A stretch of 64,000 nucleotides of DNA. It comes from Robbsia sp. KACC 23696 (GTDB taxonomy: Bacteria; Pseudomonadota; Gammaproteobacteria; Burkholderiales; Burkholderiaceae). Below the pieces are notes generated by a model. The model was not told where the DNA came from and did not search any database. It was given only the letters and a program-made list of their open reading frames with translations. Where the stretch lies: NCBI RefSeq assembly GCF_039852015.1, contig NZ_CP156628.1:186001-250000 (forward strand). The letters run 5' to 3'. Positions 1 to 64,000 of the stretch are shown here, in pieces; the first letter of the stretch is position 1; the number at the start of each line of letters is the position of its first letter. The translations under genes and the position numbers were made by a program.

Positions 1-2176
<2,176 letters not shown>

Positions 2177-2279
2177 TCAACGGCAGGCGCGCGGCACGGC
2201 ATCCGTCCGACGTTTAACAAGGCCAAGCGGACGGTGAAACTGTTGCGTGCCGGACGGGTTCCGGGTGGGGACCATGAGC

Positions 2280-2313
2280 GACTCCGAGTATAACAAGAAT
2301 CGGAGTCAGTCTT
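2280..2313 (-). promoter_or_regulatory. Candidate icd promoter with overlapping dyad
   Basis: On the minus strand an extended -10 (TGTTATACT, hexamer at 2287-2292) lies about 180 bases upstream of the icd start. It sits inside a perfect 8-bp inverted repeat, GACTCCGA (2280-2287) and TCGGAGTC (2300-2307). A second short inverted repeat, AGTCTT/AAGACT, is at 2308-2313 and 2335-2340. No good -35 is visible. The remainder of the 330-bp space between icd and the LysR gene shows nothing else recognisable. Confidence 0.4.
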
Positions 2314-2427
2314 GGGTCTAATATAAGACTTGCAGTGCAGTATTCTGCTTTCTCCGCCTGCCGTGACGTCTGAAACGGCACGTGCACACCGCGGTTGCGG
2401 TCCTGCAAGAGGGCTGCCGAATCGCCG

Positions 2428-2452
2428 GAAACGCCCGTTACACGGGCGTTTC
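2428..2452. terminator. Perfect 11-bp hairpin containing the LysR stop codon
   Basis: GAAACGCCCGT and its exact complement ACGGGCGTTTC flank the 3-nt loop TAC. The stop codon of the LysR gene (complement of 2438-2440) falls at the stem/loop junction. There is no long T run on either strand, so this is a terminator-like or 3'-stabilising hairpin rather than a textbook intrinsic terminator. Confidence 0.45.
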
Positions 2453-3424
2453 ACCAGTGATGCCTGCGTTCGACGAGGCATGCGCCGGCGGCAGCAGTGC
2501 TAAAAAATTGCGCAGCATCGGCGTCAGGCTTTTCCACGCATTTACGCACGTTGCGCATGTCAGCGGCGTGACATCGCCGCTTTTCGCATCGAGGGGGCGA
2601 CGTACCGCGAGCGCGAGTCGGGCCTTCGGCGCTGGTCCCACGATGTCGAGATAACGGACCCCGTCGACGCGCACCGTGGCAATGGCGGCCGGCACGATTG
2701 AGACGCCGAGTCCGGCTGCCACCAGATTGACCACTGACGATATCTGCGGTGCCTCCTGCGCGAGAAGGGGCGTAAACCCTGCGTTCAGACAGGCGTTGTA
2801 GACCTCTTCGAACAAAGAGATACCGTTGATGCGCGGAAAAATAACAAAGGGTTCGCCGGCCAACGCCGCGAGCGGCAGGCCGGTCTCCTGCGCCAGCCGG
2901 TGATCCGAGGGCACGACGATTTTCATGGGCTCGTCGGCGAAGCGGTGCAGCATCAATCCTTCGATTGCCGCATCGCTCGGTCGAATGAACACCGCGTCGA
3001 GTCGACTCGCCTGAATGTCGTCGAGCAATTGCTGCGTATTCGCTTCCACCAAGGACAGGGCGACTTCCGGGTAGGCGCGCCGGAAACGGCGGATCGCATC
3101 CGGCAGAATCGGATTGAAAGAGGCCGAACTGGTGAAGCCGACGCTCAAGCGCCCGATCTCGCCGTGCGCGGCCCGTTGCGCCGCCTGCATCGCGCGGCTG
3201 GCCGCGGCGAGCGTGGCACGGGCCTCGGGTGCGAATGCCAGACCGACGTCGGTCAGACTCACGCCCTGTGCGCCGCGATGGAAAAGACGCGCGCCGATCA
3301 ATGTCTCCAACTGCTTGATCTGCTGACTTAGCGGCGGCTGCCCGATGCCGAGGCGTGCGGCGGCCCGCGTGAAATTGGCCTCGTCGGCGACCGCCAGAAA
3401 ATACCGCAGGTGGCGCAATTCCAT
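2438..3424 (-). CDS. LysR-family transcriptional regulator
   Basis: A 328-residue LysR regulator starting MELRHLRYFLAVADEANFTR. The N-terminal winged helix-turn-helix (residues about 1-60, with RLGIGQPPLSQQIKQLE) binds DNA; the C-terminal part (about 90-300) is the periplasmic-binding-like effector domain. The ATG at 3422-3424 was chosen because the family begins exactly at this motif; an in-frame upstream extension exists but would be atypical. It is divergent from the MFS transporter at 3603. The pair resembles the E. coli ynfL/ynfM arrangement, so regulation of that transporter is the natural inference. The effector is unknown. Confidence 0.9.
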   Translation of the reverse strand: MELRHLRYFLAVADEANFTRAAARLGIGQPPLSQQIKQLETLIGARLFHRGAQGVSLTDVGLAFAPEARATLAAASRAMQAAQRAAHGEIGRLSVGFTSSASFNPILPDAIRRFRRAYPEVALSLVEANTQQLLDDIQASRLDAVFIRPSDAAIEGLMLHRFADEPMKIVVPSDHRLAQETGLPLAALAGEPFVIFPRINGISLFEEVYNACLNAGFTPLLAQEAPQISSVVNLVAAGLGVSIVPAAIATVRVDGVRYLDIVGPAPKARLALAVRRPLDAKSGDVTPLTCATCVNAWKSLTPMLRNFLALLPPAHASSNAGITGETPV

Positions 3425-3426
3425 CC

Positions 3427-3479
3427 TATATGTCCTATGTATGGGATATGCCGATTCCATATATTGGACAGTATATCCC
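3427..3479. promoter_or_regulatory. Divergent LysR/MFS control region with nested dyads
   Basis: The AT-rich spacer between the LysR and MFS genes contains GGGATAT (3443-3449) and its complement ATATCCC (3473-3479). TATATGTCC (3427-3435) is mirrored by GGACAGTATAT (3466-3476), and a near-palindrome around TCCATATATTGGA lies between them. LysR regulators typically bind such interrupted dyads (T-N11-A type) in divergent spacers, so this is the likely operator. Which dyad is used cannot be told by reading. Confidence 0.5.
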
Positions 3480-3602
3480 TTACAGCGCACACTTCTGTCA
3501 CGGCAAGCTTATGCGCCTTGCGCCGGGCTGGTCGGCGCTTTTCCTGTCACAGATGCGACCCAAGCGGATGCCGATGAGGGCGGCTTGGGCAAAAAGACCT
3601 TC

Positions 3603-4859
3603 ATGCAAACGAAAACCGCTTCTCCGGTGCGCGACGGCACGCTACCGTTGCCATCGTCGTCCGCCGGTCCCGTATTTGCCGGCGTTCAGCGCGGCTCGGC
3701 CGACTACCGGCGCATCAGTCTGGCGCTTTTTCTGTCGGGTTTCTCGACGTTCTCGCTGCTTTACTGTGTGCAGCCCTTGCTCCCGTCCTTGACCGGCGAA
3801 TTCCACATCGGCGCGGCGCAGAGTTCGCTGGCACTGTCTCTGTCCACGGGGTTTCTCGCTTTTTCGATCCTCTGCGCCGGACCGCTGTCCGAGCGCTTGG
3901 GGCGACGTGGCTTGATGTTCGCCTCGTTGACGTTGGCGGCATTATGCAATCTGCTCGTCTCCGTTGCCCCGAGCTGGAATCTGATCCTGCTGGGTCGTGC
4001 GTTGGAGGGGTTCGTCCTGGGCGGGGTCCCCGCGGTGGCGATGGCCTATCTCGCCGAGGAGATCAATCCGAAAGGGCTGGGGATGTCGATGGGCCTGTAC
4101 GTCGGCGGCACGGCATTCGGCGGCATGATGGGCCGCGTGGGCATGAGCTTCCTGACCGATTGGTTTTCGTGGCGCACGGCGATGGCGACGCTCGGCGTGA
4201 TCGATCTGGCCGCCGCTATCGCTTTCGTGCTGCTGCTCCCGCCGTCCCGCAACTTCATGGCGAAGGCCGGCCTGGGCGCGGCGCACCATGTCGCGCTCTG
4301 GCGCCGTCATCTCTCGCATCCTATGCTGCCGATGGTGTTCGGTGTCGGCTGTCTCGTCATGGGCGCGTTCGTTACCGTCTATAACTACGCCGGCTTTCGT
4401 CTGATCGAACCGCCATTCAATTTGAATGCGGCGGAAACCGGGTTGATCTTCAGCGCGTATTTATTCGGGATGGTCGCCTCGTCGGTCGCGGGCGGCATGG
4501 CCGATCGCTTCGGTCGCGGGCCGGTGCTGGTGACCGGCGTCACGCTGGCTATCCTCGGCGTGCTGCTGACCTTGCCACATCAGTTGACGCTGGTGATTGT
4601 GGGGATCGTCTTGCTGACGATCGGCTTCTTTATCGCGCACTCGGTGGCAAGTGGCTGGGTGGGCCGTTTGGCCGATGGCGCGAAAGGACATGCCTCGTCC
4701 CTCTACCTGCTGGCGTATTATCTGGGTTCGAGTTTCCTTGGATCGGCCGGTGGCCATTTCTGGGAACAGGGCAGTTGGCCCGGCGTGGCGATATTCGCGG
4801 TGGTGTTATTGGCGCTGTGCCTGATGTTGGGGATAAGGCTGTGGCGCCGCACCGCCTGA
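3603..4859 (+). CDS. MFS transporter, YnfM-like
   Basis: A 418-residue inner-membrane secondary transporter with about twelve hydrophobic segments. It starts MQTKTASPVRDGTL, then about 40 hydrophilic residues before the first membrane span (LALFLSGFSTFSLLYCVQPL). MFS signature residues RLGRRG after span 2 and DRFGRGPVL in the second half are visible. Sequence and divergent LysR neighbour resemble YnfM-type drug/arabinose-like MFS proteins. The substrate is not predictable. An in-frame extension upstream overlaps the LysR control region and is unlikely to be coding. Confidence 0.85.
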   Translation: MQTKTASPVRDGTLPLPSSSAGPVFAGVQRGSADYRRISLALFLSGFSTFSLLYCVQPLLPSLTGEFHIGAAQSSLALSLSTGFLAFSILCAGPLSERLGRRGLMFASLTLAALCNLLVSVAPSWNLILLGRALEGFVLGGVPAVAMAYLAEEINPKGLGMSMGLYVGGTAFGGMMGRVGMSFLTDWFSWRTAMATLGVIDLAAAIAFVLLLPPSRNFMAKAGLGAAHHVALWRRHLSHPMLPMVFGVGCLVMGAFVTVYNYAGFRLIEPPFNLNAAETGLIFSAYLFGMVASSVAGGMADRFGRGPVLVTGVTLAILGVLLTLPHQLTLVIVGIVLLTIGFFIAHSVASGWVGRLADGAKGHASSLYLLAYYLGSSFLGSAGGHFWEQGSWPGVAIFAVVLLALCLMLGIRLWRRTA

Positions 4860-4881
4860 CAATGATTTCCGAGTGGCGTGC

Positions 4882-5256
4882 ATGGCAGAGGCGGAGAACA
4901 GTGGATCGAGTCTGAGCCGCGCTGAGGCCGATGCGGCGGAAACCCTGACGGTATTGCCTGCGGGGCGTACCGTGCCGGCCTCGCGCGACGCCACCGTGTT
5001 GGTGGCCGCTTCGCGCGGCGGCATGCGCCTTCCCAGCTCCTGTCGCAATGGCAGTTGTCGCGCTTGCCTGTGCCGCATCGTGGCCGGCACGATCCACTAC
5101 CGCGTCGAATGGCCCGGTGTCACCCGCGACGAGCAGGCTGAAGGATGGATGCTGCCCTGTATCGCCTATCCCGAGGGCCATGTCACGATCGAGCAGCCGG
5201 CCATGCGCGAGACCGCCGACATACCGGTGCGCCCGATACGGTCCCGCGGCTTTTGA
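4882..5256 (+). CDS. [2Fe-2S] ferredoxin, plant type
   Basis: A small electron carrier of 124 residues. The cluster-binding motif is plain: C-x4-C-x2-C (SCRNGSCRACLC; first cysteine about residue 54) and a fourth cysteine about 31 residues later in WMLPC. The fold matches the FDX-type domain (PF00111). The start is taken at ATG 4882; a GTG at 4873 in the same frame is possible, and neither has a strong ribosome binding site. It begins 22 bases after the MFS stop and may be cotranscribed with it. The partner reductase or oxygenase is not in the immediate vicinity. Confidence 0.82.
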   Translation: MAEAENSGSSLSRAEADAAETLTVLPAGRTVPASRDATVLVAASRGGMRLPSSCRNGSCRACLCRIVAGTIHYRVEWPGVTRDEQAEGWMLPCIAYPEGHVTIEQPAMRETADIPVRPIRSRGF

Positions 5257-5496
5257 GCCGATTTCGTCGACGTCGTCCCGAAGTATTGATTCCGCGCCGC
5301 CGCTGCTGGTGCCATCGTCGAAGGCACGGCGTGCGTGTCGGCCTGCCGCGGCAGCCGCGATGACCGGTTTTCGGTGGGCGCGGCATGATGCAGCAAAGGC
5401 GCATCGACGCTGTCCGGTACAATGCCGCGCCATAGAGCGTGTGTCTTCGCCGTCGGCGTGTCGACACATACGGAAACCAACGATAGAGAGGGTGCG

Positions 5497-5907
5497 ATGA
5501 GCATTTTGGACGGATTGGGCGCACAGGGCGCCGCAGGCGGCAGCAATCTGGTCGACGCGGCCATCGGCTTCGTGAACAGCCAGCCGGGTGGTCTGAACGG
5601 CATCGTGCAGAAGTTCAACGACGCCGGGGCCGGTTCGATCGTGTCGTCGTGGATCGGGAAGGGCAGCAACCTGCCGATCGATCCGGCGACGCTGCTGATG
5701 GCCTTGGGCAAACCGCTGCTGGAGCCCCTGGCCGCAAAGGTCGGCATGCCGGTCGAACAGTTGGTGAGCATCCTCGCGATGGTCTTGCCCGGCGTGGTCG
5801 ATCGGGCGACGCCAGACGGCACGCTGCCGGAAGACGGCAAACTCAAGCCCGATAACGTTCTGTCTGCCCTTGGTGGCTTAATGGGGATGTTTGGCGGAAA
5901 TAAGTAA
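5497..5907 (+). CDS. YidB-like protein (DUF937)
   Basis: A 136-residue protein beginning MSILDGLGAQGAAGGSNLVD. The glycine-rich amphipathic N-terminus, the W-I-G-x-G-x-N-x-P-I pattern near residues 50-60 and the C-terminal VDRATPDGTLPEDG stretch match the YidB/DUF937 family, whose function is unknown. GAGAGGGTGCG precedes the ATG as ribosome binding site. It is monocistronic and followed by a strong terminator at 6012-6044. Confidence 0.82.
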   Translation: MSILDGLGAQGAAGGSNLVDAAIGFVNSQPGGLNGIVQKFNDAGAGSIVSSWIGKGSNLPIDPATLLMALGKPLLEPLAAKVGMPVEQLVSILAMVLPGVVDRATPDGTLPEDGKLKPDNVLSALGGLMGMFGGNK

Positions 5908-6011
5908 GCCATTCAAGCCGCGCGCAATGCGCGAACGCATCGGTGGCGTCGGAAAGCTATAAGGGTATGTCTTATATTCTTTCAAAAAAGCCGACGTTTC
6001 ACTTGCGCATG

Positions 6012-6044
6012 CGCCCACGATCGGTGATTGATCGTGGGCGTTTT
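6012..6044 (+). terminator. Rho-independent terminator of the YidB-like gene
   Basis: An 11-bp perfect stem (CGCCCACGATC / GATCGTGGGCG) with a 7-nt loop is followed directly by TTTT on the plus strand, about 105 bases after the YidB-like stop. Confidence 0.88.
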
Positions 6045-6276
6045 AACGTTTAGTGGTGAAATGCGGAACAGTTCACGCATTTTCAGTCGTGTAGCGCCAT
6101 CCGCGGCACCGTCTTTTACCCCCCCTTGATTTTTCTTGCTTTCAATTCTTTCGAATATGACGGCCTGCGACTATTCGCGAAATCAGATTTAATAGGACGA
6201 AGCGGCGGCGGTCGGATAAACTACCGCCCCTTCAGCCGTCCCTTTCGTCAGGGGCGGCATCTGATTGGGAGTACGC

Positions 6277-7944
6277 ATGCAGGGAACACAGACGAAGAAT
6301 GGTGGCGGGGCCGCCCCACGCGTCCATCGGTCCATTGGTCCGATTGCATTGATGTTGACGGGCCTGGGCTCGATTATCGGTTCCGGATGGTTGTTCGGCG
6401 CCTGGCGCGCGGCGAAGATCGCCGGCCCGGCGGCGTTGGTGGCTTGGGTCATCGGCGCATTGGTCATTCTGGCGATCGCGCTGGCCTATGCGGAGCTGGG
6501 CGCGATGTTTCCGGAGTCGGGCGGGATGGTGCGCTATGCGCGCTACTCGCATGGCTCCCTGGTAGGTTTCATCAGCGCATGGGCGAATTGGATCGCCATT
6601 GTGTCGGTGATTCCGGTGGAGGCCGAGGCGTCGATTCAGTACATGAGCTCCTGGCCGTTTCCCTGGGCCCATGCGCTATACCAGAACGAGACACTCTCGA
6701 CGACCGGCCTGCTCCTGTCCGCCGCGCTCGTCATCGTGTACTTCTTGCTGAATTATTGGAGCGTGAAGGTTTTCGCGCGCGCCAATTCGCTGATCACCGT
6801 ATTCAAGTTCATCGTGCCGGCGTTGACGGTCATCGGCCTGATGGCCAGCCAGTTCACGGTGGCGAATTTCGGTCATCTGGGTGCGGCTGGCGATGCCGCC
6901 GCGGCGGCCAGCGGCAGCGTATTGGGTCAGTTCGCACCGTACGGCTGGTCTGCCGTGTTCACGGCCGTGGCAACCAGCGGCATCATCTTCGCGTTCAACG
7001 GTTTCCAGAGCCCGGTGAACCTGGCCGGTGAAGCGCGCAACCCGTCGCGCAGCATCCCGTTCGCGGTGATCGGCTCGATCCTGCTGGCACTGGTGCTATA
7101 TGTGCTGCTGCAGGCGGCGTATATCGGTGCGGTCTCGCCGACGCAGATCGCGCAGGGCTGGAACAAGATCGATTTCAGCTCGCCGTTCGCCAACCTGGCC
7201 ATCGCGCTGGGCCTCAACTGGCTGGCGATCGTGTTGTACATGGATGCCTTCATCAGCCCGAGCGGCACCGGCATCACCTATATGGCGACGACGTCGCGGA
7301 TGATCTATGCGATGGAGCGCAATGGCACCTTGCCGGCGATCCTCGGCAATGTGCATCCGCTGTTCGGCGTGCCGCGGCCGGCGATGTGGTTCAACCTGAT
7401 CGTCTCGTTCATCTTCCTGTTTTTCTTCCGCGGCTGGAGTTCCTTGGCAGCGGTGATTTCGGTGGCGACGGTGATCTCTTACCTGACGGGTCCGGTTAGC
7501 GTGATGGCCTTGCGCCGCCATGCGCCCGATCTGAAGCGCCCCTTGGTGCTGGCGGGCATGGGCGTGGTTGCACCGCTCGCGTTTGTTTTCGCGTCGCTGA
7601 TCCTGTATTGGGCGCGCTGGCCGCTGACCGGCGAGATTATCTTGCTGATGGCGGTCGCACTGCCGGTGTATTTGTACTACCAGGCCAAGCAGGGTTGGCA
7701 GGGCTGGGGCAGCGACTGGCGTGCCGCCCGATGGCTCGTGACCTACCTGTTCGTCATGGCGCTGCTGTCGTACTTCGGCGGTCGCGAATTCGGTGGAAAG
7801 GGCTATCTCCCAGAAAATTGGGACATGCTGATCGTGGCGGTCATCGCCTTCCTGTTTTATCGCTGGGGTGTCCACAGCGGCTATCGCACGCCTTATCTGG
7901 AGGAAGCGAAGGAAGACAACGATCCGGATCACGCCGGTCACTGA
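6277..7944 (+). CDS. APC-family amino acid permease
   Basis: An inner-membrane amino-acid transporter of 555 residues with about twelve to fourteen hydrophobic segments. The first span carries the APC signature GLGSIIGSGWLFGAWRAA, followed by ELGAMFPESGGMVRYAR, both typical of the amino acid/polyamine/organocation superfamily. The length and the charged C-terminal tail resemble B. subtilis YveA-type aspartate permeases, but the substrate is an inference. The ATG at 6277 is preceded by GGGAG five bases upstream and preferred over an in-frame TTG at 6265. The gene stands alone. The upstream 230 bases are T-rich and show no clear operator. Confidence 0.88.
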   Translation: MQGTQTKNGGGAAPRVHRSIGPIALMLTGLGSIIGSGWLFGAWRAAKIAGPAALVAWVIGALVILAIALAYAELGAMFPESGGMVRYARYSHGSLVGFISAWANWIAIVSVIPVEAEASIQYMSSWPFPWAHALYQNETLSTTGLLLSAALVIVYFLLNYWSVKVFARANSLITVFKFIVPALTVIGLMASQFTVANFGHLGAAGDAAAAASGSVLGQFAPYGWSAVFTAVATSGIIFAFNGFQSPVNLAGEARNPSRSIPFAVIGSILLALVLYVLLQAAYIGAVSPTQIAQGWNKIDFSSPFANLAIALGLNWLAIVLYMDAFISPSGTGITYMATTSRMIYAMERNGTLPAILGNVHPLFGVPRPAMWFNLIVSFIFLFFFRGWSSLAAVISVATVISYLTGPVSVMALRRHAPDLKRPLVLAGMGVVAPLAFVFASLILYWARWPLTGEIILLMAVALPVYLYYQAKQGWQGWGSDWRAARWLVTYLFVMALLSYFGGREFGGKGYLPENWDMLIVAVIAFLFYRWGVHSGYRTPYLEEAKEDNDPDHAGH

Positions 7945-8072
7945 ACCGCCGTCGCGCGTTCGCGGCGCCTCCTTTAAGGTGCATTACGCGCCGTACACTG
8001 CCCGGGGGTGGGTATTCCGTTAGACTAAGGAATGAGTCCGCCGAGTACGACGCCCTCCCGGCCTTAGTAACG

Positions 8073-8152
8073 AAAGCCACCTCGGTGGACTGCATCTCGA
8101 AATTCGGACAGTAGTTCGAATTTTGAGATGGGGTCCCGCGGTGGCTTTTGCT
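8073..8152 (+). terminator. Composite double hairpin, probable terminator or leader structure
   Basis: An outer stem AAAGCCACC (8073-8081) / GGTGGCTTT (8140-8148) is followed by a T-rich run. It encloses an inner 14-bp stem (8093-8106 with 8117-8130, one G-U pair) with a 10-nt loop. It lies between the APC permease and the hybrid kinase. It could end permease transcription or act in the kinase leader; nothing identifies a known riboswitch. Confidence 0.55.
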
Positions 8153-8248
8153 TTTATCGTCCGGCGCGATATTTGCTGTTCCCGCGCATCCCCGTCTGCC
8201 GCGCGCGACCCATTCCGAAAAATCGAACGCACAACATTGGAAAATTCG

Positions 8249-10246
8249 GTGACTTCCCTCGATGAACACGAGGCGCTGCGGCGTCGAATGCAGACGCTGC
8301 AGCGCGAGTTGAGCGACTTCAAACTGCTGTTTGCCGCGCTGGACGCGGGATTCTGCGTGATTGAAATGAAGTTCGCCGCGGATGGCACACCGGTCGACTA
8401 CCGATTTGTCGAGATAAACGCCGCGTTCATCCGGCAGACGGGTCTCGTCGACGCCCGAGGAAAGTGGATTCGCGATCTCGTTCCCGCGCACGAGCAGCAT
8501 TGGTTCGATATCTACGGCGAGGTCGCGCGGACCGCCAAGCCGGTGCGCTTCGAAAACGCCGCCGAAGCGCTTGGACGCTGGTATGAAGTACAGGCTTTCC
8601 CGATAGGGCTTCCCGAACTGCATCATGTCGCCATTCTTTTCACCGATATTTCGGAACGCCGTGCCGCTGAGTTGAGTCTGCGAACGCTGGCTGCGCGACT
8701 CGAAGAGGAAGTGGCCGCGCGCACGACGGATCGGAATCAACTTTGGCAACTTTCCACCGACATCATGTTGCGCTGTCGTTTTACCGGCGAGATCGTGGCG
8801 GTCAATCCTGCGTGGACGACCACCTTGGGCTGGTCGGAAGCGGAGATGCTGGGCTCGAATCTCTTTGATTTGATCCACCCCGACGATTTGGCGCATACGC
8901 GCGAGGGCGCCGAGAGTTCGGCAGGCGGCGTGTCTCTGCGTCGTTTCGAGAATCGCTATCGCACGAAGGGCGGCGACTACCGCTGGATCGACTGGTCGAC
9001 GCAACCGTCGAAGGACATGATCAATGCCGTCGGCCGTGATGTCACCGAGGAAAAAGAGAAGGCCGAAACGCTGAAGCGGATGGAAGCGCAGCTTCGACAA
9101 AGCCAGAAAATGGAGGCCGTCGGCCAATTGACTGGCGGCCTGGCGCATGATTTCAACAACCTGCTTGCCGGCATCAACGGCAATCTCGAATTACTGAGCG
9201 TGCGGCTGACGCAAGGCCGACTGAGCGATATGGACCGGTATGTCAGCGCCGCGCAGGGATCGGTGAAGCGCGCGGCGGCGCTGACGCATCGGCTGTTGGC
9301 GTTTTCGCGGCGTCAGACGCTGGATCCGTCCGTAACGGACGTGGCCGCGCTGGTGGCGGATCTCGAGGAATTGATAGGACGGACGATCGGCCCGGATCGG
9401 GTGCTGTCGATCCAGGCGCCTGCGGCGCTCTGGACGACGATGATCGATCGTAACCAGCTTGAGAATGCGCTGTTGAACCTCAGCATCAATGCCCGCGATG
9501 CGATGCCCGACGGCGGACGGATCGATATCGGTCTGGCGAATGAGGCGATCGATGCCCAGACGGCGGCCGAGTTCGATGTGTCCGCCGGCGATTACGTAAC
9601 GATCACGGTGACCGACACCGGGTCCGGAATGACACCGGAGATCGCCGCGCGCGCCTTCGATCCTTTCTTCACGACGAAACCGATCGGGCAGGGAACCGGG
9701 CTGGGTCTATCGATGATCTACGGCTTTGCGCGTCAGTCAGGTGGGCATGTGCGGATCGAGAGTGCCGTGGGGCGGGGCACGATGGTGCGCATTTACTTGC
9801 CGCGCTTTACGCGCGACGTCCCGCCCGCCGCCGAGCCGGTCAAGGACGCGATGGCACCGACACAGGCAGGCGGCGCCGTGCTCGTGGTCGACGATGAAGC
9901 GACGCTCCGCATGCTGATCACCGAAGTACTGGAAGACAGCGGCTATACGGTGATCGAAGCGTCAGATGGCCCCAGCGGCCTGACGATTTTGCAGTCGGAT
10001 ATCAAGATAGACATGTTGGTCACCGATGTGGGCCTGCCCGGCGGCATGAACGGCCGCCAATTGGCCGATGCGGCGCGGTCGCTGCGCGCCGACCTGCAGG
10101 TGCTGTTTATCACCGGCTATGCGGAAGGCACCGCTACCGGTAAAAACGCACTGGAACCCGGTATGCACGTCCTCACGAAGCCGTTTTTGATCGAAGCACT
10201 GGTGGCGAAGGTCGGGGAGTTGATCGCCGAGGGGCGCCGCGCGTAG
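8249..10246 (+). CDS. Hybrid sensor histidine kinase (PAS-PAS-HisKA-HATPase-REC)
   Basis: A 665-residue soluble hybrid kinase. From the GTG at 8249 (GGAAAA nine bases upstream) the order is: coiled N-terminus, PAS domain (about 20-140), second PAS with PAC (about 165-280, HPDD and DVTEEKE motifs), HisKA with the phospho-accepting His300 in GLAHDFNNLL, HATPase with N-box NLSINARDAM and G-box GQGTGLGLSM, then a receiver domain with Asp593 in VTDVGLPGG. No transmembrane segment is seen, so it probably senses a cytoplasmic signal. No DNA-binding partner regulator is adjacent. The start is uncertain: frames open further upstream run through the hairpin at 8073-8152. Confidence 0.88.
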   Translation: MTSLDEHEALRRRMQTLQRELSDFKLLFAALDAGFCVIEMKFAADGTPVDYRFVEINAAFIRQTGLVDARGKWIRDLVPAHEQHWFDIYGEVARTAKPVRFENAAEALGRWYEVQAFPIGLPELHHVAILFTDISERRAAELSLRTLAARLEEEVAARTTDRNQLWQLSTDIMLRCRFTGEIVAVNPAWTTTLGWSEAEMLGSNLFDLIHPDDLAHTREGAESSAGGVSLRRFENRYRTKGGDYRWIDWSTQPSKDMINAVGRDVTEEKEKAETLKRMEAQLRQSQKMEAVGQLTGGLAHDFNNLLAGINGNLELLSVRLTQGRLSDMDRYVSAAQGSVKRAAALTHRLLAFSRRQTLDPSVTDVAALVADLEELIGRTIGPDRVLSIQAPAALWTTMIDRNQLENALLNLSINARDAMPDGGRIDIGLANEAIDAQTAAEFDVSAGDYVTITVTDTGSGMTPEIAARAFDPFFTTKPIGQGTGLGLSMIYGFARQSGGHVRIESAVGRGTMVRIYLPRFTRDVPPAAEPVKDAMAPTQAGGAVLVVDDEATLRMLITEVLEDSGYTVIEASDGPSGLTILQSDIKIDMLVTDVGLPGGMNGRQLADAARSLRADLQVLFITGYAEGTATGKNALEPGMHVLTKPFLIEALVAKVGELIAEGRRA

Positions 10247-10309
10247 TGGCGTGGCGCCTGGCGAACAACGCGTCAACGTCCGTGATCCATGGCCGCCTAT
10301 CTGTTTGAC

Positions 10310-10330
10310 ATATACAGCATAGCTGTATAT
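10310..10330. promoter_or_regulatory. 21-bp palindrome upstream of the ester-cyclase-like gene
   Basis: Arms ATATACAGC (10310-10318) and GCTGTATAT (10322-10330) are exact complements around a 3-bp spacer. The position, 37 bases before the ATG at 10367, and the form fit a MarR- or TetR-type operator. A MarR gene lies just downstream on the opposite strand. Confidence 0.6.
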
Positions 10331-10366
10331 ATTTGGCGAATCGCTACTCTTCTGGATTCGTTAACA

Positions 10367-10777
10367 ATGTCGCTCGAAGATCATAAACGCGTGGTGCGTC
10401 GTTTCAACGACGAGGTGATCGTCAAAGGCGATCGGGCCAGTTTCGACGCGCTGATGGCGCCCGATTTCGTCAATCATTCGGCACCGCCGAACGTGCCGAA
10501 CGGCGCGGAGTCGATGTGGCATACGTTTCAGAACATCCTGCGCCCGGCCTTGTCGGACTTGCGCGTGACGATCCTGGATCAGGTCGCGGAGGAGGATAAG
10601 GTCACGAGCAGGAAGCGTATCTCGGGCATGCACACCGGCAGCTTGATGGGCGTTCCCGCAAGCAATCGGATGGTGACGATCGAGGTGATCGACATCGTAC
10701 GGGTGGTGGACGGGCGGTATGCCGAGCATTGGGGGATCAATACGCTGCCAAGCGTGTTGGCGCAATTGCGGGGCTAG
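10367..10777 (+). CDS. SnoaL-like ester cyclase family protein
   Basis: A 136-residue protein starting MSLEDHKRVVRRFNDEVIVK. The pattern FDALMAPDFVNHSAPP, RKRISGMHTGSLMGVPAS and DGRYAEHWGINT is that of the SnoaL/ester cyclase subgroup of the NTF2-like fold. Members act as cyclases, isomerases or have no assigned role, so only the fold is confident. The start was chosen because the upstream in-frame residues run through the 21-bp palindrome. It converges on the MarR gene, which may control it. Confidence 0.78.
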   Translation: MSLEDHKRVVRRFNDEVIVKGDRASFDALMAPDFVNHSAPPNVPNGAESMWHTFQNILRPALSDLRVTILDQVAEEDKVTSRKRISGMHTGSLMGVPASNRMVTIEVIDIVRVVDGRYAEHWGINTLPSVLAQLRG

Positions 10778-10837
10778 GCGAGGGCGTCGATCCGCTTCGC
10801 GCGCGTTTCAGCGCTTGCAGCAAGAGGCGCGACGCGT

Positions 10838-11302
10838 TTAACCGCCTGCTGCGGCACTCAGCTTATCCAGGATGCCCACTGCGGTCTTGAGCGCGATCCG
10901 CTCATCGGCCGTCAGGGTCTTTTCGATCATGTCGCCGATTTTCGATGCACGTGCGGCACGGCCGCGTAGCAATTCAGCTTTGCCGAATGCGGATAAGGAA
11001 AATATCTGACTGCGCCCATCGGTCGGATCCGCTTGCCGTTCGACCAGGCGGGCGTTCTCCAACTGACCGACGACGAGGCGCATCGTTTGATGGGTGACAT
11101 TCCGTCGCTGCGCCAATGCGGCGATATTCATCGGACCATCTCGGTCCAATAATCCCAATGCTTCGGTCTGCGCCGATTTCTCTGCATCGGTCTTCTCTCT
11201 AACGGCTCGCACAAACGTACCGACGGCGCGACGCACGTCTTCCGCGAGCGTTTCAACGGTGAGATTGCTTCGGTCGTTATTCTGATGCACGGTCAAGCTC
11301 AC
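10838..11302 (-). CDS. MarR-family transcriptional regulator
   Basis: A 154-residue winged-helix regulator. The central region MNIAALAQRRNVTHQTMRLVVGQL is the recognition helix-turn-helix, followed by the wing VERQADPTDGRSQIFSLS with the conserved D-x-R-S. The GTG start at 11300-11302 has AGGA five bases upstream; a second GTG twelve bases further in is also possible. The long upstream in-frame extension reads as non-coding. It is convergent with the ester-cyclase-like gene; the palindrome at 10310-10330 is a candidate binding site. No equivalent palindrome was found in front of the MarR gene itself. Confidence 0.85.
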   Translation of the reverse strand: MSLTVHQNNDRSNLTVETLAEDVRRAVGTFVRAVREKTDAEKSAQTEALGLLDRDGPMNIAALAQRRNVTHQTMRLVVGQLENARLVERQADPTDGRSQIFSLSAFGKAELLRGRAARASKIGDMIEKTLTADERIALKTAVGILDKLSAAAGG

Positions 11303-11447
11303 TCCCTTCCTATATCGATTCCGACGTCGGCGCAGGCACCCACGGTGACGCCCCAAAGCATTGTTGCAATGATACGCCGATCGCCAAACTGGCCAGGGCA
11401 CGATGTTTGCGGCGGGGGGCTGTGAACCGCGATCAAGGAGAGGGTCT

Positions 11448-11663
11448 ATGTCGACGAATTGGAAAACCGGTGATGCCGTGCAATGGCAAACGCCCCAGGG
11501 AAAAACCGAGGGAAAAGTGGTCCGCGTGTTGCATCGGCGCGAGCACGTCGATGGCCACACTTTCGATGCGAGTGCCGACGATCCGCGCTTCGAAGTGGAG
11601 AGTGCAAAGACAGGAAAGCGCGCGGTGCACAGAGGCGATAGTTTGCATGCGTTACGACGGTGA
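11448..11663 (+). CDS. DUF2945 (hypervirulence-associated TUDOR-domain) small protein
   Basis: A 71-residue protein starting MSTNWKTGDAVQWQTPQGKT. The pattern WKTGDxVxWxTPQGxTxGKV...FDASxDDPRFEVES.KTGK.A.H matches the DUF2945 family, a small SH3/Tudor-like beta domain. It is common in soil bacteria and its function is unknown. AAGGAGAGGG gives a good ribosome binding site. It is convergent with the F-box-like gene, 56 bases away. Confidence 0.85.
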   Translation: MSTNWKTGDAVQWQTPQGKTEGKVVRVLHRREHVDGHTFDASADDPRFEVESAKTGKRAVHRGDSLHALRR

Positions 11664-11719
11664 CACGCACCGGCAATACCGGCCATCGACGGCAATCGAT
11701 TCGATACGCGATGGTGCAA

Positions 11720-12898
11720 TCAGGATCGCCATCCCCCGGGGAGGTAATGCCATAGACTGTCGAGCGGATTGTCTTTCGAGATAAGCGTCGCGTTTATTCC
11801 AGGCAGTCCGGGTCCGTCGCCCACGTGCTCCCGCTCGGTGAGCACCCAATCGCCCAACTTCGTCAGCGCGCTTTGTTCCGCCAGCGAGACAAACGCGAGG
11901 TCGCGCGGGCGCCAATTTTCACATGCTTGGGTAAAGCCATTCCAGTCGGCAACCAAGCCGTCTTGCACAAACCGCTCGGCGATCCGATCCGCGACGCTGC
12001 GGTCGACCTGCGCCCACTGTCGTTCTGTCGTGACGCCGAAGCGGGCGGTCAGCAGCGCTCGTACTTCCGGGCCCAGATGCCGTGTTTCCGGGGCGCCGGT
12101 TTCAAAGGCGACATTGGCCAATGCGCTGGCTAATGTGTCAGAAATCGCGGAATATTCCGGCGCCCATGTGATGAAGTTGAGCAAGCCCTCGCGCATCAGT
12201 AGCCAGTGCGAGTCGTCCAGATAAGATTCCAACGCGGCGGGCCAGTGTTCCGTCGGGAATGCCGCGCTCGGGCGGGCGTCTGCTCCCGTCGCACCGTCTC
12301 CCACGGGGGGATCGATATTCAGCGGTTCGTTCGAGTCGACACGGAGGGTAGCGTCGAGTGCTGCCATCGTGGCGAGGCGTCGCGCGATGCCGATATCGCA
12401 TAATGCCAGCGTGCGCGATAGCGTTTGTTTCGTATCGGGCTGGTGCAGGGTTTTTGCCAAGATATCGAGCGCTTCCCTTATCGGCTGGATGTCGGTCTTC
12501 TGTACCCGCTCGGGGAAATGTTTCAGTTGCCGCGTCAGTTCGCGCAGCAAGGGGCACTGGCGCTCGAACGGCAGCGCCTGGATACGTTCGAGCGTGGCCG
12601 GAATATCGGCGACCGTTCGCGCACGCTGCACTATGACCCACGTCGTGCGGTGATGCGGAAAATAGGTGTTCAGCGTTGACTCGATCGACTTTCCCGTCAG
12701 ACTAAGCGAGACGGCGTCACGCAGCGGGAGGGAGGCGGCAATGACGCTGAACACATCTGCGGGGAGCGCGAAACGGGGCACATCGGAGGATTCGACCAGG
12801 GCATCTGAGCTTGTCGCTTTGGATGCCGCGTCGCTTTCGGGCTGGTTTCCCGTTACCCGTGAATACAGGTTCGACAGCGACGTGGAGATGAAATCCAT
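11720..12898 (-). CDS. F-box-like domain protein, function unknown
   Basis: A 392-residue protein with no signal peptide. After about 40 Ser/Asp-rich residues, residues 44-80 read as a eukaryotic-type F-box: LPADVFSVIAASLPLRDAV then SLSLTGKSIESTL, matching the LPxE/DVLxxI...LxxxDxxxLSLTxKxxxxxL pattern. The rest (80-392) is alpha-helical and Trp-rich without recognisable leucine-rich or WD repeats. F-box proteins recruit substrates to SCF ubiquitin ligases in eukaryotes; bacterial examples (Ralstonia GALA, Legionella effectors) are host-directed. The ATG at 12898 has GAGG eight bases upstream. Host function here is an inference from the motif only; no secretion system lies nearby. Confidence 0.6.
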   Translation of the reverse strand: MDFISTSLSNLYSRVTGNQPESDAASKATSSDALVESSDVPRFALPADVFSVIAASLPLRDAVSLSLTGKSIESTLNTYFPHHRTTWVIVQRARTVADIPATLERIQALPFERQCPLLRELTRQLKHFPERVQKTDIQPIREALDILAKTLHQPDTKQTLSRTLALCDIGIARRLATMAALDATLRVDSNEPLNIDPPVGDGATGADARPSAAFPTEHWPAALESYLDDSHWLLMREGLLNFITWAPEYSAISDTLASALANVAFETGAPETRHLGPEVRALLTARFGVTTERQWAQVDRSVADRIAERFVQDGLVADWNGFTQACENWRPRDLAFVSLAEQSALTKLGDWVLTEREHVGDGPGLPGINATLISKDNPLDSLWHYLPGGWRS

Positions 12899-13045
12899 TG
12901 TCAGCCTCGGCGCAAAGGAGTGGAGTGCCACGCTGAGTAACGGTGATCTCGAATAGATTCCCTGGCATGGCGCGGGGTGGCGTTCGATATCGAGCTGAAC
13001 GGATGCCTTGTGGGCGATGAGCGTGCGATCGGACTATCATGGCGT

Positions 13046-14032
13046 ATGACGCTGCTCGACCATCCTTTGAAAGTGCGCCCTATGCCAGATGCTTTACATC
13101 CTGATGTTGTTGCCGTGTGGCCGCTGCTGCTCGGTGCCCCGTCCAGCCCCGCTGATCTATCGGTCGAAAAAATCAGGGCGATCGATCCGGTAAGCGAGGC
13201 GCGTCTGGTAGGCGCGCCCGAACCGGTCTTTAAAACCTGGGATCGCGTGCTGCAGACGGAAGCGGGCGGAATAGGCGCGCGCTGGTATCAGCCAACCGAA
13301 ACAAACCCCACTTTACTGCTGGTGTATGTGCACGGTGGGGGCTGGGTCAAAGGCTCGTTGGATTCACACGATGTCTTATGCCGCGCCTTGGCGCTGCGCT
13401 CCGGCGCGTTCGTCCTGTCGATCGACTACGGCCTCTCGCCTGAAACCGCCTATCCCGGTGCGCTGGATCAAGTCTGTGCCGTATTAGCGAACGCATCGCA
13501 GCTGGCGGCCGATGAAGGCTTCGGCACGCTCCGCGTGGCGGCCGCGGGCGACAGTGCGGGCGGCCACTTGCTCGCGACCGCCACACATCGCCTGATCGAG
13601 GAAAATCAGCCGCTGCCGGAATCGATGGTGTATCTCTATCCCGTCACCGATGCATCGATGCGCGCGACAAGCTGGACGACGTTCGGCAGCGGCTATCCGC
13701 TGACCTACGACAGGATGAAGTGGTTCTGGGAGCAGTATGTCGGCAGCGACTTTGCCCGACTACAGGCGCGGGCGCGGGATCCCTTACTCTCGCCGCTGTA
13801 TTCGGATCGCCTCGATCGCTATCCGCGTTCGATGGTGATCACGGCCAGATGCGATCCGCTGCGGGATGAAGGCGACGCCTTTGCCGATCGACTGAAAGAG
13901 GCGGCTGTACAGGTCGAGCACGTATCGGTGCCCGGACAAGTGCACGGATTTCTCCGGATGCGACAGGCCTTCACCGATCCCGAATGGGGCGTGGATGCGG
14001 TGATCCATCGGATCGCCGCGTTTTTGCGCTAA
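13046..14032 (+). CDS. Alpha/beta hydrolase, hormone-sensitive-lipase type esterase
   Basis: A carboxylesterase of about 328 residues. It shows the HSL-family oxyanion motif VHGGGW, the nucleophile elbow GDSAGG, an Asp in CDPLRDEGD and a final His in QVHGFLR, giving a complete Ser-Asp-His triad. It is predicted cytoplasmic, cleaving short-chain acyl esters; the natural substrate is unknown. The start is uncertain: ATG at 13046 or 13082 is likely, and the frame opens as early as 12977. It converges on ilvE with a 27-base gap. Confidence 0.87.
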   Translation: MTLLDHPLKVRPMPDALHPDVVAVWPLLLGAPSSPADLSVEKIRAIDPVSEARLVGAPEPVFKTWDRVLQTEAGGIGARWYQPTETNPTLLLVYVHGGGWVKGSLDSHDVLCRALALRSGAFVLSIDYGLSPETAYPGALDQVCAVLANASQLAADEGFGTLRVAAAGDSAGGHLLATATHRLIEENQPLPESMVYLYPVTDASMRATSWTTFGSGYPLTYDRMKWFWEQYVGSDFARLQARARDPLLSPLYSDRLDRYPRSMVITARCDPLRDEGDAFADRLKEAAVQVEHVSVPGQVHGFLRMRQAFTDPEWGVDAVIHRIAAFLR

Positions 14033-14059
14033 CGGCTGCGCGCCGCTAGCGTCCTGCCA

Positions 14060-15160
14060 TCAGGCAATCTTGCGCAGCCAGCCGCGCGTGTCCGCGGACA
14101 CGCCGTGCTGCAGATTCAGCAGCGCTTCGCGCAGTTGCATCGTGACCGGGCCGTTTTCGAAATCGTTGATCGTCATCTCGAAACCGTTCGCCTTGGCTTT
14201 GCCCACCGGCGTGATCACCGCGGCGGTACCGCAGGCGAACACTTCCGTCATGCGACCCGCTGCCAGATCGTCGCGCCACTGCTGGACCGAGATCTTGCGC
14301 TCTTCGGTCTTAAAACCGAGGTCGCGGCCCAGTTCCAGCAGGCTGCGGCGTGTGACGCCCGGCAGCAGGGAGCCGGTCAGTTCCGGCGTGACCAGCGTGA
14401 CTTGATCGCCGTCTTTGTAGACGAAGAACAGGTTCATGCCGCCCATTTCTTCGACATCGGCCCGATGCGCCGCATCCAGCCAGACCACTTGGTCGCAGCC
14501 GTGTTGCTCGGCCTGCGCCTGGGCCGCGAGGCTTGCGGCATAGTTGCCCGCGCACTTCGCTTCACCGGTGCCGCCGAGGGCCGCACGGACGTAGTCCTCG
14601 CTGATCCACACGGTCACCGGCTTCACGCCTTGCGCGAAGTAAGCACCCGCCGGCGATGCGAACAACAGGAAGAAGTACTCGTGCGACGGACGCACGCCCA
14701 GATAGGCATCCGATGCGAACATCAGCGGACGCATATAGAGGCTTTCGCCGACATTCGACGGCACCCACTTGCGATCGATCGAGATCAACGCATCGCCCGC
14801 TTCCAGGAAACGCTCCGGCGGCAAGGCAGGCATCGCCAGACGGGCGGCGCTGCGGTTGAAACGCTCGGCGTTTTGATCCGGGCGGAACGTGGCAATGCTG
14901 CCGTCCGGCTGGGCAAAAGCCTTATAGCCTTCGAAAATCGCCTGGCCATAATGCAGCGCCGACGTTGCCGGATCCAGCGACAGCGGGCCGTAGGCCTTCA
15001 ATTCACCCTGTTGCCAGGCACCGTCACGGTACGGAATCACGACCATGTGATCCGTGAATACGCGGCCGAAACCCGGGCCCGTCGTACGGGCAACGCGTTC
15101 TGCGTCGCTCAGGATGTGGTCGGAAGGCGTGACGCGCAGCGTCGGAGTGGAGGCGATCAT
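14060..15160 (-). CDS. ilvE: Branched-chain amino acid aminotransferase
   Basis: A PLP enzyme that transaminates the 2-oxo acids of leucine, isoleucine and valine with glutamate, the last step of their synthesis. It is 366 residues long, the bacterial/eukaryotic fold-type IV BCAT length, starting MIASTPTLRVTPSD. Conserved pieces are HYGQAIFEGYKA, the region around EAKCAGNYAAS with the PLP lysine, EEMGGMNLFFV and CGTAAVITPVG. The spacer to the divergent Nudix gene (15161-15307) is AT-rich and must hold both promoters. The ATG at 15158-15160 was chosen over an upstream extension. Confidence 0.95.
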   Translation of the reverse strand: MIASTPTLRVTPSDHILSDAERVARTTGPGFGRVFTDHMVVIPYRDGAWQQGELKAYGPLSLDPATSALHYGQAIFEGYKAFAQPDGSIATFRPDQNAERFNRSAARLAMPALPPERFLEAGDALISIDRKWVPSNVGESLYMRPLMFASDAYLGVRPSHEYFFLLFASPAGAYFAQGVKPVTVWISEDYVRAALGGTGEAKCAGNYAASLAAQAQAEQHGCDQVVWLDAAHRADVEEMGGMNLFFVYKDGDQVTLVTPELTGSLLPGVTRRSLLELGRDLGFKTEERKISVQQWRDDLAAGRMTEVFACGTAAVITPVGKAKANGFEMTINDFENGPVTMQLREALLNLQHGVSADTRGWLRKIA

Positions 15161-15307
15161 GGCAAGCGGTTTCTTGAAAACACGGAAAACCACGATCCTA
15201 CCGAAAAATTAACAATTCAGCTTGGAATTTGCCTAGGCCGCGGATCGATGCGGTGGTTTAGCATGATGGATTGCCCCCTAATCCGAATCACTCAACCCGT
15301 GAGGCTT

Positions 15308-15931
15308 ATGGAAAATCAGTGGCTCGCCTATGTCAAACGGCTCCAGGCAATCGCCTCCACCGGACTGCATTTTGCGGAAGGCGTGTTCGATCGCGAACGT
15401 TTCGAGGAGATCGCGGCAATTTCGAATGCGATGCTGGCAGATCTCGGCAGTGTTCCCATCGAACGTATCCCCGAGCTGATGCCGCCGATGGGCACTGCCT
15501 ACGCCACGCCGATGGTGGAGGTACGCGGCGTCGTGATCGTCGACGGGAAGATCCTGCTGGTGCGTGAGAAATTCGACGGCCTGTGGACCTTGCCGGGCGG
15601 TTACGCCGATGTCGGACTGTCCGGCGCGGAAAATACCGCGAAGGAGGTGTGGGAAGAGGCGGGACTGCGCGTCGAAGTGAAATCGCTGATCAGCGTGCGA
15701 CACAAGGCGAAAGGCGGCTATCGAGCCGATCCGCGGGATTTCTACAAACTGTATTTTCTGTGCGAATCGGCGCCGGGTGCGGTGCCGAAGATCGGTGTCG
15801 AGACGACCGATGTGGGGTTTTTCGCGCCGGACGCCTTGCCGCCGCTATCGGAGGGACGGACCATCGCCAGCGATATCACCGACGCTTTCCGTTTCGTTCG
15901 CGGCGAGATTACGACGACGATCTTCGACTGA
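15308..15931 (+). CDS. Nudix hydrolase with N-terminal Nudix_hydro_N domain (YjhB-like)
   Basis: A 207-residue pyrophosphohydrolase. Residues 1-65 resemble the helical N-terminal domain of YjhB-type ADP-ribose/ADP-sugar pyrophosphatases; the Nudix box lies at about 98-120. It reads LPGGYADVGLSG then TAKEVWEEAGL, so the core metal-binding pattern KEVWEE is intact, but the first conserved Glu is Leu and the usual Arg is Lys, as in others of this subgroup. TGAGG lies four bases before the ATG. Substrate is inferred, not shown. Confidence 0.88.
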   Translation: MENQWLAYVKRLQAIASTGLHFAEGVFDRERFEEIAAISNAMLADLGSVPIERIPELMPPMGTAYATPMVEVRGVVIVDGKILLVREKFDGLWTLPGGYADVGLSGAENTAKEVWEEAGLRVEVKSLISVRHKAKGGYRADPRDFYKLYFLCESAPGAVPKIGVETTDVGFFAPDALPPLSEGRTIASDITDAFRFVRGEITTTIFD

Positions 15932-15937
15932 GGGGAG

Positions 15938-15978
15938 CATGCCGGGCGCCAGCGCTTACGCGGCGAGCGCCCGGCATG
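15938..15978. terminator. Hairpin between convergent Nudix and NYN genes
   Basis: CATGCCGGGCGC (15938-15949) and its exact complement (15967-15978) enclose a 17-nt loop, directly after the Nudix stop and just before the NYN stop. There is no T run; likely a bidirectional 3'-end structure. Confidence 0.55.
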
Positions 15979-15986
15979 ACGCGCGC

Positions 15987-17717
15987 TTACTCTTCCGGGA
16001 AGAGCTGCGGCGTCTTGCGGGCGCGACGGGCCGATGCCCCCGGGCGACGGCCACGCTTGGCAGGTACCGGTGCGGCGTCCGCCGACGCGCCGGCGCTATC
16101 GCTGGCGTCGGCTTGTACGTCCGCCGAGCTGGCGGCAGCCGCAACGGTGCTCGGCGGCACGACGCTGGTCACGTCATTGGCCAGCGTATCCGCAGACGGC
16201 GCGGCCACTTCCAAGGCGGCGCCCGGCTGGGCATCGCTGTCCAATTCGAGCATTTCCGATACAACGGCACCTGCGCGCTTCGTACTCGTACGGCGTGCAC
16301 GGCGGGCCGCCGACGCCTTGCCTGGACGGGGCGGTTCGGCGACCGACAACGCGTCGGCGTCGCGATCCGCATCCAGATAGTGCGCCGCCGGGGATGCGCT
16401 GACCGCATCCTGGTCGAATAGCCCAGCATCGGCAATCCGTGATGCCAGCGACGGCCGCGTATCCGGCAGTGCCTCGATCACCGGCGCGCCGTCGGAGAAC
16501 GCATCCCCTGCATCGCCATAGGGCGCATCGATAATGGCAAGGACCGCATCCGACGCGTTCGACGGCTCCAACGCCGGCTCGGCGCGATTGCCGTCCACGT
16601 CCGACGTAAGGACCGTCGCGTCGCGGTTGCCGTCACGGTCGCGATCCCGATCACGGTCCCGGCCACGCCGACGTGACTTCTTCGCCGGGCGGTCCGTGTT
16701 GGCCGCCTCCGGGGCGCGCGCATCGGCGGCCGGGCCGGTACGTTGCACGTCGCTCGCTTCTTCTTCGGCGACAACCGGCGCGACGCTGTCGGGCACCGCG
16801 TTGCGGTCCGGACGTCCGCCGCGCGACGGCGTCTGTTGCGGCGCCTGCGCCGTTACCGGCGTGCTTTCTTCAAGGCGGGCGTTCTGCTCCTGCCCGCTGC
16901 GGAAAACGAAGGTACCGGACTTTTCATCACGGCCCACTTCGAATAGTCCACGCGCCTGCGCTTCGTCGAGCAAGCTGCCGAAGGCCCGGAAACCGAAATA
17001 GGATTCGTTGAAATCCGGCCGGCGACGCTTGATCGCTTCCTTCAGCACCGATGCCCAGATCTTGTTGCTGTCGCCACGCTCCGACACCAGCGCATCGAAG
17101 GTCTCGACGGCGAGTGCGAAGGCTTTTTCCTTGCGCGCCTCCACTTCCGGCGAATCCTGCTTGCCCGGCTTCTGACGCGGCAAGCGCTCTTCGTCGTTCT
17201 TGCGGGTGGCGGCGTCGCGCTTCGCTTGCGCGCGCTGTTGTTCGCGCACCAGATCGTCGTAGAAAATGAATTCGTCGCAATTGGCGACCAGCAGGTCCGA
17301 CGTCGAATTCTTGACGCCGACGCCGATCACTTTCTTCGCGTTTTCCCGAAGTTTCGAGACCAACGGCGAGAAATCGGAGTCACCGCTGATGATGACGAAG
17401 GTATCGACGTGCGACTTTGTGTAGCAAAGATCCAGCGCATCGACGACCAGGCGGATATCGGCGGAATTTTTGCCGGTCTGGCGGACGTGGGGGATTTCGA
17501 TCAGTTCAAAGCTGGCTTCATGCATCGCGGCCTTGAACCCTTTGTAGCGGTCCCAGTCGCAGTAGGCTTTCTTTACGACGATGCTGCCCTTGAGCAACAG
17601 CCGTTCGAGCACGGGCTTGATGTCGAATTTCTCGTATTTCGCGTCACGTACGCCGAGGGCGACGTTTTCGAAATCGCAGAAAAGCGCCATGCTGACGCTG
17701 TCATTGGGTAAAGCCAT
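15987..17717 (-). CDS. NYN-domain/LOTUS (OST-HTH) protein with long acidic-basic tail
   Basis: A 576-residue putative RNA-processing protein. Residues about 8-150 form a NYN (PIN-like) nuclease domain, with acidic residues in ALFCDFENVA, KNSADIRLVVDAL and ISGDSDFSPLV as expected for metal binding. Residues about 185-270 resemble an OST-HTH/LOTUS domain (KIWASVLKEAIKRRRPDFNES). After 270 the sequence is low-complexity: an RGRDRDRDRDRD repeat near 345, then an Ala/Asp-rich stretch and a basic RRARK end. Such NYN-LOTUS proteins are widespread and uncharacterised. ATG 17717 was chosen because the domain starts at once. Confidence 0.86.
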   Translation of the reverse strand: MALPNDSVSMALFCDFENVALGVRDAKYEKFDIKPVLERLLLKGSIVVKKAYCDWDRYKGFKAAMHEASFELIEIPHVRQTGKNSADIRLVVDALDLCYTKSHVDTFVIISGDSDFSPLVSKLRENAKKVIGVGVKNSTSDLLVANCDEFIFYDDLVREQQRAQAKRDAATRKNDEERLPRQKPGKQDSPEVEARKEKAFALAVETFDALVSERGDSNKIWASVLKEAIKRRRPDFNESYFGFRAFGSLLDEAQARGLFEVGRDEKSGTFVFRSGQEQNARLEESTPVTAQAPQQTPSRGGRPDRNAVPDSVAPVVAEEEASDVQRTGPAADARAPEAANTDRPAKKSRRRGRDRDRDRDRDGNRDATVLTSDVDGNRAEPALEPSNASDAVLAIIDAPYGDAGDAFSDGAPVIEALPDTRPSLASRIADAGLFDQDAVSASPAAHYLDADRDADALSVAEPPRPGKASAARRARRTSTKRAGAVVSEMLELDSDAQPGAALEVAAPSADTLANDVTSVVPPSTVAAAASSADVQADASDSAGASADAAPVPAKRGRRPGASARRARKTPQLFPEE

Positions 17718-17900
17718 GAATGCTCCAAGCGCGTGCACGATGCACGCGTTGCGTAAATAAGGTCAAGACGCGGTTGCCACGGCCCGGCCCGGATATCCCG
17801 GCGCCGCCCTGGTCATTGCCGCCGCCGGCGTCGAAGGGATCGCTCGGCGGACATAGCAAACCTTTTGATTATAGGGTATTCGCGCGTCTTGACCACGCAT

Positions 17901-18953
17901 TCAGGGTGCCGGGTTCGGCTGCTTCTCGTGCAAGGCCTCGATCGCGGCGAGGATATCGTCGGTCAGCGTCAGGTCGGCGCTGTCGATGTTCTCCTTCAAC
18001 TGCGCCAACGACGTCGCGCCGATCAGGTTGCTGGTCGTGAACGGACGGCTGTTGATGAAGGCCAGCGCCATTTTCGCCGGCGACAGGCCGTGCTGCTTGG
18101 CCAGCGCGACATAGGCGCTGATCGCGGCGACCGAATGGGGCTTGCTGTAGCGCGCAAACCGCTCATACAACGTGATGCGCGCGCCGTCCGGACGAGCGCC
18201 GTTTTCATACTTGCCGCTCAGCCAGCCGAAGGCGAGCGGCGAATACGCCAGCAGACCCACGCCGTCGCGATGCGTGAATTCGGACAAACCGGTCTCGAAC
18301 GTCCGGTTCACGAGGCTGTAAGGATTTTGGATGCTGACGATTTTCGGCAGATTCAGCTTTTCCGCCGCACGCAGGAATTGCGCGACACCCCACGGCGTTT
18401 CATTCGAGACGCCGATATGGCGAATCTTGCCGGCCTTGACCAGCTCGGCCAGCGCCGTCAGCGTTTCCTCGATCGGCACCGAATACGCGTCTTCCACCCA
18501 CGGATAGTTCGAGCGGCCGAACGTCATCGTGCTGCGGTCCGGCCAATGCAACTGATACAAATCGACGTAATCCGTCTGCAGCCGTTTCAGGCTGCCGTCG
18601 ATGGCCTGTTGCAGATTGGCACGGTCGAATTGATTCGCATCGCCGCGAATGTGCTTCGGGTTGTGCGGCTGGCGCGCGGGCCCGGCGATTTTCGTGGCCA
18701 GCACGACCTTGCTGCGCTGCTCCGGATGCTTGGCCAGCCACGTCCCGATGTACTGCTCGGTGCGACCTTGCGTTTCAGGGCGCGGGGGCACCGGATACAT
18801 TTCCGCTGCATCGATCAGCGTGACGCCGCGGGAGACCGCGTAGTCGAGTTGCGCATGGGCATCGGCTTCCGTGTTCTGCTCGCCCCAGGTCATCGTACCC
18901 AGACCGATCACACTGACGTCGATACCGCTGTCACCCAGTTTTCTGTATTCCAT
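17901..18953 (-). CDS. tas: NADP(H)-dependent aldo-keto reductase, Tas family
   Basis: A cytoplasmic aldo-keto reductase of 350 residues, closely matching E. coli Tas along its length (GLGTMTWGEQNTEADAHAQL, AEMYPVPPRPETQG, GVSNETPWGV, SIQNPYSLVNR). The active-site Asp and Tyr of the AKR fold are seen in IDAAEMY, with Lys in VVLATK and His in YQLHW. Physiological substrate is unknown. AAGGA precedes two close ATGs (18959 and 18953); the second has better spacing and aligns with Tas. It is divergent from the CHRD gene. Confidence 0.93.
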   Translation of the reverse strand: MEYRKLGDSGIDVSVIGLGTMTWGEQNTEADAHAQLDYAVSRGVTLIDAAEMYPVPPRPETQGRTEQYIGTWLAKHPEQRSKVVLATKIAGPARQPHNPKHIRGDANQFDRANLQQAIDGSLKRLQTDYVDLYQLHWPDRSTMTFGRSNYPWVEDAYSVPIEETLTALAELVKAGKIRHIGVSNETPWGVAQFLRAAEKLNLPKIVSIQNPYSLVNRTFETGLSEFTHRDGVGLLAYSPLAFGWLSGKYENGARPDGARITLYERFARYSKPHSVAAISAYVALAKQHGLSPAKMALAFINSRPFTTSNLIGATSLAQLKENIDSADLTLTDDILAAIEALHEKQPNPAP

Positions 18954-19165
18954 TCGCATTGTCCTTGGTCAACGTCCAGGCATCCGAAAAACACGCCGTC
19001 GAGGCGCGCCAACGACAGCGCACCTATGACAGACGGAGAGAGCCGGCAAGAGCCGTACGCTATCACATCCGCCGTCGATGCGCGTTGTGCGCTACTATCG
19101 TTTGGCTGGAGAAGACGCTGGTGTTGATGGCGATTGCTGTTCTAAAAAACATACCTGGAGAAAGC

Positions 19166-19636
19166 ATGTCGATCGAATCATTGCGCTTTGCCCGTTTGTC
19201 CCGTAATACGTTGCTGGCTTCGGCGCTGGCCGTTGCGACGCTCGCCGCGCCGGTCGCGGCCATGGCGAAAACGGTGCATTTCAGCTCGACCCTGACAGCG
19301 GCAAATGAAGTGCCGCCGCATCAGACGGACGGCACGGGGACGGTAACGGCTAGCTACGATACGAAGAGCAAGTCGTTCACCTATGACATTACCTATGACA
19401 AGCTGACTGGACCGGCAACGGCCGCCCACTTTCATGGGCCGGCACTGGCGGGCGTGAATGCCAAGCCCGTGATTCCGATTGCCGCCGATGCGCTGGCAAG
19501 CCCTATCAAGGGCAGCAAAACGTTGACGGCGGAACAGGCCAAGGATCTGCTGGCGGGGAAGTGGTACTTCAATGTGCACACCGCAGCGAATCCGGGCGGC
19601 GAAATTCGCGGTCAGATCGAGAAGTCGAAGTCCTGA
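19166..19636 (+). CDS. Secreted CHRD-domain protein
   Basis: A 156-residue exported protein. The N-terminus has a signal peptide (basic start, then LLASALAVATLAAPVAAMA with cleavage near residue 36). The rest is one CHRD domain with FSSTLTAANEVPP, a central AAHFHGPA and the terminal WYFNVHTAANPGGEIRGQI. CHRD domains are named from chordin; their bacterial role is unknown. CTGGAGAAAGC provides the ribosome binding site. Followed by an intrinsic terminator at 19645-19679. Confidence 0.9.
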   Translation: MSIESLRFARLSRNTLLASALAVATLAAPVAAMAKTVHFSSTLTAANEVPPHQTDGTGTVTASYDTKSKSFTYDITYDKLTGPATAAHFHGPALAGVNAKPVIPIAADALASPIKGSKTLTAEQAKDLLAGKWYFNVHTAANPGGEIRGQIEKSKS

Positions 19637-19644
19637 TCGCGCGA

Positions 19645-19679
19645 CGGCTCCCCGTCCGCTCGGGCGGGGAAGCCGCTTT
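19645..19679 (+). terminator. Terminator between CHRD and manganese catalase genes
   Basis: Stem CGGCT-CCCCGTCC pairs with GGGCGGGG-AGCCG with one bulged A and a GCTC loop, followed by CTTTA on the plus strand. It sits between convergent genes and may serve both. Confidence 0.7.
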
Positions 19680-19688
19680 ACGCAATGG

Positions 19689-20558
19689 TTAATCGACCTT
19701 GGCGCTGCCCAGGTCGGCACCGGTGATCGGATTCGCGGTCGGATCCGATTTGGTACGCGCCGCCAATGCGTCGAGGGCCGCGACATCGTCCGCCGAGCCA
19801 TTGACGGAGGCGGTGCCGGGTCCGCCGTCCACCGCCGGCGTCGGCGATTCGACGAACTCCCAGTCATCGCCGCTATTCCACGATCCGGCCACATCGTCGC
19901 CGGATGACATATTGAAATACACGCTGGTGAACTCTGGCTTGCCCGGCAACTTGCCTTGCGGGAAGTTCGGCTGAATCGCGTGCAATGCTTTCTCGAATGA
20001 CTTTTGATGCGCGATTTCCCGCGTCATCAAGAAGCCGAGTGCATCCTTGATGCCGGCATCTTCGGTCACGTTGATCAGTCGCTCGTAGACGATCTTCGCA
20101 CGCGCTTCGGCGGCGATGTTCGAGCGCAAATCCGCCGTCGGCTCACCGATCGTATCGATATAGGCAGCCGACCAAGGCACGCCCGCGGAGTTGGTCAGCG
20201 CCGGGCCGCCGCCATAGAGCAGCGACGTGGTGTGCGAGTCGTTGCCGCCGCCGGTCATCGAACGGTATAGCGTCGCTTCGCTTTCGACCGCCTCGGCAAG
20301 CTGACCCTTCGCGCCCTTGTTCAACATCGCGACGATCGACCCGATGATTTCCAAGTGGCTCAATTCCTCGGTCGCGATATCGAACAGCAGGTCCTTACGG
20401 CCGGGATCGTCCTCGGCGACCGCCTGTGTGAAGTAACGGCACGCCGCGGCCAACTCGCCTTGCGGTCCACCGAATTGTTCCAGCAGCAGGTTTGCAAGCC
20501 CCGGATTCGGGCCGGCGACGCGAACGGTGTATTGGAGACGCTTGTTATGGATAAACAT
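19689..20558 (-). CDS. Manganese catalase family protein
   Basis: Dismutates hydrogen peroxide using a dimanganese centre; cytoplasmic. The 289-residue protein starts MFIHNKRLQYTVRV and shows the four-helix ferritin-like core with metal ligands at about E35 (GPQGELAAA), E65 and H68 (TEELSHLE), and further Glu/His residues in EARAKIVYE and REIAHQKSFEKAL. The C-terminal 60 residues are low-complexity and acidic. GGAG lies about 12 bases before the ATG, which is a little far. No peroxide regulator is adjacent. Confidence 0.92.
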   Translation of the reverse strand: MFIHNKRLQYTVRVAGPNPGLANLLLEQFGGPQGELAAACRYFTQAVAEDDPGRKDLLFDIATEELSHLEIIGSIVAMLNKGAKGQLAEAVESEATLYRSMTGGGNDSHTTSLLYGGGPALTNSAGVPWSAAYIDTIGEPTADLRSNIAAEARAKIVYERLINVTEDAGIKDALGFLMTREIAHQKSFEKALHAIQPNFPQGKLPGKPEFTSVYFNMSSGDDVAGSWNSGDDWEFVESPTPAVDGGPGTASVNGSADDVAALDALAARTKSDPTANPITGADLGSAKVD

Positions 20559-20784
20559 TGTGGGGGTGCTCCGCTCATTGATGTCGTGTGGACAGGCGGT
20601 CGGCAGTCGGGCCTGCTTCGACAGACCGATTCGTCGACCGATGTCGGCAGCGTTCACCTGGTGGCTGTTGTGGCGCGCAGCGTGAGGGGTGCCAAGGAGG
20701 CCTCGGGGTGAGGCGTCCTTGCCATTGACTCAGCACGTGCCGTTCCCGCGCTGCGGTATCGCCGGGAAATTGCCGAATCGATCT

Positions 20785-20818
20785 CGAAAAAGAGCGAGGC
20801 CGCGTGACAGCGGCCTCG
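20785..20818 (-). terminator. Rho-independent terminator of mdlAB
   Basis: CGAGGCCGC (20795-20803) and GCGGCCTCG (20810-20818) form a 9-bp stem with a 6-nt loop. Reading the minus strand it is followed by CTCTTTTTC. It lies 20 bases after the mdlB stop. Confidence 0.88.
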
Positions 20819-20837
20819 GGAAGCGGGGTGCGACGGC

Positions 20838-22697
20838 TCAGCTTTGTTCGCTGACTTCGCCTTGCATTTGCTGGAGAAGATAAAGGCGCTGGTAAATGCC
20901 GCTATCGATTGCCATCAACGTTTCATGGTCGCCGGCTTCGGCGATGCGCCCGTGATTCAAAACGACGATGCGGTCCGCGCGGCGGATCGTCGACAGACGG
21001 TGGGCAATCGAAATCATCGTTACCTTTCCATGGAGCGCCTCCAACGCGCGCTGCACCGTCTGTTCGGTTTCGCTGTCGATATGCGAGGTGGCCTCGTCGA
21101 GCAGCAGGATTTTCGGTTTGCCGGCCAAGGCGCGCGCGATCGCGATCAGTTGTTTTTGCCCGCTCGACAGCCGACCACCATTTTCGCCCATATCGGTCGC
21201 ATAGCCCTGTGGCAATGCCATGACCAACGCATGGGCGCCGGCGGCCTTGGCGGAGGCTTCGATCTGCGCATCGCTCAGGCCGCGGCCCATATCGATGTTT
21301 TCCCGCACGCTGGCGGCAAACAGGAAGGGGTCCTGCGGTACCAGGCCGACGCCGGCGCGGAAGGCCGCATCGCCGATCGTGCGCAAATCCTGTCCATCGA
21401 CGCTGATTGTGCCGTGCTGGGCTGCATAGAAGCGGAGGAGGAGCGAGAGCATCGTCGACTTTCCGCTGCCGGTATGCCCGACGATGCCGTAGAACGCTCC
21501 TGCCGGAATGTTCAGGACGACGTCGTGCAGCACCGGATGCGCCGCGTCATAGCCGAATGTGACGTGGTCGAAATGCACGGCACCGCCTTGCATGTTCTCG
21601 ACATCGCCGACGAGCGGACCGTTTGCCGCTGCTCCTTCTAACGCGAACGCCGACGCCGACACGATTGCCGGCGGCAGCGCTTCCTCGAGCAAGCCGTTGA
21701 CACGCGCCGCCGCGACGACGGCCTGTTGCAACTGGCTGAATTGCATCGTGATCTGGATCAACGGTTCGACGACCCGCGCGATATAGCTGACGAAGGCATA
21801 GAGGATCCCGACCTGTGCGCTCGACATGGTCTGCAAGCCGAAGCCGTACAGCACGACGACGAGAATCAACACGTTCAACAAGTCGAGCGCCGGGCGCAGC
21901 AGCCAGGCATTGACGACCAGTTCCGCGCGCCGCGCCTGATACTGCGCATTATTCGTCGTGACGAAGCGCTGAGTGAATCGGCCCGCCGCATTGCTGGCCT
22001 GCACGATCGGCATGCCGGCAATCGATTCGCCCATTTGTGCATTGATATCGCTGCGCAACTGCCGCGCGCGGGCCACCGACGGTGCGCTCCACCGCTGATA
22101 CAGCCAGACGATCAGCACCATCGCCGGCACCAGCATCAGGACGATCAGCATCAGCCGCCAGTCGAGCCAGGCCATTGCCAGCAGCGCGCCCAGTACGACG
22201 ATGCAACTGTCCAGCATCACGAACAGGACTTGCACATAGAGCGCTTTGACCGATTCGGTGTCGTTCGTCACCCGACTGACCAATTGCCCGGTGATCGCCT
22301 TATCGAAGAACGCCATCGGCAAGCGCATAACGTGGCCATAGACCTGCTCGCGCAGACGCCGGACCGAGCGCATTGCCACGCCCGCCAGCCGCGTCAATTG
22401 GAAATAGCGGATCACGCCGGCCAGACAGGCGCTCACGGCACCGAGCGTCAGCAGCATGATGATCGGTGTCCAGGCCAGCCGGTGCGGCAAAAGATAGGTA
22501 TCGATGAAACGCTTGCCGAGAAGCGGCGACAACGCCTCCAACAGCGCCGCGGCGGTGAGCCAGGCGGTGCCGAGCAGGATATGCCGACGCTCCGGTGCGG
22601 CGGCGCGCCTTAAAAGCGCGAATGCGGCGCGGCGTTCGCTGCGGGCATTGCCGGTATCGGTCGTCACGTTCGGTGTTTCCGTGGTGTCAGATGGCAT
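20838..22697 (-). CDS. mdlB: ABC exporter half-transporter, MdlB type
   Basis: Fused membrane-ATPase half of a type IV ABC exporter, 619 residues. The six-span membrane domain fills about 40-330 (VISRVTNDTES-like coupling region reads VSRVTNDTESVK). The nucleotide-binding domain has Walker A GHTGSGKST, a degenerate signature LSSGQKQ, Walker B ILLLDEATSHID and an H-loop. It overlaps the upstream mdlA by 11 bases, so translation is coupled and the two should form a heterodimer as in E. coli MdlA/MdlB. Substrate is unknown (multidrug or lipid export is typical). Confidence 0.92.
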   Translation of the reverse strand: MPSDTTETPNVTTDTGNARSERRAAFALLRRAAAPERRHILLGTAWLTAAALLEALSPLLGKRFIDTYLLPHRLAWTPIIMLLTLGAVSACLAGVIRYFQLTRLAGVAMRSVRRLREQVYGHVMRLPMAFFDKAITGQLVSRVTNDTESVKALYVQVLFVMLDSCIVVLGALLAMAWLDWRLMLIVLMLVPAMVLIVWLYQRWSAPSVARARQLRSDINAQMGESIAGMPIVQASNAAGRFTQRFVTTNNAQYQARRAELVVNAWLLRPALDLLNVLILVVVLYGFGLQTMSSAQVGILYAFVSYIARVVEPLIQITMQFSQLQQAVVAAARVNGLLEEALPPAIVSASAFALEGAAANGPLVGDVENMQGGAVHFDHVTFGYDAAHPVLHDVVLNIPAGAFYGIVGHTGSGKSTMLSLLLRFYAAQHGTISVDGQDLRTIGDAAFRAGVGLVPQDPFLFAASVRENIDMGRGLSDAQIEASAKAAGAHALVMALPQGYATDMGENGGRLSSGQKQLIAIARALAGKPKILLLDEATSHIDSETEQTVQRALEALHGKVTMISIAHRLSTIRRADRIVVLNHGRIAEAGDHETLMAIDSGIYQRLYLLQQMQGEVSEQS

Positions 22698-24477
22698 CGA
22701 GACTGGCCTCTAGCTGCTGGTAACGCCATTGGCGAGCGTACCAACCGTCCCGTTCCAATAAGGCGGCGTGATTGCCGTGCTCGATGATGTGCCCCTCGTG
22801 ACGGCTTTCGACGCCGCCCAGGACGATGATGTCGTCGGCGTCGGCCACCGCGGACAGGCGATGGCTGACGATCAGCACGGTGCGGCCACGGCGTGCGTCG
22901 CGCAGATGTTGCAGGATCTGCGTCTCGGTGCCGGTATCGACGGCGGACAAGGCATCGTCGAGTAGCAGCAGCGGCGCATCGGCAAGCAAGGCGCGGGCGA
23001 TGGCGATGCGCTGGCGTTGACCGCCCGACAGCGATACGCCGCGCTCGCCCACGGGGGTGCGATAGCCTTGAGGCAAACGCAGGATATCGTCGTGCACGGC
23101 GGCCAGCCGGGCGACGCGCTCGATCTCGTCCTGCGGCGCGTCGGGGCGCGCGAGTGCGATATTGTCGGCGACGGAGGCGGAGAACAGGAAAGGTTCCTGC
23201 GGCACCCAGGCCATTTGCTCTCGTAGTGCCTGGAGCGAATAGCTCGCCAGTGGCTCCCCCTGCCAGAGAATGTCGCCTTGTTGCAGGGGATAGTGGCGCA
23301 ATAACAGACGGAGCAGGGTCGACTTACCAGCCCCCGTCGTCCCGACGATGCCGAGCGTGCTGCCCGCCGCGACGGAAAACGAGACATCGTTGATCGCGGC
23401 GCGCGGTTGGTCGGCGTAACGGAACGTCAGCGCATCGAACCGCAAGGCCGCCGGGGCCGTCGACGCTTGGCCTTGCGCGGCGCGCTCGCGTTTGCCGTCG
23501 TCGCGGACCTCGGATTCGGCGGAAAGGAGCGGATTCAAGCGGGTCCAGGCGGCGCGTCCGCGCTCGATCAGCGACAGCACCCAGCCGGCGGCGAACATCG
23601 GCCAGATCAGCTGTCCCAGATACATGCTGAAGCTGGTCAAGCTACCGATGGTCATCTGCGCGGTCCAGACCAGATAGCCGCCGTATGCCAGCGTGATCGT
23701 CGTGGAGGCCGTCAGCGCGATGCCGATGAGCGGCGAAAACGCCGCTTCCCAGCGTTGGGCCTCGAGATTGCTGTCGGCCGCATCGCGGGCCAAGCCGGCC
23801 AATACCTGCTCATTATGCGATTCCAGGCCCAAGGCGCGGACCGTACGCACGCCACTCAGCGTTTCCTGCACATGGTCGTTCAGTTTACTGAATCGGCCCA
23901 AAGAATCCCGCCACGCGTGGTGGATGCGGTTCGAGATCAGATAGAAGCCGAACGCCATGAAGGGAAAGGGCAGCAATGCGGCAAGACTGAGTCGCCAGTC
24001 GATGCCGCCGGTCATCATCGCGACCACCAGGATCAGCGTCATCGAGCCATCGAAACCGGCCAGCAGGGCCTCGCCGGCCGACATTTCGACCGCGTCGATG
24101 TCATTGGTGGCTCGCGCCATCAGATCGCCGGTACGGTGCCGATGGAAAAATCCCGGGCTTTGCTCGGAAAGGGTCCGATAAATGCGCTCGCGCAGCGACG
24201 TGCCCAGCCGATAGGCGGCGGCGTACAGCGTAATGCGCCAACCCACGCGGAGGAAGTAGATCGCGAGCCCCATCGCCAGCAGGATCGCCAGATCGCCCAA
24301 CAACGTGGAAAAGCCGAGGCGGTGCGCAACCAGTGCGTCGATGATCCGACCCACCATGCGCGGGATCATGACGCTGAGGACTGCGACGCCCGCGAGCATG
24401 ACGGCGGACGCGGCGTAGGGGCGCCAATGCTGGCGCGTGAAGGTCGCCAGAAGGCGTAACAAGGACATGGATTGCAT
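22687..24477 (-). CDS. mdlA: ABC exporter half-transporter, MdlA type
   Basis: First gene of the exporter pair, 596 residues. Membrane domain about 20-310 (RHRTGDLMARATNDIDAVEM), then an ATPase with Walker A GTTGAGKST, canonical signature LSGGQRQRIAIARA, Walker B LLLLDDALSAVDT. The catalytic Glu after Walker B is Asp, as in E. coli MdlA, while MdlB keeps Glu: an asymmetric heterodimer with one degenerate site. ATG 24477 and 24468 are both possible; no clear ribosome binding site is seen. The spacer 24478-24656 to the next gene region contains no recognised feature. Confidence 0.92.
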   Translation of the reverse strand: MQSMSLLRLLATFTRQHWRPYAASAVMLAGVAVLSVMIPRMVGRIIDALVAHRLGFSTLLGDLAILLAMGLAIYFLRVGWRITLYAAAYRLGTSLRERIYRTLSEQSPGFFHRHRTGDLMARATNDIDAVEMSAGEALLAGFDGSMTLILVVAMMTGGIDWRLSLAALLPFPFMAFGFYLISNRIHHAWRDSLGRFSKLNDHVQETLSGVRTVRALGLESHNEQVLAGLARDAADSNLEAQRWEAAFSPLIGIALTASTTITLAYGGYLVWTAQMTIGSLTSFSMYLGQLIWPMFAAGWVLSLIERGRAAWTRLNPLLSAESEVRDDGKRERAAQGQASTAPAALRFDALTFRYADQPRAAINDVSFSVAAGSTLGIVGTTGAGKSTLLRLLLRHYPLQQGDILWQGEPLASYSLQALREQMAWVPQEPFLFSASVADNIALARPDAPQDEIERVARLAAVHDDILRLPQGYRTPVGERGVSLSGGQRQRIAIARALLADAPLLLLDDALSAVDTGTETQILQHLRDARRGRTVLIVSHRLSAVADADDIIVLGGVESRHEGHIIEHGNHAALLERDGWYARQWRYQQLEASLDAI

Positions 24478-24656
24478 AGAGGCGCTGTTGCGGCAGCGCT
24501 GGGATAAAGCCGGCACCGAAGCGGGCCCTGCGGGCAGATTGTCCCGTTGGCCGCACGTCGGCCCAGGGGCGCCCGAGGCGCCAGTCAGCCTGCCGTAAGT
24601 CGACCGCTAGTGTAGCGGACTCGGATGACAGGCGCTTCGCGGCGCATTAGCCCCCG

Positions 24657-25994
24657 TCAGCGAAGGGTCGGTGGCGGCACGAGCGTATCGGGCGTGCCGG
24701 CGTGGGCGGCAGCGTGCCGGCTCGGATAGCCCGGCTGTACGCGAACCCAGCGCCGACGCGCCCGCTCCAGCGGCTGGTCGACGACATAATAGACCAGCAA
24801 GGACAGGGCGACGATGACGACCAGCAGTAGCGGTAACCAGGGCAGACGGGCCGCTGTGCCGGCCGGCAACAGTCCACGGCCATGCACGGCCAGCAGGACG
24901 ATCCCGTGAATTAGATAGACCTCGTACGACAGCGCACCGAAAAGGCGGTCGAGACGGGCCCGATCGATCCGTCGCCATGCGCTCACCGGGCCGGCAGCGG
25001 ACGTCGTCGCCGATGCCGCGCTGCTCGCCACCGTCTTGCCGGCTGGGCGGACGCGGGTGGTCGTCATCGCATAGGGCAGCAGCGCGACCGCGATCAGCAG
25101 ATTCGCGAAGGTGTTGAAGTAGGACATGACGCCGTAATTGCTGCCGAAGAACATTACGCCGCGTAAAGGATGGATGGCGGCGCAGATCGCCAGGATGGCT
25201 AAGGCGACGGCGGCGCCGCCCTGTACCTGGGCCGACGAGAAGTGCCAGTCGCGCCGTGCCACCCAGGCCCCGGCGACAAAAAATGCCAGGTAATCGGGCA
25301 ATACGCCGATCGTCGAATCGTCGCCGCGATAGGCGAGCAGCATATGTAACAAACCCAGGGCACAAACGACGAACAGCAGCATCGGCCCGAGGCGGCCGCC
25401 GACGGTTTTTTGACTGGCGTCACCGCGTGCGGCGGGCGCCACGCCATGCGGGATGTCCGATGCCGGCTTGGGCGACCAGGCCCGGTCCAATAGCCAGATG
25501 ACCAGCGGCGCCACGACATAGAACTGCAGTTCCACGTCGATCGACCACAGTGGCGCAATCACGCGCCAGGCCGGCGTGATCGTCGCATAGCCGAAAAGCA
25601 GCACGTGCGACAGATAGTAGTGGAGCACGGCAACGGTGCCTGTTGCGGAAGCGGCGCTGGCGGCCGTATCCGCGCCAGCGCCCGACGCGGGTGTCAGCGA
25701 GGGATGCGGCAAGGCGATCCAGCCGCAGGCGGCGCAGAACAACATCAACGCCAGCGCCGCATAAAACACGGGGAAAATGCGCCAGATCCGGGAGAGATAG
25801 AAGGTGCGGATCGGACGCGCGACATGCCGGTATTCCGCATGCCACATTCGGTCGATCCAATAGCCGCTCAACGCGAAGAACAGAAAGACTGCCGACGCGC
25901 CCAGCTTCAACGGCGTCGTGTGCGTGACGAACACGATGAAGGCGAGCCAGAGGCGGAAGGCGCCTGGTGCGAGGACGGGCAGTGTGAAACGCAT
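24657..25994 (-). CDS. Membrane acyltransferase family 3 (OafA/YrhL-like)
   Basis: An integral membrane O-acyltransferase of 445 residues that would transfer acyl groups onto a surface sugar or lipid. About ten hydrophobic segments are visible; the first carries FRLWLAFIVFVTHTTP with the Arg...His pair seen in the family, and FFALSGYWIDR follows. Ala-rich hydrophilic loops interrupt the membrane part near 120 and 320. GAGAGGTG precedes the ATG at 25994. The gene is isolated from any polysaccharide cluster, so the acceptor cannot be guessed. Confidence 0.87.
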   Translation of the reverse strand: MRFTLPVLAPGAFRLWLAFIVFVTHTTPLKLGASAVFLFFALSGYWIDRMWHAEYRHVARPIRTFYLSRIWRIFPVFYAALALMLFCAACGWIALPHPSLTPASGAGADTAASAASATGTVAVLHYYLSHVLLFGYATITPAWRVIAPLWSIDVELQFYVVAPLVIWLLDRAWSPKPASDIPHGVAPAARGDASQKTVGGRLGPMLLFVVCALGLLHMLLAYRGDDSTIGVLPDYLAFFVAGAWVARRDWHFSSAQVQGGAAVALAILAICAAIHPLRGVMFFGSNYGVMSYFNTFANLLIAVALLPYAMTTTRVRPAGKTVASSAASATTSAAGPVSAWRRIDRARLDRLFGALSYEVYLIHGIVLLAVHGRGLLPAGTAARLPWLPLLLVVIVALSLLVYYVVDQPLERARRRWVRVQPGYPSRHAAAHAGTPDTLVPPPTLR

Positions 25995-26110
25995 GAACGG
26001 CACCTCTCGATGCACTGCGGTTGGACTAGCGGCCGGGCGGCGCCGAGCCAGAAATAGCATAACAGGCGTTCGAAAATGCCGTGTTCCGTCGCGTATTGGC
26101 AGTTAAATCG

Positions 26111-26173
26111 GCGTGAGGTGCGTGAGGTGCGTAAGGTGCGTGAGATGCGTAAGGTGCGTGAGGTGCGTAAGGG
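26111..26173. repeat. Seven tandem copies of a 9-bp repeat
   Basis: Unit GCGTGAGGT with variant GCGTAAGGT and one GCGTGAGAT repeats head to tail seven times. The variants partly alternate, giving an 18-bp higher-order period. It lies 28 bases after the ssuD stop (in ssuD direction) and about 115 bases upstream of the acyltransferase start. Confidence 0.92.
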
Positions 26174-26201
26174 AGGGCGCTAGGGGCGGCAGCGTGATGC
26201 G

Positions 26202-27323
26202 TCAGGCGGCAGCGCGACCGACACGTGCCGCGCGCGCTTCCTCGGCGGCCAGACGCGCACGCGCCACCGGCAACAGGTCGCGGCCATAGGTCAGCGCGTC
26301 TTCCAGCGGATCGAAGCCGCGGATCAGGAAGGTGGTGATGCCGAGCCGGTAATACTCGACTAGCGCTTCGCTCACCTGTTCCGGCGTCCCGACGAGGCCG
26401 GTCGAATTACCCGCGGCCTTGGTCAACGCCGCCATCCCGGTCCAGAGCCGCTTGTCGACGACGGTGCCTTGCGATGCGGCTGCCAGCAGCCGTTGCGAGC
26501 CCGCGTTTTGCGGGTCCTGCGGCCGACGTGTGAAATTCGGCGAACGCGTGACGACTTGCTTGGCTTGTTCGAGGATCGCGTCGGCGCGGGCCCAGGCGGC
26601 CTCTTCCGTCGCGGCGACGATCGGGCGCAGCGACAGACTGAAACGGATTTTGTCCTGGCGTCCATATCGCGCCGCCGCGGCCTTCACGCGGCCGAGCAGT
26701 TCGGCGACCTGCGCGAGCGATTCGCCCCACAGGGCATAGACATCCGCATGCTTGCCCGCCACTTCGATGGCGGCGTCCGACGCGCCCCCGAAATACACCG
26801 GCAAATGCGGCAGATCGGCGCGCGGTACCGGGCGAATCTGCGATTTATGGCCCTTCACTTGATAGAACTCGCCTTGATGATCGAACGGCGTCTCGCGGGT
26901 CCAGGACTGTTTCACGACGTCCAGATATTCATCGGTGCGGCGGTAGCGTGCCGCATGATCGAGAAAGTCGCCATCGCGTTGCTGCTCGGTGTCGTCGCCA
27001 CCGGAAATGATATGCACGGCCAGGCGCCCATCGCCGAAATGATCTAGCGTCGCGAGCTGACGTGCCGCCAGTGTCGGCGCGACAAAGCCGGGGCGGTGGG
27101 CAAGCAGGACGCCGAGGCGCTTCGTTCGGTTCAACACATACGAGGCAATCTGCGCGCCATCGGGCGAGGCGCTCGAGTGCGCGATCAGCACACGGTCGAA
27201 CCCCCCGTATTCATGGGCCTGCGCGACGGCGCCGATGTACGGCACATTCAAGGTCGGCCCTTGCGGCAGATGGGTTTCGCTGGACTCTTGGTGACTGACG
27301 TAACCGATGAATTCGATGCTCAT
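26202..27323 (-). CDS. ssuD: FMNH2-dependent alkanesulfonate monooxygenase-like (LLM class)
   Basis: A flavin-dependent monooxygenase of 373 residues that would desulfonate alkanesulfonates to aldehyde and sulfite. It follows the SsuD pattern: ALWGES, RFSLSLRPIVAATEEAAWA, and LVGTPEQVSEALVEYYRLGITTFLIRGFDP near the C-terminus. It uses reduced FMN supplied by a separate reductase, which is absent from the window. It is divergent from ssuA across a 212-base regulatory spacer. GGAG lies eight bases before the ATG. A dimethylsulfone or other sulfonate specificity is possible; the class is confident. Confidence 0.88.
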   Translation of the reverse strand: MSIEFIGYVSHQESSETHLPQGPTLNVPYIGAVAQAHEYGGFDRVLIAHSSASPDGAQIASYVLNRTKRLGVLLAHRPGFVAPTLAARQLATLDHFGDGRLAVHIISGGDDTEQQRDGDFLDHAARYRRTDEYLDVVKQSWTRETPFDHQGEFYQVKGHKSQIRPVPRADLPHLPVYFGGASDAAIEVAGKHADVYALWGESLAQVAELLGRVKAAAARYGRQDKIRFSLSLRPIVAATEEAAWARADAILEQAKQVVTRSPNFTRRPQDPQNAGSQRLLAAASQGTVVDKRLWTGMAALTKAAGNSTGLVGTPEQVSEALVEYYRLGITTFLIRGFDPLEDALTYGRDLLPVARARLAAEEARAARVGRAAA

Positions 27324-27429
27324 GCGTGTTCTCCGAGAAGACTTTCCATGCGGGGACGACCGTCCCGTCCGCTCACGATAGCGGGCACGCGCGGTGAATC
27401 GCAAACGAGCATTTCCGATAAGGATATGA

Positions 27430-27486
27430 AGAAATCGCTTCTATCGATCTTAGAAATGCTTCTTTGGGATGCCGCGAAGCGGCATC
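27430..27486. promoter_or_regulatory. ssu divergent control region: 22-bp-spaced direct repeat and hairpin
   Basis: AGAAATCGCTTCT (27430-27442) and AGAAATGCTTCT (27452-27463) repeat at a 22-bp interval, about two helical turns. Then comes a perfect 8-bp hairpin with loop GAA (27468-27486). In related bacteria divergent ssu genes are controlled by CysB/SsuR-type LysR proteins, so these are candidate sites. No LysR gene is adjacent. Confidence 0.45.
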
Positions 27487-27535
27487 TAGCATGTGAGGTC
27501 CACCACCTGCTCCGGTTGTGCCGGAATCGAGATCC

Positions 27536-28660
27536 ATGTCGAAGCCACTGATCCAGCTGCTCCCGTCGTACCGTTCGCCGCAGATCCAACGCCCTTTCGC
27601 CAATACCGACGCGCAGGCAGGCGCCGATGCGGCCGCGATGGGTTGCCGCGAGCCTGGACGCCGGGCGTGGTTGCGGCAGGCGGCGTCCCTCGGGGCCTTG
27701 GCGGCGGCCGGCGGCATGCCCTGGCAGGCGTGGGCGGCAACGGCCGCGCCCGGGCCTGCAGGACAGGTATCGGATGCGGCGTTGAAGAATGTGACCTTGC
27801 GTGTCGGCGACCAGACCGGCGCAACGCGCGGTTTCCTGGAAGCCGCCGGCTTATTGAAAAACGTGCCTTACAAGATCGAATGGTCGGTCTTTCCGACCGC
27901 GGCCGCCTTGCACGAAGCGCTAAAAGCGAACGCGACCGATATCGGTTCGGCGAACGATTCACCGACTGTCACGGCGATTGCCGGCGGCTCGACGGTGCAG
28001 GTCGTATCGGCATGGCAGCGTCTGCGCGCCACCGATACGTCCTTGCTGACGCCACACGGCAGCAAGATTCAGTCGTTGCAGGCATTGCGCGGCAAAACCA
28101 TTTCGCCCACGACGCGCGGCAGCGTCGGCCATTTCCTGGTCGTCGGTCTGTTGGAGAAGGCCGGCATTCCTCTGGACGATGTGAAATTGGCGTTCCTCGC
28201 GCCCACGGATGCCAGCGCCGCGTTTGCAAGCGGCAGTATCGACGCCTGGTCCACCTGGGGCGTTTTCCGCGCGCGGACCGTCGGCGTGTTGCACGCGCAG
28301 ATCCTCGACAACGGTGCGAGCGTGAACTCCGGGCTGCTGTTGCTGAGCGCGCATCCCGACGCGCTGAAGGATCCCGCCAAGGTGGCGGCCATCGCCCATT
28401 ACTCGCGACTGCAAGATCAGGCGTATGCGTGGGGTCGGGCAAACCGCGCCGGCTATATCGATTGGTTCAAGCAGTTCTCGAAGCAGGATGAGCAAGTTGC
28501 GGCGGGCACCTACGAGGATTCGGTCGGCTATCAGCGTCAGCCGATCGCCACAGGCGTCCAGCAACGGGTCGATGAAACCTACAAGACCTGGATCGGCGCG
28601 GGGTTGTTGAAACCCGGTGTCGATCTGGCCAGCCACCTCTATCATGGGGTAACGGTATGA
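27536..28660 (+). CDS. ssuA: Aliphatic sulfonate ABC transporter, substrate-binding protein
   Basis: Periplasmic ligand-binding component, 374 residues. It has an unusually long N-terminus (about 70 residues) before the mature domain, ending in a twin-arginine-like export signal: GRRAWLRQAASLGALAAAGG and cleavage near WAATAA. The mature part reads ALKNVTLRVGDQTG, TDIGSANDSPTVTAIAGGS and LRGKTISPTTRGSVGHF, as in SsuA/TauA-type NMT1-like proteins. Its stop overlaps ssuC by four bases (ATGA). Probably binds an organosulfonate. Confidence 0.86.
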   Translation: MSKPLIQLLPSYRSPQIQRPFANTDAQAGADAAAMGCREPGRRAWLRQAASLGALAAAGGMPWQAWAATAAPGPAGQVSDAALKNVTLRVGDQTGATRGFLEAAGLLKNVPYKIEWSVFPTAAALHEALKANATDIGSANDSPTVTAIAGGSTVQVVSAWQRLRATDTSLLTPHGSKIQSLQALRGKTISPTTRGSVGHFLVVGLLEKAGIPLDDVKLAFLAPTDASAAFASGSIDAWSTWGVFRARTVGVLHAQILDNGASVNSGLLLLSAHPDALKDPAKVAAIAHYSRLQDQAYAWGRANRAGYIDWFKQFSKQDEQVAAGTYEDSVGYQRQPIATGVQQRVDETYKTWIGAGLLKPGVDLASHLYHGVTV

Positions 28661-29625
28661 GTGCAGATCCACAACGTTTGTCGGTTGGAGGCCGCGCTGT
28701 CGCGTCGCCGCACGAGAGGGCGACTGGCGGTCGTGCGCGGCAGGCCGCGACGACGCGTGCCGCGTCGGCGGAGACAGTGCGTCTGCGCTCCGCCGGCACG
28801 CGGCGCGGTGCGTCGTCGGCGTCGCCTGCCGCAACGTCCGCGCGGCCCGCCTCGGCCTGGCAGCGGCTGCCTCGGCCTTTGCGCCGAACGCTGGGACCGG
28901 CCGCATTGCTCGCGATTTGGTGGGTGCTGTCCGCCACCGGTGTGCTGCGCCCCGAAGTCCTCGCCGGGCCGCCGGCGATCTTGTCGGCTGCCGTGTCGCT
29001 GTGGCAGGGGGGCGATCTGCCGACGGCGCTGTTGGTATCGCTGCATCGGGTCGCGCTCGGCTTGGGTCTAGGCGCCGCCGCAGGGATCGGATTGGCCTTG
29101 CTCTGCGGCTTGTCGCGGGTGGCCGAGGATCTTGTCGATCCCCCGATGCAGATGCTGCGTACGGTGCCGCATATCGCCTTGATCCCGTTGCTGATCATCT
29201 GGTTCGGTATCGGCGAGACGCCGAAGATCACGCTGATCGCACTGGCCAGTGCGTTTCCGCTCTATCTGAACGTCTATGCGGGTATTCGAAATGTCGATAA
29301 CAGTTTGATCGAAGCGGGTCGGATGCTGGAGCTATCCCGGTTCCGGATGATCGCCCTGATCGTGTTGCCGGGCGCCTTGCCGAATCTGCTGACGGGGCTG
29401 CGCTATGCGCTGGGTGCCAGTTGGCTGGCGTTGGTGTTCGGCGAGCAGATCAATGCGACGGCGGGTATCGGATATCTGCTGAGCAATGCGCGCGATCTGT
29501 TCCAGACCGACGTGATCATTGTCTGTTTGATCGTGTATGCCTTGCTGGGATTGGCGGGCGACCTGATCGTTCGCGGGCTCGAATCGCGTCTGCTGGACTG
29601 GCGCCCGGCGTTTGGCGGCAACTGA
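28657..29625 (+). CDS. ssuC: Aliphatic sulfonate ABC transporter, permease
   Basis: Inner-membrane permease of 322 residues. About 75 Arg/Ala-rich residues precede the first span, an extension longer than in E. coli SsuC. Five to six hydrophobic spans follow, and the ATPase-contact EAA loop is seen as IEAGRMLELSRFRMIALIVL with LPGALPNLL. Its ATG overlaps the ssuA TGA, showing translational coupling. The Arg-rich N-terminus could be coding or could mean the true start is further in; no internal ATG offers an alternative before the first span. Confidence 0.88.
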   Translation: MSADPQRLSVGGRAVASPHERATGGRARQAATTRAASAETVRLRSAGTRRGASSASPAATSARPASAWQRLPRPLRRTLGPAALLAIWWVLSATGVLRPEVLAGPPAILSAAVSLWQGGDLPTALLVSLHRVALGLGLGAAAGIGLALLCGLSRVAEDLVDPPMQMLRTVPHIALIPLLIIWFGIGETPKITLIALASAFPLYLNVYAGIRNVDNSLIEAGRMLELSRFRMIALIVLPGALPNLLTGLRYALGASWLALVFGEQINATAGIGYLLSNARDLFQTDVIIVCLIVYALLGLAGDLIVRGLESRLLDWRPAFGGN

Positions 29626-29682
29626 GCGCGTGCCGCGAATTCGCGAATCGACTGGCGGCGCTGCGACGCCCTTCATGATGAG

Positions 29683-30474
29683 ATGCACATGACACAAGAT
29701 CTGACAAACACGCAAGACCTGCCCGGTGCCGACGCGAATGTCGTCCGGGTACGCGGGCTGACCCGACGGTTCGGTGACCGGGCGGTCATCGACCAACTCG
29801 ACCTCGATATCGCCGATGGCGAGTTCGTCGCGCTGGTGGGGCGCTCCGGGTGCGGCAAGAGCACCTTGTTACGCGTCCTGGCGGCGCTGGACGATGCCGA
29901 CGATGGCGAAGTGACCGTGCCGCGTCGGCGCGCGGTGGCGTTTCAGGCGCCGCGCTTGATCCCATGGCTAAAGACGGCGCGGAATGTGGCGCTGGGCGAT
30001 GTGAGCGGTGGGAGCGCCGACGAACGACGTCGTCGCGTGGCCGATGCCTTGGCGGAAGTCGGCCTCTCCCATCGCAGCGACGTCTGGCCACGCGTGCTGT
30101 CCGGCGGCGAAGCGCAACGCGCCTCGTTGGCGCGGGCGCTGCTGCGTCAGCCCAAGTTGCTGCTGTTGGACGAGCCTTTCGGCGCGCTCGATGCATTGAC
30201 GCGCGGCAATGCGCAGCGCCTGGTGAGCCGACTTTGGCGCGCGCACGACTGTGCGGTATTGTTGATCACTCACGACATCGATGAAGCCTTGCTGCTGGCG
30301 GATCGTGTCCTGGTGATGGAAGCCGGACGGATCGCGCATCAGGTACGCGTCGATCTGGGGCGCCCGGAGGATCGCGACGTGACGGCGCCGGGTTTTGGCG
30401 TCTTGCGGCGTAACCTGCTCGATTGGCTGGGCGTGGAGGAAAGAGCGCCTGACGTCCATGCGCATGCCGCGTGA
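29683..30474 (+). CDS. ssuB: Aliphatic sulfonate ABC transporter, ATP-binding protein
   Basis: Cytoplasmic ATPase of 263 residues driving sulfonate import. Walker A GRSGCGKST is at about 53-61, the Q-loop VAFQAPRL near 90, the signature LSGGEAQRASLARA, Walker B LLLLDEPFGALD and the H-loop LITHDIDEALLLADR. The order and lengths fit SsuB. It follows ssuC by 57 bases and precedes the dioxygenase by 30. ATG 29683 or 29689 may be used. Confidence 0.9.
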   Translation: MHMTQDLTNTQDLPGADANVVRVRGLTRRFGDRAVIDQLDLDIADGEFVALVGRSGCGKSTLLRVLAALDDADDGEVTVPRRRAVAFQAPRLIPWLKTARNVALGDVSGGSADERRRRVADALAEVGLSHRSDVWPRVLSGGEAQRASLARALLRQPKLLLLDEPFGALDALTRGNAQRLVSRLWRAHDCAVLLITHDIDEALLLADRVLVMEAGRIAHQVRVDLGRPEDRDVTAPGFGVLRRNLLDWLGVEERAPDVHAHAA

Positions 30475-30504
30475 ATGAAATCGAATTGAATCGAGGAGAG
30501 AGGG

Positions 30505-31155
30505 ATGGGTACGCAGCGTGATGTAGCGGAGGCCCGCGACGCGGGGCAAGATAGCGAGACGACAGGCGCGACCGTGCCGGCCGCATCGTTCCGCCGCTTT
30601 ATCGAGACGCTGACCGGCTTGGTATCGGAATACGATGCCAGTCAGGAGGCCACCTTGGTGTCACGGGGTGGCGACGCGTTACGGGAACTGGTGGCCAGCG
30701 ATGACTGGCTGCCCGACGCGTATGCGCAACCGTCGCCGGAGCGATATCAGCAGTTTCTGCTCTATCGCGATCCGTCGGCACGCTTTTCAGTGGTCAGTTT
30801 TGTGTGGGGCCCGGGGCAACGTACGCCGATCCACGACCACACGGTATGGGGCCTGATCGGCATGCTGCGCGGTGCGGAAGTCTCGACTGGTTTTGCGCGG
30901 TCCGCATCCGGCGATGTTGTCCCTACCGGGGAAGACGTCACGCTGCAGCCCGGCGCGGTCGAAGCGGTATCGCCGACAATCGGCGATATTCATCGCGTGG
31001 CGAATCTCCACGACGACGCCGTGTCGATCAGCATCCACGTCTACGGTGCCGATATCGGGCAGGTCGAGCGATGGGTCTATCCGGAAGGCGGCGGCGCGCC
31101 CAAGCGCTTCGTGTCCGGCTATTCCAACGGTGCGCTTCCGGCTTTGCTGGTCTAA
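30505..31155 (+). CDS. Cysteine dioxygenase family (thiol dioxygenase) cupin
   Basis: An iron(II) thiol dioxygenase of 216 residues, adding O2 to a thiol to make a sulfinate. The three metal-binding histidines of the cupin are visible at about H110 and H112 (TPIHDHTVWG) and H163 (GDIHRVAN). The Tyr-rich C-terminal part (HVYGADIG...RFVSGYSN) is as in bacterial CDO/3-mercaptopropionate dioxygenase proteins. It is last in the ssuACB transcription unit, with GGAGAGAGG before the ATG, suggesting the imported or generated sulfur compound includes a thiol. Exact substrate is unknown. Confidence 0.85.
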   Translation: MGTQRDVAEARDAGQDSETTGATVPAASFRRFIETLTGLVSEYDASQEATLVSRGGDALRELVASDDWLPDAYAQPSPERYQQFLLYRDPSARFSVVSFVWGPGQRTPIHDHTVWGLIGMLRGAEVSTGFARSASGDVVPTGEDVTLQPGAVEAVSPTIGDIHRVANLHDDAVSISIHVYGADIGQVERWVYPEGGGAPKRFVSGYSNGALPALLV

Positions 31156-31230
31156 GGACGCGTCAGTGCGAAGATCCGATCATTGCGCTTAATCGTGTCG
31201 GCTATCAGTGTCGGGGCAATGCCCCCAACG

Positions 31231-31276
31231 TAAAAAAGCCCTTGAAACGTCTTCCGACGTTTCAAGGGCTTTTTTA
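31231..31276. terminator. Strong bidirectional terminator
   Basis: A 21-bp perfect stem with a TTCC loop; each strand ends in six T residues (AAAAAAGCCC on one side, GGGCTTTTTT on the other). It lies between the convergent dioxygenase and LprI-like genes. Confidence 0.95.
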
Positions 31277-31295
31277 GCGGGTCGCTATAGCGAAA

Positions 31296-31886
31296 TCAGG
31301 GATTCACGCCGATGACCTTCGTCGCACCGGCTTGCACCGTCGCAGTTTGGGCCGGCATCGACAGGCCCTTCGTCGACATCGTCACCGGGACGTCCGGCAT
31401 CGTCGTCGCTGCGGTCGGCTGCACTTGAGGCGTCTTCATCTGGCGGACGGCCGCGGCGGCTTCCGGTGTCAGATTCTGGTGATCGAGCTGCAATTCGAAC
31501 GAGACACGCTGCGCCTTCTGTCCTTGCGCTGCATCGGCATGCAATTCGCTCAGGCGACGCTCGTACCAGTTGGTCACGCAGGCGGCGTCATGGCAGTTCT
31601 TCTGGCGCCATTGCCATTGCGCCACACGGCTGTCTTCCAATGCCTGACGATCCGGCGTCACGTCCATCGCATGCTTGTAAGCGGCGGACAACTGGTCGTC
31701 GAGGCGGGACAGGTAAGGCGTCTCGCACACGACTTTTTCCGAGAAGGACTGGCCTTTCTTGCAATCGAAGCTAGCGGCGTGAGCCGACAGGCTGGCACCA
31801 GCGGCCAGAACCAACGCGGCGCCCACGGCGCGGCGGATCAAAGCACCGCCATTGGCGGGCGAGCGAAGGAGAGTCGAGCGTTGCAC
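31296..31886 (-). CDS. LprI/DUF1311-like secreted protein
   Basis: A 196-residue exported protein. A signal peptide (AVGAALVLAAGASLSAHAASF) ends near residue 38. The following domain has four cysteines at about 42, 54, 98 and 103 in the pattern FDC...VVCETPYLSRLDDQLSAAY...W..KNC...AC, which is that of lysozyme-inhibitor LprI N-terminal (DUF1311) domains. After residue 125 the protein is Pro/Thr/Ala-rich without recognisable fold. Inhibition of lysozyme is known for only a few members; here only the fold is supported. Confidence 0.78.
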   Translation of the reverse strand: MQRSTLLRSPANGGALIRRAVGAALVLAAGASLSAHAASFDCKKGQSFSEKVVCETPYLSRLDDQLSAAYKHAMDVTPDRQALEDSRVAQWQWRQKNCHDAACVTNWYERRLSELHADAAQGQKAQRVSFELQLDHQNLTPEAAAAVRQMKTPQVQPTAATTMPDVPVTMSTKGLSMPAQTATVQAGATKVIGVNP

Positions 31887-32147
31887 TTGGATTCCTCATA
31901 TTCGGTTTGGAGCGCGATGCTGCCAGACGTATAGTCGCTGCCGCAGCCTTAATCTCATCGACCGAATACTGGCGCCTTTTCCGCCATTCCTTACGAATCC
32001 TTTCCTGATGCGAGGCGGCCTGTCCCGCTTCCTGCACGCGTCGGCGCACGGCGCGATAATGGTTTGAAGACTTTTGCAGAATTCGCGCGTCAGCGGAGAT
32101 ATCGCCCAAGGCCGGCGCGCGCATGCCAATCGAAAGAGGAGTCAATG

Positions 32148-33074
32148 ATGTCAACCGCACAAGCCAAGCCAGGCTATGACAAGCCGTTGTATATCCTGCC
32201 GTTCGACCATCGGTCGTCTTATATCAAGGGCATGTTCTCGCTAAAACCGCCGCTCACCGACGAGCAGCACGCCAAGGTAGCCGACAGTAAGCAGTTGATT
32301 TACGAAGGTTTTAAGGTCGCGCTGAAGCAAGGCGTTGCTGCCGGCGCCGCCGGTATCCTCGTCGATGAAGAGTTCGGCGCCGATATATTGCAGGATGCGG
32401 CGAAGCACGGTTTCCTGACGGCCGTGTCCACCGAGCAGAGCGGTAGCGAAGAGTTCGACTTCGAGTACGGGGAAGCGTTCGGCGCGCACCTCGATGCGGT
32501 GAAACCGACTTTTGCCAAAGCGCTGGTCCGCTATAACCCCGAAGGTGACGCGGACATGAATGCGCGGCAAACGGCGCGCCTCAAACGATTGTCCGACTTC
32601 TGCATCGAGAAAGGTTTGCCTTTCATGTTCGAGTTGCTGGTGCCGGCAACCGACGCGCAACTGGCCTCGGTCGGCGGCGATAAGGATGCCTTCGACGAGA
32701 AGCTGCGGCCCACGCTGATGCGTCAGGCGATCGAGCGTTTGCAGGACGATGGGGTCGAGCCCGCCATCTGGAAGATCGAAGGGTTGGACAGTAAGACGGA
32801 TGCCGCGATGATCGTCAAGAGTGCCCGCCGCGACGGTCGCGACCGCGTGGGATGCATCGTGCTGGGACGGGGTGCCGATGCCAAGAAAGTGGGATTCTGG
32901 CTGAAGACCGCCGCCAGCGTCCCGGGCTTTACCGGTTTCGCCGTGGGCCGCACCAGTTTTTGGGATGCCGTTGCCGGCTATGAAAAGAACACGCTGTCGC
33001 GGGAGGAAGCCGCAGCGAAGATCGGCACGCAGTACCGCGAGTGGGTGCAGACTTTCGAAGCCGGTTTGAAGTAA
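32148..33074 (+). CDS. DUF2090 (IolC C-terminal-like) aldolase family protein
   Basis: A cytoplasmic protein of 308 residues starting MSTAQAKPGYDKPLYILPFD. The pattern LPFDHRSSY, GILVDEEFGADIL, FMFELLVPAT, WKIEGLDS, GCIVLGRGAD and FAVGRTSFWDAV matches the DUF2090 domain. That domain is fused in some IolC proteins as a 2-deoxy-5-keto-gluconate-6-phosphate aldolase-like TIM barrel, but here it stands alone, without a sugar-kinase domain and with no myo-inositol genes nearby. AGGAG is six bases before ATG 32148 (32145 is also possible). Reaction is inferred from the fold only. Confidence 0.8.
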   Translation: MSTAQAKPGYDKPLYILPFDHRSSYIKGMFSLKPPLTDEQHAKVADSKQLIYEGFKVALKQGVAAGAAGILVDEEFGADILQDAAKHGFLTAVSTEQSGSEEFDFEYGEAFGAHLDAVKPTFAKALVRYNPEGDADMNARQTARLKRLSDFCIEKGLPFMFELLVPATDAQLASVGGDKDAFDEKLRPTLMRQAIERLQDDGVEPAIWKIEGLDSKTDAAMIVKSARRDGRDRVGCIVLGRGADAKKVGFWLKTAASVPGFTGFAVGRTSFWDAVAGYEKNTLSREEAAAKIGTQYREWVQTFEAGLK

Positions 33075-33093
33075 GGCGTCTACTTTTCCCCGC

Positions 33094-33918
33094 CTAGATT
33101 TTTTGGCACATCTCCATCGCCGGCACGGTATCGTCGTGCAAGCGGCGGACGATCCGTGCCGGCACGCCGGCCACCGTGCAATGCGGCGGTACCGGCGACA
33201 GCACGACACTGCCGGCAGCCACTTTGGCGAATGCCCCGATCTCGATATTCCCTAGCACGGTTGCGCCGGCGCCAAGCATGACGCCATCGCGCACCTTCGG
33301 GTGCCGGTCGCCGCATTCCTTCCCCGTGCCTCCGAGCGTGACGTTCTGCAGCAGCGAGACATCGTCGCCCAATACCGCTGTTTCACCGATGACGATGCCG
33401 GTGGCGTGGTCGAACATCACGCCGCGCCCGATACGGGCGGCCGGATGAATATCGACGCCAAAACGAAGCGACGCGTCGTTCGTCAGCGTCAGGGCGAAGC
33501 CGGTGCGACCGGCATGCCACAAGCGGTGCGCGACCCGTTGTGTCTGCAGTCCGTGAAACCCTTTCTGGTTCAACACGACCTGGAGTGGCGACGGCGAGCT
33601 GGGATCGCGACCGATGACGGCGGCGATGTCGCGGGTGGCGGCGGCGAGAATCGCGCCATCGGCCATTTCCGCGGCGAACAATTCACGGAGCGCGGTCTCG
33701 GGAAGATCCGAGGAAGCAAGACGCGCCGCCAACGATGCCGCCAACATGTTCTGCGGCGTCGACCATTGCAAGATCCGGTGCGACAGTCGCATCGACAATA
33801 ACGGCTCGGCTTCCGCCAACGCACGCGCTTCTTCGCGGACGCGGTCCCAGATCAGGCGAATGTCTGTCGCGACAGGTATGGCGTCCTTGCGGGCGTCGTC
33901 GAGGGTATGTGCGGTCAT
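33094..33918 (-). CDS. cysE: Serine O-acetyltransferase
   Basis: Makes O-acetylserine from serine and acetyl-CoA, the first step of cysteine synthesis. The 274-residue protein has the alpha-helical N-terminal domain (about 20-140) and a left-handed beta-helix of hexapeptide repeats (about 150-255), with DIHPAARIGRGVMFDHATG, catalytic His residues and GGTGKECGDRHPK. The C-terminus ends in Ile (MEMCQKI), the residue known to dock in cysteine synthase OASS. It converges on the DUF2090 gene with 19 bases between. Sulfur context fits the ssu genes nearby. Confidence 0.95.
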   Translation of the reverse strand: MTAHTLDDARKDAIPVATDIRLIWDRVREEARALAEAEPLLSMRLSHRILQWSTPQNMLAASLAARLASSDLPETALRELFAAEMADGAILAAATRDIAAVIGRDPSSPSPLQVVLNQKGFHGLQTQRVAHRLWHAGRTGFALTLTNDASLRFGVDIHPAARIGRGVMFDHATGIVIGETAVLGDDVSLLQNVTLGGTGKECGDRHPKVRDGVMLGAGATVLGNIEIGAFAKVAAGSVVLSPVPPHCTVAGVPARIVRRLHDDTVPAMEMCQKI

Positions 33919-34148
33919 GGGGAGGCGGGCGTCGCGGGCGCACGGTCGGTTTGTGCCGATCGTCTACCCAGCGTTTCTCATATCAATATGCCGTATCGTC
34001 GCTTGTGCGGCGATTTGCGTCAATCGTATGAAAGGCAACCTTGTTTGGAGCAGGGTTGCCGGGCGCCCAGCCGAAGCCGCCGTAGACAAAGCGGAAGGCG
34101 ACGCGCAAGCCGTCGGCAAGGGCGTCGATCCGCCCGATGCCATGCCCG

Positions 34149-34985
34149 TTACAATTTCACGAACGCGAGCAAATCCGCGTTGAGCACATCGGCATTGATG
34201 GTCAACATGCCGTGCGAGAAGCCGGGGTAGGTTTTCAATGTGCCGTGCTTCAGTAGCTTGATCGATTTAAGCGCGGCATCGGCGATGGGAACGATCTGAT
34301 CATCTTCACCATGCAAGACGAGCGTTGGCACCGAGATCGCTTTCAGGTCTTCCGTTTGATCCGTCTCGGAAAACGCTTTGATCCCTTCGTAATGGGCCTT
34401 CGCGCTGCCGATCATGCCCTGGCGCCACCAGTTTTGGATGACGCCTTGCTGGACCGTCGCGCCGGGGCGATTGAAGCCATAGAAAGGACCGGTCGGCACA
34501 TCGACGAAGAACTGCGCGCGGTTGGCGGCCAGCGCTTGTCGAAAACCGTCGAATACGTCGAGCGGTAGTCCCTCGGAATTGTCGTCGGTCTTGAGCATCA
34601 GGGGCGGCACGGCGCTGACGAGCACTGCCTTGGCGACACGGCCCGCCGGCTGACCGAATTGCGCGACGTAGCGGGCGACTTCGCCACCGCCGGTGGAATG
34701 ACCGATGTGAACGGCATTGTGCAGATCGAGTGCTTCCACCACGGCAAACGCATCGGCTGCGTAGTGGTCCATGTCGTGGCCTTCCGAGACCTGCGCCGAT
34801 CGACCGTGCCCGCGGCGGTCATGCGCAATGACGCGGTAACCGTGCTGCACGAAGAAGAGGAGTTGCGCATCCCAATCATCGGAAGACAGTGGCCAGCCGT
34901 GATGAAATACGATTGGCTGTGCGTCCTTCGGGCCCCAATCCTTGTAGAAAATCTCGACATGGTCTTTCGTCGTCACGTACGGCAT
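34149..34985 (-). CDS. Alpha/beta hydrolase, non-haem chloroperoxidase/esterase type
   Basis: A 278-residue hydrolase starting MPYVTTKDHVEIFYKDWGPK. The oxyanion motif HHGWP, nucleophile Ser97 in GHSTGGGE, Asp in VLHGEDDQIVP and His in YPGFSHGM make a complete triad, with the sequence of the cofactor-free haloperoxidase/arylesterase group. Cytoplasmic; physiological substrate unknown. The family's perhydrolase activity is a side reaction. AGGAA sits seven bases before this ATG; the ATG six bases upstream is too close. The 33919-34148 spacer to cysE holds nothing recognisable. Confidence 0.88.
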   Translation of the reverse strand: MPYVTTKDHVEIFYKDWGPKDAQPIVFHHGWPLSSDDWDAQLLFFVQHGYRVIAHDRRGHGRSAQVSEGHDMDHYAADAFAVVEALDLHNAVHIGHSTGGGEVARYVAQFGQPAGRVAKAVLVSAVPPLMLKTDDNSEGLPLDVFDGFRQALAANRAQFFVDVPTGPFYGFNRPGATVQQGVIQNWWRQGMIGSAKAHYEGIKAFSETDQTEDLKAISVPTLVLHGEDDQIVPIADAALKSIKLLKHGTLKTYPGFSHGMLTINADVLNADLLAFVKL

Positions 34986-35413
34986 GTTCATTTCCTGGTG
35001 TTTGTAGCGATTGGGAAAATAACGGACACTGCGAATTGGTGGCGGCTTTCGGATTACGCACTGACGCAAAGTATTATCGGAGATGGCTTGCAGCGTTGTC
35101 CATTTAATACTCCTGAAATATCTTGAAAATGGTCCGGCGGTGGGGGCTGCGACGCCGCTTTATGGCCTGGCGCGGCCGCTAGGCGAGACGCTCGTACGGC
35201 CTTTACACCTGCGGCTGTCCGCGATCCGCGGCGAGGTGCTGCGCCAATGCCAGGCCGATCTCGCGGGTTGTCAATGCCGCCACTTTAGGAGCAAAACCGA
35301 GGCAGATGAAGAGGGGTTTGGCTAATTTACGTTCCACAGATGTAGATAGTGGAAATTGTGCAGAGGAAGATTGTTTCGGATTTAAAGGAGAGGGAGGCGC
35401 GAGACTTTATCGG
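34986..35413. other. 428-bp gap, no convincing gene; possible gene remnant
   Basis: No full gene is seen. On the minus strand, roughly 35200-35300, an open frame ending GLALAQHLAADRGQPQV has coding-like codon use (GCG CAG CAC CTC GCC GCG GAT) but merges upstream into AT-rich sequence without a start, so it could be the end of a decayed gene. The part next to the hydrolase should contain its promoter. Confidence 0.35.
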
Positions 35414-35671
35414 TCAGACTGGCGTCGTGGCGCTTTCCAGTACGGCGATCCAATGCATCGCGTGCTCTCGGTTATCCCCACACATTGTCGGTTCAGGCTG
35501 GAGCGATCCGCAAACGTCCGGCCGCTCCGGGTGGCCGAAAATCTTGCAGCGCAGCGCGCTATCGAGCTGAATGCATTTTTCGCCGGCAGCTTTGCCAAGC
35601 GGCATGCCGGGAATCGGACTGGAAATGGAAGGGGCGATGCAGCATGCGCCGCATCCGGGACGGCAATGCAT
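35414..35671 (-). CDS. YkgJ-type cysteine-cluster protein
   Basis: An 85-residue protein starting [20 protein letters not shown]. Cysteines at C3, C7, C10 and C11 and later in KCIQLD, RCKIFG, DVCGSLQ and TMCGD give the pattern of the YkgJ zinc/iron-chelating family (UPF0153). The molecular role is unknown. The family-typical start at [11 protein letters not shown] was preferred over the longer frame. The C-terminal ALESATTPV-like end is near normal length. It stands between unrelated genes. Confidence 0.88.
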
Positions 35672-35796
35672 GGTGTGCCTGGATTCGTTTGACCGTGGGA
35701 TGGACGCATTATGCCAGAGTGCGAAACGCCCGATCTCGTCCGTCCCCGGGACGGAAAACTGGCCCGCCTGCATCGCCTGGGCCGCCGACCCGCGGA

Positions 35797-37008
35797 CTAT
35801 CGCAAAAATCCGATGCTGACCGGGCCCGCCATGTCCACCGACTGACCGCTATCCGTCACCATGCCGGTCGCGGTATCGATCGAAAACAGCCTGACCGAGC
35901 CGCTGCCTTGATTCGCGACGAAGATCCACTTCCCCGAGGCATCTATCTCAAAATCCCACGGCCGTTCGCCACCGGTCGACACGCGTTGTACCAGCGACAA
36001 CGTGCCGGCGTCGGGGGCGACGCGGTAAACGACGAAAGTATGTTCGCCACGGTCCGCGACATAGACGAAACGACCATCACGACTGAGCGCGATCTCGGCG
36101 CCGCTTTTAACACCGTTGAACTGCGGGCTGCTGATCGGCAACGTCTGCACCAACGCCAACTGTCCGTGCGACGCGTCCCAGCGCAGCACCATCACCTCTG
36201 CACTGAGCTCCGTCAACAGATAGACAAACTGCCCGTCCTTGCCGAAAACGAGATGACGCGGACCGGTGCCGGGCGGCGCAACGAAGGGTGCCGGACCGCT
36301 CGCGGCACTATCGGTCAGCATGCGCGTGGCGCGATCGAAGCGGTAGACGAAGACGCGATCGGCGCCAAGGTCGGGCACCAGCACGTAGCGGCCGGAAGGA
36401 TCCACGGCGGCGCTATGCGCGTGCGCGCTGGCTTGGCGGCGGTTCGGACCGGCCCCGGTTTCCTTTACCGTGGACACGAGCGAGCCCACGCTGCCGTCGT
36501 CGTTCACGGCGACGCTGACCAACGATCCGCTGCCATAGTTGGCGGCAAGAAATGTCATGGAGCGTTTGTCCAGCCACAGATAGGTCGTTCCCTTGGCTTC
36601 CGTGCTCACCGTATTGATTTTGCGCAACGTGCCGTCGGCCGGGTCGGCTGAAAACGCCGTGATGCTACCTTCGCTTTGCGTATGATCGTCCACCGAATAC
36701 AGGACCGGAACCTTGGAAGCGGGCGCTTTATTCGCAACGAGCCATGTCGAGGCGAGACCCGTTTCAACGACACCGATGTCTCGCAATGTGCCGTCCGCGG
36801 CATTGAAGCGCAACGCGTGTATCTGATTGCTTTGGGTGCCCACGTAAATGATTTCGTCGGCGGCTTGCGCGGTCGTCGCCGCAGCGATAGGGCCGGGTGC
36901 GGAAGGGGCCGCGTCGGCGTACGCTAACGGTGCGAGTAAGAGGAGAGAAAACAGCGCAACGATCGTGCCGAACTTTTGTGTTTTCGTGCTTTGCAGGAGC
37001 TGCATCAT
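35797..37008 (-). CDS. Exported lactonase-family seven-bladed beta-propeller
   Basis: A 403-residue protein of the 6-phosphogluconolactonase/CMLE-like lactonase family (PF10282). It has a clear signal peptide ([18 protein letters not shown]), unlike cytoplasmic Pgl. Repeating blades end in patterns such as [40 protein letters not shown] and [20 protein letters not shown]. In fungi this family includes carboxymuconate lactonizing enzyme, so a lactone from aromatic breakdown is a possible substrate. The element at 37063-37097 is 54 bases upstream, placing it in the local regulon. No ribosome binding site is obvious. Confidence 0.82.
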
Positions 37009-37062
37009 TGCATTTTAAGGAGAGAGTGAGCGCCTCTCATCCTAGCCCGGCGGCGGTACACC

Positions 37063-37097
37063 GTCCCTGCACAAAACGCCGATTCGCTGGTGTTTTT
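37063..37097 (-). promoter_or_regulatory. 35-bp conserved element, copy 1 (upstream of lactonase gene)
   Basis: Plus-strand reading GTCCCTGCACAAAACG...GATTCGCTGGTGTTTTT; points toward the lactonase gene (54 bases to its ATG) and touches the AraC stop codon. It is the most divergent copy but keeps GTCCCT, CACAAAA, ATTC, CTGG and TTTTT in register with the other four. Confidence 0.7.
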
Positions 37098-38050
37098 CAC
37101 GTGGGACCGTGGGGCAAGACTTTGTGATGCGACTGATTGCGCGCGGCGATGCGGAACTGGCTTGGCGCTTGACCCACTTCTCGACGGAAGAATCGGGTGA
37201 AGTAAGCAGCATCGCCAAAGCCGAGCCAAAAGGCAATTTGCTCCACCGACATATCGCCGAAAATCAAGGTGCGCTTCGCCTCGGTGATGATGCGCGCATG
37301 GATCATTTTCGTCGGGCTTTGGTCTGCCGCCGAGGCACACGCCGCACGCAATTGCACCAGTGATACGGCCATCATCGACGCATAGTCCTGTAGCGGCAGA
37401 TTCTCGCGATAATGCTGATCGATCAGCTTCCGAAAGCGGTCCACCAGACGCACGTCGTTGCGCATCGCACCGTCGTTACGGCTCTGGTCCAAGCGGGCTT
37501 CCCGCAACAACATGAGCAGCAAGGTCGTCAGGACCGCTTCGATGCCCACGACTTGACCGACTGCCTCCGAATCCAGTTCCTGCTGTAATCTGCCGATCAG
37601 GTTGTAGAAAGCCATGCCGGCTTCGGCGGAGTGGGAGAGGGAGATGATACGGGGGAGGGACCAGAAAGCGATGAATTCGTGAAGCTTGGCGTTGACCTGT
37701 GTCAAATATGCTTGCTCGATGGTGACCACCCACCGGTCCGCATCCAACTCATAGTCGAGACCATGGACGCAGCCTGTCGGCAACACCAAGGCACAGGGGC
37801 CTTCGAACGGCACCCGATACCCTTCCAGATTCATGATGCCGTGCCCATTACGCACGAAGATCACTTGACCATACGCCGGATGCGCGTGAGGCTCCGTTTT
37901 CCAACGACCCCGGTCCGTCACATGACCTACATGCACGAACCAATCTTCGGCGTCGGGACGATCGACGTATAAACGCACATTCGGCACGGTGGTCAGTTTC
38001 TTCTTCGTAGTCCAATTCGCTTGAACTTTGGTGATCACACTCTCTGCCAT
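37097..38050 (-). CDS. AraC-family regulator with N-terminal cupin (HpaA/PobR-like)
   Basis: A 317-residue activator-type protein. Residues about 40-130 form a cupin sensor (PHAHPAYGQVIFVRNGHGIM, LVLPTGCVHGLDYE); residues about 205-305 form the double helix-turn-helix AraC domain (LRAACASAADQSPTKMIHAR, FWLGFGDAAYFTRFFRREVG). Overall it resembles the HpaA/PobR group that responds to hydroxylated aromatic acids. It lies inside the aromatic gene region and is the best candidate to bind the five 35-bp elements. No such element precedes the araC gene itself. AAAGG is the ribosome binding site. Confidence 0.9.
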   Translation of the reverse strand: MAESVITKVQANWTTKKKLTTVPNVRLYVDRPDAEDWFVHVGHVTDRGRWKTEPHAHPAYGQVIFVRNGHGIMNLEGYRVPFEGPCALVLPTGCVHGLDYELDADRWVVTIEQAYLTQVNAKLHEFIAFWSLPRIISLSHSAEAGMAFYNLIGRLQQELDSEAVGQVVGIEAVLTTLLLMLLREARLDQSRNDGAMRNDVRLVDRFRKLIDQHYRENLPLQDYASMMAVSLVQLRAACASAADQSPTKMIHARIITEAKRTLIFGDMSVEQIAFWLGFGDAAYFTRFFRREVGQAPSQFRIAARNQSHHKVLPHGPT

Positions 38051-38234
38051 AATTTGCCTTTCTCCGCGGTCCGGCTGATAAGGCGGGGGTCGCCGTTGCG
38101 CATATCGACATCAATCGCAAGGCCTACCGCTCGGGACTCGCTGTATTTTTGCACACCGGCAGCATGCGCGCGAGATGAGGCTTTCCCGAATAAAGCGGCC
38201 TTGCGCTTGGCCGGCGCGGCGCATCGCCGAACGT

Positions 38235-39263
38235 TCAGAAGCGATGCACGATGCCGAGCGTCACGCCGCGCGTATTGGCACCCGGCGATACGGCCACACC
38301 GGCGTAGTTCGTACCTGTTAGTGTGAAAGCCGCCTTGCTTCGGTTCTGAATAAAGCCGGCGGCGCCGTACAGCGTCGTCCGTGTTGAAAGCAAGTATTCG
38401 TAAGTTAAGCCGACTTGCTGTGCATTGTTTCCTTGCCCTGTACGGTCATGTTCATACGCATACATGGCCACCACCATATTCGCCGGATTGAGCATATACG
38501 AGCCGGACAATTGGTACGTATCGCGCTTGATGCTGTTATCGGTTTGACGTTCGTTGTGGTACGCGAGAAAGACCCGGGCCGCGCCAAAGCTCATCGACGT
38601 GCCGGCATTAAATATTTTCAGCAGCGATGTGCCGGTAGCGTTGCCCGCCTGCTCGTAGCCGGCCGCAATGTGGAAAGGACCGTTGATATATTTGACGGCG
38701 GCATTATAGAACTGTAAGCCCTGTGAAGGTTTGGTCGTGGTGTCGCGCATCGCGACCATGAACTGCGCGCTAAGGCCGTAATACGTTGGCGTGAAGTACG
38801 AGATCGCATTGGTCTCCCGCACCGTCAGGCTGTTGAGGCTATTCATCGGTGAGCCGATGCTTTGCACCGCGAGCGGATCGAGTTCCGGATTCAGGAAAAT
38901 ATATTGCGGCGTATTCTGCAAGCCCAGACGGACCTCGCCGAAGTGACCGGATAGTCCTACCCAGGCCTGCCGATTGAATGCCGCGGTGGCACTCGCGGCC
39001 GCCCCGGTCTCGCCATTGAAGCCATCTTCCAACTGGAAGTTGACATGCAGGCCGCCGCCGATATCTTCCGTCCCTTTCAACCCGAAGCGACTGGCGAAGA
39101 GTCCACCCGACACCGCGCGGACCGTGGCTTTCGCGCCGTTCGGGCTCTGGTAGTCGATGCCGTTGTCGATGACGCCATAGAGGGTCACCGACGACTGTGC
39201 ATGCGCTGTGGGAAGCAGGCATGCAGACGCCATGCCCATTGCAAGAATGGCCAGTTTTTTCAT
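38235..39263 (-). CDS. Gram-negative porin (OmpC/Omp32-type)
   Basis: An outer-membrane trimeric porin of 342 residues. A signal peptide (LAILAMGMASACLLPTAHA) precedes QSSVTLYGVIDNGIDYQS, the standard start of beta-proteobacterial porins; the C-terminus ends in IVHRF with the terminal Phe needed for BAM-dependent insertion. It is clearly a paralogue of the second porin at 46502-47527: both share the TGTSLL/TGTSLQ, FMVAMRDTTTKP and NNAQQVG stretches. A 35-bp element 143 bases upstream suggests co-regulated uptake of an aromatic substrate. Confidence 0.93.
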   Translation of the reverse strand: MKKLAILAMGMASACLLPTAHAQSSVTLYGVIDNGIDYQSPNGAKATVRAVSGGLFASRFGLKGTEDIGGGLHVNFQLEDGFNGETGAAASATAAFNRQAWVGLSGHFGEVRLGLQNTPQYIFLNPELDPLAVQSIGSPMNSLNSLTVRETNAISYFTPTYYGLSAQFMVAMRDTTTKPSQGLQFYNAAVKYINGPFHIAAGYEQAGNATGTSLLKIFNAGTSMSFGAARVFLAYHNERQTDNSIKRDTYQLSGSYMLNPANMVVAMYAYEHDRTGQGNNAQQVGLTYEYLLSTRTTLYGAAGFIQNRSKAAFTLTGTNYAGVAVSPGANTRGVTLGIVHRF

Positions 39264-39406
39264 TTTGTCTCCATCTTCATTTTTTTTATCGTTTGGTCGT
39301 CTTGATATCGACCAACAACCCGGTGCTACTTTAGGTTTACCCTGAGTCGCTTTAGCTCCGCGTGTCTCTTTGAGTTGATAGGAACATAGGGCACTGCGCG
39401 TGACAC

Positions 39407-39441
39407 GTCCCTATACAAAATCAATATTCACTGGCATTTTT
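39407..39441 (-). promoter_or_regulatory. 35-bp conserved element, copy 2 (upstream of first porin)
   Basis: Plus-strand reading GTCCCTATACAAAATC...TATTCACTGGCATTTTT; reads toward the porin gene on the minus strand, 143 bases from its ATG. Forms a back-to-back pair with copy 3 in the same 423-bp spacer. Confidence 0.85.
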
Positions 39442-39486
39442 TTACAATCGTTTTTGCTCCTTCTGCCATGCAGCGCATTGCCTAAG

Positions 39487-39521
39487 AAAAATGCCAGTGA
39501 ATGTCGTTTTTGTGTAAAGGC
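39487..39521 (+). promoter_or_regulatory. 35-bp conserved element, copy 3 (upstream of Tsx-like gene)
   Basis: Inverted copy: AAAAATGCCAGTGAATG, then TCGTTTTTGTGTAAAGGC. Reads toward the Tsx-like gene on the plus strand, 165 bases from its ATG. The strongest match to copy 2 is TGCCAGTGAAT. Confidence 0.85.
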
Positions 39522-39686
39522 ATGCTTGCCGTCATCCCCTAAGATCCTTTTCGACAGCAACCCTTGTGTCGCGGCTGTTTTTTTTCGTCGCTGCACGTTG
39601 TCGTCGACGAAACCGACGAGCGCTTGGTATCGCCCTCTCGCCGGTATCGACATAAAACGATCCCTAATAGAAAATAGGACGGAGAC

Positions 39687-40694
39687 ATGAAGAACGGAGT
39701 CAAGCGGGTACGCGTCCGCAGTATTGAACGGTGCCCTGTATCGCGCCGCGCCATATCATCAGTTGTACGAAGGTGTGCGATAGGTTCGGCAATGCTCTTT
39801 TGGCTGGTGGACGTTTGTCATGCGGATGATGGCGTCGCACCCAACACAACCACGACAACGCCCGCTCGATCCGAGGGCGCGAGCCAGGCAAGCAGCGAAG
39901 GAGCGCCCCCTGTTACGTGGAACGACACTTACCTAGGCTTCCGCTACGGTACCGATTTTCACTATCCGGGTGTTCCCGACAAAGTGGCGCAACGCATCGG
40001 CACGTTGGCGACGACAGGCGGATTCAGATTCGGTAGCTATTCTTTTAACGTCGATTACCTTGTCTCCAATGCGGCAAATCCCGAAGCGGGCACCTCGCAC
40101 GAGAGCGCCACCGGTGGCGCGCAGGAGGTCTACAGCGTGGGTCGCGTGGAATGGAGCGCATCCAAGGTTCTGGGCCGTCCGATGCAATTTGGCTTCATTC
40201 GCGACATCGGCTTCACGACCGGTTACGAGTTTGGCACCAAGAACGATGCCTATGCCGAGGCCGCGCGCATGCTGGTCTTCGGGCCCACGATCGAGTTCGC
40301 CGTGCCGCGCGGATTTTGGAACGTCACGGCGGGCGTTCGGACCGAACACAACCACAATGGACTGACGAACACCGATGTCAGTTTCCACGCGGCATGGCAT
40401 CTCGAAAGTGCCTGGATGGTGCCATTCCGGCTCGGGCCCGTGCCATTGGTTTTCAAAGGTTTCGCCAGCGTGACGGGGCCCAAGGGGAAGGACGGCTTCA
40501 ACGTCAATACGACGACGGAATTCCTGACACGCGTCTCCGTGTTGGCGGACCTCGGCTCATTCGCAGGGCATCCGCGTGTGCTCTATGCCGGGGTTGGGTA
40601 TGAGTATTGGCACAATATGTACGGCACGCCTTCGTCGGAAACGGTGAATACGAATACATCGGCGCCGATGGTCATGGCGGAGATCCATTTCTGA
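39687..40694 (+). CDS. Tsx/OmpK-like outer-membrane channel
   Basis: A 335-residue outer-membrane protein with a long N-terminus: about 25 basic residues, then a hydrophobic signal (IGSAMLFWLVDVCHA) and a Thr/Ser-rich linker before the barrel. The barrel starts TWNDTYLGFRYGTDFHYPG and ends in the aromatic AEIHF; EYWHNMYGTP is typical of the nucleoside-specific channel-forming (Tsx/OmpK) family found near aromatic genes in Burkholderia. Nucleoside transport is not implied; uptake of the cluster's substrate is the inference. GGAG precedes the ATG. Confidence 0.85.
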   Translation: MKNGVKRVRVRSIERCPVSRRAISSVVRRCAIGSAMLFWLVDVCHADDGVAPNTTTTTPARSEGASQASSEGAPPVTWNDTYLGFRYGTDFHYPGVPDKVAQRIGTLATTGGFRFGSYSFNVDYLVSNAANPEAGTSHESATGGAQEVYSVGRVEWSASKVLGRPMQFGFIRDIGFTTGYEFGTKNDAYAEAARMLVFGPTIEFAVPRGFWNVTAGVRTEHNHNGLTNTDVSFHAAWHLESAWMVPFRLGPVPLVFKGFASVTGPKGKDGFNVNTTTEFLTRVSVLADLGSFAGHPRVLYAGVGYEYWHNMYGTPSSETVNTNTSAPMVMAEIHF

Positions 40695-40703
40695 TTGGAA
40701 ACG

Positions 40704-40760
40704 ACAAGGGGCAAGCGGCGATACGAGAGCAAGATCCCCGTATCGCCGTTTGCCCCTTGT
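40704..40760. terminator. Long bidirectional hairpin between Tsx-like and PD40 genes
   Basis: A 22-bp stem (40704-40725 with 40739-40760, one G-U pair, left arm ACAAGGGGCAAGCGGCGATA...) with a 13-nt loop lies between two convergent genes. No T run, so folding strength rather than a classical terminator. Confidence 0.75.
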
Positions 40761-40776
40761 TCCGCGCGACGGCGGC

Positions 40777-42759
40777 TTACGACGGGTCGGGAACGTATAT
40801 CGGCATCGACTCCTCCCACAAGGTGTCTTCGATGGCGTGCTTATCCGAGCCGTCGGCATTCATCACCCAGTTTTGTCCATCGGGCTGAAAGCTGTTGTCG
40901 TATAGCGCCAGCTCGTCGCGGAAGCCGTAGGAGCCGGAGCTGTAACCGATGCGTCCATCATAGAGCCAGACGGCATGTCCCTGATTCGCGCCATCCGTGG
41001 TCAGACGCTTCAGGCCGCTGCCATCCGGCTTGATCGTGAACACGTCATAGTTGAATTTATTCGGATCGTTCGGGTTGATCTGCTTGCGCGTGAAGACGAT
41101 CTTGCTGCCGTCAGGCGACCATCCCGGCAAGTTGTCGGCGTCCGTCGTCAAAATGGTCGTCGTATGCGTTGCCAGATCCAGTATGCGGAGTCCTTGTACC
41201 TTCTGGCTCCAGACGCGATAGACAATCTTTTTACCGTCCGGAGAATAGCTGGGGAATCCGGCATTGATCGTCCCGTCGGTCAAGAATTCCGGCTGCCCTT
41301 TCATGCTGCCGTCTGCCTTGACGCGCGCGATGCGGCCCGGTCCCGCGCCGCGCGTGAAGAACCAGTCACCGACGCCAAACGCGACCCATTGTCGATCCGG
41401 CGACCATGTCGGTTGGAACGCACCGGCTAAACCTTGTTTGATCATCACCGGATCCAGCCCGCTGCCGGCGGGATCATAGATCCGTTGATAGCCGGTGAAG
41501 TCGGGATTGATCGTCGCGATCGAGGAGTTGATGGCCTTCTCGGTATAGACCAGCTTCTGTCGGTCTTTCGAGAGTTGCGGGAAGACGTCGATATACGTGT
41601 ATCGCCAATCGGGATCGAAGCTGAATACCGGCGTGCCGTTGGCACGGGCCGGACGGAGCGTGATCTTCTCGTAGACGATCTTGCGCCCGTCGGCGGAGTA
41701 GTGCGGCGATCGGATACCTGAATCGCTGGTCGAGCGGAAGGTGCCGGCCGTGGTGTACAGCCCTTCATGCGATCCGCCCTTTACGTGATAGGCGATCGTG
41801 TCGTCAGTCAGGTATTGGGGAAAGACCTTGAAGCCCGGCGTCGCGGTCAAAGTCGTGCGCTTCAGATCCGACACGTTGACTGCAATCAGTTGCGACTCGA
41901 CCTTGTCGATGCCTTCGGGTCGGTGGGCACCCCACGTCGACTCTACCGGTGTTTCATAGAACACGACCTTTTTCCCGTCGGGAGACCACGATGGCGAGCC
42001 TTCATCGAAGCCTTCATGCGATGCAAGCTTTCGCCAGCCGGAGCCATCCGGCTTGATCATATAGATGCTGCCTTCCTGTGTGCGTTCCCATCCAACGGGC
42101 AGGTTGTGACCGCGCCAGTCGGAACCGATATCGGAAGATAGCGCAATCCACTTGCCATCCGGGGACCACGAGGGCCTGAAGAAGCTGTGCGGTTTGTTCG
42201 GATCGAACGGGATCGCACCCGTTACATTCTTCAGCGCACCGGTACGGATGTTCAACGTCCAGATATGGGTCGTACCGAACCCCTTCGCGCCTCGGCGCGA
42301 CGAGACGAACGCAATGATATCGGGGTCGGCAGGGGAGACGGCTGCTGCATCGTCCACCGCGATGTGATGCGTCAGCTGCTTTAGATGTGTCCCATCGACG
42401 TCGACGCTGTACAGATTCGATTCACCCAGACCGTCGCGCTCCGATGTAAAGAAGACTGTCTTCCCGTCTTTCGAAAACGACGCGTGATAATCGAAGCCTG
42501 GCGTGGGGATCAGTTTGTGTTCGTCCGACCCGTCCGCATTGGCGATATATAACTCGGAGGTCACGGGGCCGATGCGGTTAAGCAGCGCGACGCCTTTGCT
42601 TGCAGTGGCGGCTGCGGCATCGCCGGCTGCGCTCAATGCCACGCTGCCGATGGCAAGGCATGCAAGCACATGCTTCACGATGTCATAGGATAAGGACAAC
42701 GAAACGAATTGCGGCGTACGCGGGGTCAGGCGCGCCGTCGATGCGGATATACGGGGCAC
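40777..42759 (-). CDS. Exported TolB-like/PD40 beta-propeller protein
   Basis: About 660 residues with an N-terminal hydrophobic export signal (HVLACLAIGSVALSAAG, Ala cleavage site) and at least eight WD40-like/PD40 blades, each with a SPDGKxIxF-like end (WSPDGKWIALSSD, YSADGRKIVYEK, YSPDGKKIVYRV, WSPDGSKIVFTR). No catalytic peptidase domain follows, so it is a binding or lactonase-like propeller of unknown role. Start is uncertain: GTG 42759 is nine bases after GGAG; TTG 42774 is in the same frame. It is last in the probable operon 46276-40777. Confidence 0.78.
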   Translation of the reverse strand: MPRISASTARLTPRTPQFVSLSLSYDIVKHVLACLAIGSVALSAAGDAAAATASKGVALLNRIGPVTSELYIANADGSDEHKLIPTPGFDYHASFSKDGKTVFFTSERDGLGESNLYSVDVDGTHLKQLTHHIAVDDAAAVSPADPDIIAFVSSRRGAKGFGTTHIWTLNIRTGALKNVTGAIPFDPNKPHSFFRPSWSPDGKWIALSSDIGSDWRGHNLPVGWERTQEGSIYMIKPDGSGWRKLASHEGFDEGSPSWSPDGKKVVFYETPVESTWGAHRPEGIDKVESQLIAVNVSDLKRTTLTATPGFKVFPQYLTDDTIAYHVKGGSHEGLYTTAGTFRSTSDSGIRSPHYSADGRKIVYEKITLRPARANGTPVFSFDPDWRYTYIDVFPQLSKDRQKLVYTEKAINSSIATINPDFTGYQRIYDPAGSGLDPVMIKQGLAGAFQPTWSPDRQWVAFGVGDWFFTRGAGPGRIARVKADGSMKGQPEFLTDGTINAGFPSYSPDGKKIVYRVWSQKVQGLRILDLATHTTTILTTDADNLPGWSPDGSKIVFTRKQINPNDPNKFNYDVFTIKPDGSGLKRLTTDGANQGHAVWLYDGRIGYSSGSYGFRDELALYDNSFQPDGQNWVMNADGSDKHAIEDTLWEESMPIYVPDPS

Positions 42760-42859
42760 GGCATATGTCTCCAATTATTTTGCGTCACCGGCTGCCTTGA
42801 AAGCGCGCCGATGCGACAATTTATCGTTTCTTTTCGTCTTGATACAGTGGCGCTGCCGA

Positions 42860-43846
42860 TCAGTCTGCGCCGCGCCAGTACATGAAGCCCATGCCTTCAC
42901 CGGTGCCTGCTGCGGTACGCCAGCAAGGAACGTAGTCCACCAGGGTCATTTGCGCGCCGGTTTCCTCTACCGATTTCATCACGCTGACATACAACTTGAT
43001 CTCGGACGTCCCGGATTGATAGGAGCGATCGTCCACGGCGGCCAAGCCGTCGTAATCGTATTCGGCCAGCATCTTCATGATCTTCTTGTCGAATTCCTCG
43101 TCGTTGACGAAGTGCGACAGGCCCCCCGATGCGAAAATTCCTACGCGGACATCGTCGGGCCAGGCATTGATGGCATCGCGCAGGACGCGGCCAAAGTCGA
43201 TGCATCGCGCCATCGATGGCTGCGTAGGCGGATAGAAGCAGTTCATGATCACCGGGACATGCGGCGGCGGGTTGTCGCCCATGATCTGGTGATAGACGAA
43301 GCTGTAAGCATGCGGCACGACGGGGTAGTCGGGGAGCGGTTTCATCCAGACGTTGTCCGGCCAGGCGAACAAGTCGGTCAGATCGAAGTGTTCGCGCTGG
43401 AAGTGATCGATCAGAAAATGCGCCAAGGGCGGATGACATTTGTGCGTGACGTGATGGTCCGGCGCATAGACGGAGCGCTGCGGCGGTCCGTTATGGACGT
43501 CCTCGCCGGTGTATATCGCAATCGACGGCGAGAAATCGGTGAAGATTTCCTTTTGGTCTTTTCCCAAAATAATAGCGACGTCGATCTTGGCATCGCGATA
43601 GGCTTGGGCCATCGTGTCCAATGCCGTGCGGCAGCGTGCGGCGCGCGCCGTCCGTTCCTCCAGGGTGAGAAATGGGTCGAATGCGGCGCCGCGTTCTGCT
43701 TCCAGTTCCGGGTAGGTCCATGTCCGATTGCGGTACCACAGCTCGGGATTGTTTCTGTCCCGTTCTCCGTTTTTGAGCCAGTCTTCCGGCGCTTGCCCCA
43801 ACATGCCGCTGTGCGGCACGGCCATCCCGAATACGATCTTCGCCAT
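42860..43846 (-). CDS. Class III extradiol ring-cleavage dioxygenase (LigB superfamily)
   Basis: A non-haem Fe(II) dioxygenase of 328 residues. Family signatures: MAKIVFGMAVPHSGMLGQAP with the metal-binding His12, a conserved His region DHHVTHKCHPPLAHF, IMNCFYPPTQPS and FASGGLSHFVNDEEFD. The N-terminal pattern (APEDW..N..DRNNPELWYRNRTWTY) is closer to 3-O-methylgallate/gallate-type dioxygenases (DesZ-like) than to the shorter LigB of protocatechuate 4,5-dioxygenase. No separate alpha subunit (LigA) is visible. With the neighbouring decarboxylase-like protein it suggests ring opening of a hydroxylated benzoate; exact substrate unknown. Confidence 0.85.
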   Translation of the reverse strand: MAKIVFGMAVPHSGMLGQAPEDWLKNGERDRNNPELWYRNRTWTYPELEAERGAAFDPFLTLEERTARAARCRTALDTMAQAYRDAKIDVAIILGKDQKEIFTDFSPSIAIYTGEDVHNGPPQRSVYAPDHHVTHKCHPPLAHFLIDHFQREHFDLTDLFAWPDNVWMKPLPDYPVVPHAYSFVYHQIMGDNPPPHVPVIMNCFYPPTQPSMARCIDFGRVLRDAINAWPDDVRVGIFASGGLSHFVNDEEFDKKIMKMLAEYDYDGLAAVDDRSYQSGTSEIKLYVSVMKSVEETGAQMTLVDYVPCWRTAAGTGEGMGFMYWRGAD

Positions 43847-43919
43847 TTATAATTCCAGTCAAATAACACCGGTTTCACCGGTATCAATAAAGTGCGTGCG
43901 CTGATGCGAACGGCGATGC

Positions 43920-45200
43920 TTACGCTTCCCTCAGCTTGGCGTTGCCTTCCGTGACCTTGGGTGCCCATTCCGGGCGGAACATAAACACGGTGGTGACAGC
44001 GCCGATCAGCAGGAACACAAGGATCACCAGCATGGGCAGGTCATAGCTTCCGCTGACATGGAGGAGCCAGCCCGAGAGACTGGCCGCCACGCCGCCCGCC
44101 AGGCTGGTTGCCAACTGCTGTACGCCGGTTACCAGGCCGATAGCGGGTCGCGGGATCATCGTCAAGCGCGAGAGCACCAGGTTGTTCGCGGTGGCCAGTC
44201 CGAGCAAGGAGAGCGACAGCACGTTCCAGAACAGCGCCATGCCAAGCGAATGCGCGTAGGCGCCAAGCAAGACGGTGCATCCGCCGACAAAGCCGGCGAT
44301 CGTGAACGCCTTCCGCACGAACGTCGCGTTACCGCCCCGGGCGATCAGATGGTCGGCAGCCCACCCTGCCAACACGGCGACAATCGCGATACCGGCAAAA
44401 CTGAAGAAGGTGAAAAGGCCCGAATTGGCGATCGAAAGACCACGCTGTTCCACGAGATAGGCGGGCATCCACGTCATGCAGTAAAACGTGAAATAGCCGT
44501 AGCAGAAGTTCGTGATCATGCCGCCCCATACCACCGGACTTGCCAGAACACTGCCGAACGTCACCGTGCGGGCTCGCGTATCCGCCTGCACGCGGGCCGA
44601 CTTGGAAGGGAAATCATTCCGCACGAGCAGTGACCAGGGAAGCAGCCAGATCAAGCCGACGATGCCGGTGGCGATGAACATTGCCTGCCAGGAGTAATGC
44701 ACGATGAACCAGGCGCCCACTGGCGCGCCCAGTGCCGGACCGAATTTGTTGCCCATCGTGAGCACGCCCGCCGCCAAGCCGTTTTGGCTTTCGTCGAAGT
44801 TATTGCGGATCCAGCGGTAACTCGCGGGAATGACAATCGCCTCCGCCATCCCGATAATCAGCCGCAGCATGACGAGACTTTCCAGCGTGGTCACGGCGCC
44901 CATCAGTGCCGTGACGATGCACCAGAGGCCGAAGCAAATCGCATACGGAAATTTGACGCCGTAGCGGTCGGCCACCCATCCCATCGGAACCTGGAACAGG
45001 CCGTAGGACCAGAAAAAGGCCGAGTTGATCCAACCCCGGTCAACGTTCGTCAGCGCGAATCGCTTGATGAAGCTCGGGTCGGCCAGCACGCTGGATATGC
45101 TGGTGCGATCGACATACGAAATCAATACGCCGCTTGCCAGCAGGGCAAGGACGCCCCATCGGCTTGCGATGCCTGTGACGGCCGGCTTGCTTGTCTCCAT
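43920..45200 (-). CDS. MFS transporter, anion:cation symporter (ACS) type
   Basis: An inner-membrane symporter of 426 residues with about twelve spans. It shows ISYVDRTSISSVL in span 1, FGLFQVPMGWVADRYGVKFPY-type loop (here YGLFQVPMGWVADRYG), RWIRNNFDESQNGLAAGVL and the second-half GWAADHLIARGG. These are typical of the ACS group that carries phthalate, hexuronates and other organic anions. Located between the decarboxylase-like and dioxygenase genes with the same strand, so it probably imports the cluster substrate. GGGAG lies about nine bases before the ATG. Confidence 0.85.
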   Translation of the reverse strand: METSKPAVTGIASRWGVLALLASGVLISYVDRTSISSVLADPSFIKRFALTNVDRGWINSAFFWSYGLFQVPMGWVADRYGVKFPYAICFGLWCIVTALMGAVTTLESLVMLRLIIGMAEAIVIPASYRWIRNNFDESQNGLAAGVLTMGNKFGPALGAPVGAWFIVHYSWQAMFIATGIVGLIWLLPWSLLVRNDFPSKSARVQADTRARTVTFGSVLASPVVWGGMITNFCYGYFTFYCMTWMPAYLVEQRGLSIANSGLFTFFSFAGIAIVAVLAGWAADHLIARGGNATFVRKAFTIAGFVGGCTVLLGAYAHSLGMALFWNVLSLSLLGLATANNLVLSRLTMIPRPAIGLVTGVQQLATSLAGGVAASLSGWLLHVSGSYDLPMLVILVFLLIGAVTTVFMFRPEWAPKVTEGNAKLREA

Positions 45201-45295
45201 CGATGTGTCTCCCTCTCCTGCATTTTGTCTAGGCTAGGGCGGCCGAAGCGTTTAAGCTTTTTTTTCGCCGCCCTGTACGCGTTATGAGCAGGGCA

Positions 45296-46276
45296 TCAAA
45301 CGGCCAGAGGGTCGACGAACAGCGAGTCGATCGACATGCGGCGGGGCGTCAGTTCTTGCTTGAACGCCGTTGCTTCCAGCGCCTCGATCGTCTTGATATT
45401 CGCTTGCATCCCGTAGGGCAGCGGGTCGTGCCCGACGATGTCGCGCAGCGCCAGGTATTTCTTGTCGCTTGCGGTGGTCGCTTCGCCGGCGTCGAGGCGT
45501 TGCAGCCATGCTTGCTTTGCCTTCTCGAAGGCGTCATAGATCGATCGGGCGATCCACGGATGCTCGGCGAGAATGGCGTCTTTCACGACGATCGTGCCGT
45601 GCATCGGATAGATGCCGGTACGCTGGTAGTACGCCTTTTCAGCAACGGCAGCGTTCGGGAATAAATCGGGATAATTCGCTTCCACCTCTTGCCAACCGCC
45701 CGTCGGTGCGCCGGTGCGACCGATGCCGGCGTTCGCTTCGAAGCCTGCAACCAGTTCTCCCTTGGCCATCATATCGGCGAGCGAGCTGCCGGCCGGTGCA
45801 TGGATCACATTTTTCGGCAGCGTCAGCTGCGTAACGTGTTCTTCGTCATCCACGACCCAGGTAACTTTCGAGGAATCCAGGCCGTACTCATCGATCAACA
45901 CCTGACGCGTCCAGACGCCCGTGGTCACCGAATAGGCCCGCACCCCTACCTTTTTCCCCTCCAGGTCTTTCGGCGTCTTGATGCCGGCATCCGGGCGCAC
46001 CAGCAAGCCGCTATGGTGGAAGCGCCGTGTCACGAAGATCGGCAACGCTACGAACGGCGCGTTGTAAGCCCGCGCGATGATATAGGTGGTTGGCGCAAGC
46101 TCGCAGACATCGAATTCCACGTCGCGCACCATGCGACGGAACGCGCCGATCTGCGGCTGCACATTGACAAATTCGGCATCCACGCCTTCGATGGGAATGG
46201 TGCCGTCGCGCACTGCCGCCGTATGCGGGAAATTGGCAATCGCGATCTTGAGCGGTACTTTCTTAGTCAACTTCAT
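45296..46276 (-). CDS. 4,5-dihydroxyphthalate decarboxylase-like protein
   Basis: A 326-residue protein resembling Pht5-type 4,5-dihydroxyphthalate decarboxylase, which makes protocatechuate in phthalate catabolism. The fold is that of periplasmic-binding/NMT1-like proteins; no signal peptide is present, consistent with a cytoplasmic enzyme rather than an ABC receptor. Stretches: DFDVCELAPTTYIIAR-type (here FDVCELAPTTYIIARAYN), VGVRAYSVTTGVWTRQ, GWQEVEANYPDLFP and TGIYPMHGTIVVK. AAAGGAG abuts ATG 46276, so TTG at 46270 may be the real start. First gene of the operon; 35-bp element 95 bases upstream. A binding-only function is not excluded. Confidence 0.72.
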   Translation of the reverse strand: MKLTKKVPLKIAIANFPHTAAVRDGTIPIEGVDAEFVNVQPQIGAFRRMVRDVEFDVCELAPTTYIIARAYNAPFVALPIFVTRRFHHSGLLVRPDAGIKTPKDLEGKKVGVRAYSVTTGVWTRQVLIDEYGLDSSKVTWVVDDEEHVTQLTLPKNVIHAPAGSSLADMMAKGELVAGFEANAGIGRTGAPTGGWQEVEANYPDLFPNAAVAEKAYYQRTGIYPMHGTIVVKDAILAEHPWIARSIYDAFEKAKQAWLQRLDAGEATTASDKKYLALRDIVGHDPLPYGMQANIKTIEALEATAFKQELTPRRMSIDSLFVDPLAV

Positions 46277-46371
46277 CTCCTTTGCTGATTCGTCGCCAAT
46301 GGCGGGTGCCGATCGGCACGCCTTGGACTTTTCGACGTTATGGGAGAAGGATAGGAGACCAGCCGACGGAC

Positions 46372-46406
46372 GTCCCTATACAAATCGAACAATCAATTGC
46401 ACTTTT
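46372..46406 (-). promoter_or_regulatory. 35-bp conserved element, copy 4 (upstream of decarboxylase-MFS-dioxygenase-PD40 operon)
   Basis: Plus-strand reading GTCCCTATACAAATCG...AATCAATTGCACTTTT; points toward the decarboxylase-like gene, 95 bases from its ATG. Controls the probable four-gene operon on the minus strand. Confidence 0.78.
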
Positions 46407-46501
46407 GTCGGTGATCGAGTGATGGATCGACGCCCGACATTACCGGGCATTTCGAACGACGCGATACGGGACCCTAGGTGAAACCCGTAGTTACGCCCGC
46501 A

Positions 46502-47527
46502 TTAGAACCGATTGGCAATGCCGAACATGATGCCGCGCGCAAACGCGCCGGGCGCGACGGTGACGCCGGAATAGGCGGTGCCGTTCAAGGAGTAGGCCGC
46601 CTGGTTCCGATTCTGAATGATGCCTAGCGCGCCATAGACCTTGGTTCTTCGGGAAAGGCTGTACTCGTAGACCACGCCCACCTGCTGTGCGTTGTTGCCG
46701 AGACCTCGCTGATCGTGCGCATAGGCGTACATCAGCGACAATTGATCGGCGGCGGTGAAGGAATACGATCCGGACGCCTCGTAGATGGCAAAGTTTTCGC
46801 TATGATCGCTCTGACGTTCGGAGTGATAGGACATATACACCCGGCCGTCGCCGATGCCCATCGACGCGACGGCGCTGACGATGCGCTGCAGCGACGTCCC
46901 AGTAGCATTGCCCTGCTGTTCATAGCCCCCGGCAAGCCGGAAGGGGCCATGCACATACCGTGCGGCCGCATTGTAGAACTGGAGTCCATCGGTGGGCTTG
47001 GTGGTGCTGTCGCGCATCGCGACCATGAACTGCACGGTCAGGCCGTACATGACCGGCAGAAAGTAAGCGATGGCGTTATTGGACCGGACGGTCTCCGCCA
47101 TGAAGTTATCGAGTGGCGATGCAATGCTTTTCACGCCGGTGGGATCCATTTCATCGTTCAGCAGCAGGTACTCCGGTTTCTTCTGCCGACCGATACGAAA
47201 CTCGCCCCAATCTCCGGCAAGGCCGACCCATGCCAGCCGGTTGAATGCATATCCCGCCGTCTGTTGCGCCCCGGTCTGTCCTGAAAAACCTTCTTCCAGC
47301 GTAAAATTCAACTGCAAGCCGCCCCCGAGATCCTCGCGGCCTCTGAAACCAAAGACAGTGGCATACAGGCCGCCGGACACCGCCCGAAACGCACCGCCAT
47401 TGCCGCCGTTTTGGTATTCGATGCCGTTGTCTATCAACCCGTATAGGGTGACGGATGACTGGGCGTGCGCGGTGCCGAGCGCACAGGTGCTTGCCAAGAA
47501 CAATGCTGCAGTAAAACGCTTTTCCAT
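46502..47527 (-). CDS. Gram-negative porin, second paralogue
   Basis: A 341-residue outer-membrane porin starting MEKRFTAALFLASTCALGTA, with cleavage before QSSVTLYGLIDNGIEYQ and the terminal FGIANRF. It is homologous along its length to the porin at 38235-39263 (shared loops and the MRDSTTKPTDGLQFYNAA segment), a likely duplication within the cluster. It follows a 35-bp element at the large distance of 431 bases. The spacer 47528-48037 otherwise contains no gene I can support. Confidence 0.93.
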   Translation of the reverse strand: MEKRFTAALFLASTCALGTAHAQSSVTLYGLIDNGIEYQNGGNGGAFRAVSGGLYATVFGFRGREDLGGGLQLNFTLEEGFSGQTGAQQTAGYAFNRLAWVGLAGDWGEFRIGRQKKPEYLLLNDEMDPTGVKSIASPLDNFMAETVRSNNAIAYFLPVMYGLTVQFMVAMRDSTTKPTDGLQFYNAAARYVHGPFRLAGGYEQQGNATGTSLQRIVSAVASMGIGDGRVYMSYHSERQSDHSENFAIYEASGSYSFTAADQLSLMYAYAHDQRGLGNNAQQVGVVYEYSLSRRTKVYGALGIIQNRNQAAYSLNGTAYSGVTVAPGAFARGIMFGIANRF

Positions 47528-47958
47528 ACAGTCTCCGTATTGATTTTTTGTATTTGAATCTGACAGCTAGGAAGGGTGCAAAACGCGCTTTTTGTTCGAA
47601 TCGCATCGATGCACCCGGCCGGTATTGAAATCGTTATAAAATGAATATAGGTAGTAATACTTAGTAAATAGGCTGTGCCCGAAGCGTTAAAAGATGAAAG
47701 GGCATGCCACGCGTTGAAATGACATGCGCGACGAGAACGATAGGACAGCCAGACCCGCACGCAGGGGCGACCGTGTCGCTTCAATGGGCATCGCATCTGA
47801 GATGGCTGACGCCAATACGATGCCTTGCCGGGGAACGCGCCGTGACGGTGTTATCGGCGATAGCCCGCATTGCTCGACGTCGAACGTAGTCAAGAGCGCA
47901 TGGCGGAGTCGGATCGAACTGCCTCGATGCGCACAGGATAGGAGAGGGAGACGCTCAG

Positions 47959-47993
47959 GTCCCTACACAAAATGGATATTCAGTGGCACTTTT
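47959..47993 (-). promoter_or_regulatory. 35-bp conserved element, copy 5 (upstream of second porin)
   Basis: Plus-strand reading GTCCCTACACAAAATGG, then ATATTCAGTGGCACTTTT. Orientation toward the second porin, 431 bases from its ATG, which implies either a long leader or an unrecognised small gene between. Confidence 0.82.
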
Positions 47994-48037
47994 TGCGTAT
48001 AAGGCGCAAGTCGCGTGTGCTAGCGATGAAAGCTGGC

Positions 48038-48889
48038 CTAACCGCGCTGTGCCACCAGGCGAGACACGCTTGCCGCCGCGTCGCGCAGCGGTGCCAGATA
48101 GGTATCGATCATTTGTTGCGCATTTTTCCGCTGGGCGTTACCGCTGATATTCATCGCGGCAATCACGCGTCCCTGGCGATTCCGAATGGGCGCCGATATC
48201 GAAATCAAGCCCGCCTCCAGCTCTTGATCGACGAGCGACCATCCCTGATCTCGCACTTGTGCGATTTCGGCCTTCAGGGCAGCGGGCTCCGTTTTCGTGC
48301 GCGGCGTGCGCTGCGTTAACGTCGTTGCCGCGAGTCGCGCATCCAGCTCCTCGTCATCGAGCGCCGACAGCAACACGCGCCCCATCGAGCTGCAATAGGC
48401 CGGCAAACGGCTGCCGATCGATAAATTGATCGTCATGATCTTTTGCATCGGCACCCGCAGGACATACACGATCTCATGTCCGTCCAGCACTGCCGCCGAC
48501 GCGCTTTCCTGCACGCGCGCGGAGAGCTGCTCCAACACCGGCTCGGCCAGATTCCAGAAAGGCAGGGACGTGAGAAACGTAAAGCCCAATTCCAAAATCT
48601 TCGGCGTCAGCCGAAACAACCGCCCCTCCGTTTCGACATAGCCCAGCGTATGCAAGGTCAGAAGGATCCGTCGCGCACCGGCACGCGTCAGCCCGGTGGC
48701 CTCGGCGACGTCCGTCAGCGTCTGTGCCGGCCGTTCGGCATTGAACGAGCGGATTACGCTAAGGCCGCGTGCAAAGGATTGCACATACGTGTCACCGGGC
48801 CGGTCCTCGCGCGTGAGATCGGGCGCGACCTGTTGGCGAGTACGGGATAGGTCGGCGCCGTGCGCCACGTCTGCAGAATCGTCGGTCAT
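48038..48889 (-). CDS. pcaR: IclR-family regulator of the beta-ketoadipate genes
   Basis: A 283-residue regulator. A disordered start (1-35) is followed by TYVQSFARGLSVIRSFN and the winged HTH (TLTDVAEATGLTRAGARRIL), then the effector domain with PMQKIMTINLSIGSRLPAYC and SSMGRVLLSAL, which closely matches PcaR/PcaU/PobR. It is divergent from pcaIJF across the operator at 49067-49101. In Pseudomonas, PcaR activates pca genes in response to beta-ketoadipate. ATG 48889 was preferred over a longer frame. Confidence 0.92.
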   Translation of the reverse strand: MTDDSADVAHGADLSRTRQQVAPDLTREDRPGDTYVQSFARGLSVIRSFNAERPAQTLTDVAEATGLTRAGARRILLTLHTLGYVETEGRLFRLTPKILELGFTFLTSLPFWNLAEPVLEQLSARVQESASAAVLDGHEIVYVLRVPMQKIMTINLSIGSRLPAYCSSMGRVLLSALDDEELDARLAATTLTQRTPRTKTEPAALKAEIAQVRDQGWSLVDQELEAGLISISAPIRNRQGRVIAAMNISGNAQRKNAQQMIDTYLAPLRDAAASVSRLVAQRG

Positions 48890-49026
48890 AAGCGTGAATC
48901 GTCTAATAGGGAGGCGCGGCAAGCAGGCACCTCGCAGGGGAACCTTGCGAACGCCTGATGCGGTGTTCAACCAGCATTGCCAGCATTACCCATCCGCGCA
49001 CAAAAGGACCCAAGGGTTATCCCTTG

Positions 49027-49101
49027 TTGACCGGTCAAATAGGAGAAACCTAGTATGACAACAAATGTTCGTTTAGCGAATGTATGTTCGATATACGAAC
49101 A
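49027..49101 (+). promoter_or_regulatory. pcaIJF promoter and PcaR-type operators
   Basis: A -35 TTGACC (49027-49032), 18-bp spacer and -10 TAGTAT (49051-49056) precede two inverted repeats: GTTCGTTTAGCGAAT (49067-49081, imperfect) and TGTTCG-ATATA-CGAACA (49085-49101, exact arms). Spacing between them is 19 bp. They resemble the GTTCGATAATCGCAC site known for Pseudomonas PcaR. Confidence 0.68.
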
Positions 49102-49121
49102 AGTCAAGCGAGGAAAACCCG

Positions 49122-49271
49122 ATGGCGTCGGGTGATGTGCGCAAGGACAATGGAGCGGGCGCGGTACGGCACGGCTTCCGATCGTTGCCGTTGGGAATGA
49201 TCGGCGGGCTGTCCATCGCGTATCAACCGGGCGAAATCGCCCAGACTGGCTGGGAGTGGCAGGACAGATGA
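49122..49271 (+). CDS. 49-residue upstream ORF translationally coupled to pcaI
   Basis: Reads MASGDVRKDNGAGAVRHGFR and ends EIAQTGWEWQDR, with GAGGAAAACCCG before the ATG as a good ribosome binding site. Its stop overlaps the pcaI ATG (ATGA), so it would couple pcaI translation. I recognise no homologue. It may be a leader peptide, a small protein, or an untranslated leader. Confidence 0.42.
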   Translation: MASGDVRKDNGAGAVRHGFRSLPLGMIGGLSIAYQPGEIAQTGWEWQDR

Positions 49272-49942
49272 TCAACAAAATTTACGAGAGCGCGGCGGCG
49301 GCCTTAGCCGATATCCGCGACGAATCGACTGTCATGATCGGCGGCTTCGGCAATGCCGGGATGCCCGCCGAACTGATCGATGCCCTGATCGATCAGGGCG
49401 CGCGCGAACTGACGATCGTCAATAACAACGCCGGCAATGGCGAGACCGGGCTTGCCGCGCTGCTGAAAGCCGGGCGCGTGCGGAAGATCGTCTGTTCGTT
49501 TCCGCGCCAGACCGACTCGCACATCTTCGACGGCCTCTATCGCGCCGGCAAGATCGAACTCGAATTGGTGCCGCAAGGCAATTTGGCCGAACGTATCCGT
49601 GCCGCGGGCGCCGGTATCGGCGGCTTCTTCACGCCGACCGGTTTCGGTACGAAGCTCGCGGAGGGCAAGGAAGTCCGCGAAATCGACGGACGTTCCTATG
49701 TGCTGGAAAGCCCGTTGCACGCCGATGTCGCGTTGATCAAGGCGTTGAAGGCCGATCGGTGGGGCAATCTGGTGTATCGGAAGACCGCGCGTAACTTCGG
49801 TCCGATCATGGCCACCGCCGCGAAGACCGCCATCGTGCAGGTGTCGGAAGTCGTCGCGCTCGGAGAATTGGATCCGGAAGCCGTCGTGACGCCGGGTATC
49901 TTCGTTCAGCGTGTCGTGCAACTGACGCCGCGGGCCCTGTGA
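49268..49942 (+). CDS. pcaI: 3-oxoadipate CoA-transferase, alpha subunit
   Basis: With PcaJ it transfers CoA from succinyl-CoA to beta-ketoadipate. The 224-residue subunit reads MINKIYESAAAALADIRDES, VMIGGFGNAGMPAELIDAL with the glycine CoA loop, NNNAGNGETGLAALLKAG and GNLAERIRAAGAGI, near-identical in pattern to Pseudomonas PcaI. The ATG overlaps the upstream small ORF. Downstream pcaJ is 111 bases away, more than usual, with two hairpins in the gap. Confidence 0.95.
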   Translation: MINKIYESAAAALADIRDESTVMIGGFGNAGMPAELIDALIDQGARELTIVNNNAGNGETGLAALLKAGRVRKIVCSFPRQTDSHIFDGLYRAGKIELELVPQGNLAERIRAAGAGIGGFFTPTGFGTKLAEGKEVREIDGRSYVLESPLHADVALIKALKADRWGNLVYRKTARNFGPIMATAAKTAIVQVSEVVALGELDPEAVVTPGIFVQRVVQLTPRAL

Positions 49943-49953
49943 GGTGCAAGCCG

Positions 49954-50007
49954 AGCGGCGCAGCGCCGCTGTGAGCGGATCGCTCGGTCCGATGCGGACC
50001 GCGAGCG
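49954..50007. other. Two tandem hairpins between pcaI and pcaJ
   Basis: AGCGGCGC-A-GCGCCGCT (49954-49970) and GGTCCG-ATG-CGGACC (49986-50000) extended by CGCTC/GAGCG flanks (to 50007). No T runs. They may stabilise the upstream message or attenuate downstream expression. Confidence 0.6.
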
Positions 50008-50053
50008 GAACACCTTGAATCAACCGGATTATCGCGAGACATCGCGGAGAACA

Positions 50054-50704
50054 ATGATGAAGCGACTCAGCCGAGACGACATGGCAAAGCGCGTGGCAGC
50101 CGACATTCCCGAAGGCGCCTACGTAAACCTCGGAATCGGTGTGCCGACGATGGTGGCGAATCACCTGGCAGCCGACAAGGAAATCTTCCTGCATAGCGAA
50201 AACGGCGTGCTGGGCATGGGGCCTGCACCGAAGCCGGGCGAGGAAGATGGCGATCTGATCAATGCCGGCAAGCAATACGTGACACTGCTCGCGGGCGGCG
50301 CGTTTTTCCATCACGCCGATTCCTTCGGCATGATGCGCGGCGGCCATCTCGATTATTGCGTCCTGGGTGCCTTTCAGGTATCGGTCAAGGGCGATCTGGC
50401 CAATTGGCATACCGGCGCGCCGGATGCCATCCCGGCGGTGGGCGGCGCGATGGATTTGGCGCTGGGCGCCAAGCGCGTGTTCGTGATGATGGAGCATTTC
50501 ACGAAGCAAGGTGAAAGCAAGATCGTCGCGCAGTGCGGCTATCCGGTCACGGCCGTGAATTGCGTCAGCCGTATCTATACGGACCTGGCGATCATCGAGG
50601 TCACGCCGGACGGCCTCGTCGTGACGGACCTCTTCACCGATATGCCGTTCGATGAGCTGGTCGAGAAGACCGGTGTGCCGATGACCTACCGCCCGCAGGC
50701 CTGA
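50054..50704 (+). CDS. pcaJ: 3-oxoadipate CoA-transferase, beta subunit
   Basis: Catalytic subunit of 216 residues, starting MMKRLSRDDMAKRVAADIPE. The catalytic glutamate E49 is in the family motif LHSENGVLGMGP, with the glycine stretch NLGIGVPTM before it and GGHLDYCVLGAFQV after. Ribosome binding site GGAG precedes two adjacent ATGs (50054 and 50057). It ends 14 bases before pcaF. Confidence 0.95.
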   Translation: MMKRLSRDDMAKRVAADIPEGAYVNLGIGVPTMVANHLAADKEIFLHSENGVLGMGPAPKPGEEDGDLINAGKQYVTLLAGGAFFHHADSFGMMRGGHLDYCVLGAFQVSVKGDLANWHTGAPDAIPAVGGAMDLALGAKRVFVMMEHFTKQGESKIVAQCGYPVTAVNCVSRIYTDLAIIEVTPDGLVVTDLFTDMPFDELVEKTGVPMTYRPQA

Positions 50705-50718
50705 TACCGGAGTAGACG

Positions 50719-51921
50719 ATGAGCGAAGTCTTTATTTGTGATGCAGTACGCACGCCGGTAGGCCGCTACGGTGGCGTGTTGTCGTCGATCCGCGCGGACG
50801 ATCTCGGCGCCGTGCCGTTGAAGGCCTTGATCGCGCGTTATCCGAATGCCGATTGGTCGGCGATCGATGATGTGATCTTCGGCTGTGCGAATCAGGCCGG
50901 CGAGGACAATCGTAACGTCGCGCGCATGTCGTCGCTGCTGGCCGGCTTGCCGCTGACGGTGCCGGGCACGACGATGAATCGCCTGTGCGGCTCGGGGATG
51001 GATGCCGTTGGCACTGCCGCACGCGCGATCCGGTCCGGCGAGGCGAACTTCATGATCGCGGGCGGTGTCGAGAGCATGAGTCGCGCGCCCTTCGTCATGG
51101 GCAAGGCGACCAGCGCGTTTTCGCGCAGTGCCGGCTTGGAGGACACGACCATCGGCTGGCGCTTCGTGAACCCGCTGATGAAGCAGCAATACGGTGTGGA
51201 CGCGATGCCGGAAACGGCGGAAAACGTCGCCGACGACTACAAGGTCAGTCGCGCGGACCAGGATGCCTTTGCATTGCGCAGCCAGCAGAAGGCGGCTGCG
51301 GCGCAGGCGGCCGGATGGTTCGACGCCGAGATGGTGCCGGTGTTCGTGCCGCAAAAGAAAGGCGATCCGGTGGCGGTCAACCGCGACGAACATCCGCGCG
51401 AAACCAGCCTGGAAGCGCTCGCAAAATTGAAGCCGATCGTGCGCGCCGACGGCACCGTCACTGCCGGGAATGCATCGGGTGTCAACGACGGCGCGGCCGC
51501 GTTGATCCTCGCATCGGCGTCCGCCGCGAAGGAATATGGGTTCACGCCGCGCGCGCGGATCCTGGGTATGGCGACCGCGGGCGTCGCGCCTCGTGTGATG
51601 GGAATTGGTCCGGTACCGGCAACGCAAAAACTGCTCGCGCGGTTGCAGATGACGCAGCAGCAATTCGATCTGATCGAATTGAACGAAGCATTCGCCAGCC
51701 AAGGTCTGGCCGTGCTGCGGGAACTGGGGATTGCCGATGACGATGCACGCGTCAATCCGCAAGGCGGCGCGATTGCATTGGGCCATCCCCTGGGCATGAG
51801 TGGCGCGCGGCTCGTGACCACGGCGGTACACCAGCTCGCACGCACCGGCGGTCGCTACGCCTTGTGTACGATGTGCATCGGTGTGGGCCAAGGCATCGCC
51901 ATCGCGATCGAGCGCGTCTGA
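50719..51921 (+). CDS. pcaF: 3-oxoadipyl-CoA thiolase
   Basis: Cleaves beta-ketoadipyl-CoA to succinyl-CoA and acetyl-CoA, the end of the beta-ketoadipate pathway. It is 400 residues long with the thiolase residues Cys90 ([13 protein letters not shown]), His356 ([14 protein letters not shown]) and Cys386 ([10 protein letters not shown]). Length and order after pcaIJ support the 3-oxoadipyl specificity over acetoacetyl-CoA thiolase. A strong terminator follows at 51959-52007. Confidence 0.95.
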
Positions 51922-51958
51922 TCAATCTCGGGCGCGGTGAAGGCGCGCCTTGCGACGC

Positions 51959-52007
51959 ATAAAAGAGAGCGGGGCCTGCGATATGCGCAGGCCCCGCTCT
52001 CTTTTAT
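51959..52007. terminator. Strong bidirectional terminator after pcaF
   Basis: A 22-bp perfect stem (arms AAAAGAGAGCGGGG... and ...CCCCGCTCTCTTTT) with loop ATATG, with T-rich ends on both strands. It separates pcaF from the convergent small gene at 52058. Confidence 0.95.
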
Positions 52008-52057
52008 TACGTGGATCGCCAACGTGTCGACGGCGACGCGTCGGCAGGATTATCGGC

Positions 52058-52474
52058 TTATTTCGAGCCGGCGTCCGTTGGCACCGCTTGCAGCGGCGCG
52101 GCAGGGGTATCGCCGTTCAAGGCCGATTTCTCTTGCGACGCAGCGTCCTTCTTGAACTGCTGCTGGTCTGTCTTGGCGGCAAGGACCTTCTGCTTGTAAT
52201 CCTGCTTGGCGGTCGTTTTGTCCGTCTTCGTCTTTTGCTTGTACTCTTGCTTGGCCGCCTTTTTGTTCGAGCGGTATTGCTCGTTGGCTAGCGCATTATC
52301 GTTCCGCTTCTGTACGAGCGGATCCGTCGTCGGCGTGACGATACGCACCGGCGCGGACGAGCTGTTAATCCCGTTATTCACGGCAGAGCCGGCTGCTGGC
52401 TGCGTTTGCGCATAGACCAAATTGACCGAAAACGCGGTTGCGGTGACTAACAGGATCGACTGAATCCGATTCAT
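52058..52474 (-). CDS. Small exported Lys/Gln-rich coiled-coil protein
   Basis: A 138-residue protein with a signal peptide (SILLVTATAFSVNLVYA), cleaved before QTQPAAGS. Residues 55-115 are rich in Lys, Gln and Asp (EQYRSNKKAAKQEYKQKTKT, KQDYKQKVLAAKTDQQQF), predicting a helical or coiled segment. No domain is recognised. It has no clear neighbours of related function. Periplasmic location is inferred. Confidence 0.68.
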   Translation of the reverse strand: MNRIQSILLVTATAFSVNLVYAQTQPAAGSAVNNGINSSSAPVRIVTPTTDPLVQKRNDNALANEQYRSNKKAAKQEYKQKTKTDKTTAKQDYKQKVLAAKTDQQQFKKDAASQEKSALNGDTPAAPLQAVPTDAGSK

Positions 52475-52793
52475 TGCATTCTCCTTCTTCTACTGACAAC
52501 GGCACCATCGTATCGTGGTACCTGAGTTACATCTGTGCTGTTTTGTAAATCCGGGCACTCTTTTACGTTATTGAGCCCGACCAGCCCCGATCATGCCCGC
52601 CGCGTAAAAATCGCGGTGTCGGGATATTCCCCGATGTGAAGCGCCTTTTTGTAAGCAAACTTCGGGCCAGGAGACAGAAGTTCGCGTGGAAACGGCGAGG
52701 TAGATCCCATTCGGGGGATCGCCGGGCCTAGGCTGCGGCTTTGGGGTAGCATCGAAGGCATGTCGGGCAGATAGGAACAGCGAGGCCAACGAT
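52475..52793. other. 319-bp gap without recognised gene
   Basis: Contains the promoter of the Lys-rich gene and short GC dyads such as CGGGATATTCCCCG near 52620-52635. Open frames here lack coding character. Confidence 0.5.
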
Positions 52794-53168
52794 ATGGAAC
52801 GACGCGGGAATGGTAGCTTCGGCACCGGCTCGGTAAAGCGTGCCGATGGACGCGCACGCGGGCGGCGCGCGGCGTGCGTCCTGGCGTGTGCCGTGGGATT
52901 GGCGGGGATCCCCTTCCTTGCGGCCTACGCCGGTAGCGTGTCGATTCCGGTAATACGCGACAACGTCACCGGTGCGATTTCGACTGGCACCGCACCGTTG
53001 GTCGGGCCGATCAATAATGAGACAGCGAAAATCGTGGGTCCGGCATCGGCGGTGCAACCGAAGATCGGCGAAACCACCGCGCCGCTCAATGACAGTGCGA
53101 TGTTCCGCGCGAACACCGCTTTGCAGAATCAGGTAGCCAGCGGCAGCGCCGGCTATATCGCGCCTTAA
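52794..53168 (+). CDS. Small exported protein of unknown function
   Basis: A 124-residue protein with an Arg-rich N-region followed by a hydrophobic export segment (ACVLACAVGLAGIPFLAAYA). The mature part is Thr/Ala/Ile-rich (DNVTGAISTGTAPLVGPINN, ETAKIVGPASAVQPKIGETT) with no Cys and no domain I know. Its stop overlaps the convergent metallophosphoesterase stop by four bases (TTAA). Start at ATG 52794, weak ribosome binding site. Confidence 0.6.
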   Translation: MERRGNGSFGTGSVKRADGRARGRRAACVLACAVGLAGIPFLAAYAGSVSIPVIRDNVTGAISTGTAPLVGPINNETAKIVGPASAVQPKIGETTAPLNDSAMFRANTALQNQVASGSAGYIAP

Positions 53169-54346
53169 GGTTTGATGGGGGCGGGCACCAGACGGATGCG
53201 CGTGATTTCCGACGGCGCGGCAAATCGCACCGGCGGGCCCCAATAGCCGGTTCCCCTGCTGATATACATCCACATGGCGCCGCTGCGTACCAAGCCGGCG
53301 GTGAACGGCTGCTGGACGCGTACAGCGAAATTCCACGGAAAGAACTGGCCGCCGTGCGTATGGCCGGACAGTTGCACGTCGAAACCCGCTTTTTCCGCCG
53401 CGGCGCCGGTGCGCGGTTGATGGGCGAGCAGCAGGCGGAGCGCCGCGTCGGCCGGCGCGCCGGACATGGCCTTCGCTGGATCGCTCTTGTGCATATTGCC
53501 GAAATGGCTGGCGCTGAAATCGGTCACGCCACCCAGCACCATCGATGCGTCGCCTTGTTTCAGCACGACGTGCTCGTTCATCAGTACATGCAGACCCAGA
53601 CGCCGGAACTCGGCCACCCAGGCGTCGGCGCCCGCATAGTACTCGTGGTTGCCGGTGACCAGATAGACGCCGTGCTTGCCTTTCAAGCGTGATAGCGGGG
53701 CTGTATGCGCCTTCAGCGCCGGCACGCTGCCGTCGACGATATCGCCGGTGATCGCGACCATATCGGCATTCAGGGCGTTGACCGCATCGACGATCGGATC
53801 CAGATAGCGCTTGCGAATGGTCGGGCCGACGTGGATATCGCTCAATTGCGCGATGGTGAAACCGTGCAGCGCGGCGGGCAGATTGGCGATCGGGATCTCG
53901 ACGTCGATCACCGGGGCACGCCGCCGCGCATTGTAGATACCCGTCAGCAGCATCAGGATCGCCAGTGCAATGACCGTCTCGGCGGTGGTGCGCACGGCGA
54001 CGTCCACCGGCAGCGCGGTCTGCAAAGCGGCAGCAAACGAGAACGGCATCGCGGCGATGACCGCGTAGACGAGCAGCACGACGTCACGGATAAGCGTGAG
54101 CGTCAGTAGAAATGAGAAAAATCCCATTTCCAGCAGGCCGACCCATGTTGCAAATGCGCGCAGTCCTTGCGCGCCGCCGTCGCGTCGACGCATGCCGACC
54201 GGGACGATCAAGCAGGAGAAGACCAGCCATAGCGCCATCGCCGTGTGTGCAGCGGCGTTGCCGGGGAGAGCGGGAATCAGACGGAAGCCGACGTAGGCAT
54301 GCAGCAGCACGCCGATGGTGACGACACGAAGAAAAAAACTGCGCAT
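53165..54346 (-). CDS. Membrane-anchored metallophosphoesterase
   Basis: A 393-residue protein. Four hydrophobic N-terminal spans (about 1-130) lead to a calcineurin-like phosphoesterase domain (about 150-390) with all metal motifs: LSDIHVGP, TGDIVDGS, TGNHEYYAG, LLLAHQPR and LSGHTHGGQFF. This is the YaeI/YkuE-type arrangement thought to act on lipid-linked phosphates. Start at ATG 54346; the frame is open much further upstream but no longer coding-like. Confidence 0.9.
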   Translation of the reverse strand: MRSFFLRVVTIGVLLHAYVGFRLIPALPGNAAAHTAMALWLVFSCLIVPVGMRRRDGGAQGLRAFATWVGLLEMGFFSFLLTLTLIRDVVLLVYAVIAAMPFSFAAALQTALPVDVAVRTTAETVIALAILMLLTGIYNARRRAPVIDVEIPIANLPAALHGFTIAQLSDIHVGPTIRKRYLDPIVDAVNALNADMVAITGDIVDGSVPALKAHTAPLSRLKGKHGVYLVTGNHEYYAGADAWVAEFRRLGLHVLMNEHVVLKQGDASMVLGGVTDFSASHFGNMHKSDPAKAMSGAPADAALRLLLAHQPRTGAAAEKAGFDVQLSGHTHGGQFFPWNFAVRVQQPFTAGLVRSGAMWMYISRGTGYWGPPVRFAAPSEITRIRLVPAPIKP

Positions 54347-54483
54347 GGAAATCCCGTGGGGCAGAAGAGACGACCAGCAGATCACCCCCCTGATTGCACG
54401 CGAGGTGCGTGACAAATCCGAGGCAACCTGCCAGCCGGAAGCGGTACGACCGAGTGGAATAACTGCGATTCGATCGGGTTGGA

Positions 54484-54536
54484 CGTCCGTTGAGTCAACG
54501 GACGCGATCTTTATTCTAACGGTGTTTAAAAAACAC
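54484..54536. promoter_or_regulatory. Two palindromes upstream of the metallophosphoesterase
   Basis: CGTCCGTTG-AGT-CAACGGACG (54484-54504) and GTGTTT-AAA-AAACAC (54522-54536) lie 138-190 bases before the ATG at 54346. The rest of the 539-base gap (54347-54885) holds no gene I can support. Confidence 0.45.
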
Positions 54537-54885
54537 TGCGCTGCAAGGAACGATGTCAAATGTGCTGGCAGTATGGCCCAACGGCATGGCATGCACCACG
54601 CGCGTTCGTTCGCGGTAAGTGAATGATGCTAAGTGCGCGATGAGAAATAGCAAGATTCGGACTGGTTTCCTCCTCCAAAGAGCGCGATAGGCGAGCGATG
54701 CAGTGCCGTTTAAGGGGATGGTTTCTCGTGCGGTGTTTTCTAAGCCGTTTCCTTCCCTTGGTCGGTCTTGCGGTTTAGCAACCGTGTATTAGCCTTGGCC
54801 TCGGTTGCGGTATCCATGCACCCTCACTGCCGCACCGTTGACTGACGGCTGCCACATCGGGCAGTCACCTTATAAGGAACTTGCT

Positions 54886-55059
54886 ATGAAATCCCTCGTG
54901 TTTCTGATCATTGCGATGCTGTGCGCCCCGGTAGCGATGGCACAGGCGATCACGCCGCAGACGGATTATGAGAAATGCCTTTCCGAGCACAGCATGCGCA
55001 ACGTGCCGGCTGATCAAGGGGTCCGGATGTGTTTCGATCGGATGAAGATGCGTCAGTAA
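54886..55059 (+). CDS. Small exported PsiF-like or unknown protein
   Basis: 57 residues: a signal peptide (SLVFLIIAMLCAPVAMAQA) and a short mature part with two cysteines (EKCLSEHSM and VRMCFDRMKM). AAGGA lies nine bases before the ATG. No family can be assigned with confidence. Confidence 0.6.
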   Translation: MKSLVFLIIAMLCAPVAMAQAITPQTDYEKCLSEHSMRNVPADQGVRMCFDRMKMRQ

Positions 55060-55257
55060 ATGGTCGGTCGCGCTAGATGACGGCTGGCGTATTCAAGCGC
55101 GTTTTTTCTTATCGATTGATCGCGGCGTCTGTCCATCCGACACCGCCACCTTGACCGTCTCATCATTCCCGGGCACCATCGGCCGTTTTTGCTGTCTTAT
55201 CGAACGGATCACGCGCTAATGCGTGCCGGGAAACAGCGAGCGCCCGAGGATCGATTG

Positions 55258-55473
55258 ATGGACATCTTTACGTTTGCCCTAAGCACCGAGCACATCGCTT
55301 TGAACGACCTTTTGAAGGTCACCGGCGTTGCGCCCAGTGGCGGCGTTGCCAAGATGTTGATAGCAGAAGGGCAGGTGCGCGTGGACGGTAAAGTCGAACT
55401 GCGCAAAACGTGCAAAATCCGCGCAGGGCAGACCGTGCAATTCAATCAAGCGAAGATCGTCGTGACTGCGTGA
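55258..55473 (+). CDS. S4-domain RNA-binding protein, YbcJ-like
   Basis: A 71-residue protein that is one S4 domain: EHIALNDLLKVTGVAPSGG, AKMLIAEGQVRVDGKVELRK and CKIRAGQTVQFNQAKI match the YbcJ family, thought to bind rRNA. ATG 55258 is preceded by GAGGATCGATTG. The last 53 bases of the gene belong to the left copy of a 68-bp direct repeat, indicating that a mobile segment inserted at its 3' end without breaking the frame. Confidence 0.9.
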   Translation: MDIFTFALSTEHIALNDLLKVTGVAPSGGVAKMLIAEGQVRVDGKVELRKTCKIRAGQTVQFNQAKIVVTA

Positions 55474-55488
55474 ATCGCCACGCCGGCG
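55421..55488. repeat. 68-bp direct repeat, left copy (attL-like)
   Basis: Differs from 56349-56416 by one base (A versus T at the twelfth position) across 68 bases. It covers the S4 gene 3' end. Together the repeats bound a 928-bp unit. Confidence 0.93.
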
Positions 55489-55625
55489 CGGGACTTCGTC
55501 TGTATGGCACGAAGGTGATTTGCCCAAAAGCCCTACGGATGTTATGCTGACGTTGCTCAGGGAGTGCGTCAAATAACGGCGGGGAACAGACTAGCCCTTA
55601 TCCGTGCACCTGGGCAAACTAATTT

Positions 55626-55651
55626 AAAGGGCTGCTTTCGAGCAGCCCTTT
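55626..55651 (-). terminator. Terminator of the nuclease-like gene
   Basis: AAAGGGCTGCT-TTCG-AGCAGCCCTTT, an 11-bp perfect stem with a stable tetraloop, six bases after the stop of the nuclease-like gene; T residues flank on both strands. Confidence 0.8.
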
Positions 55652-55656
55652 GCCTT

Positions 55657-56184
55657 TTACCGGGCCTCTTGTTGCAAAGACGTTCCTGGGTGGGCCTTCC
55701 ACAAAAGGAGGCCATCTCTTTCCCACTGGGCAAATTTTCCGTCGTTTTCTTTCGGATAGGCGCTTGTCATCCAATGGACGTTTTGGCGGCCGGAAGCACT
55801 TGCTTTGTTAAGAACAAAGCTTCCGATAAGCGGGCGCTCCCCAACAATTTCGGCGCTCAAAACGACGATGCTGCCCGAGGTGGAGGCTGACTTGTAAATC
55901 GCAATAGGCTTCAAAACGCTATTCGCGAGGCCAGCGACGACCCGACGCATAAGCTTGTGTTTGTCGAGCAGCTTGGCTAGGACATTCACCGTTGTGACTA
56001 CCGCCAGATCGGGGGCGTTTAATGCGGAAAGCACTACTCGCGAGAATCGGCCAATTTGAACTTCAACACCCAGGAATTCGCGAGTGTACCCCTTGCCGTC
56101 GCGCTGCTGCTCAATGAAACCCGGTAAATCGGGGGCCATATGTATGCGGTGTACGCGGGTACCAAATCCTGTTGCGGTGCTCAT
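55657..56184 (-). CDS. Phage-type nuclease-like protein (PBECR/MuF C-terminal-like)
   Basis: A 175-residue protein without signal peptide. Residues about 85-165 (LKPIAIYKSASTSGSIVVLS, PLIGSFVLNKASASGR, NVHWMTSAYPKENDGKFAQW and RDGLLLWKA) resemble the phage-linked Barnase-EndoU-ColicinE5-RelE (PBECR) nuclease domains found at the end of MuF-type phage proteins. The N-terminal part is unassigned. AAGGGCACT precedes the ATG. Its codon use is visibly more AT-rich than its neighbours and it lies in the 928-bp repeat-bounded unit, so it was acquired. No immunity gene is seen beside it. The family assignment is by recalled pattern only. Confidence 0.6.
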   Translation of the reverse strand: MSTATGFGTRVHRIHMAPDLPGFIEQQRDGKGYTREFLGVEVQIGRFSRVVLSALNAPDLAVVTTVNVLAKLLDKHKLMRRVVAGLANSVLKPIAIYKSASTSGSIVVLSAEIVGERPLIGSFVLNKASASGRQNVHWMTSAYPKENDGKFAQWERDGLLLWKAHPGTSLQQEAR

Positions 56185-56348
56185 AGTGCCCTTGTGTAGT
56201 TACTAAGGCACCGTATAGCGCGAAGCTTTGCCCGTCCTCTTTTTATATTTTATTGCGTGCGTTTGAATCGCGGGATTGATTGCTGAATCAAAGACGAGGA
56301 TTCAGCTCTTGGCTCAAAATTGACTTGCTGCGCGTAGCGTTGAGGCAT

Positions 56349-56416
56349 GCGCAGGGCAGTCCGTGCAATTCAATCAAGCGAAGATCGTCGTGACTGCGTG
56401 AATCGCCACGCCGGCG
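56349..56416. repeat. 68-bp direct repeat, right copy (attR-like)
   Basis: Near-identical to 55421-55488 (one mismatch). It covers the 3' end of the DUF445 gene on the minus strand. Without the insertion the S4 and DUF445 genes would overlap convergently by 28 bases. Confidence 0.93.
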
Positions 56417-57657
56417 AGGCCGCCGACGATCGTGCCGTTGATCCGGATGTACTGTAGATCGCTCCCCACACTGCGCTCCACTTCCTGGACCAGCACCGCA
56501 TCGTCCCATTGGCGCACCGTCTGCGCGATATGATTCGCCACGGTTTCCCGCAAGGCGGGCGCGATCGCCGCCACAAACTGCGCGCATTGCGCGTTCAAGG
56601 CGTCGCACCATGAGCGCGATGACAACAGCGTGTCGCCGAACGTCGCCAGTGCGTCGGTCAGGCCCGCTCGCAACGACGAACCCGGTGTCGTCAGGCCCAG
56701 CAGCAGATGCTCGCGCGCCGATTCCCATACACGATCGATATGCGCCGATAGCGCAGGGCTGCGGAGCAGCGCCAGCTTGGCTTCGTCAATTCGCTCGAGG
56801 AAACCCTCGTCCTGTTTCAGTTTGTCGATAAAGCCGAATACCGCGGCGTCGAAGGCCTGGCGGCGCTCGTGTTCCGGGTTCTCGCTTATTTCATGCAGAT
56901 AGACATGGAAGCCCCGCACCAGCGCCCCGGCCAGTTTGACGCCCACGTCCTCCGTTTTCACACCAAACAGCCCAAGCGCGCTGATCAAGGTCGGGTACTC
57001 TTCGCCCGCCACGGCGACGATCCGGTTCGCGAAATACGCTTGCACGGCCGGATCGTCGAGCCACAGCGCAGCCCGTTTGATGCCTTCGTCCAGCAGCGAT
57101 TGGTGGCGACGGTTTTCGGTGAACAGGTCAAGGAGCTGGCCTACCGCACCGCTGACGTCGACGTCGCGCGCCCGCTCACGTATCAAGCCAGCCAACGATT
57201 CCTTCAGCGCCGTATCGTCGAACGACCGCACGAACACCGCAATCCCCTCCGATAACTTGTCCGCCGCCACCTGCGCCTGCTTCGGCTCGCGCAGCCATCC
57301 GGCCAGGGCCGCGGCGGGATCGAGGGCCGGAATCTTGGCGAGCAAGGCTTCAGTGCCGAGAAACTTGTCGCGGACGAAGACCGCCAATGCATCGGCCACG
57401 CGCGGCTTGTTGCTCGGCAGTATCGCCGTATGCGGAATGGGCAGCCCCAATGGCCGGCGGAACAAGGCCACCACGGCGAACCAGTCGGCGAGCGCGCCGA
57501 CCATCGACGCCTCGGCAAAGGCGCTCAGCCACGCCCAGCCGCCCGTGTCATGGTGATATTTGGACAAGGCGAGCAGCGCGGCCGCCACCACCAACAAGCT
57601 GGTGGCCAGGCGCTTCATCGTCTTCAGTTTTTGGTCGTTTTCGGGCAATACTGGCAT
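56374..57657 (-). CDS. DUF445 membrane-associated protein (YjiN-like)
   Basis: A 427-residue protein with hydrophobic segments at both ends (LATSLLVVAAALLALSKY and GTIVGGLAGVAIHAVTTIFA) and a long helical middle. The motif ASMVGALADWFAVVALFRRP near residues 50-70 is diagnostic of the DUF445 family. Function unknown, possibly membrane organisation. The final codons (HAVTTIFA and stop) lie inside the right 68-bp repeat and remain intact. ATG 57657 or an internal ATG at 57618 may be used. Confidence 0.9.
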   Translation of the reverse strand: MPVLPENDQKLKTMKRLATSLLVVAAALLALSKYHHDTGGWAWLSAFAEASMVGALADWFAVVALFRRPLGLPIPHTAILPSNKPRVADALAVFVRDKFLGTEALLAKIPALDPAAALAGWLREPKQAQVAADKLSEGIAVFVRSFDDTALKESLAGLIRERARDVDVSGAVGQLLDLFTENRRHQSLLDEGIKRAALWLDDPAVQAYFANRIVAVAGEEYPTLISALGLFGVKTEDVGVKLAGALVRGFHVYLHEISENPEHERRQAFDAAVFGFIDKLKQDEGFLERIDEAKLALLRSPALSAHIDRVWESAREHLLLGLTTPGSSLRAGLTDALATFGDTLLSSRSWCDALNAQCAQFVAAIAPALRETVANHIAQTVRQWDDAVLVQEVERSVGSDLQYIRINGTIVGGLAGVAIHAVTTIFA

Positions 57658-57928
57658 CAAGGCAGAGTCTTAGGTCGATACGAACAGGACGCCTTCGTCG
57701 ATCGGGGACGCGACAAAATCAGCGATCGCCGATGTCGTGATCCCGAGCCGACAAGTCGCATTATGCGAAATGACGTCACTTTCTACGTAGAAAGATAATG
57801 AATGGGTTATAACGCGCTTCGCCAAGCCGCGGCCGTATCGTAAGGGAGCCGGGCCGATTCGGCCAGTCTGACCGAACGGCGTGTCGCTTGCAGCCCTCGG
57901 CCGGACAGCCAGAGGGCTTCCCTCTAAT

Positions 57929-59053
57929 TTACCCTGCCAGAGCGAAAGCCGCGTGGGTGGAAGAACGCACGATCAGTTCGGCTTCAAACGACATATTGCG
58001 CGGCGTGTCCGCGGGCGAGGAGGCGGCATTGCCGCGGCCAGACGCTTTCTCGCGGACGGCCTGCGCATGGGTGTCGAGGCGATCGTTCAGCAAGTAGAGC
58101 GCGCGCGCACCGATATCGAAAGTCGGTTGACGCAGCGTCGTGATGCCAGGCGTCATCATCGCCGCCCAGTCCGGGTCGTCGAACGATGCCAAGCCAAGGC
58201 GTCCGAGCGGGGCATCGGCGCCGCGATACGCGACCGGCGCATCGCTGCCTGGCAAACCCACGTCGCGGCGGCGGGCGAGTTCCAGTGCCAGTGCGAGCAT
58301 CGTCTGCCCGTTAGCGGCGACGAGCGCCGTCCGAACGCGCGTGGCGGACTCGCGCATCTGGTCGATGATCCGGGCGATGCTTTGCTCGTCCTCGCGGTCG
58401 ACCACGAGCGACGATACCGACATGCCGTTCAGACGCGCCTCCGCCAGCACGGCCGATTCGCGTTCTCGACGGGAGCTGATCGAGGACCAGGCTTCACTGA
58501 CGAAAGCGACCGACTGAAACCCCGACGCGGCAAGGTGCGTCACCAACATCTTGGATGCCGACACATTGTCGAGACCGACGCTGTCGCAGGCGATGCCCTC
58601 GACCTTCCGATCCATCAACACCACCGGGATATCGCCTTCGACGACGTTGCGCAGCGCGGATTCGGGCAAGCCGACCGGATTCACCAGCAAACCCTCCGCG
58701 CGATAAGTCCGCAGCAGATCGAGAAAGCGGTTTTCGAGCTCGACTTCATTGCCGGCATTGCAGATCATCGGCATCAGTCCGCACTCACGGCAGGCCGCTT
58801 CGATGCCCTGTATCAGCGCCACCGAGAAGGGATTCTGCAAATCCGCCAGCAGTACGCCGACCAAGCGAGTGCGACCGCGTTTCAGTCCGCGCGCCATCTG
58901 ATTGGGGCGATAGTTCAACGATGCAATCGCATTCTCGATGCGCGCGCGCAAGGGGGGCGACAGGGCTGCCGTCTCGCCGTTCAGAAAGCGCGAGACACTG
59001 GTCTTGCCGACGCCGGCGGACTTGGCGACGTCGCTGATCGTGGGCGCACTCAT
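57929..59053 (-). CDS. ptxS: LacI-family regulator of 2-ketogluconate use (PtxS-like)
   Basis: A 374-residue repressor. The N-terminal LacI helix-turn-helix is TISDVAKSAGVGKTSVSRFL and hinge LNYRPNQMARGLKRGRT; the rest is a ribose-binding-like effector domain (LQNPFSVALIQGIEAACREC, VVLMDRKVEGI). It is last in the kgu operon and overlaps kguD by four bases (ATGA). In Pseudomonas PtxS binds 2-ketogluconate and represses this operon. Candidate operator at 62444-62455. Confidence 0.88.
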   Translation of the reverse strand: MSAPTISDVAKSAGVGKTSVSRFLNGETAALSPPLRARIENAIASLNYRPNQMARGLKRGRTRLVGVLLADLQNPFSVALIQGIEAACRECGLMPMICNAGNEVELENRFLDLLRTYRAEGLLVNPVGLPESALRNVVEGDIPVVLMDRKVEGIACDSVGLDNVSASKMLVTHLAASGFQSVAFVSEAWSSISSRRERESAVLAEARLNGMSVSSLVVDREDEQSIARIIDQMRESATRVRTALVAANGQTMLALALELARRRDVGLPGSDAPVAYRGADAPLGRLGLASFDDPDWAAMMTPGITTLRQPTFDIGARALYLLNDRLDTHAQAVREKASGRGNAASSPADTPRNMSFEAELIVRSSTHAAFALAG

Positions 59054-60066
59054 CGCGCCACTGCCGACGAGGTCAGGACGTCGGGATTCGCCACGTTCAG
59101 CGGCGGTCCCGAGACCAATACCGAGATCAGGTTTTCGACTGCATCCATCGCCATCGCATCGCGCGTTTCCTGGGTGGCGGAGCCGGCGTGCGGCAGCGCC
59201 AGCACATTCGGGAAGGTCAGCAGCGGCGCACTCGCCGGCAGCGGTTCCTGATCGAAGACATCGAGGCCGGCGCCACCGAGATGCCCGGAGCGCAGCGCCT
59301 CGGCCAGGGCCGCTTCATCGATCAGCGGACCGCGGCCGCCATTGACGATAATCGCGCCGCGTTTCATTTTTGCAAACTGTTCCGCGCCCATCATATGCCG
59401 CGTCTTTTCCGTCAAGGGCGCTTGCAGGCAGACGAAATCGGATTTCTCGAGCAGTTCGTCGAGCGACACGCGTTCGGCCCCGATGGCGCGTTCGGCGTCG
59501 TGTGCATGCCGGGGGCTCGTATAGAGCACCTTCATGCCGAAACCGAGCGCGCCGCGCTTCGCCACTGCCTGACCAATACGGCCAAAGCCGATGACGCCGA
59601 GCGTCTTGTGATGCACGTCGAATGCGAACTGCGCGGGCCCGATGCCACGGCCGGATTTTTCCCATGCGCCGCTGCGCACATAATCGGAGAGCTCCGTGAC
59701 GCGCCGTGCTGCGCCGATCAGCAAGGCGAACACGAGGTCGGCCGTCGTCTCGGTCAGCACATTGGGCGTATGCGTCAGGATGATGCCGCGTGCGGTGAGG
59801 TCCGCGACATCGAACTTGTCGATGCCGACCGATACCGTCGAGAGAACCTTGAGGCGATGCGCACCCGATACCGCATCGGCATCGATCGTGACGCTGGATC
59901 CAATCGCGCCATCGGCATCGACGAGGGCGGCCTTCAATGCCGCGGCGCCATCGGCACCGCCGGTATCGACATGGAGCAGCTCGAAGTGCGAGGCCAGTTT
60001 GGTCATTGCCGCATCCGGCAACGGTTTATAAACGACAACGCGGGGCTTGCTGGAAGAAGTGGTCAT
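59050..60066 (-). CDS. kguD: 2-keto-6-phosphogluconate reductase (D-2-hydroxyacid dehydrogenase family)
   Basis: Reduces 2-keto-6-phosphogluconate to 6-phosphogluconate. The 338-residue protein has the Rossmann motif GFGRIGQAVAKRG, the catalytic Arg in GGRGPLIDEAAL, Glu in FDQEPLP and His in LPHAGSAT, all typical of D-2-hydroxyacid dehydrogenases close to GhrB. Position between kguT and ptxS supports KguD, but glyoxylate/2-ketogluconate reductase activity is an equal family possibility. Confidence 0.87.
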   Translation of the reverse strand: MTTSSSKPRVVVYKPLPDAAMTKLASHFELLHVDTGGADGAAALKAALVDADGAIGSSVTIDADAVSGAHRLKVLSTVSVGIDKFDVADLTARGIILTHTPNVLTETTADLVFALLIGAARRVTELSDYVRSGAWEKSGRGIGPAQFAFDVHHKTLGVIGFGRIGQAVAKRGALGFGMKVLYTSPRHAHDAERAIGAERVSLDELLEKSDFVCLQAPLTEKTRHMMGAEQFAKMKRGAIIVNGGRGPLIDEAALAEALRSGHLGGAGLDVFDQEPLPASAPLLTFPNVLALPHAGSATQETRDAMAMDAVENLISVLVSGPPLNVANPDVLTSSAVAR

Positions 60067-60069
60067 GGA

Positions 60070-61431
60070 TCAGGAAAAGTGCCTAGAAGAATGCTTCAAT
60101 GCGTCATCCGAGCCGGCTTTTGCAGCGGCGGCGGTGCGGGGTCCGGAAACGGCGAACGTCAAGCCGACGGCAATCAATAATGCGCCTGCCATAAAGGCAT
60201 AGGACGCAGCGGGGTTGCCGGTGGCGCCGTTCAACGCGCCAACCGCATAGGACCCGACGAAGGAACCGAGCGCGCCCATGCCGTTAATCAAGGCCATCGC
60301 ACCGCCCGCCACGTTCTTGGGCAGCAACTCCGGCACGATCGCGAAGAACAGGCCATACGGCGCGTACATCGCGGCGCCCGCGACGACGAGCAGCGCATAC
60401 GAAATCCAGAAGACGTGCTGTCCTACCGCATACGATGCCGCGAAAGCGATCGCTCCCACCAGCAACGAAGGCCAGACAAAGCGCAGGCGCGCCCGTGTCC
60501 GATCGGACCACCAAGCCAGCGTGACCATCGATAGCGCGGCGGCGAGATAGGGCAGCGACGACAACCAGCCGGTGGCGACCAGGCCCACGTGCGCGCCGTT
60601 TTTAAGAATCGACGGCAACCACAGGACGAAGCCGTAGACGCCGATGCTCCAGCAGAAATACAGCAGCGACAGTACGATCACCGGGCGTGATCGCAATGCT
60701 TCGGCATAGTTCCGGACCGGCTTCAGATTGGCTTGTTCGGCAGCTAACGTCTCTTCGAGGCGCTGCTTATCGGCGTCGGAGATCCATTTCGCGTCGCGCG
60801 GTTTGTCCTGGACGATCATCCACCAGAGGAAGGCCCAGATTACGGCCGGTACCCCTTCGGCGATAAACATCGTGCGCCAGCCGAGGCTGTTCACCAGATA
60901 ACCGGACACGACCGACATCCACAAAATGGTGACCGGATTACCCAGAATCAGATAGGTATTCGCCCGCGAGCGTTCGCGACTCGTGTACCAATTGCTAATG
61001 AAGATCAGCATGGCCGGCATCACGGCAGCTTCGACGACGCCGAGCAAAAAGCGGATCGCCATCAAGATGGCGACGTTGTCGACCATTCCGGTGGCGGCGG
61101 CCAGAATGCCCCAGGCGATCAGGCTCGCAAAGACCAGCCGCTTTACGCTGCGCCGTTCGGCATACATCGCGCCGGGCACTTGGAAGAAGAAATAACCCAG
61201 AAAAAACAGGGCGCCCAGCAAGGACGAAATGCCCGGCGTGATATGCAGGTCTTTCTCGATGCCGGCAGCCGATGCAAAGCCGTAGTTGGCACGGTCCAGA
61301 TACGCGAGGCTGTAGGTGATGAAAATCACCGGCATCAACAACCACCAACGGCGCGGCGCCAAGGCACCACGGGTGTCCTGCCGCGCTAGCGTCGGCTTCT
61401 GATCCGAATCACTCGATTGAGGCGATTGCAT
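60070..61431 (-). CDS. kguT: 2-ketogluconate MFS transporter
   Basis: An inner-membrane MFS transporter of 453 residues with twelve spans, ACS type: ITYSLAYLDRANYGFASAAG in span 1 and RFLLGVVEAAVMPAMLIFIS with NWYTSRERSRANTY in the central loop. It lies in the order kguK-kguT-kguD of the Pseudomonas 2-ketogluconate operon, which names its likely substrate. The start overlaps the kguK end by 23 bases. The stop is three bases before the kguD ATG. Confidence 0.85.
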   Translation of the reverse strand: MQSPQSSDSDQKPTLARQDTRGALAPRRWWLLMPVIFITYSLAYLDRANYGFASAAGIEKDLHITPGISSLLGALFFLGYFFFQVPGAMYAERRSVKRLVFASLIAWGILAAATGMVDNVAILMAIRFLLGVVEAAVMPAMLIFISNWYTSRERSRANTYLILGNPVTILWMSVVSGYLVNSLGWRTMFIAEGVPAVIWAFLWWMIVQDKPRDAKWISDADKQRLEETLAAEQANLKPVRNYAEALRSRPVIVLSLLYFCWSIGVYGFVLWLPSILKNGAHVGLVATGWLSSLPYLAAALSMVTLAWWSDRTRARLRFVWPSLLVGAIAFAASYAVGQHVFWISYALLVVAGAAMYAPYGLFFAIVPELLPKNVAGGAMALINGMGALGSFVGSYAVGALNGATGNPAASYAFMAGALLIAVGLTFAVSGPRTAAAAKAGSDDALKHSSRHFS

Positions 61432-62431
61432 TTTGGGTCTCCTGTGCCGACGCGTCGCGCTCGAGTTGCGTCAACTGGTCCGTGGTGGGAAGCCCTTCGC
61501 TATCTCCTACCACCTGCACCTGCAGGGCGCCGATCCGCGCGCCTCGTGTTGCCGCCTCGCGCGCGGTCTTGCCGGCGGCAAGCGCACTGATGACGCCTAC
61601 CGCAAAGCCGTCGCCGGCCCCAACGGTGTCGATCACTTCGGCCACCGGGGTGGCAGCCACGCGGCCTTGTGTTCCATCGGCACACGCATAAAACGCGCCA
61701 GTCTCGCCTAATTTCACGACCACGCCCTTCGCGCCGCGCTTCAAATAGAAATCGGCGATGCCCTCCGGCGTCTCGGCGCCGGTCAACAGCGTGCCTTCAC
61801 CGAGGCCAGGGAGCACCCAGTCGGCGAGATCAGCAAGCTGATTCAAGGTGTCGATCATGACCTGCTGCGATGGCCACAGCGACGGTCGCAGATTCGGATC
61901 GAAGGAAATCGGCTTGCCGGCCGCGCGGAAGTGCCGGGCCAGCTTGAACGCCAATGCCCGCGAGCTTTCCGAGATGGCCGGTGCGATGCCGGTCAGATGC
62001 AAGGCTTTGGCGCGATCGATGTAAGCGATATCAAAATCGTCCTCGCTTAAATGACTCGCGGCCGATCCTTTCCGGAAGTATTCGGTGATCGGATCGGCAC
62101 CGCGCTGGGCCTTCTCCTTCAACTGAAAGCCGGTGCGATAGCGATCGTCGACGGTGACATGGCTGGCGTCGATGTTTTCTTGTGCCAGCGTCGCCAAGAC
62201 ATGACGGCCGAAGGAGTCGTTCCCCACGCGGCTCAGATAGCCCACGCGATAGCCCAGACGGGACAGGCCGATCGCGACATTCAGGTCTGCCCCCGCGATT
62301 CGGCGCGAAAAGCGCTCGACCAGCGCCAGGTCGCCCGGCGTTTCGGCGACAAATAGCGTCATGGCCTCGCCATAGGTCAGAAAGTCGATCGGCGCGTTGT
62401 GCAGGGGAGTCGTGGAAGGTACGGATGACAT
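61409..62431 (-). CDS. kguK: 2-ketogluconate kinase (PfkB/ribokinase family)
   Basis: A carbohydrate kinase of about 340 residues that would phosphorylate 2-ketogluconate at C-6. PfkB motifs: FLTYGEAMTLFV near the N-terminus, GGADLNVAIGLSRLG-type pattern (here AGADLNVAIGLSRLGYRVG) and the anion-hole with catalytic Asp, DTVGAGDGFAVGV. By sequence alone KdgK (2-keto-3-deoxygluconate kinase) is similar; the gene neighbours favour KguK. No ribosome binding site at the ATG; a TTG at 62473 is an alternative. Confidence 0.85.
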   Translation of the reverse strand: MSSVPSTTPLHNAPIDFLTYGEAMTLFVAETPGDLALVERFSRRIAGADLNVAIGLSRLGYRVGYLSRVGNDSFGRHVLATLAQENIDASHVTVDDRYRTGFQLKEKAQRGADPITEYFRKGSAASHLSEDDFDIAYIDRAKALHLTGIAPAISESSRALAFKLARHFRAAGKPISFDPNLRPSLWPSQQVMIDTLNQLADLADWVLPGLGEGTLLTGAETPEGIADFYLKRGAKGVVVKLGETGAFYACADGTQGRVAATPVAEVIDTVGAGDGFAVGVISALAAGKTAREAATRGARIGALQVQVVGDSEGLPTTDQLTQLERDASAQETQNAIASIE

Positions 62432-62443
62432 AAGAGAGGGAAT

Positions 62444-62455
62444 GGAATCGGTTCC
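62444..62455. promoter_or_regulatory. Candidate PtxS operator
   Basis: GGAATCGGTTCC, an LacI-family-like dyad (outer GGAA/TTCC perfect, central CG), 13 bases upstream of the kguK ATG. The known Pseudomonas PtxS box is TGAAACCGGTTTCA, similar in form. Confidence 0.55.
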
Positions 62456-62569
62456 TGTTGATTGTCCAGGCAATTGCTCATGCAGTGTATTCGGGAAATC
62501 CCTGTATTCGCTTACATGATAGAGCGGAAGCGCCCGATGCGCTTCGCGTTCATCGGCGTGAGACCAGGA

Positions 62570-63655
62570 TTATACGGTGGGGGAAGTATCGTCGGAGACG
62601 CGGGCCACGCGCGCGGTGACGGCCGTCATCAATTCATAGCCGATCGTGCCGCACGCTTGCGCCACGTCGTCGATTGGCAGCTGCGTGCCCCACAGTTCGA
62701 CCGCAGCACCTACGCCGGCGTTCGGGCAGGGTGTCAGATCGACGGTCAGCATATCCATCGACACCCGGCCCACCACCCGCGTGCGCACGCCATCGACGAC
62801 GACCGGCGTGCCTTCGGGGGCCGTGCGCGGATAGCCGTCGGCATAACCGCAGGCAACGACGCCGATCCGCATCGCGCCCTTGGCAGTGAACGTCGCGCCA
62901 TAGCCGAGCGTATCGCCGGGCCGCAGCGTCTGCACCGACAACAGGCGACTTACTAGCGACATGGCCGGCTTCAGGCGACCTGCCGTATCGGCGGCGATGC
63001 CGCTGGGCGCGGCGCCGTAGAGCATGATGCCGGGCCGTACCCAATCACCGTGGGCGTTCGCATGCCATAGCGTTGCCGCCGAATTGCTGAGCGAGCGTTC
63101 GCCGGGCAAGCCGTTCGCCGTTTGGTCGAAGACCGTCATTTGCGCCGAAACGCCCTGTGGTCCGTCGGCGGTGGCGAAGTGCGTCATCAGCGTGATTGGG
63201 CCGATAGCGGACGTGTCGCGTGCGCGTGCGTAAGCGTCGCGATACGCGTCGGGGGTGAAACCGAGTCGGTTCATACCGCTGTTCATCTTCAGATAGATCG
63301 GCAGCGGCTGCGTCGGACGACGCTCGGCCAACATCCGCAAATGATCTTCGTGATGAATCGCCGTCGTCAGCCCATAGGCCTCGACGACCTCCCAGTCCCG
63401 CATCTCGAAGATGCCTTCGAGAAGCAGAATCGGGCCGGTCCATCCCAATTCGCGCAACCGTACCGCCTCGTCCATATCCAGCAGCGCGATGCCGTCGGCT
63501 TGTTTCAAGCCAGGGAAGGCATGGGCAATATCGTGTCCATAGGCGTTCGCCTTGACGACGGCCCACACGCGACTGCGCGGCGCGCAGGCGCGCGCGACCG
63601 CGAGGTTATGGGCGAGAGCGTGCGTATGGATACGGGCAACGATAGGGCGGGGCAA
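62570..63655 (-). CDS. alr: Alanine racemase
   Basis: Interconverts L- and D-alanine for peptidoglycan, using PLP. The 361-residue protein carries the PLP lysine K35 in [11 protein letters not shown] and the second catalytic base Tyr in [11 protein letters not shown], plus [12 protein letters not shown]. The start is a TTG at 63653-63655 with GGAG seven bases upstream; no ATG precedes the conserved region. Nothing suggests a dad operon; the gene seems independent. alr or dadX naming cannot be separated by sequence alone. Confidence 0.95.
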
Positions 63656-63806
63656 GGCGGGTCTCCAATCCGGGAGTGACAGTCGAACAGCGAGTCACCG
63701 GATCGTAACGAAGAACGCCCCGCAAAAGTTACTTTTATTCACCGGAATTTCGGGAATAAGTGCGTCGTCAACGGGGTGTCGACGCAGGCAAAGCGGGACG
63801 CCGCGC

Positions 63807-64000
63807 TTAATCGACGTTTTCCAGATAGCCTTCCCCGCGTTTCGGGATACGCCAGGAGAAGAGCAACCCGATCGCCATCATCACGCAGACGTAGACATAG
63901 AACATCTGCTCGTTGCCGGCCTGCTTCATCCACAGCGCCACGTACTCGGCCGAGCCGCCGAATACTGCGTTGGCGATCGCATAGGACAGGCCCACGCCCA
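63807..64000 (-). CDS. MHS-family MFS transporter, C-terminal end (partial)
   Basis: The last 64 codons or so of a membrane transporter running off the right edge. GLSYAIANAVFGGSAEYVAL followed by a final span (YVYVCVMMAIGLLFSWRI) and a short charged tail (PKRGEGYLENVD) is the ending of metabolite:H+ symporters such as alpha-ketoglutarate and citrate permeases. Substrate unknown. Confidence 0.78.
   Translation of the reverse strand, partial: GVGLSYAIANAVFGGSAEYVALWMKQAGNEQMFYVYVCVMMAIGLLFSWRIPKRGEGYLENVD

Follow-up and report, generated by a model that had tools for sequence, protein, structure and literature searches.

Reading upward through the analysed stretch of 64,000 nucleotides of Robbsia sp. 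KACC 23696 (the window), a gene for a 7-bladed beta-propeller lactonase (35797..37008, minus strand; Pfam PF10282, E 1.1e-92) is followed by one for an AraC/XylS-type, HpaA/PobR-like regulator, the predicted activator (37097..38050, minus strand; Pfam HTH_18, E 9.3e-18). Porin 1 (Porin_4 by Pfam; 38235..39263, minus strand) lies upstream of araC on the same strand. The neighboring plus-strand gene (39687..40694) encodes a protein without a Pfam match, whose AF2 model (pLDDT 64) has 12 strands and finds Tsx, 1tlw, as its best Foldseek match (E 1.9e-8); we refer to it as a Tsx-like 12-strand outer-membrane channel. On the minus strand follow genes for a PD40/TolB-like beta-propeller protein (40777..42774; Pfam), a LigB-type class III ring-cleavage dioxygenase (42860..43846; Pfam LigB, E 3.5e-12) with weak PDB matches to gallate and protocatechuate 4,5-dioxygenases, an MFS permease (43920..45200; Pfam), a 4,5-dihydroxyphthalate decarboxylase-like protein (45296..46276; PDB 9jp7, E 9.3e-47), porin 2 (Porin_4 by Pfam; 46502..47527) and an IclR-family PcaR/PcaU/PobR regulator (48038..48970; TIGR02431, 341.8 bits, above cutoff).

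Five 35-bp elements align without gaps among these genes, exactly where the sequence-only reading had placed them, and their occurrence is far above chance. Element 1 (37063..37097, minus strand) has one base in common with the araC stop codon and is directed toward the lactonase gene; elements 2 (39407..39441, minus) and 3 (39487..39521, plus) diverge toward porin 1 and the Tsx-like channel, respectively; element 4 (46372..46406, minus) faces the decarboxylase-MFS-dioxygenase-PD40 genes; and element 5 (47959..47993, minus) faces porin 2, with a predicted leader of ~400 nt. The polarity proposed earlier holds for each, at 55-432 nt from the annotated starts (lactonase 55, porin 1 144, Tsx 166, decarboxylase 96 and porin 2 432 nt). 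Element 1, CACCAGCGAATCG, is the most diverged copy, scoring 43.9 bits with a matrix made from the five and 47.3 bits in the 35-column matrix. Element 3 ends in TAAAGGC instead of the TAGGGAC previously described as shared. An IUPAC consensus with up to 3 mismatches matched 4 of the 5 elements in the window, with no match in any of 100 shuffles. In the scan of the whole genome (6.32 Mb) that had been suggested, the five elements, 2 to 5 included, were the five matches with E <= 2.4e-8; the next match had E = 0.53, and the feared multitude of random matches did not appear. All five strong copies in the genome fall within 11 kb, in keeping with a local regulon, and paralogs of the pathway genes elsewhere in the same genome lack the element.

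The element recurs in related soil bacteria, with Paraburkholderia graminis C4D1M (L007) among the strains bearing sites. Of 40 named loci whose AraC ortholog is full-length (67-80%), 38 had a site; L035 and L038, which carry an AraC paralog, lack one. At a threshold of at least 14 bits there were 109 matches in 819,535 bases of locus sequence, three of them copies from the genome studied here (L001-L002), against none once the sequences were reversed. When targets were assigned by an ORF/BLAST rule, 104 of 111 sites (window plus AraC loci; 3 of 114 matrix matches, all under 22 bits, were excluded from counts) face the same gene families: lactonase 35, porin 23, Tsx 22, decarboxylase 16, MFS 4 and PD40 4. 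Of the other 7 sites, two lie before chemoreceptor genes, one each before an amidohydrolase, a DUF1302 and an aldehyde dehydrogenase gene, and two before nothing clear. Gene order varies between loci and the element stays with its genes. Where sites lie on another contig or replicon of an AraC-bearing genome (n=17), 15 precede the same families, one a chemoreceptor gene and one a contig end. The element also occurs on two Comamonadaceae plasmids, adjoining AraC there. The earlier label of aromatic uptake proved too narrow, as the element in relatives also precedes operons for ring cleavage and, in three instances, a gene for a chemoreceptor.

In a profile of 99 sites the consensus reads AAAArTGCCAGYGAATCTnnnTTTTGTGYARGGAC; the site alignment omitted 2 of 78 selected sites. 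The variable stretch covers columns 19-21, three bases rather than the three to four first suggested. Also, the 3' part, TGTrTAGGGAC, is conserved about equally to the 5' part. The likely activator site is the whole 35 bp, and not just the TGCCAnTGAAT half that had been favored. The element carries ~50 bits over 35 bp, about twice the 23.6 bits needed to specify one unique genome site, a figure inflated by the kinship of the sites and by matrix selection. As to internal symmetry, the best of 12 direct-repeat offsets, 21, gave p = 0.77 when all offsets were considered and 0.12 when taken alone, and no inverted self-alignment of the profile scored above zero. A sigma-54 promoter was rejected: going by the consensus as generally known, the reverse-strand TGGCA points away from the genes, and nothing is conserved 5' of column 1 except for a weak preference for A at column 0.

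The AraC protein, named in the sequence-only reading as the candidate activator, gained support from co-occurrence. Across a family-level set of 299 genomes the element was found in 23 of 23 with an AraC ortholog versus 1 of 276 without (Fisher p 1.7e-33), with the proviso that the site model was trained on loci found via AraC and that some of the 299 genomes are of the same species. An order-level set gave 2/2 versus 0/377, both positive genomes also being in the family set. These large searches used stricter filters, with 18 (site model) or 7 (proteins) candidates scored per genome. The exception, G025, is without an AraC ortholog (the best relative reaches 35 bits), and its match of 31.0 bits outscores the three weakest counted in AraC-bearing genomes (28.8, 28.4 and 26.0 bits). 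We regard it as a relic or chance, because it contains an indel (12.5 bits ungapped), has TACTCC as its hexamer and lies far from related genes, the next gene read being norB-like and ~765 nt off.

LigB at 86% or more marks exactly the same 23 genomes as AraC and the element, so co-occurrence cannot choose AraC over the other island genes. Another regulator, on the island or elsewhere in the AraC-bearing genomes, might bind the element while AraC only travels along, the contact of AraC with the DNA being a prediction. Further regulator genes do accompany some islands: L074 has an IclR, L075 a PadR, L076 a second helix-turn-helix protein, and L073 and L077 each an IclR-like ORF. We consider this improbable, as none of these families recurs over the five loci L073-L077 in an unsystematic comparison, AraC lies within the same stretch as the sites in 38/40 loci (themselves picked by AraC), and AraC and element stay adjacent on the Comamonadaceae plasmids.

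In the AraC protein, HTH_18 (64.7 bits vs cutoff 33.6) marks the C-terminal DNA-binding domain of the AraC/XylS family, which has two helix-turn-helix motifs. In a low-confidence model (pLDDT 53), residues 197-309 form 7 helices, and Foldseek matches Rns and ToxT at E<=1e-3 and the AraC and MarA domains at E 0.03-0.08. The N-terminal part, where the family carries its effector/dimerization domain, has no Pfam match and is modeled with nine strands between residues 24 and 112 (pLDDT mostly 49-74), and full-length AraC-family matches reach a TM of only ~0.2 with this poor model. The closest named family is HpaA (TIGR02297), the best NCBIfam, yet at 158.6 bits the protein falls under its cutoff of 274.65. 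Among orthologs (14 of 44 ORFs removed from the alignment as redundant), conservation, with L082 and L083 left out, is 95% and 96.5% in the recognition helices (boundaries placed by eye), against 84% across residues 21-304; the segment 21-120 is likewise as high as 90%.

As to promoter architecture, a TAnnnT hexamer, which played no part in finding the sites, begins exactly 19 nt 3' of the element, at column 54, in 5/5 window sites and 95/96 distinct sites; the next commonest start position occurs 4 times. The spacer is 18 bp. From this spacing the predicted -10 hexamers are TAGGAT (37039..37044, minus strand), TATGTT (39383..39388, minus), TAAGAT (39540..39545, plus), TATCCT (46348..46353, minus) and TATCCT (47935..47940, minus) for elements 1 to 5. 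The fixed hexamer excludes the earlier proposal that TGTrTAGGG at the 3' end of the element is the -10; that stretch falls where a -35 belongs. The lack of a good -35, also noted before, was confirmed: the site profile has no conserved -35, and its place is not TTGACA-like. In predicted promoter coordinates, conservation extends from ~-65 to ~-6, and, given the fixed 19 nt, the element would therefore cover ~-65 to -31, over the degenerate -35. The predicted promoter thereby combines the features of sigma-70 class II, namely a -10 at fixed distance, a poor -35 and an operator reaching the -35 place, and would be activator-dependent, like XylS at Pm. Downstream, the long porin leaders (n=22; 106-591 nt from element to start) have common sequence only if short or between close relatives, and an Rfam search of 34000-49300 gave one match, at chance level.

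The strict distance to the hexamer and the missing sigma-70 -35 consensus would also suit a promoter of an alternative sigma factor without any activator operator. This is very improbable, since the conservation exceeds a sigma footprint, TAnnnT is itself sigma-70-like, and such a factor would need to move with the island, none being annotated in the L074-L076 stretches. Also very improbable, and rejected, is the PcaR/PobR-type IclR regulator as the binder, which its curated family assignment, a gene adjoining element 5 and neighboring ORFs resembling CoA-transferase and thiolase genes (by eye) might suggest: orthologs (E<=1e-70) occur in 205/299 genomes, yet 4 of the 23 AraC-bearing element genomes (G015, G044, G077 and G096) yielded none with 7 candidates scored per genome, and the element, with no inverted symmetry, is by eye unlike the published PcaR/PcaU/PobR motif, a GTTCGATWATCGNAC-type palindrome in the portion of PMC8222616 covered.

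We thus favor, at a probability of about 0.8, the reading that the AraC/XylS-type regulator uses the element as its operator, within one rigid 60-bp promoter module of 35-bp operator, 18-bp spacer and TAnnnT -10. Conservation, fixed spacing, target genes and co-occurrence supply the sequence support; since relatives with the same regulator carry the same element, it is very probably where that regulator docks. AraC with bound effector, probably in the form of two monomers, would occupy ~-65 to -31, with its proximal part lying over the position of the degenerate -35, and would recruit sigma-70 RNA polymerase in class II fashion, as XylS does at Pm. Outer-membrane entry (two porins and the Tsx-like channel), inner-membrane import by the MFS permease, the decarboxylase-like protein, ring cleavage and the lactonase would be switched on jointly, and araC perhaps activates itself through the porin 1-araC arrangement. 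The targets probably serve one gallate-like acid pathway. The inducer is probably its hydroxybenzoate substrate or product; that it is most likely gallate-like is a low-confidence suggestion. A more speculative, rather unlikely extension, drawing on the ~50-bit operator, the rigid spacing and the lack of significant half-site symmetry, is that two AraC monomers and RNA polymerase together contact an asymmetric composite site, so that the module would be unable to drift.

These findings give an AraC-family regulator for which we found no published study a precise predicted operator and target set across several Burkholderiales families. Through this link, the substrate and function of an orphan ring-cleavage pathway become testable with one reporter, as do its porins, Tsx-like channel and chemoreceptors. 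Additionally, a well-delimited inducible promoter of this type is a candidate biosensor.

The element is undescribed in the titles and abstracts searched, in agreement with the earlier remark on described regulons; subscription papers fall mostly outside that coverage, and it may be in print elsewhere. Among the sequence-word matches listed, two were examined: one was a rice primer (PMC4165909), the other a primer for mutagenesis in B. subtilis (PMC3217849). A 2019 regulon reconstruction in Betaproteobacteria (PMC6449761) treats aromatic regulators by comparative genomics and, in the text accessible, includes AraC-type BenR with TGCA-N6-GGNTA; by term search, gallate, porin, Tsx and dihydroxyphthalate are absent from that main text. 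Relatives at 37-38% are encoded on two plasmids of sphingomonads, with pobA and a cluster for protocatechuate 4,5-cleavage next to one of them; the site of the AraC-type PobR of A. tumefaciens, CGTGCGATGGTCGGATT in the extract of PMC12285266, is unlike the element. XylS at Pm, like BenR, shares the AraC/XylS family and aromatic-acid catabolism, and there too, according to the excerpt of PMC5481539, a long operator upstream of the -10 reaches the polymerase site; overlap of the XylS and RNA polymerase sites is named in that paper's reference list. XylS sites, however, consist of two direct repeats of 15 bp, in which six bases separate the TGCA and GGTA boxes, whereas the element has no significant repeat, and the TGCA plus GGNTA pair is, by eye, absent from the profile of 99 sites. 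In target content a comparable system is P. putida GalR (galTAP, galBCD), where, in the sections of PMC12314914 at hand, one activator governs the gallate genes for a permease, a porin, a ring-cleavage dioxygenase and the lower pathway. The regulon predicted here resembles it in placing permease, porin and ring-cleavage dioxygenase under one activator; going by those sections, the two differ in that GalR belongs to the LysR family and uses LysR-type sites, where here there is an AraC protein, and in the Tsx-like channel, lactonase and PD40 protein present here. The type of control is familiar, and the element with its AraC regulator is a fresh example of it.

The five 35-bp elements are all present in the window, at 37063-37097, 39407-39441, 39487-39521, 46372-46406 and 47959-47993. 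A consensus search allowing at most three mismatches recovered four of the five in the window and none in 100 shuffles; the fifth, which precedes the lactonase gene and is the most diverged, scores 43.9 bits in a matrix of the five. In a profile search of the whole genome (6,320,538 bases), exactly these five were returned at E <= 2.4e-8, followed by a single match at E = 0.53, which bears out the sequence-only reading of a local set of sites. The second and third elements are divergent, with 45 bp between them (39441-39487) and their upstream operator ends facing each other; cooperative binding at this pair is possible.

Using the AraC/XylS-type regulator encoded at 37097-38050 (minus strand; hereafter AraC) as query, we obtained 42 named loci, 40 with a full-length ortholog (67-80%), the remaining two carrying a partial AraC (L043) and a distant relative at 38% (L044). 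The matrix of the five window sites gave 109 matches of at least 14 bits in 819,535 bases of loci, three being own-genome copies, and none at that threshold in the reversed locus sequences. At least one site of at least 22 bits was found in 38 of the 40 loci with a full-length ortholog. No site was found in L035, where the DNA stops ~50 bases past araC, or in L038, where araC and a chemoreceptor are the only good matches to regulon genes. The resulting profile, AAAArTGCCAGYGAATCTnnnTTTTGTGYARGGAC, holds ~50 bits across 35 columns, and on two Comamonadaceae plasmids with AraC at 64-65% the element is located before the lactonase gene.

Columns downstream of the 35-mer (columns 1-35) played no part in site finding. 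Nevertheless, 95 of 96 distinct sites have a TAnnnT that begins at column 54 (runner-up start position, 4), the window hexamers being TAGGAT, TATGTT, TAAGAT, TATCCT and TATCCT; upstream there is a weak A preference at column 0 only. From this conservation we infer that TAnnnT is the -10, and the earlier assignment of the -10 to TGTrTAGGG was not borne out. Because TAnnnT is fixed and a 17-bp spacer puts the -35, which is not TTGACA-like, on columns 31-36 at the element end, TGTrTAGGG is, on sequence grounds, the -35-proximal part of the predicted operator.

XylS-like regulators are activators of aromatic operons. Among 299 family genomes, 24 hold the element and 23 an AraC ortholog (E <= 1e-60); each of those 23 carries the element, at 2-6 sites (Fisher p 1.7e-33). 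In an order-level set of 379 genomes, both occurred in the same two, which are also members of the family set. Because the filters in these large searches were strict, weaker matches may have been missed. LigB at >=86% occurs in exactly the same 23 genomes, and presence by itself therefore cannot single out AraC among the genes of the island. The two AraC recognition helices are 95% and 96.5% conserved, versus 84% overall, and N-terminal residues 21-120 are 90% conserved. Co-occurrence supports AraC as the candidate activator, and its proximity, family and the conservation of both helices point to it as the predicted regulator.

The single match outside this pattern lies in a genome with no AraC relative above 35 bits. 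This element-like stretch (L069 8378-8412), which contains TTTTTGTATAGGGAC, scores 31.0 bits, above the three weakest matches in AraC-positive genomes; it holds an indel, scores 12.5 bits ungapped, and has TACTCC where TAnnnT is expected. It lies ~765 nt upstream of a norB-like gene, no regulon homolog was seen among the genes read there, and it may be a relic, a chance match or another regulator's site. The neighbouring IclR/PcaR-type gene (48038-48970, minus strand), present in 205 of the 299 genomes, was rejected as regulator, since no copy turned up in four of the family-set genomes that carry the element, and the motif published for such a regulator (PMC8222616) is a palindrome that differs from the element.

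Targets were assigned by an ORF/BLAST rule for 111 sites in the window and named loci. Of these, 104 face lactonase (35), porin (23), Tsx (22), decarboxylase (16), MFS (4) or PD40 (4) genes, and of the remaining seven, two face chemoreceptors and two have no clear target, while an amidohydrolase, a DUF1302 gene and an aldehyde dehydrogenase account for one each. Gene order is reshuffled among loci, MFS or PD40 having its own site or lying within the operon. Seventeen sites, in nine AraC-positive genomes, are on a different contig or replicon from araC; 15 of them point to the same gene families, one to a contig end and one to a chemoreceptor that shares 75-82% identity with the chemoreceptors of two other sites. 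In three genomes (L003:18422, L013:13989, L062:436), the gene downstream of the element encodes a methyl-accepting chemotaxis protein of 510 aa, which suggests that chemotaxis toward the pathway substrate is co-regulated. The Tsx-like protein matches no Pfam model; its predicted structure is a barrel of 12 strands (pLDDT 64) with Tsx as best fold match (1tlw, E 1.9e-8). Porin 2 has a predicted leader of ~400 nt (47527-47958); across 22 porin targets the element-to-start distance is 106-591 nt, and no broad sequence conservation was found in the leaders.

In relatives, the operon also has one amidohydrolase with strong matches to 4-oxalomesaconate hydratases of solved structure (2gwg, E 1.4e-149; 6dwv, E 4e-142) and another with weak similarity to 2-pyrone-4,6-dicarboxylate hydrolase, as well as an HpcH/HpaI aldolase and, in some cases, a TPP enzyme; none of these lower-pathway genes is in the element-headed operon of the window. 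Together with the LigB-type dioxygenase they resemble a 4,5-cleavage route of the gallate/protocatechuate type, the substrate being, tentatively, gallate or a relative. An Acidovorax plasmid carries an annotated subtype B tannase (L075 25191-26702) at a distance of ~10 kb from its araC, which fits the gallate link.

The Robbsia genome holds two paralogous sets: LigB (89%), MFS (72%) and porin (61%) genes at C3 343527-352334, accompanied by MTHFR and GcvT-type genes of folate-dependent O-demethylation type, and a second decarboxylase operon at C1 1939240-1948461 (decarboxylase 83%, oxalomesaconate hydratase 83%, aldolase 82%, TPP enzyme 76%). No element lies in either set, the best scores being -41.2 and -32.2, respectively, against 41.8 to 61.8 for the five window sites, and therefore in this genome the element marks AraC-linked units, not protein families; both sets are presumably under other control.

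As judged from sequence, the elements form an AraC-linked regulon that is real and conserved and whose predicted operator has a precise position; no description of it was found in the published literature searched. The regulon belongs to the AraC/XylS kind of control, this example being new. The predicted operator is unusual in its length, information content and rigidity, with no significant half-site repeats in the element, and the promoter geometry resembles that of XylS at Pm (PMC5481539).
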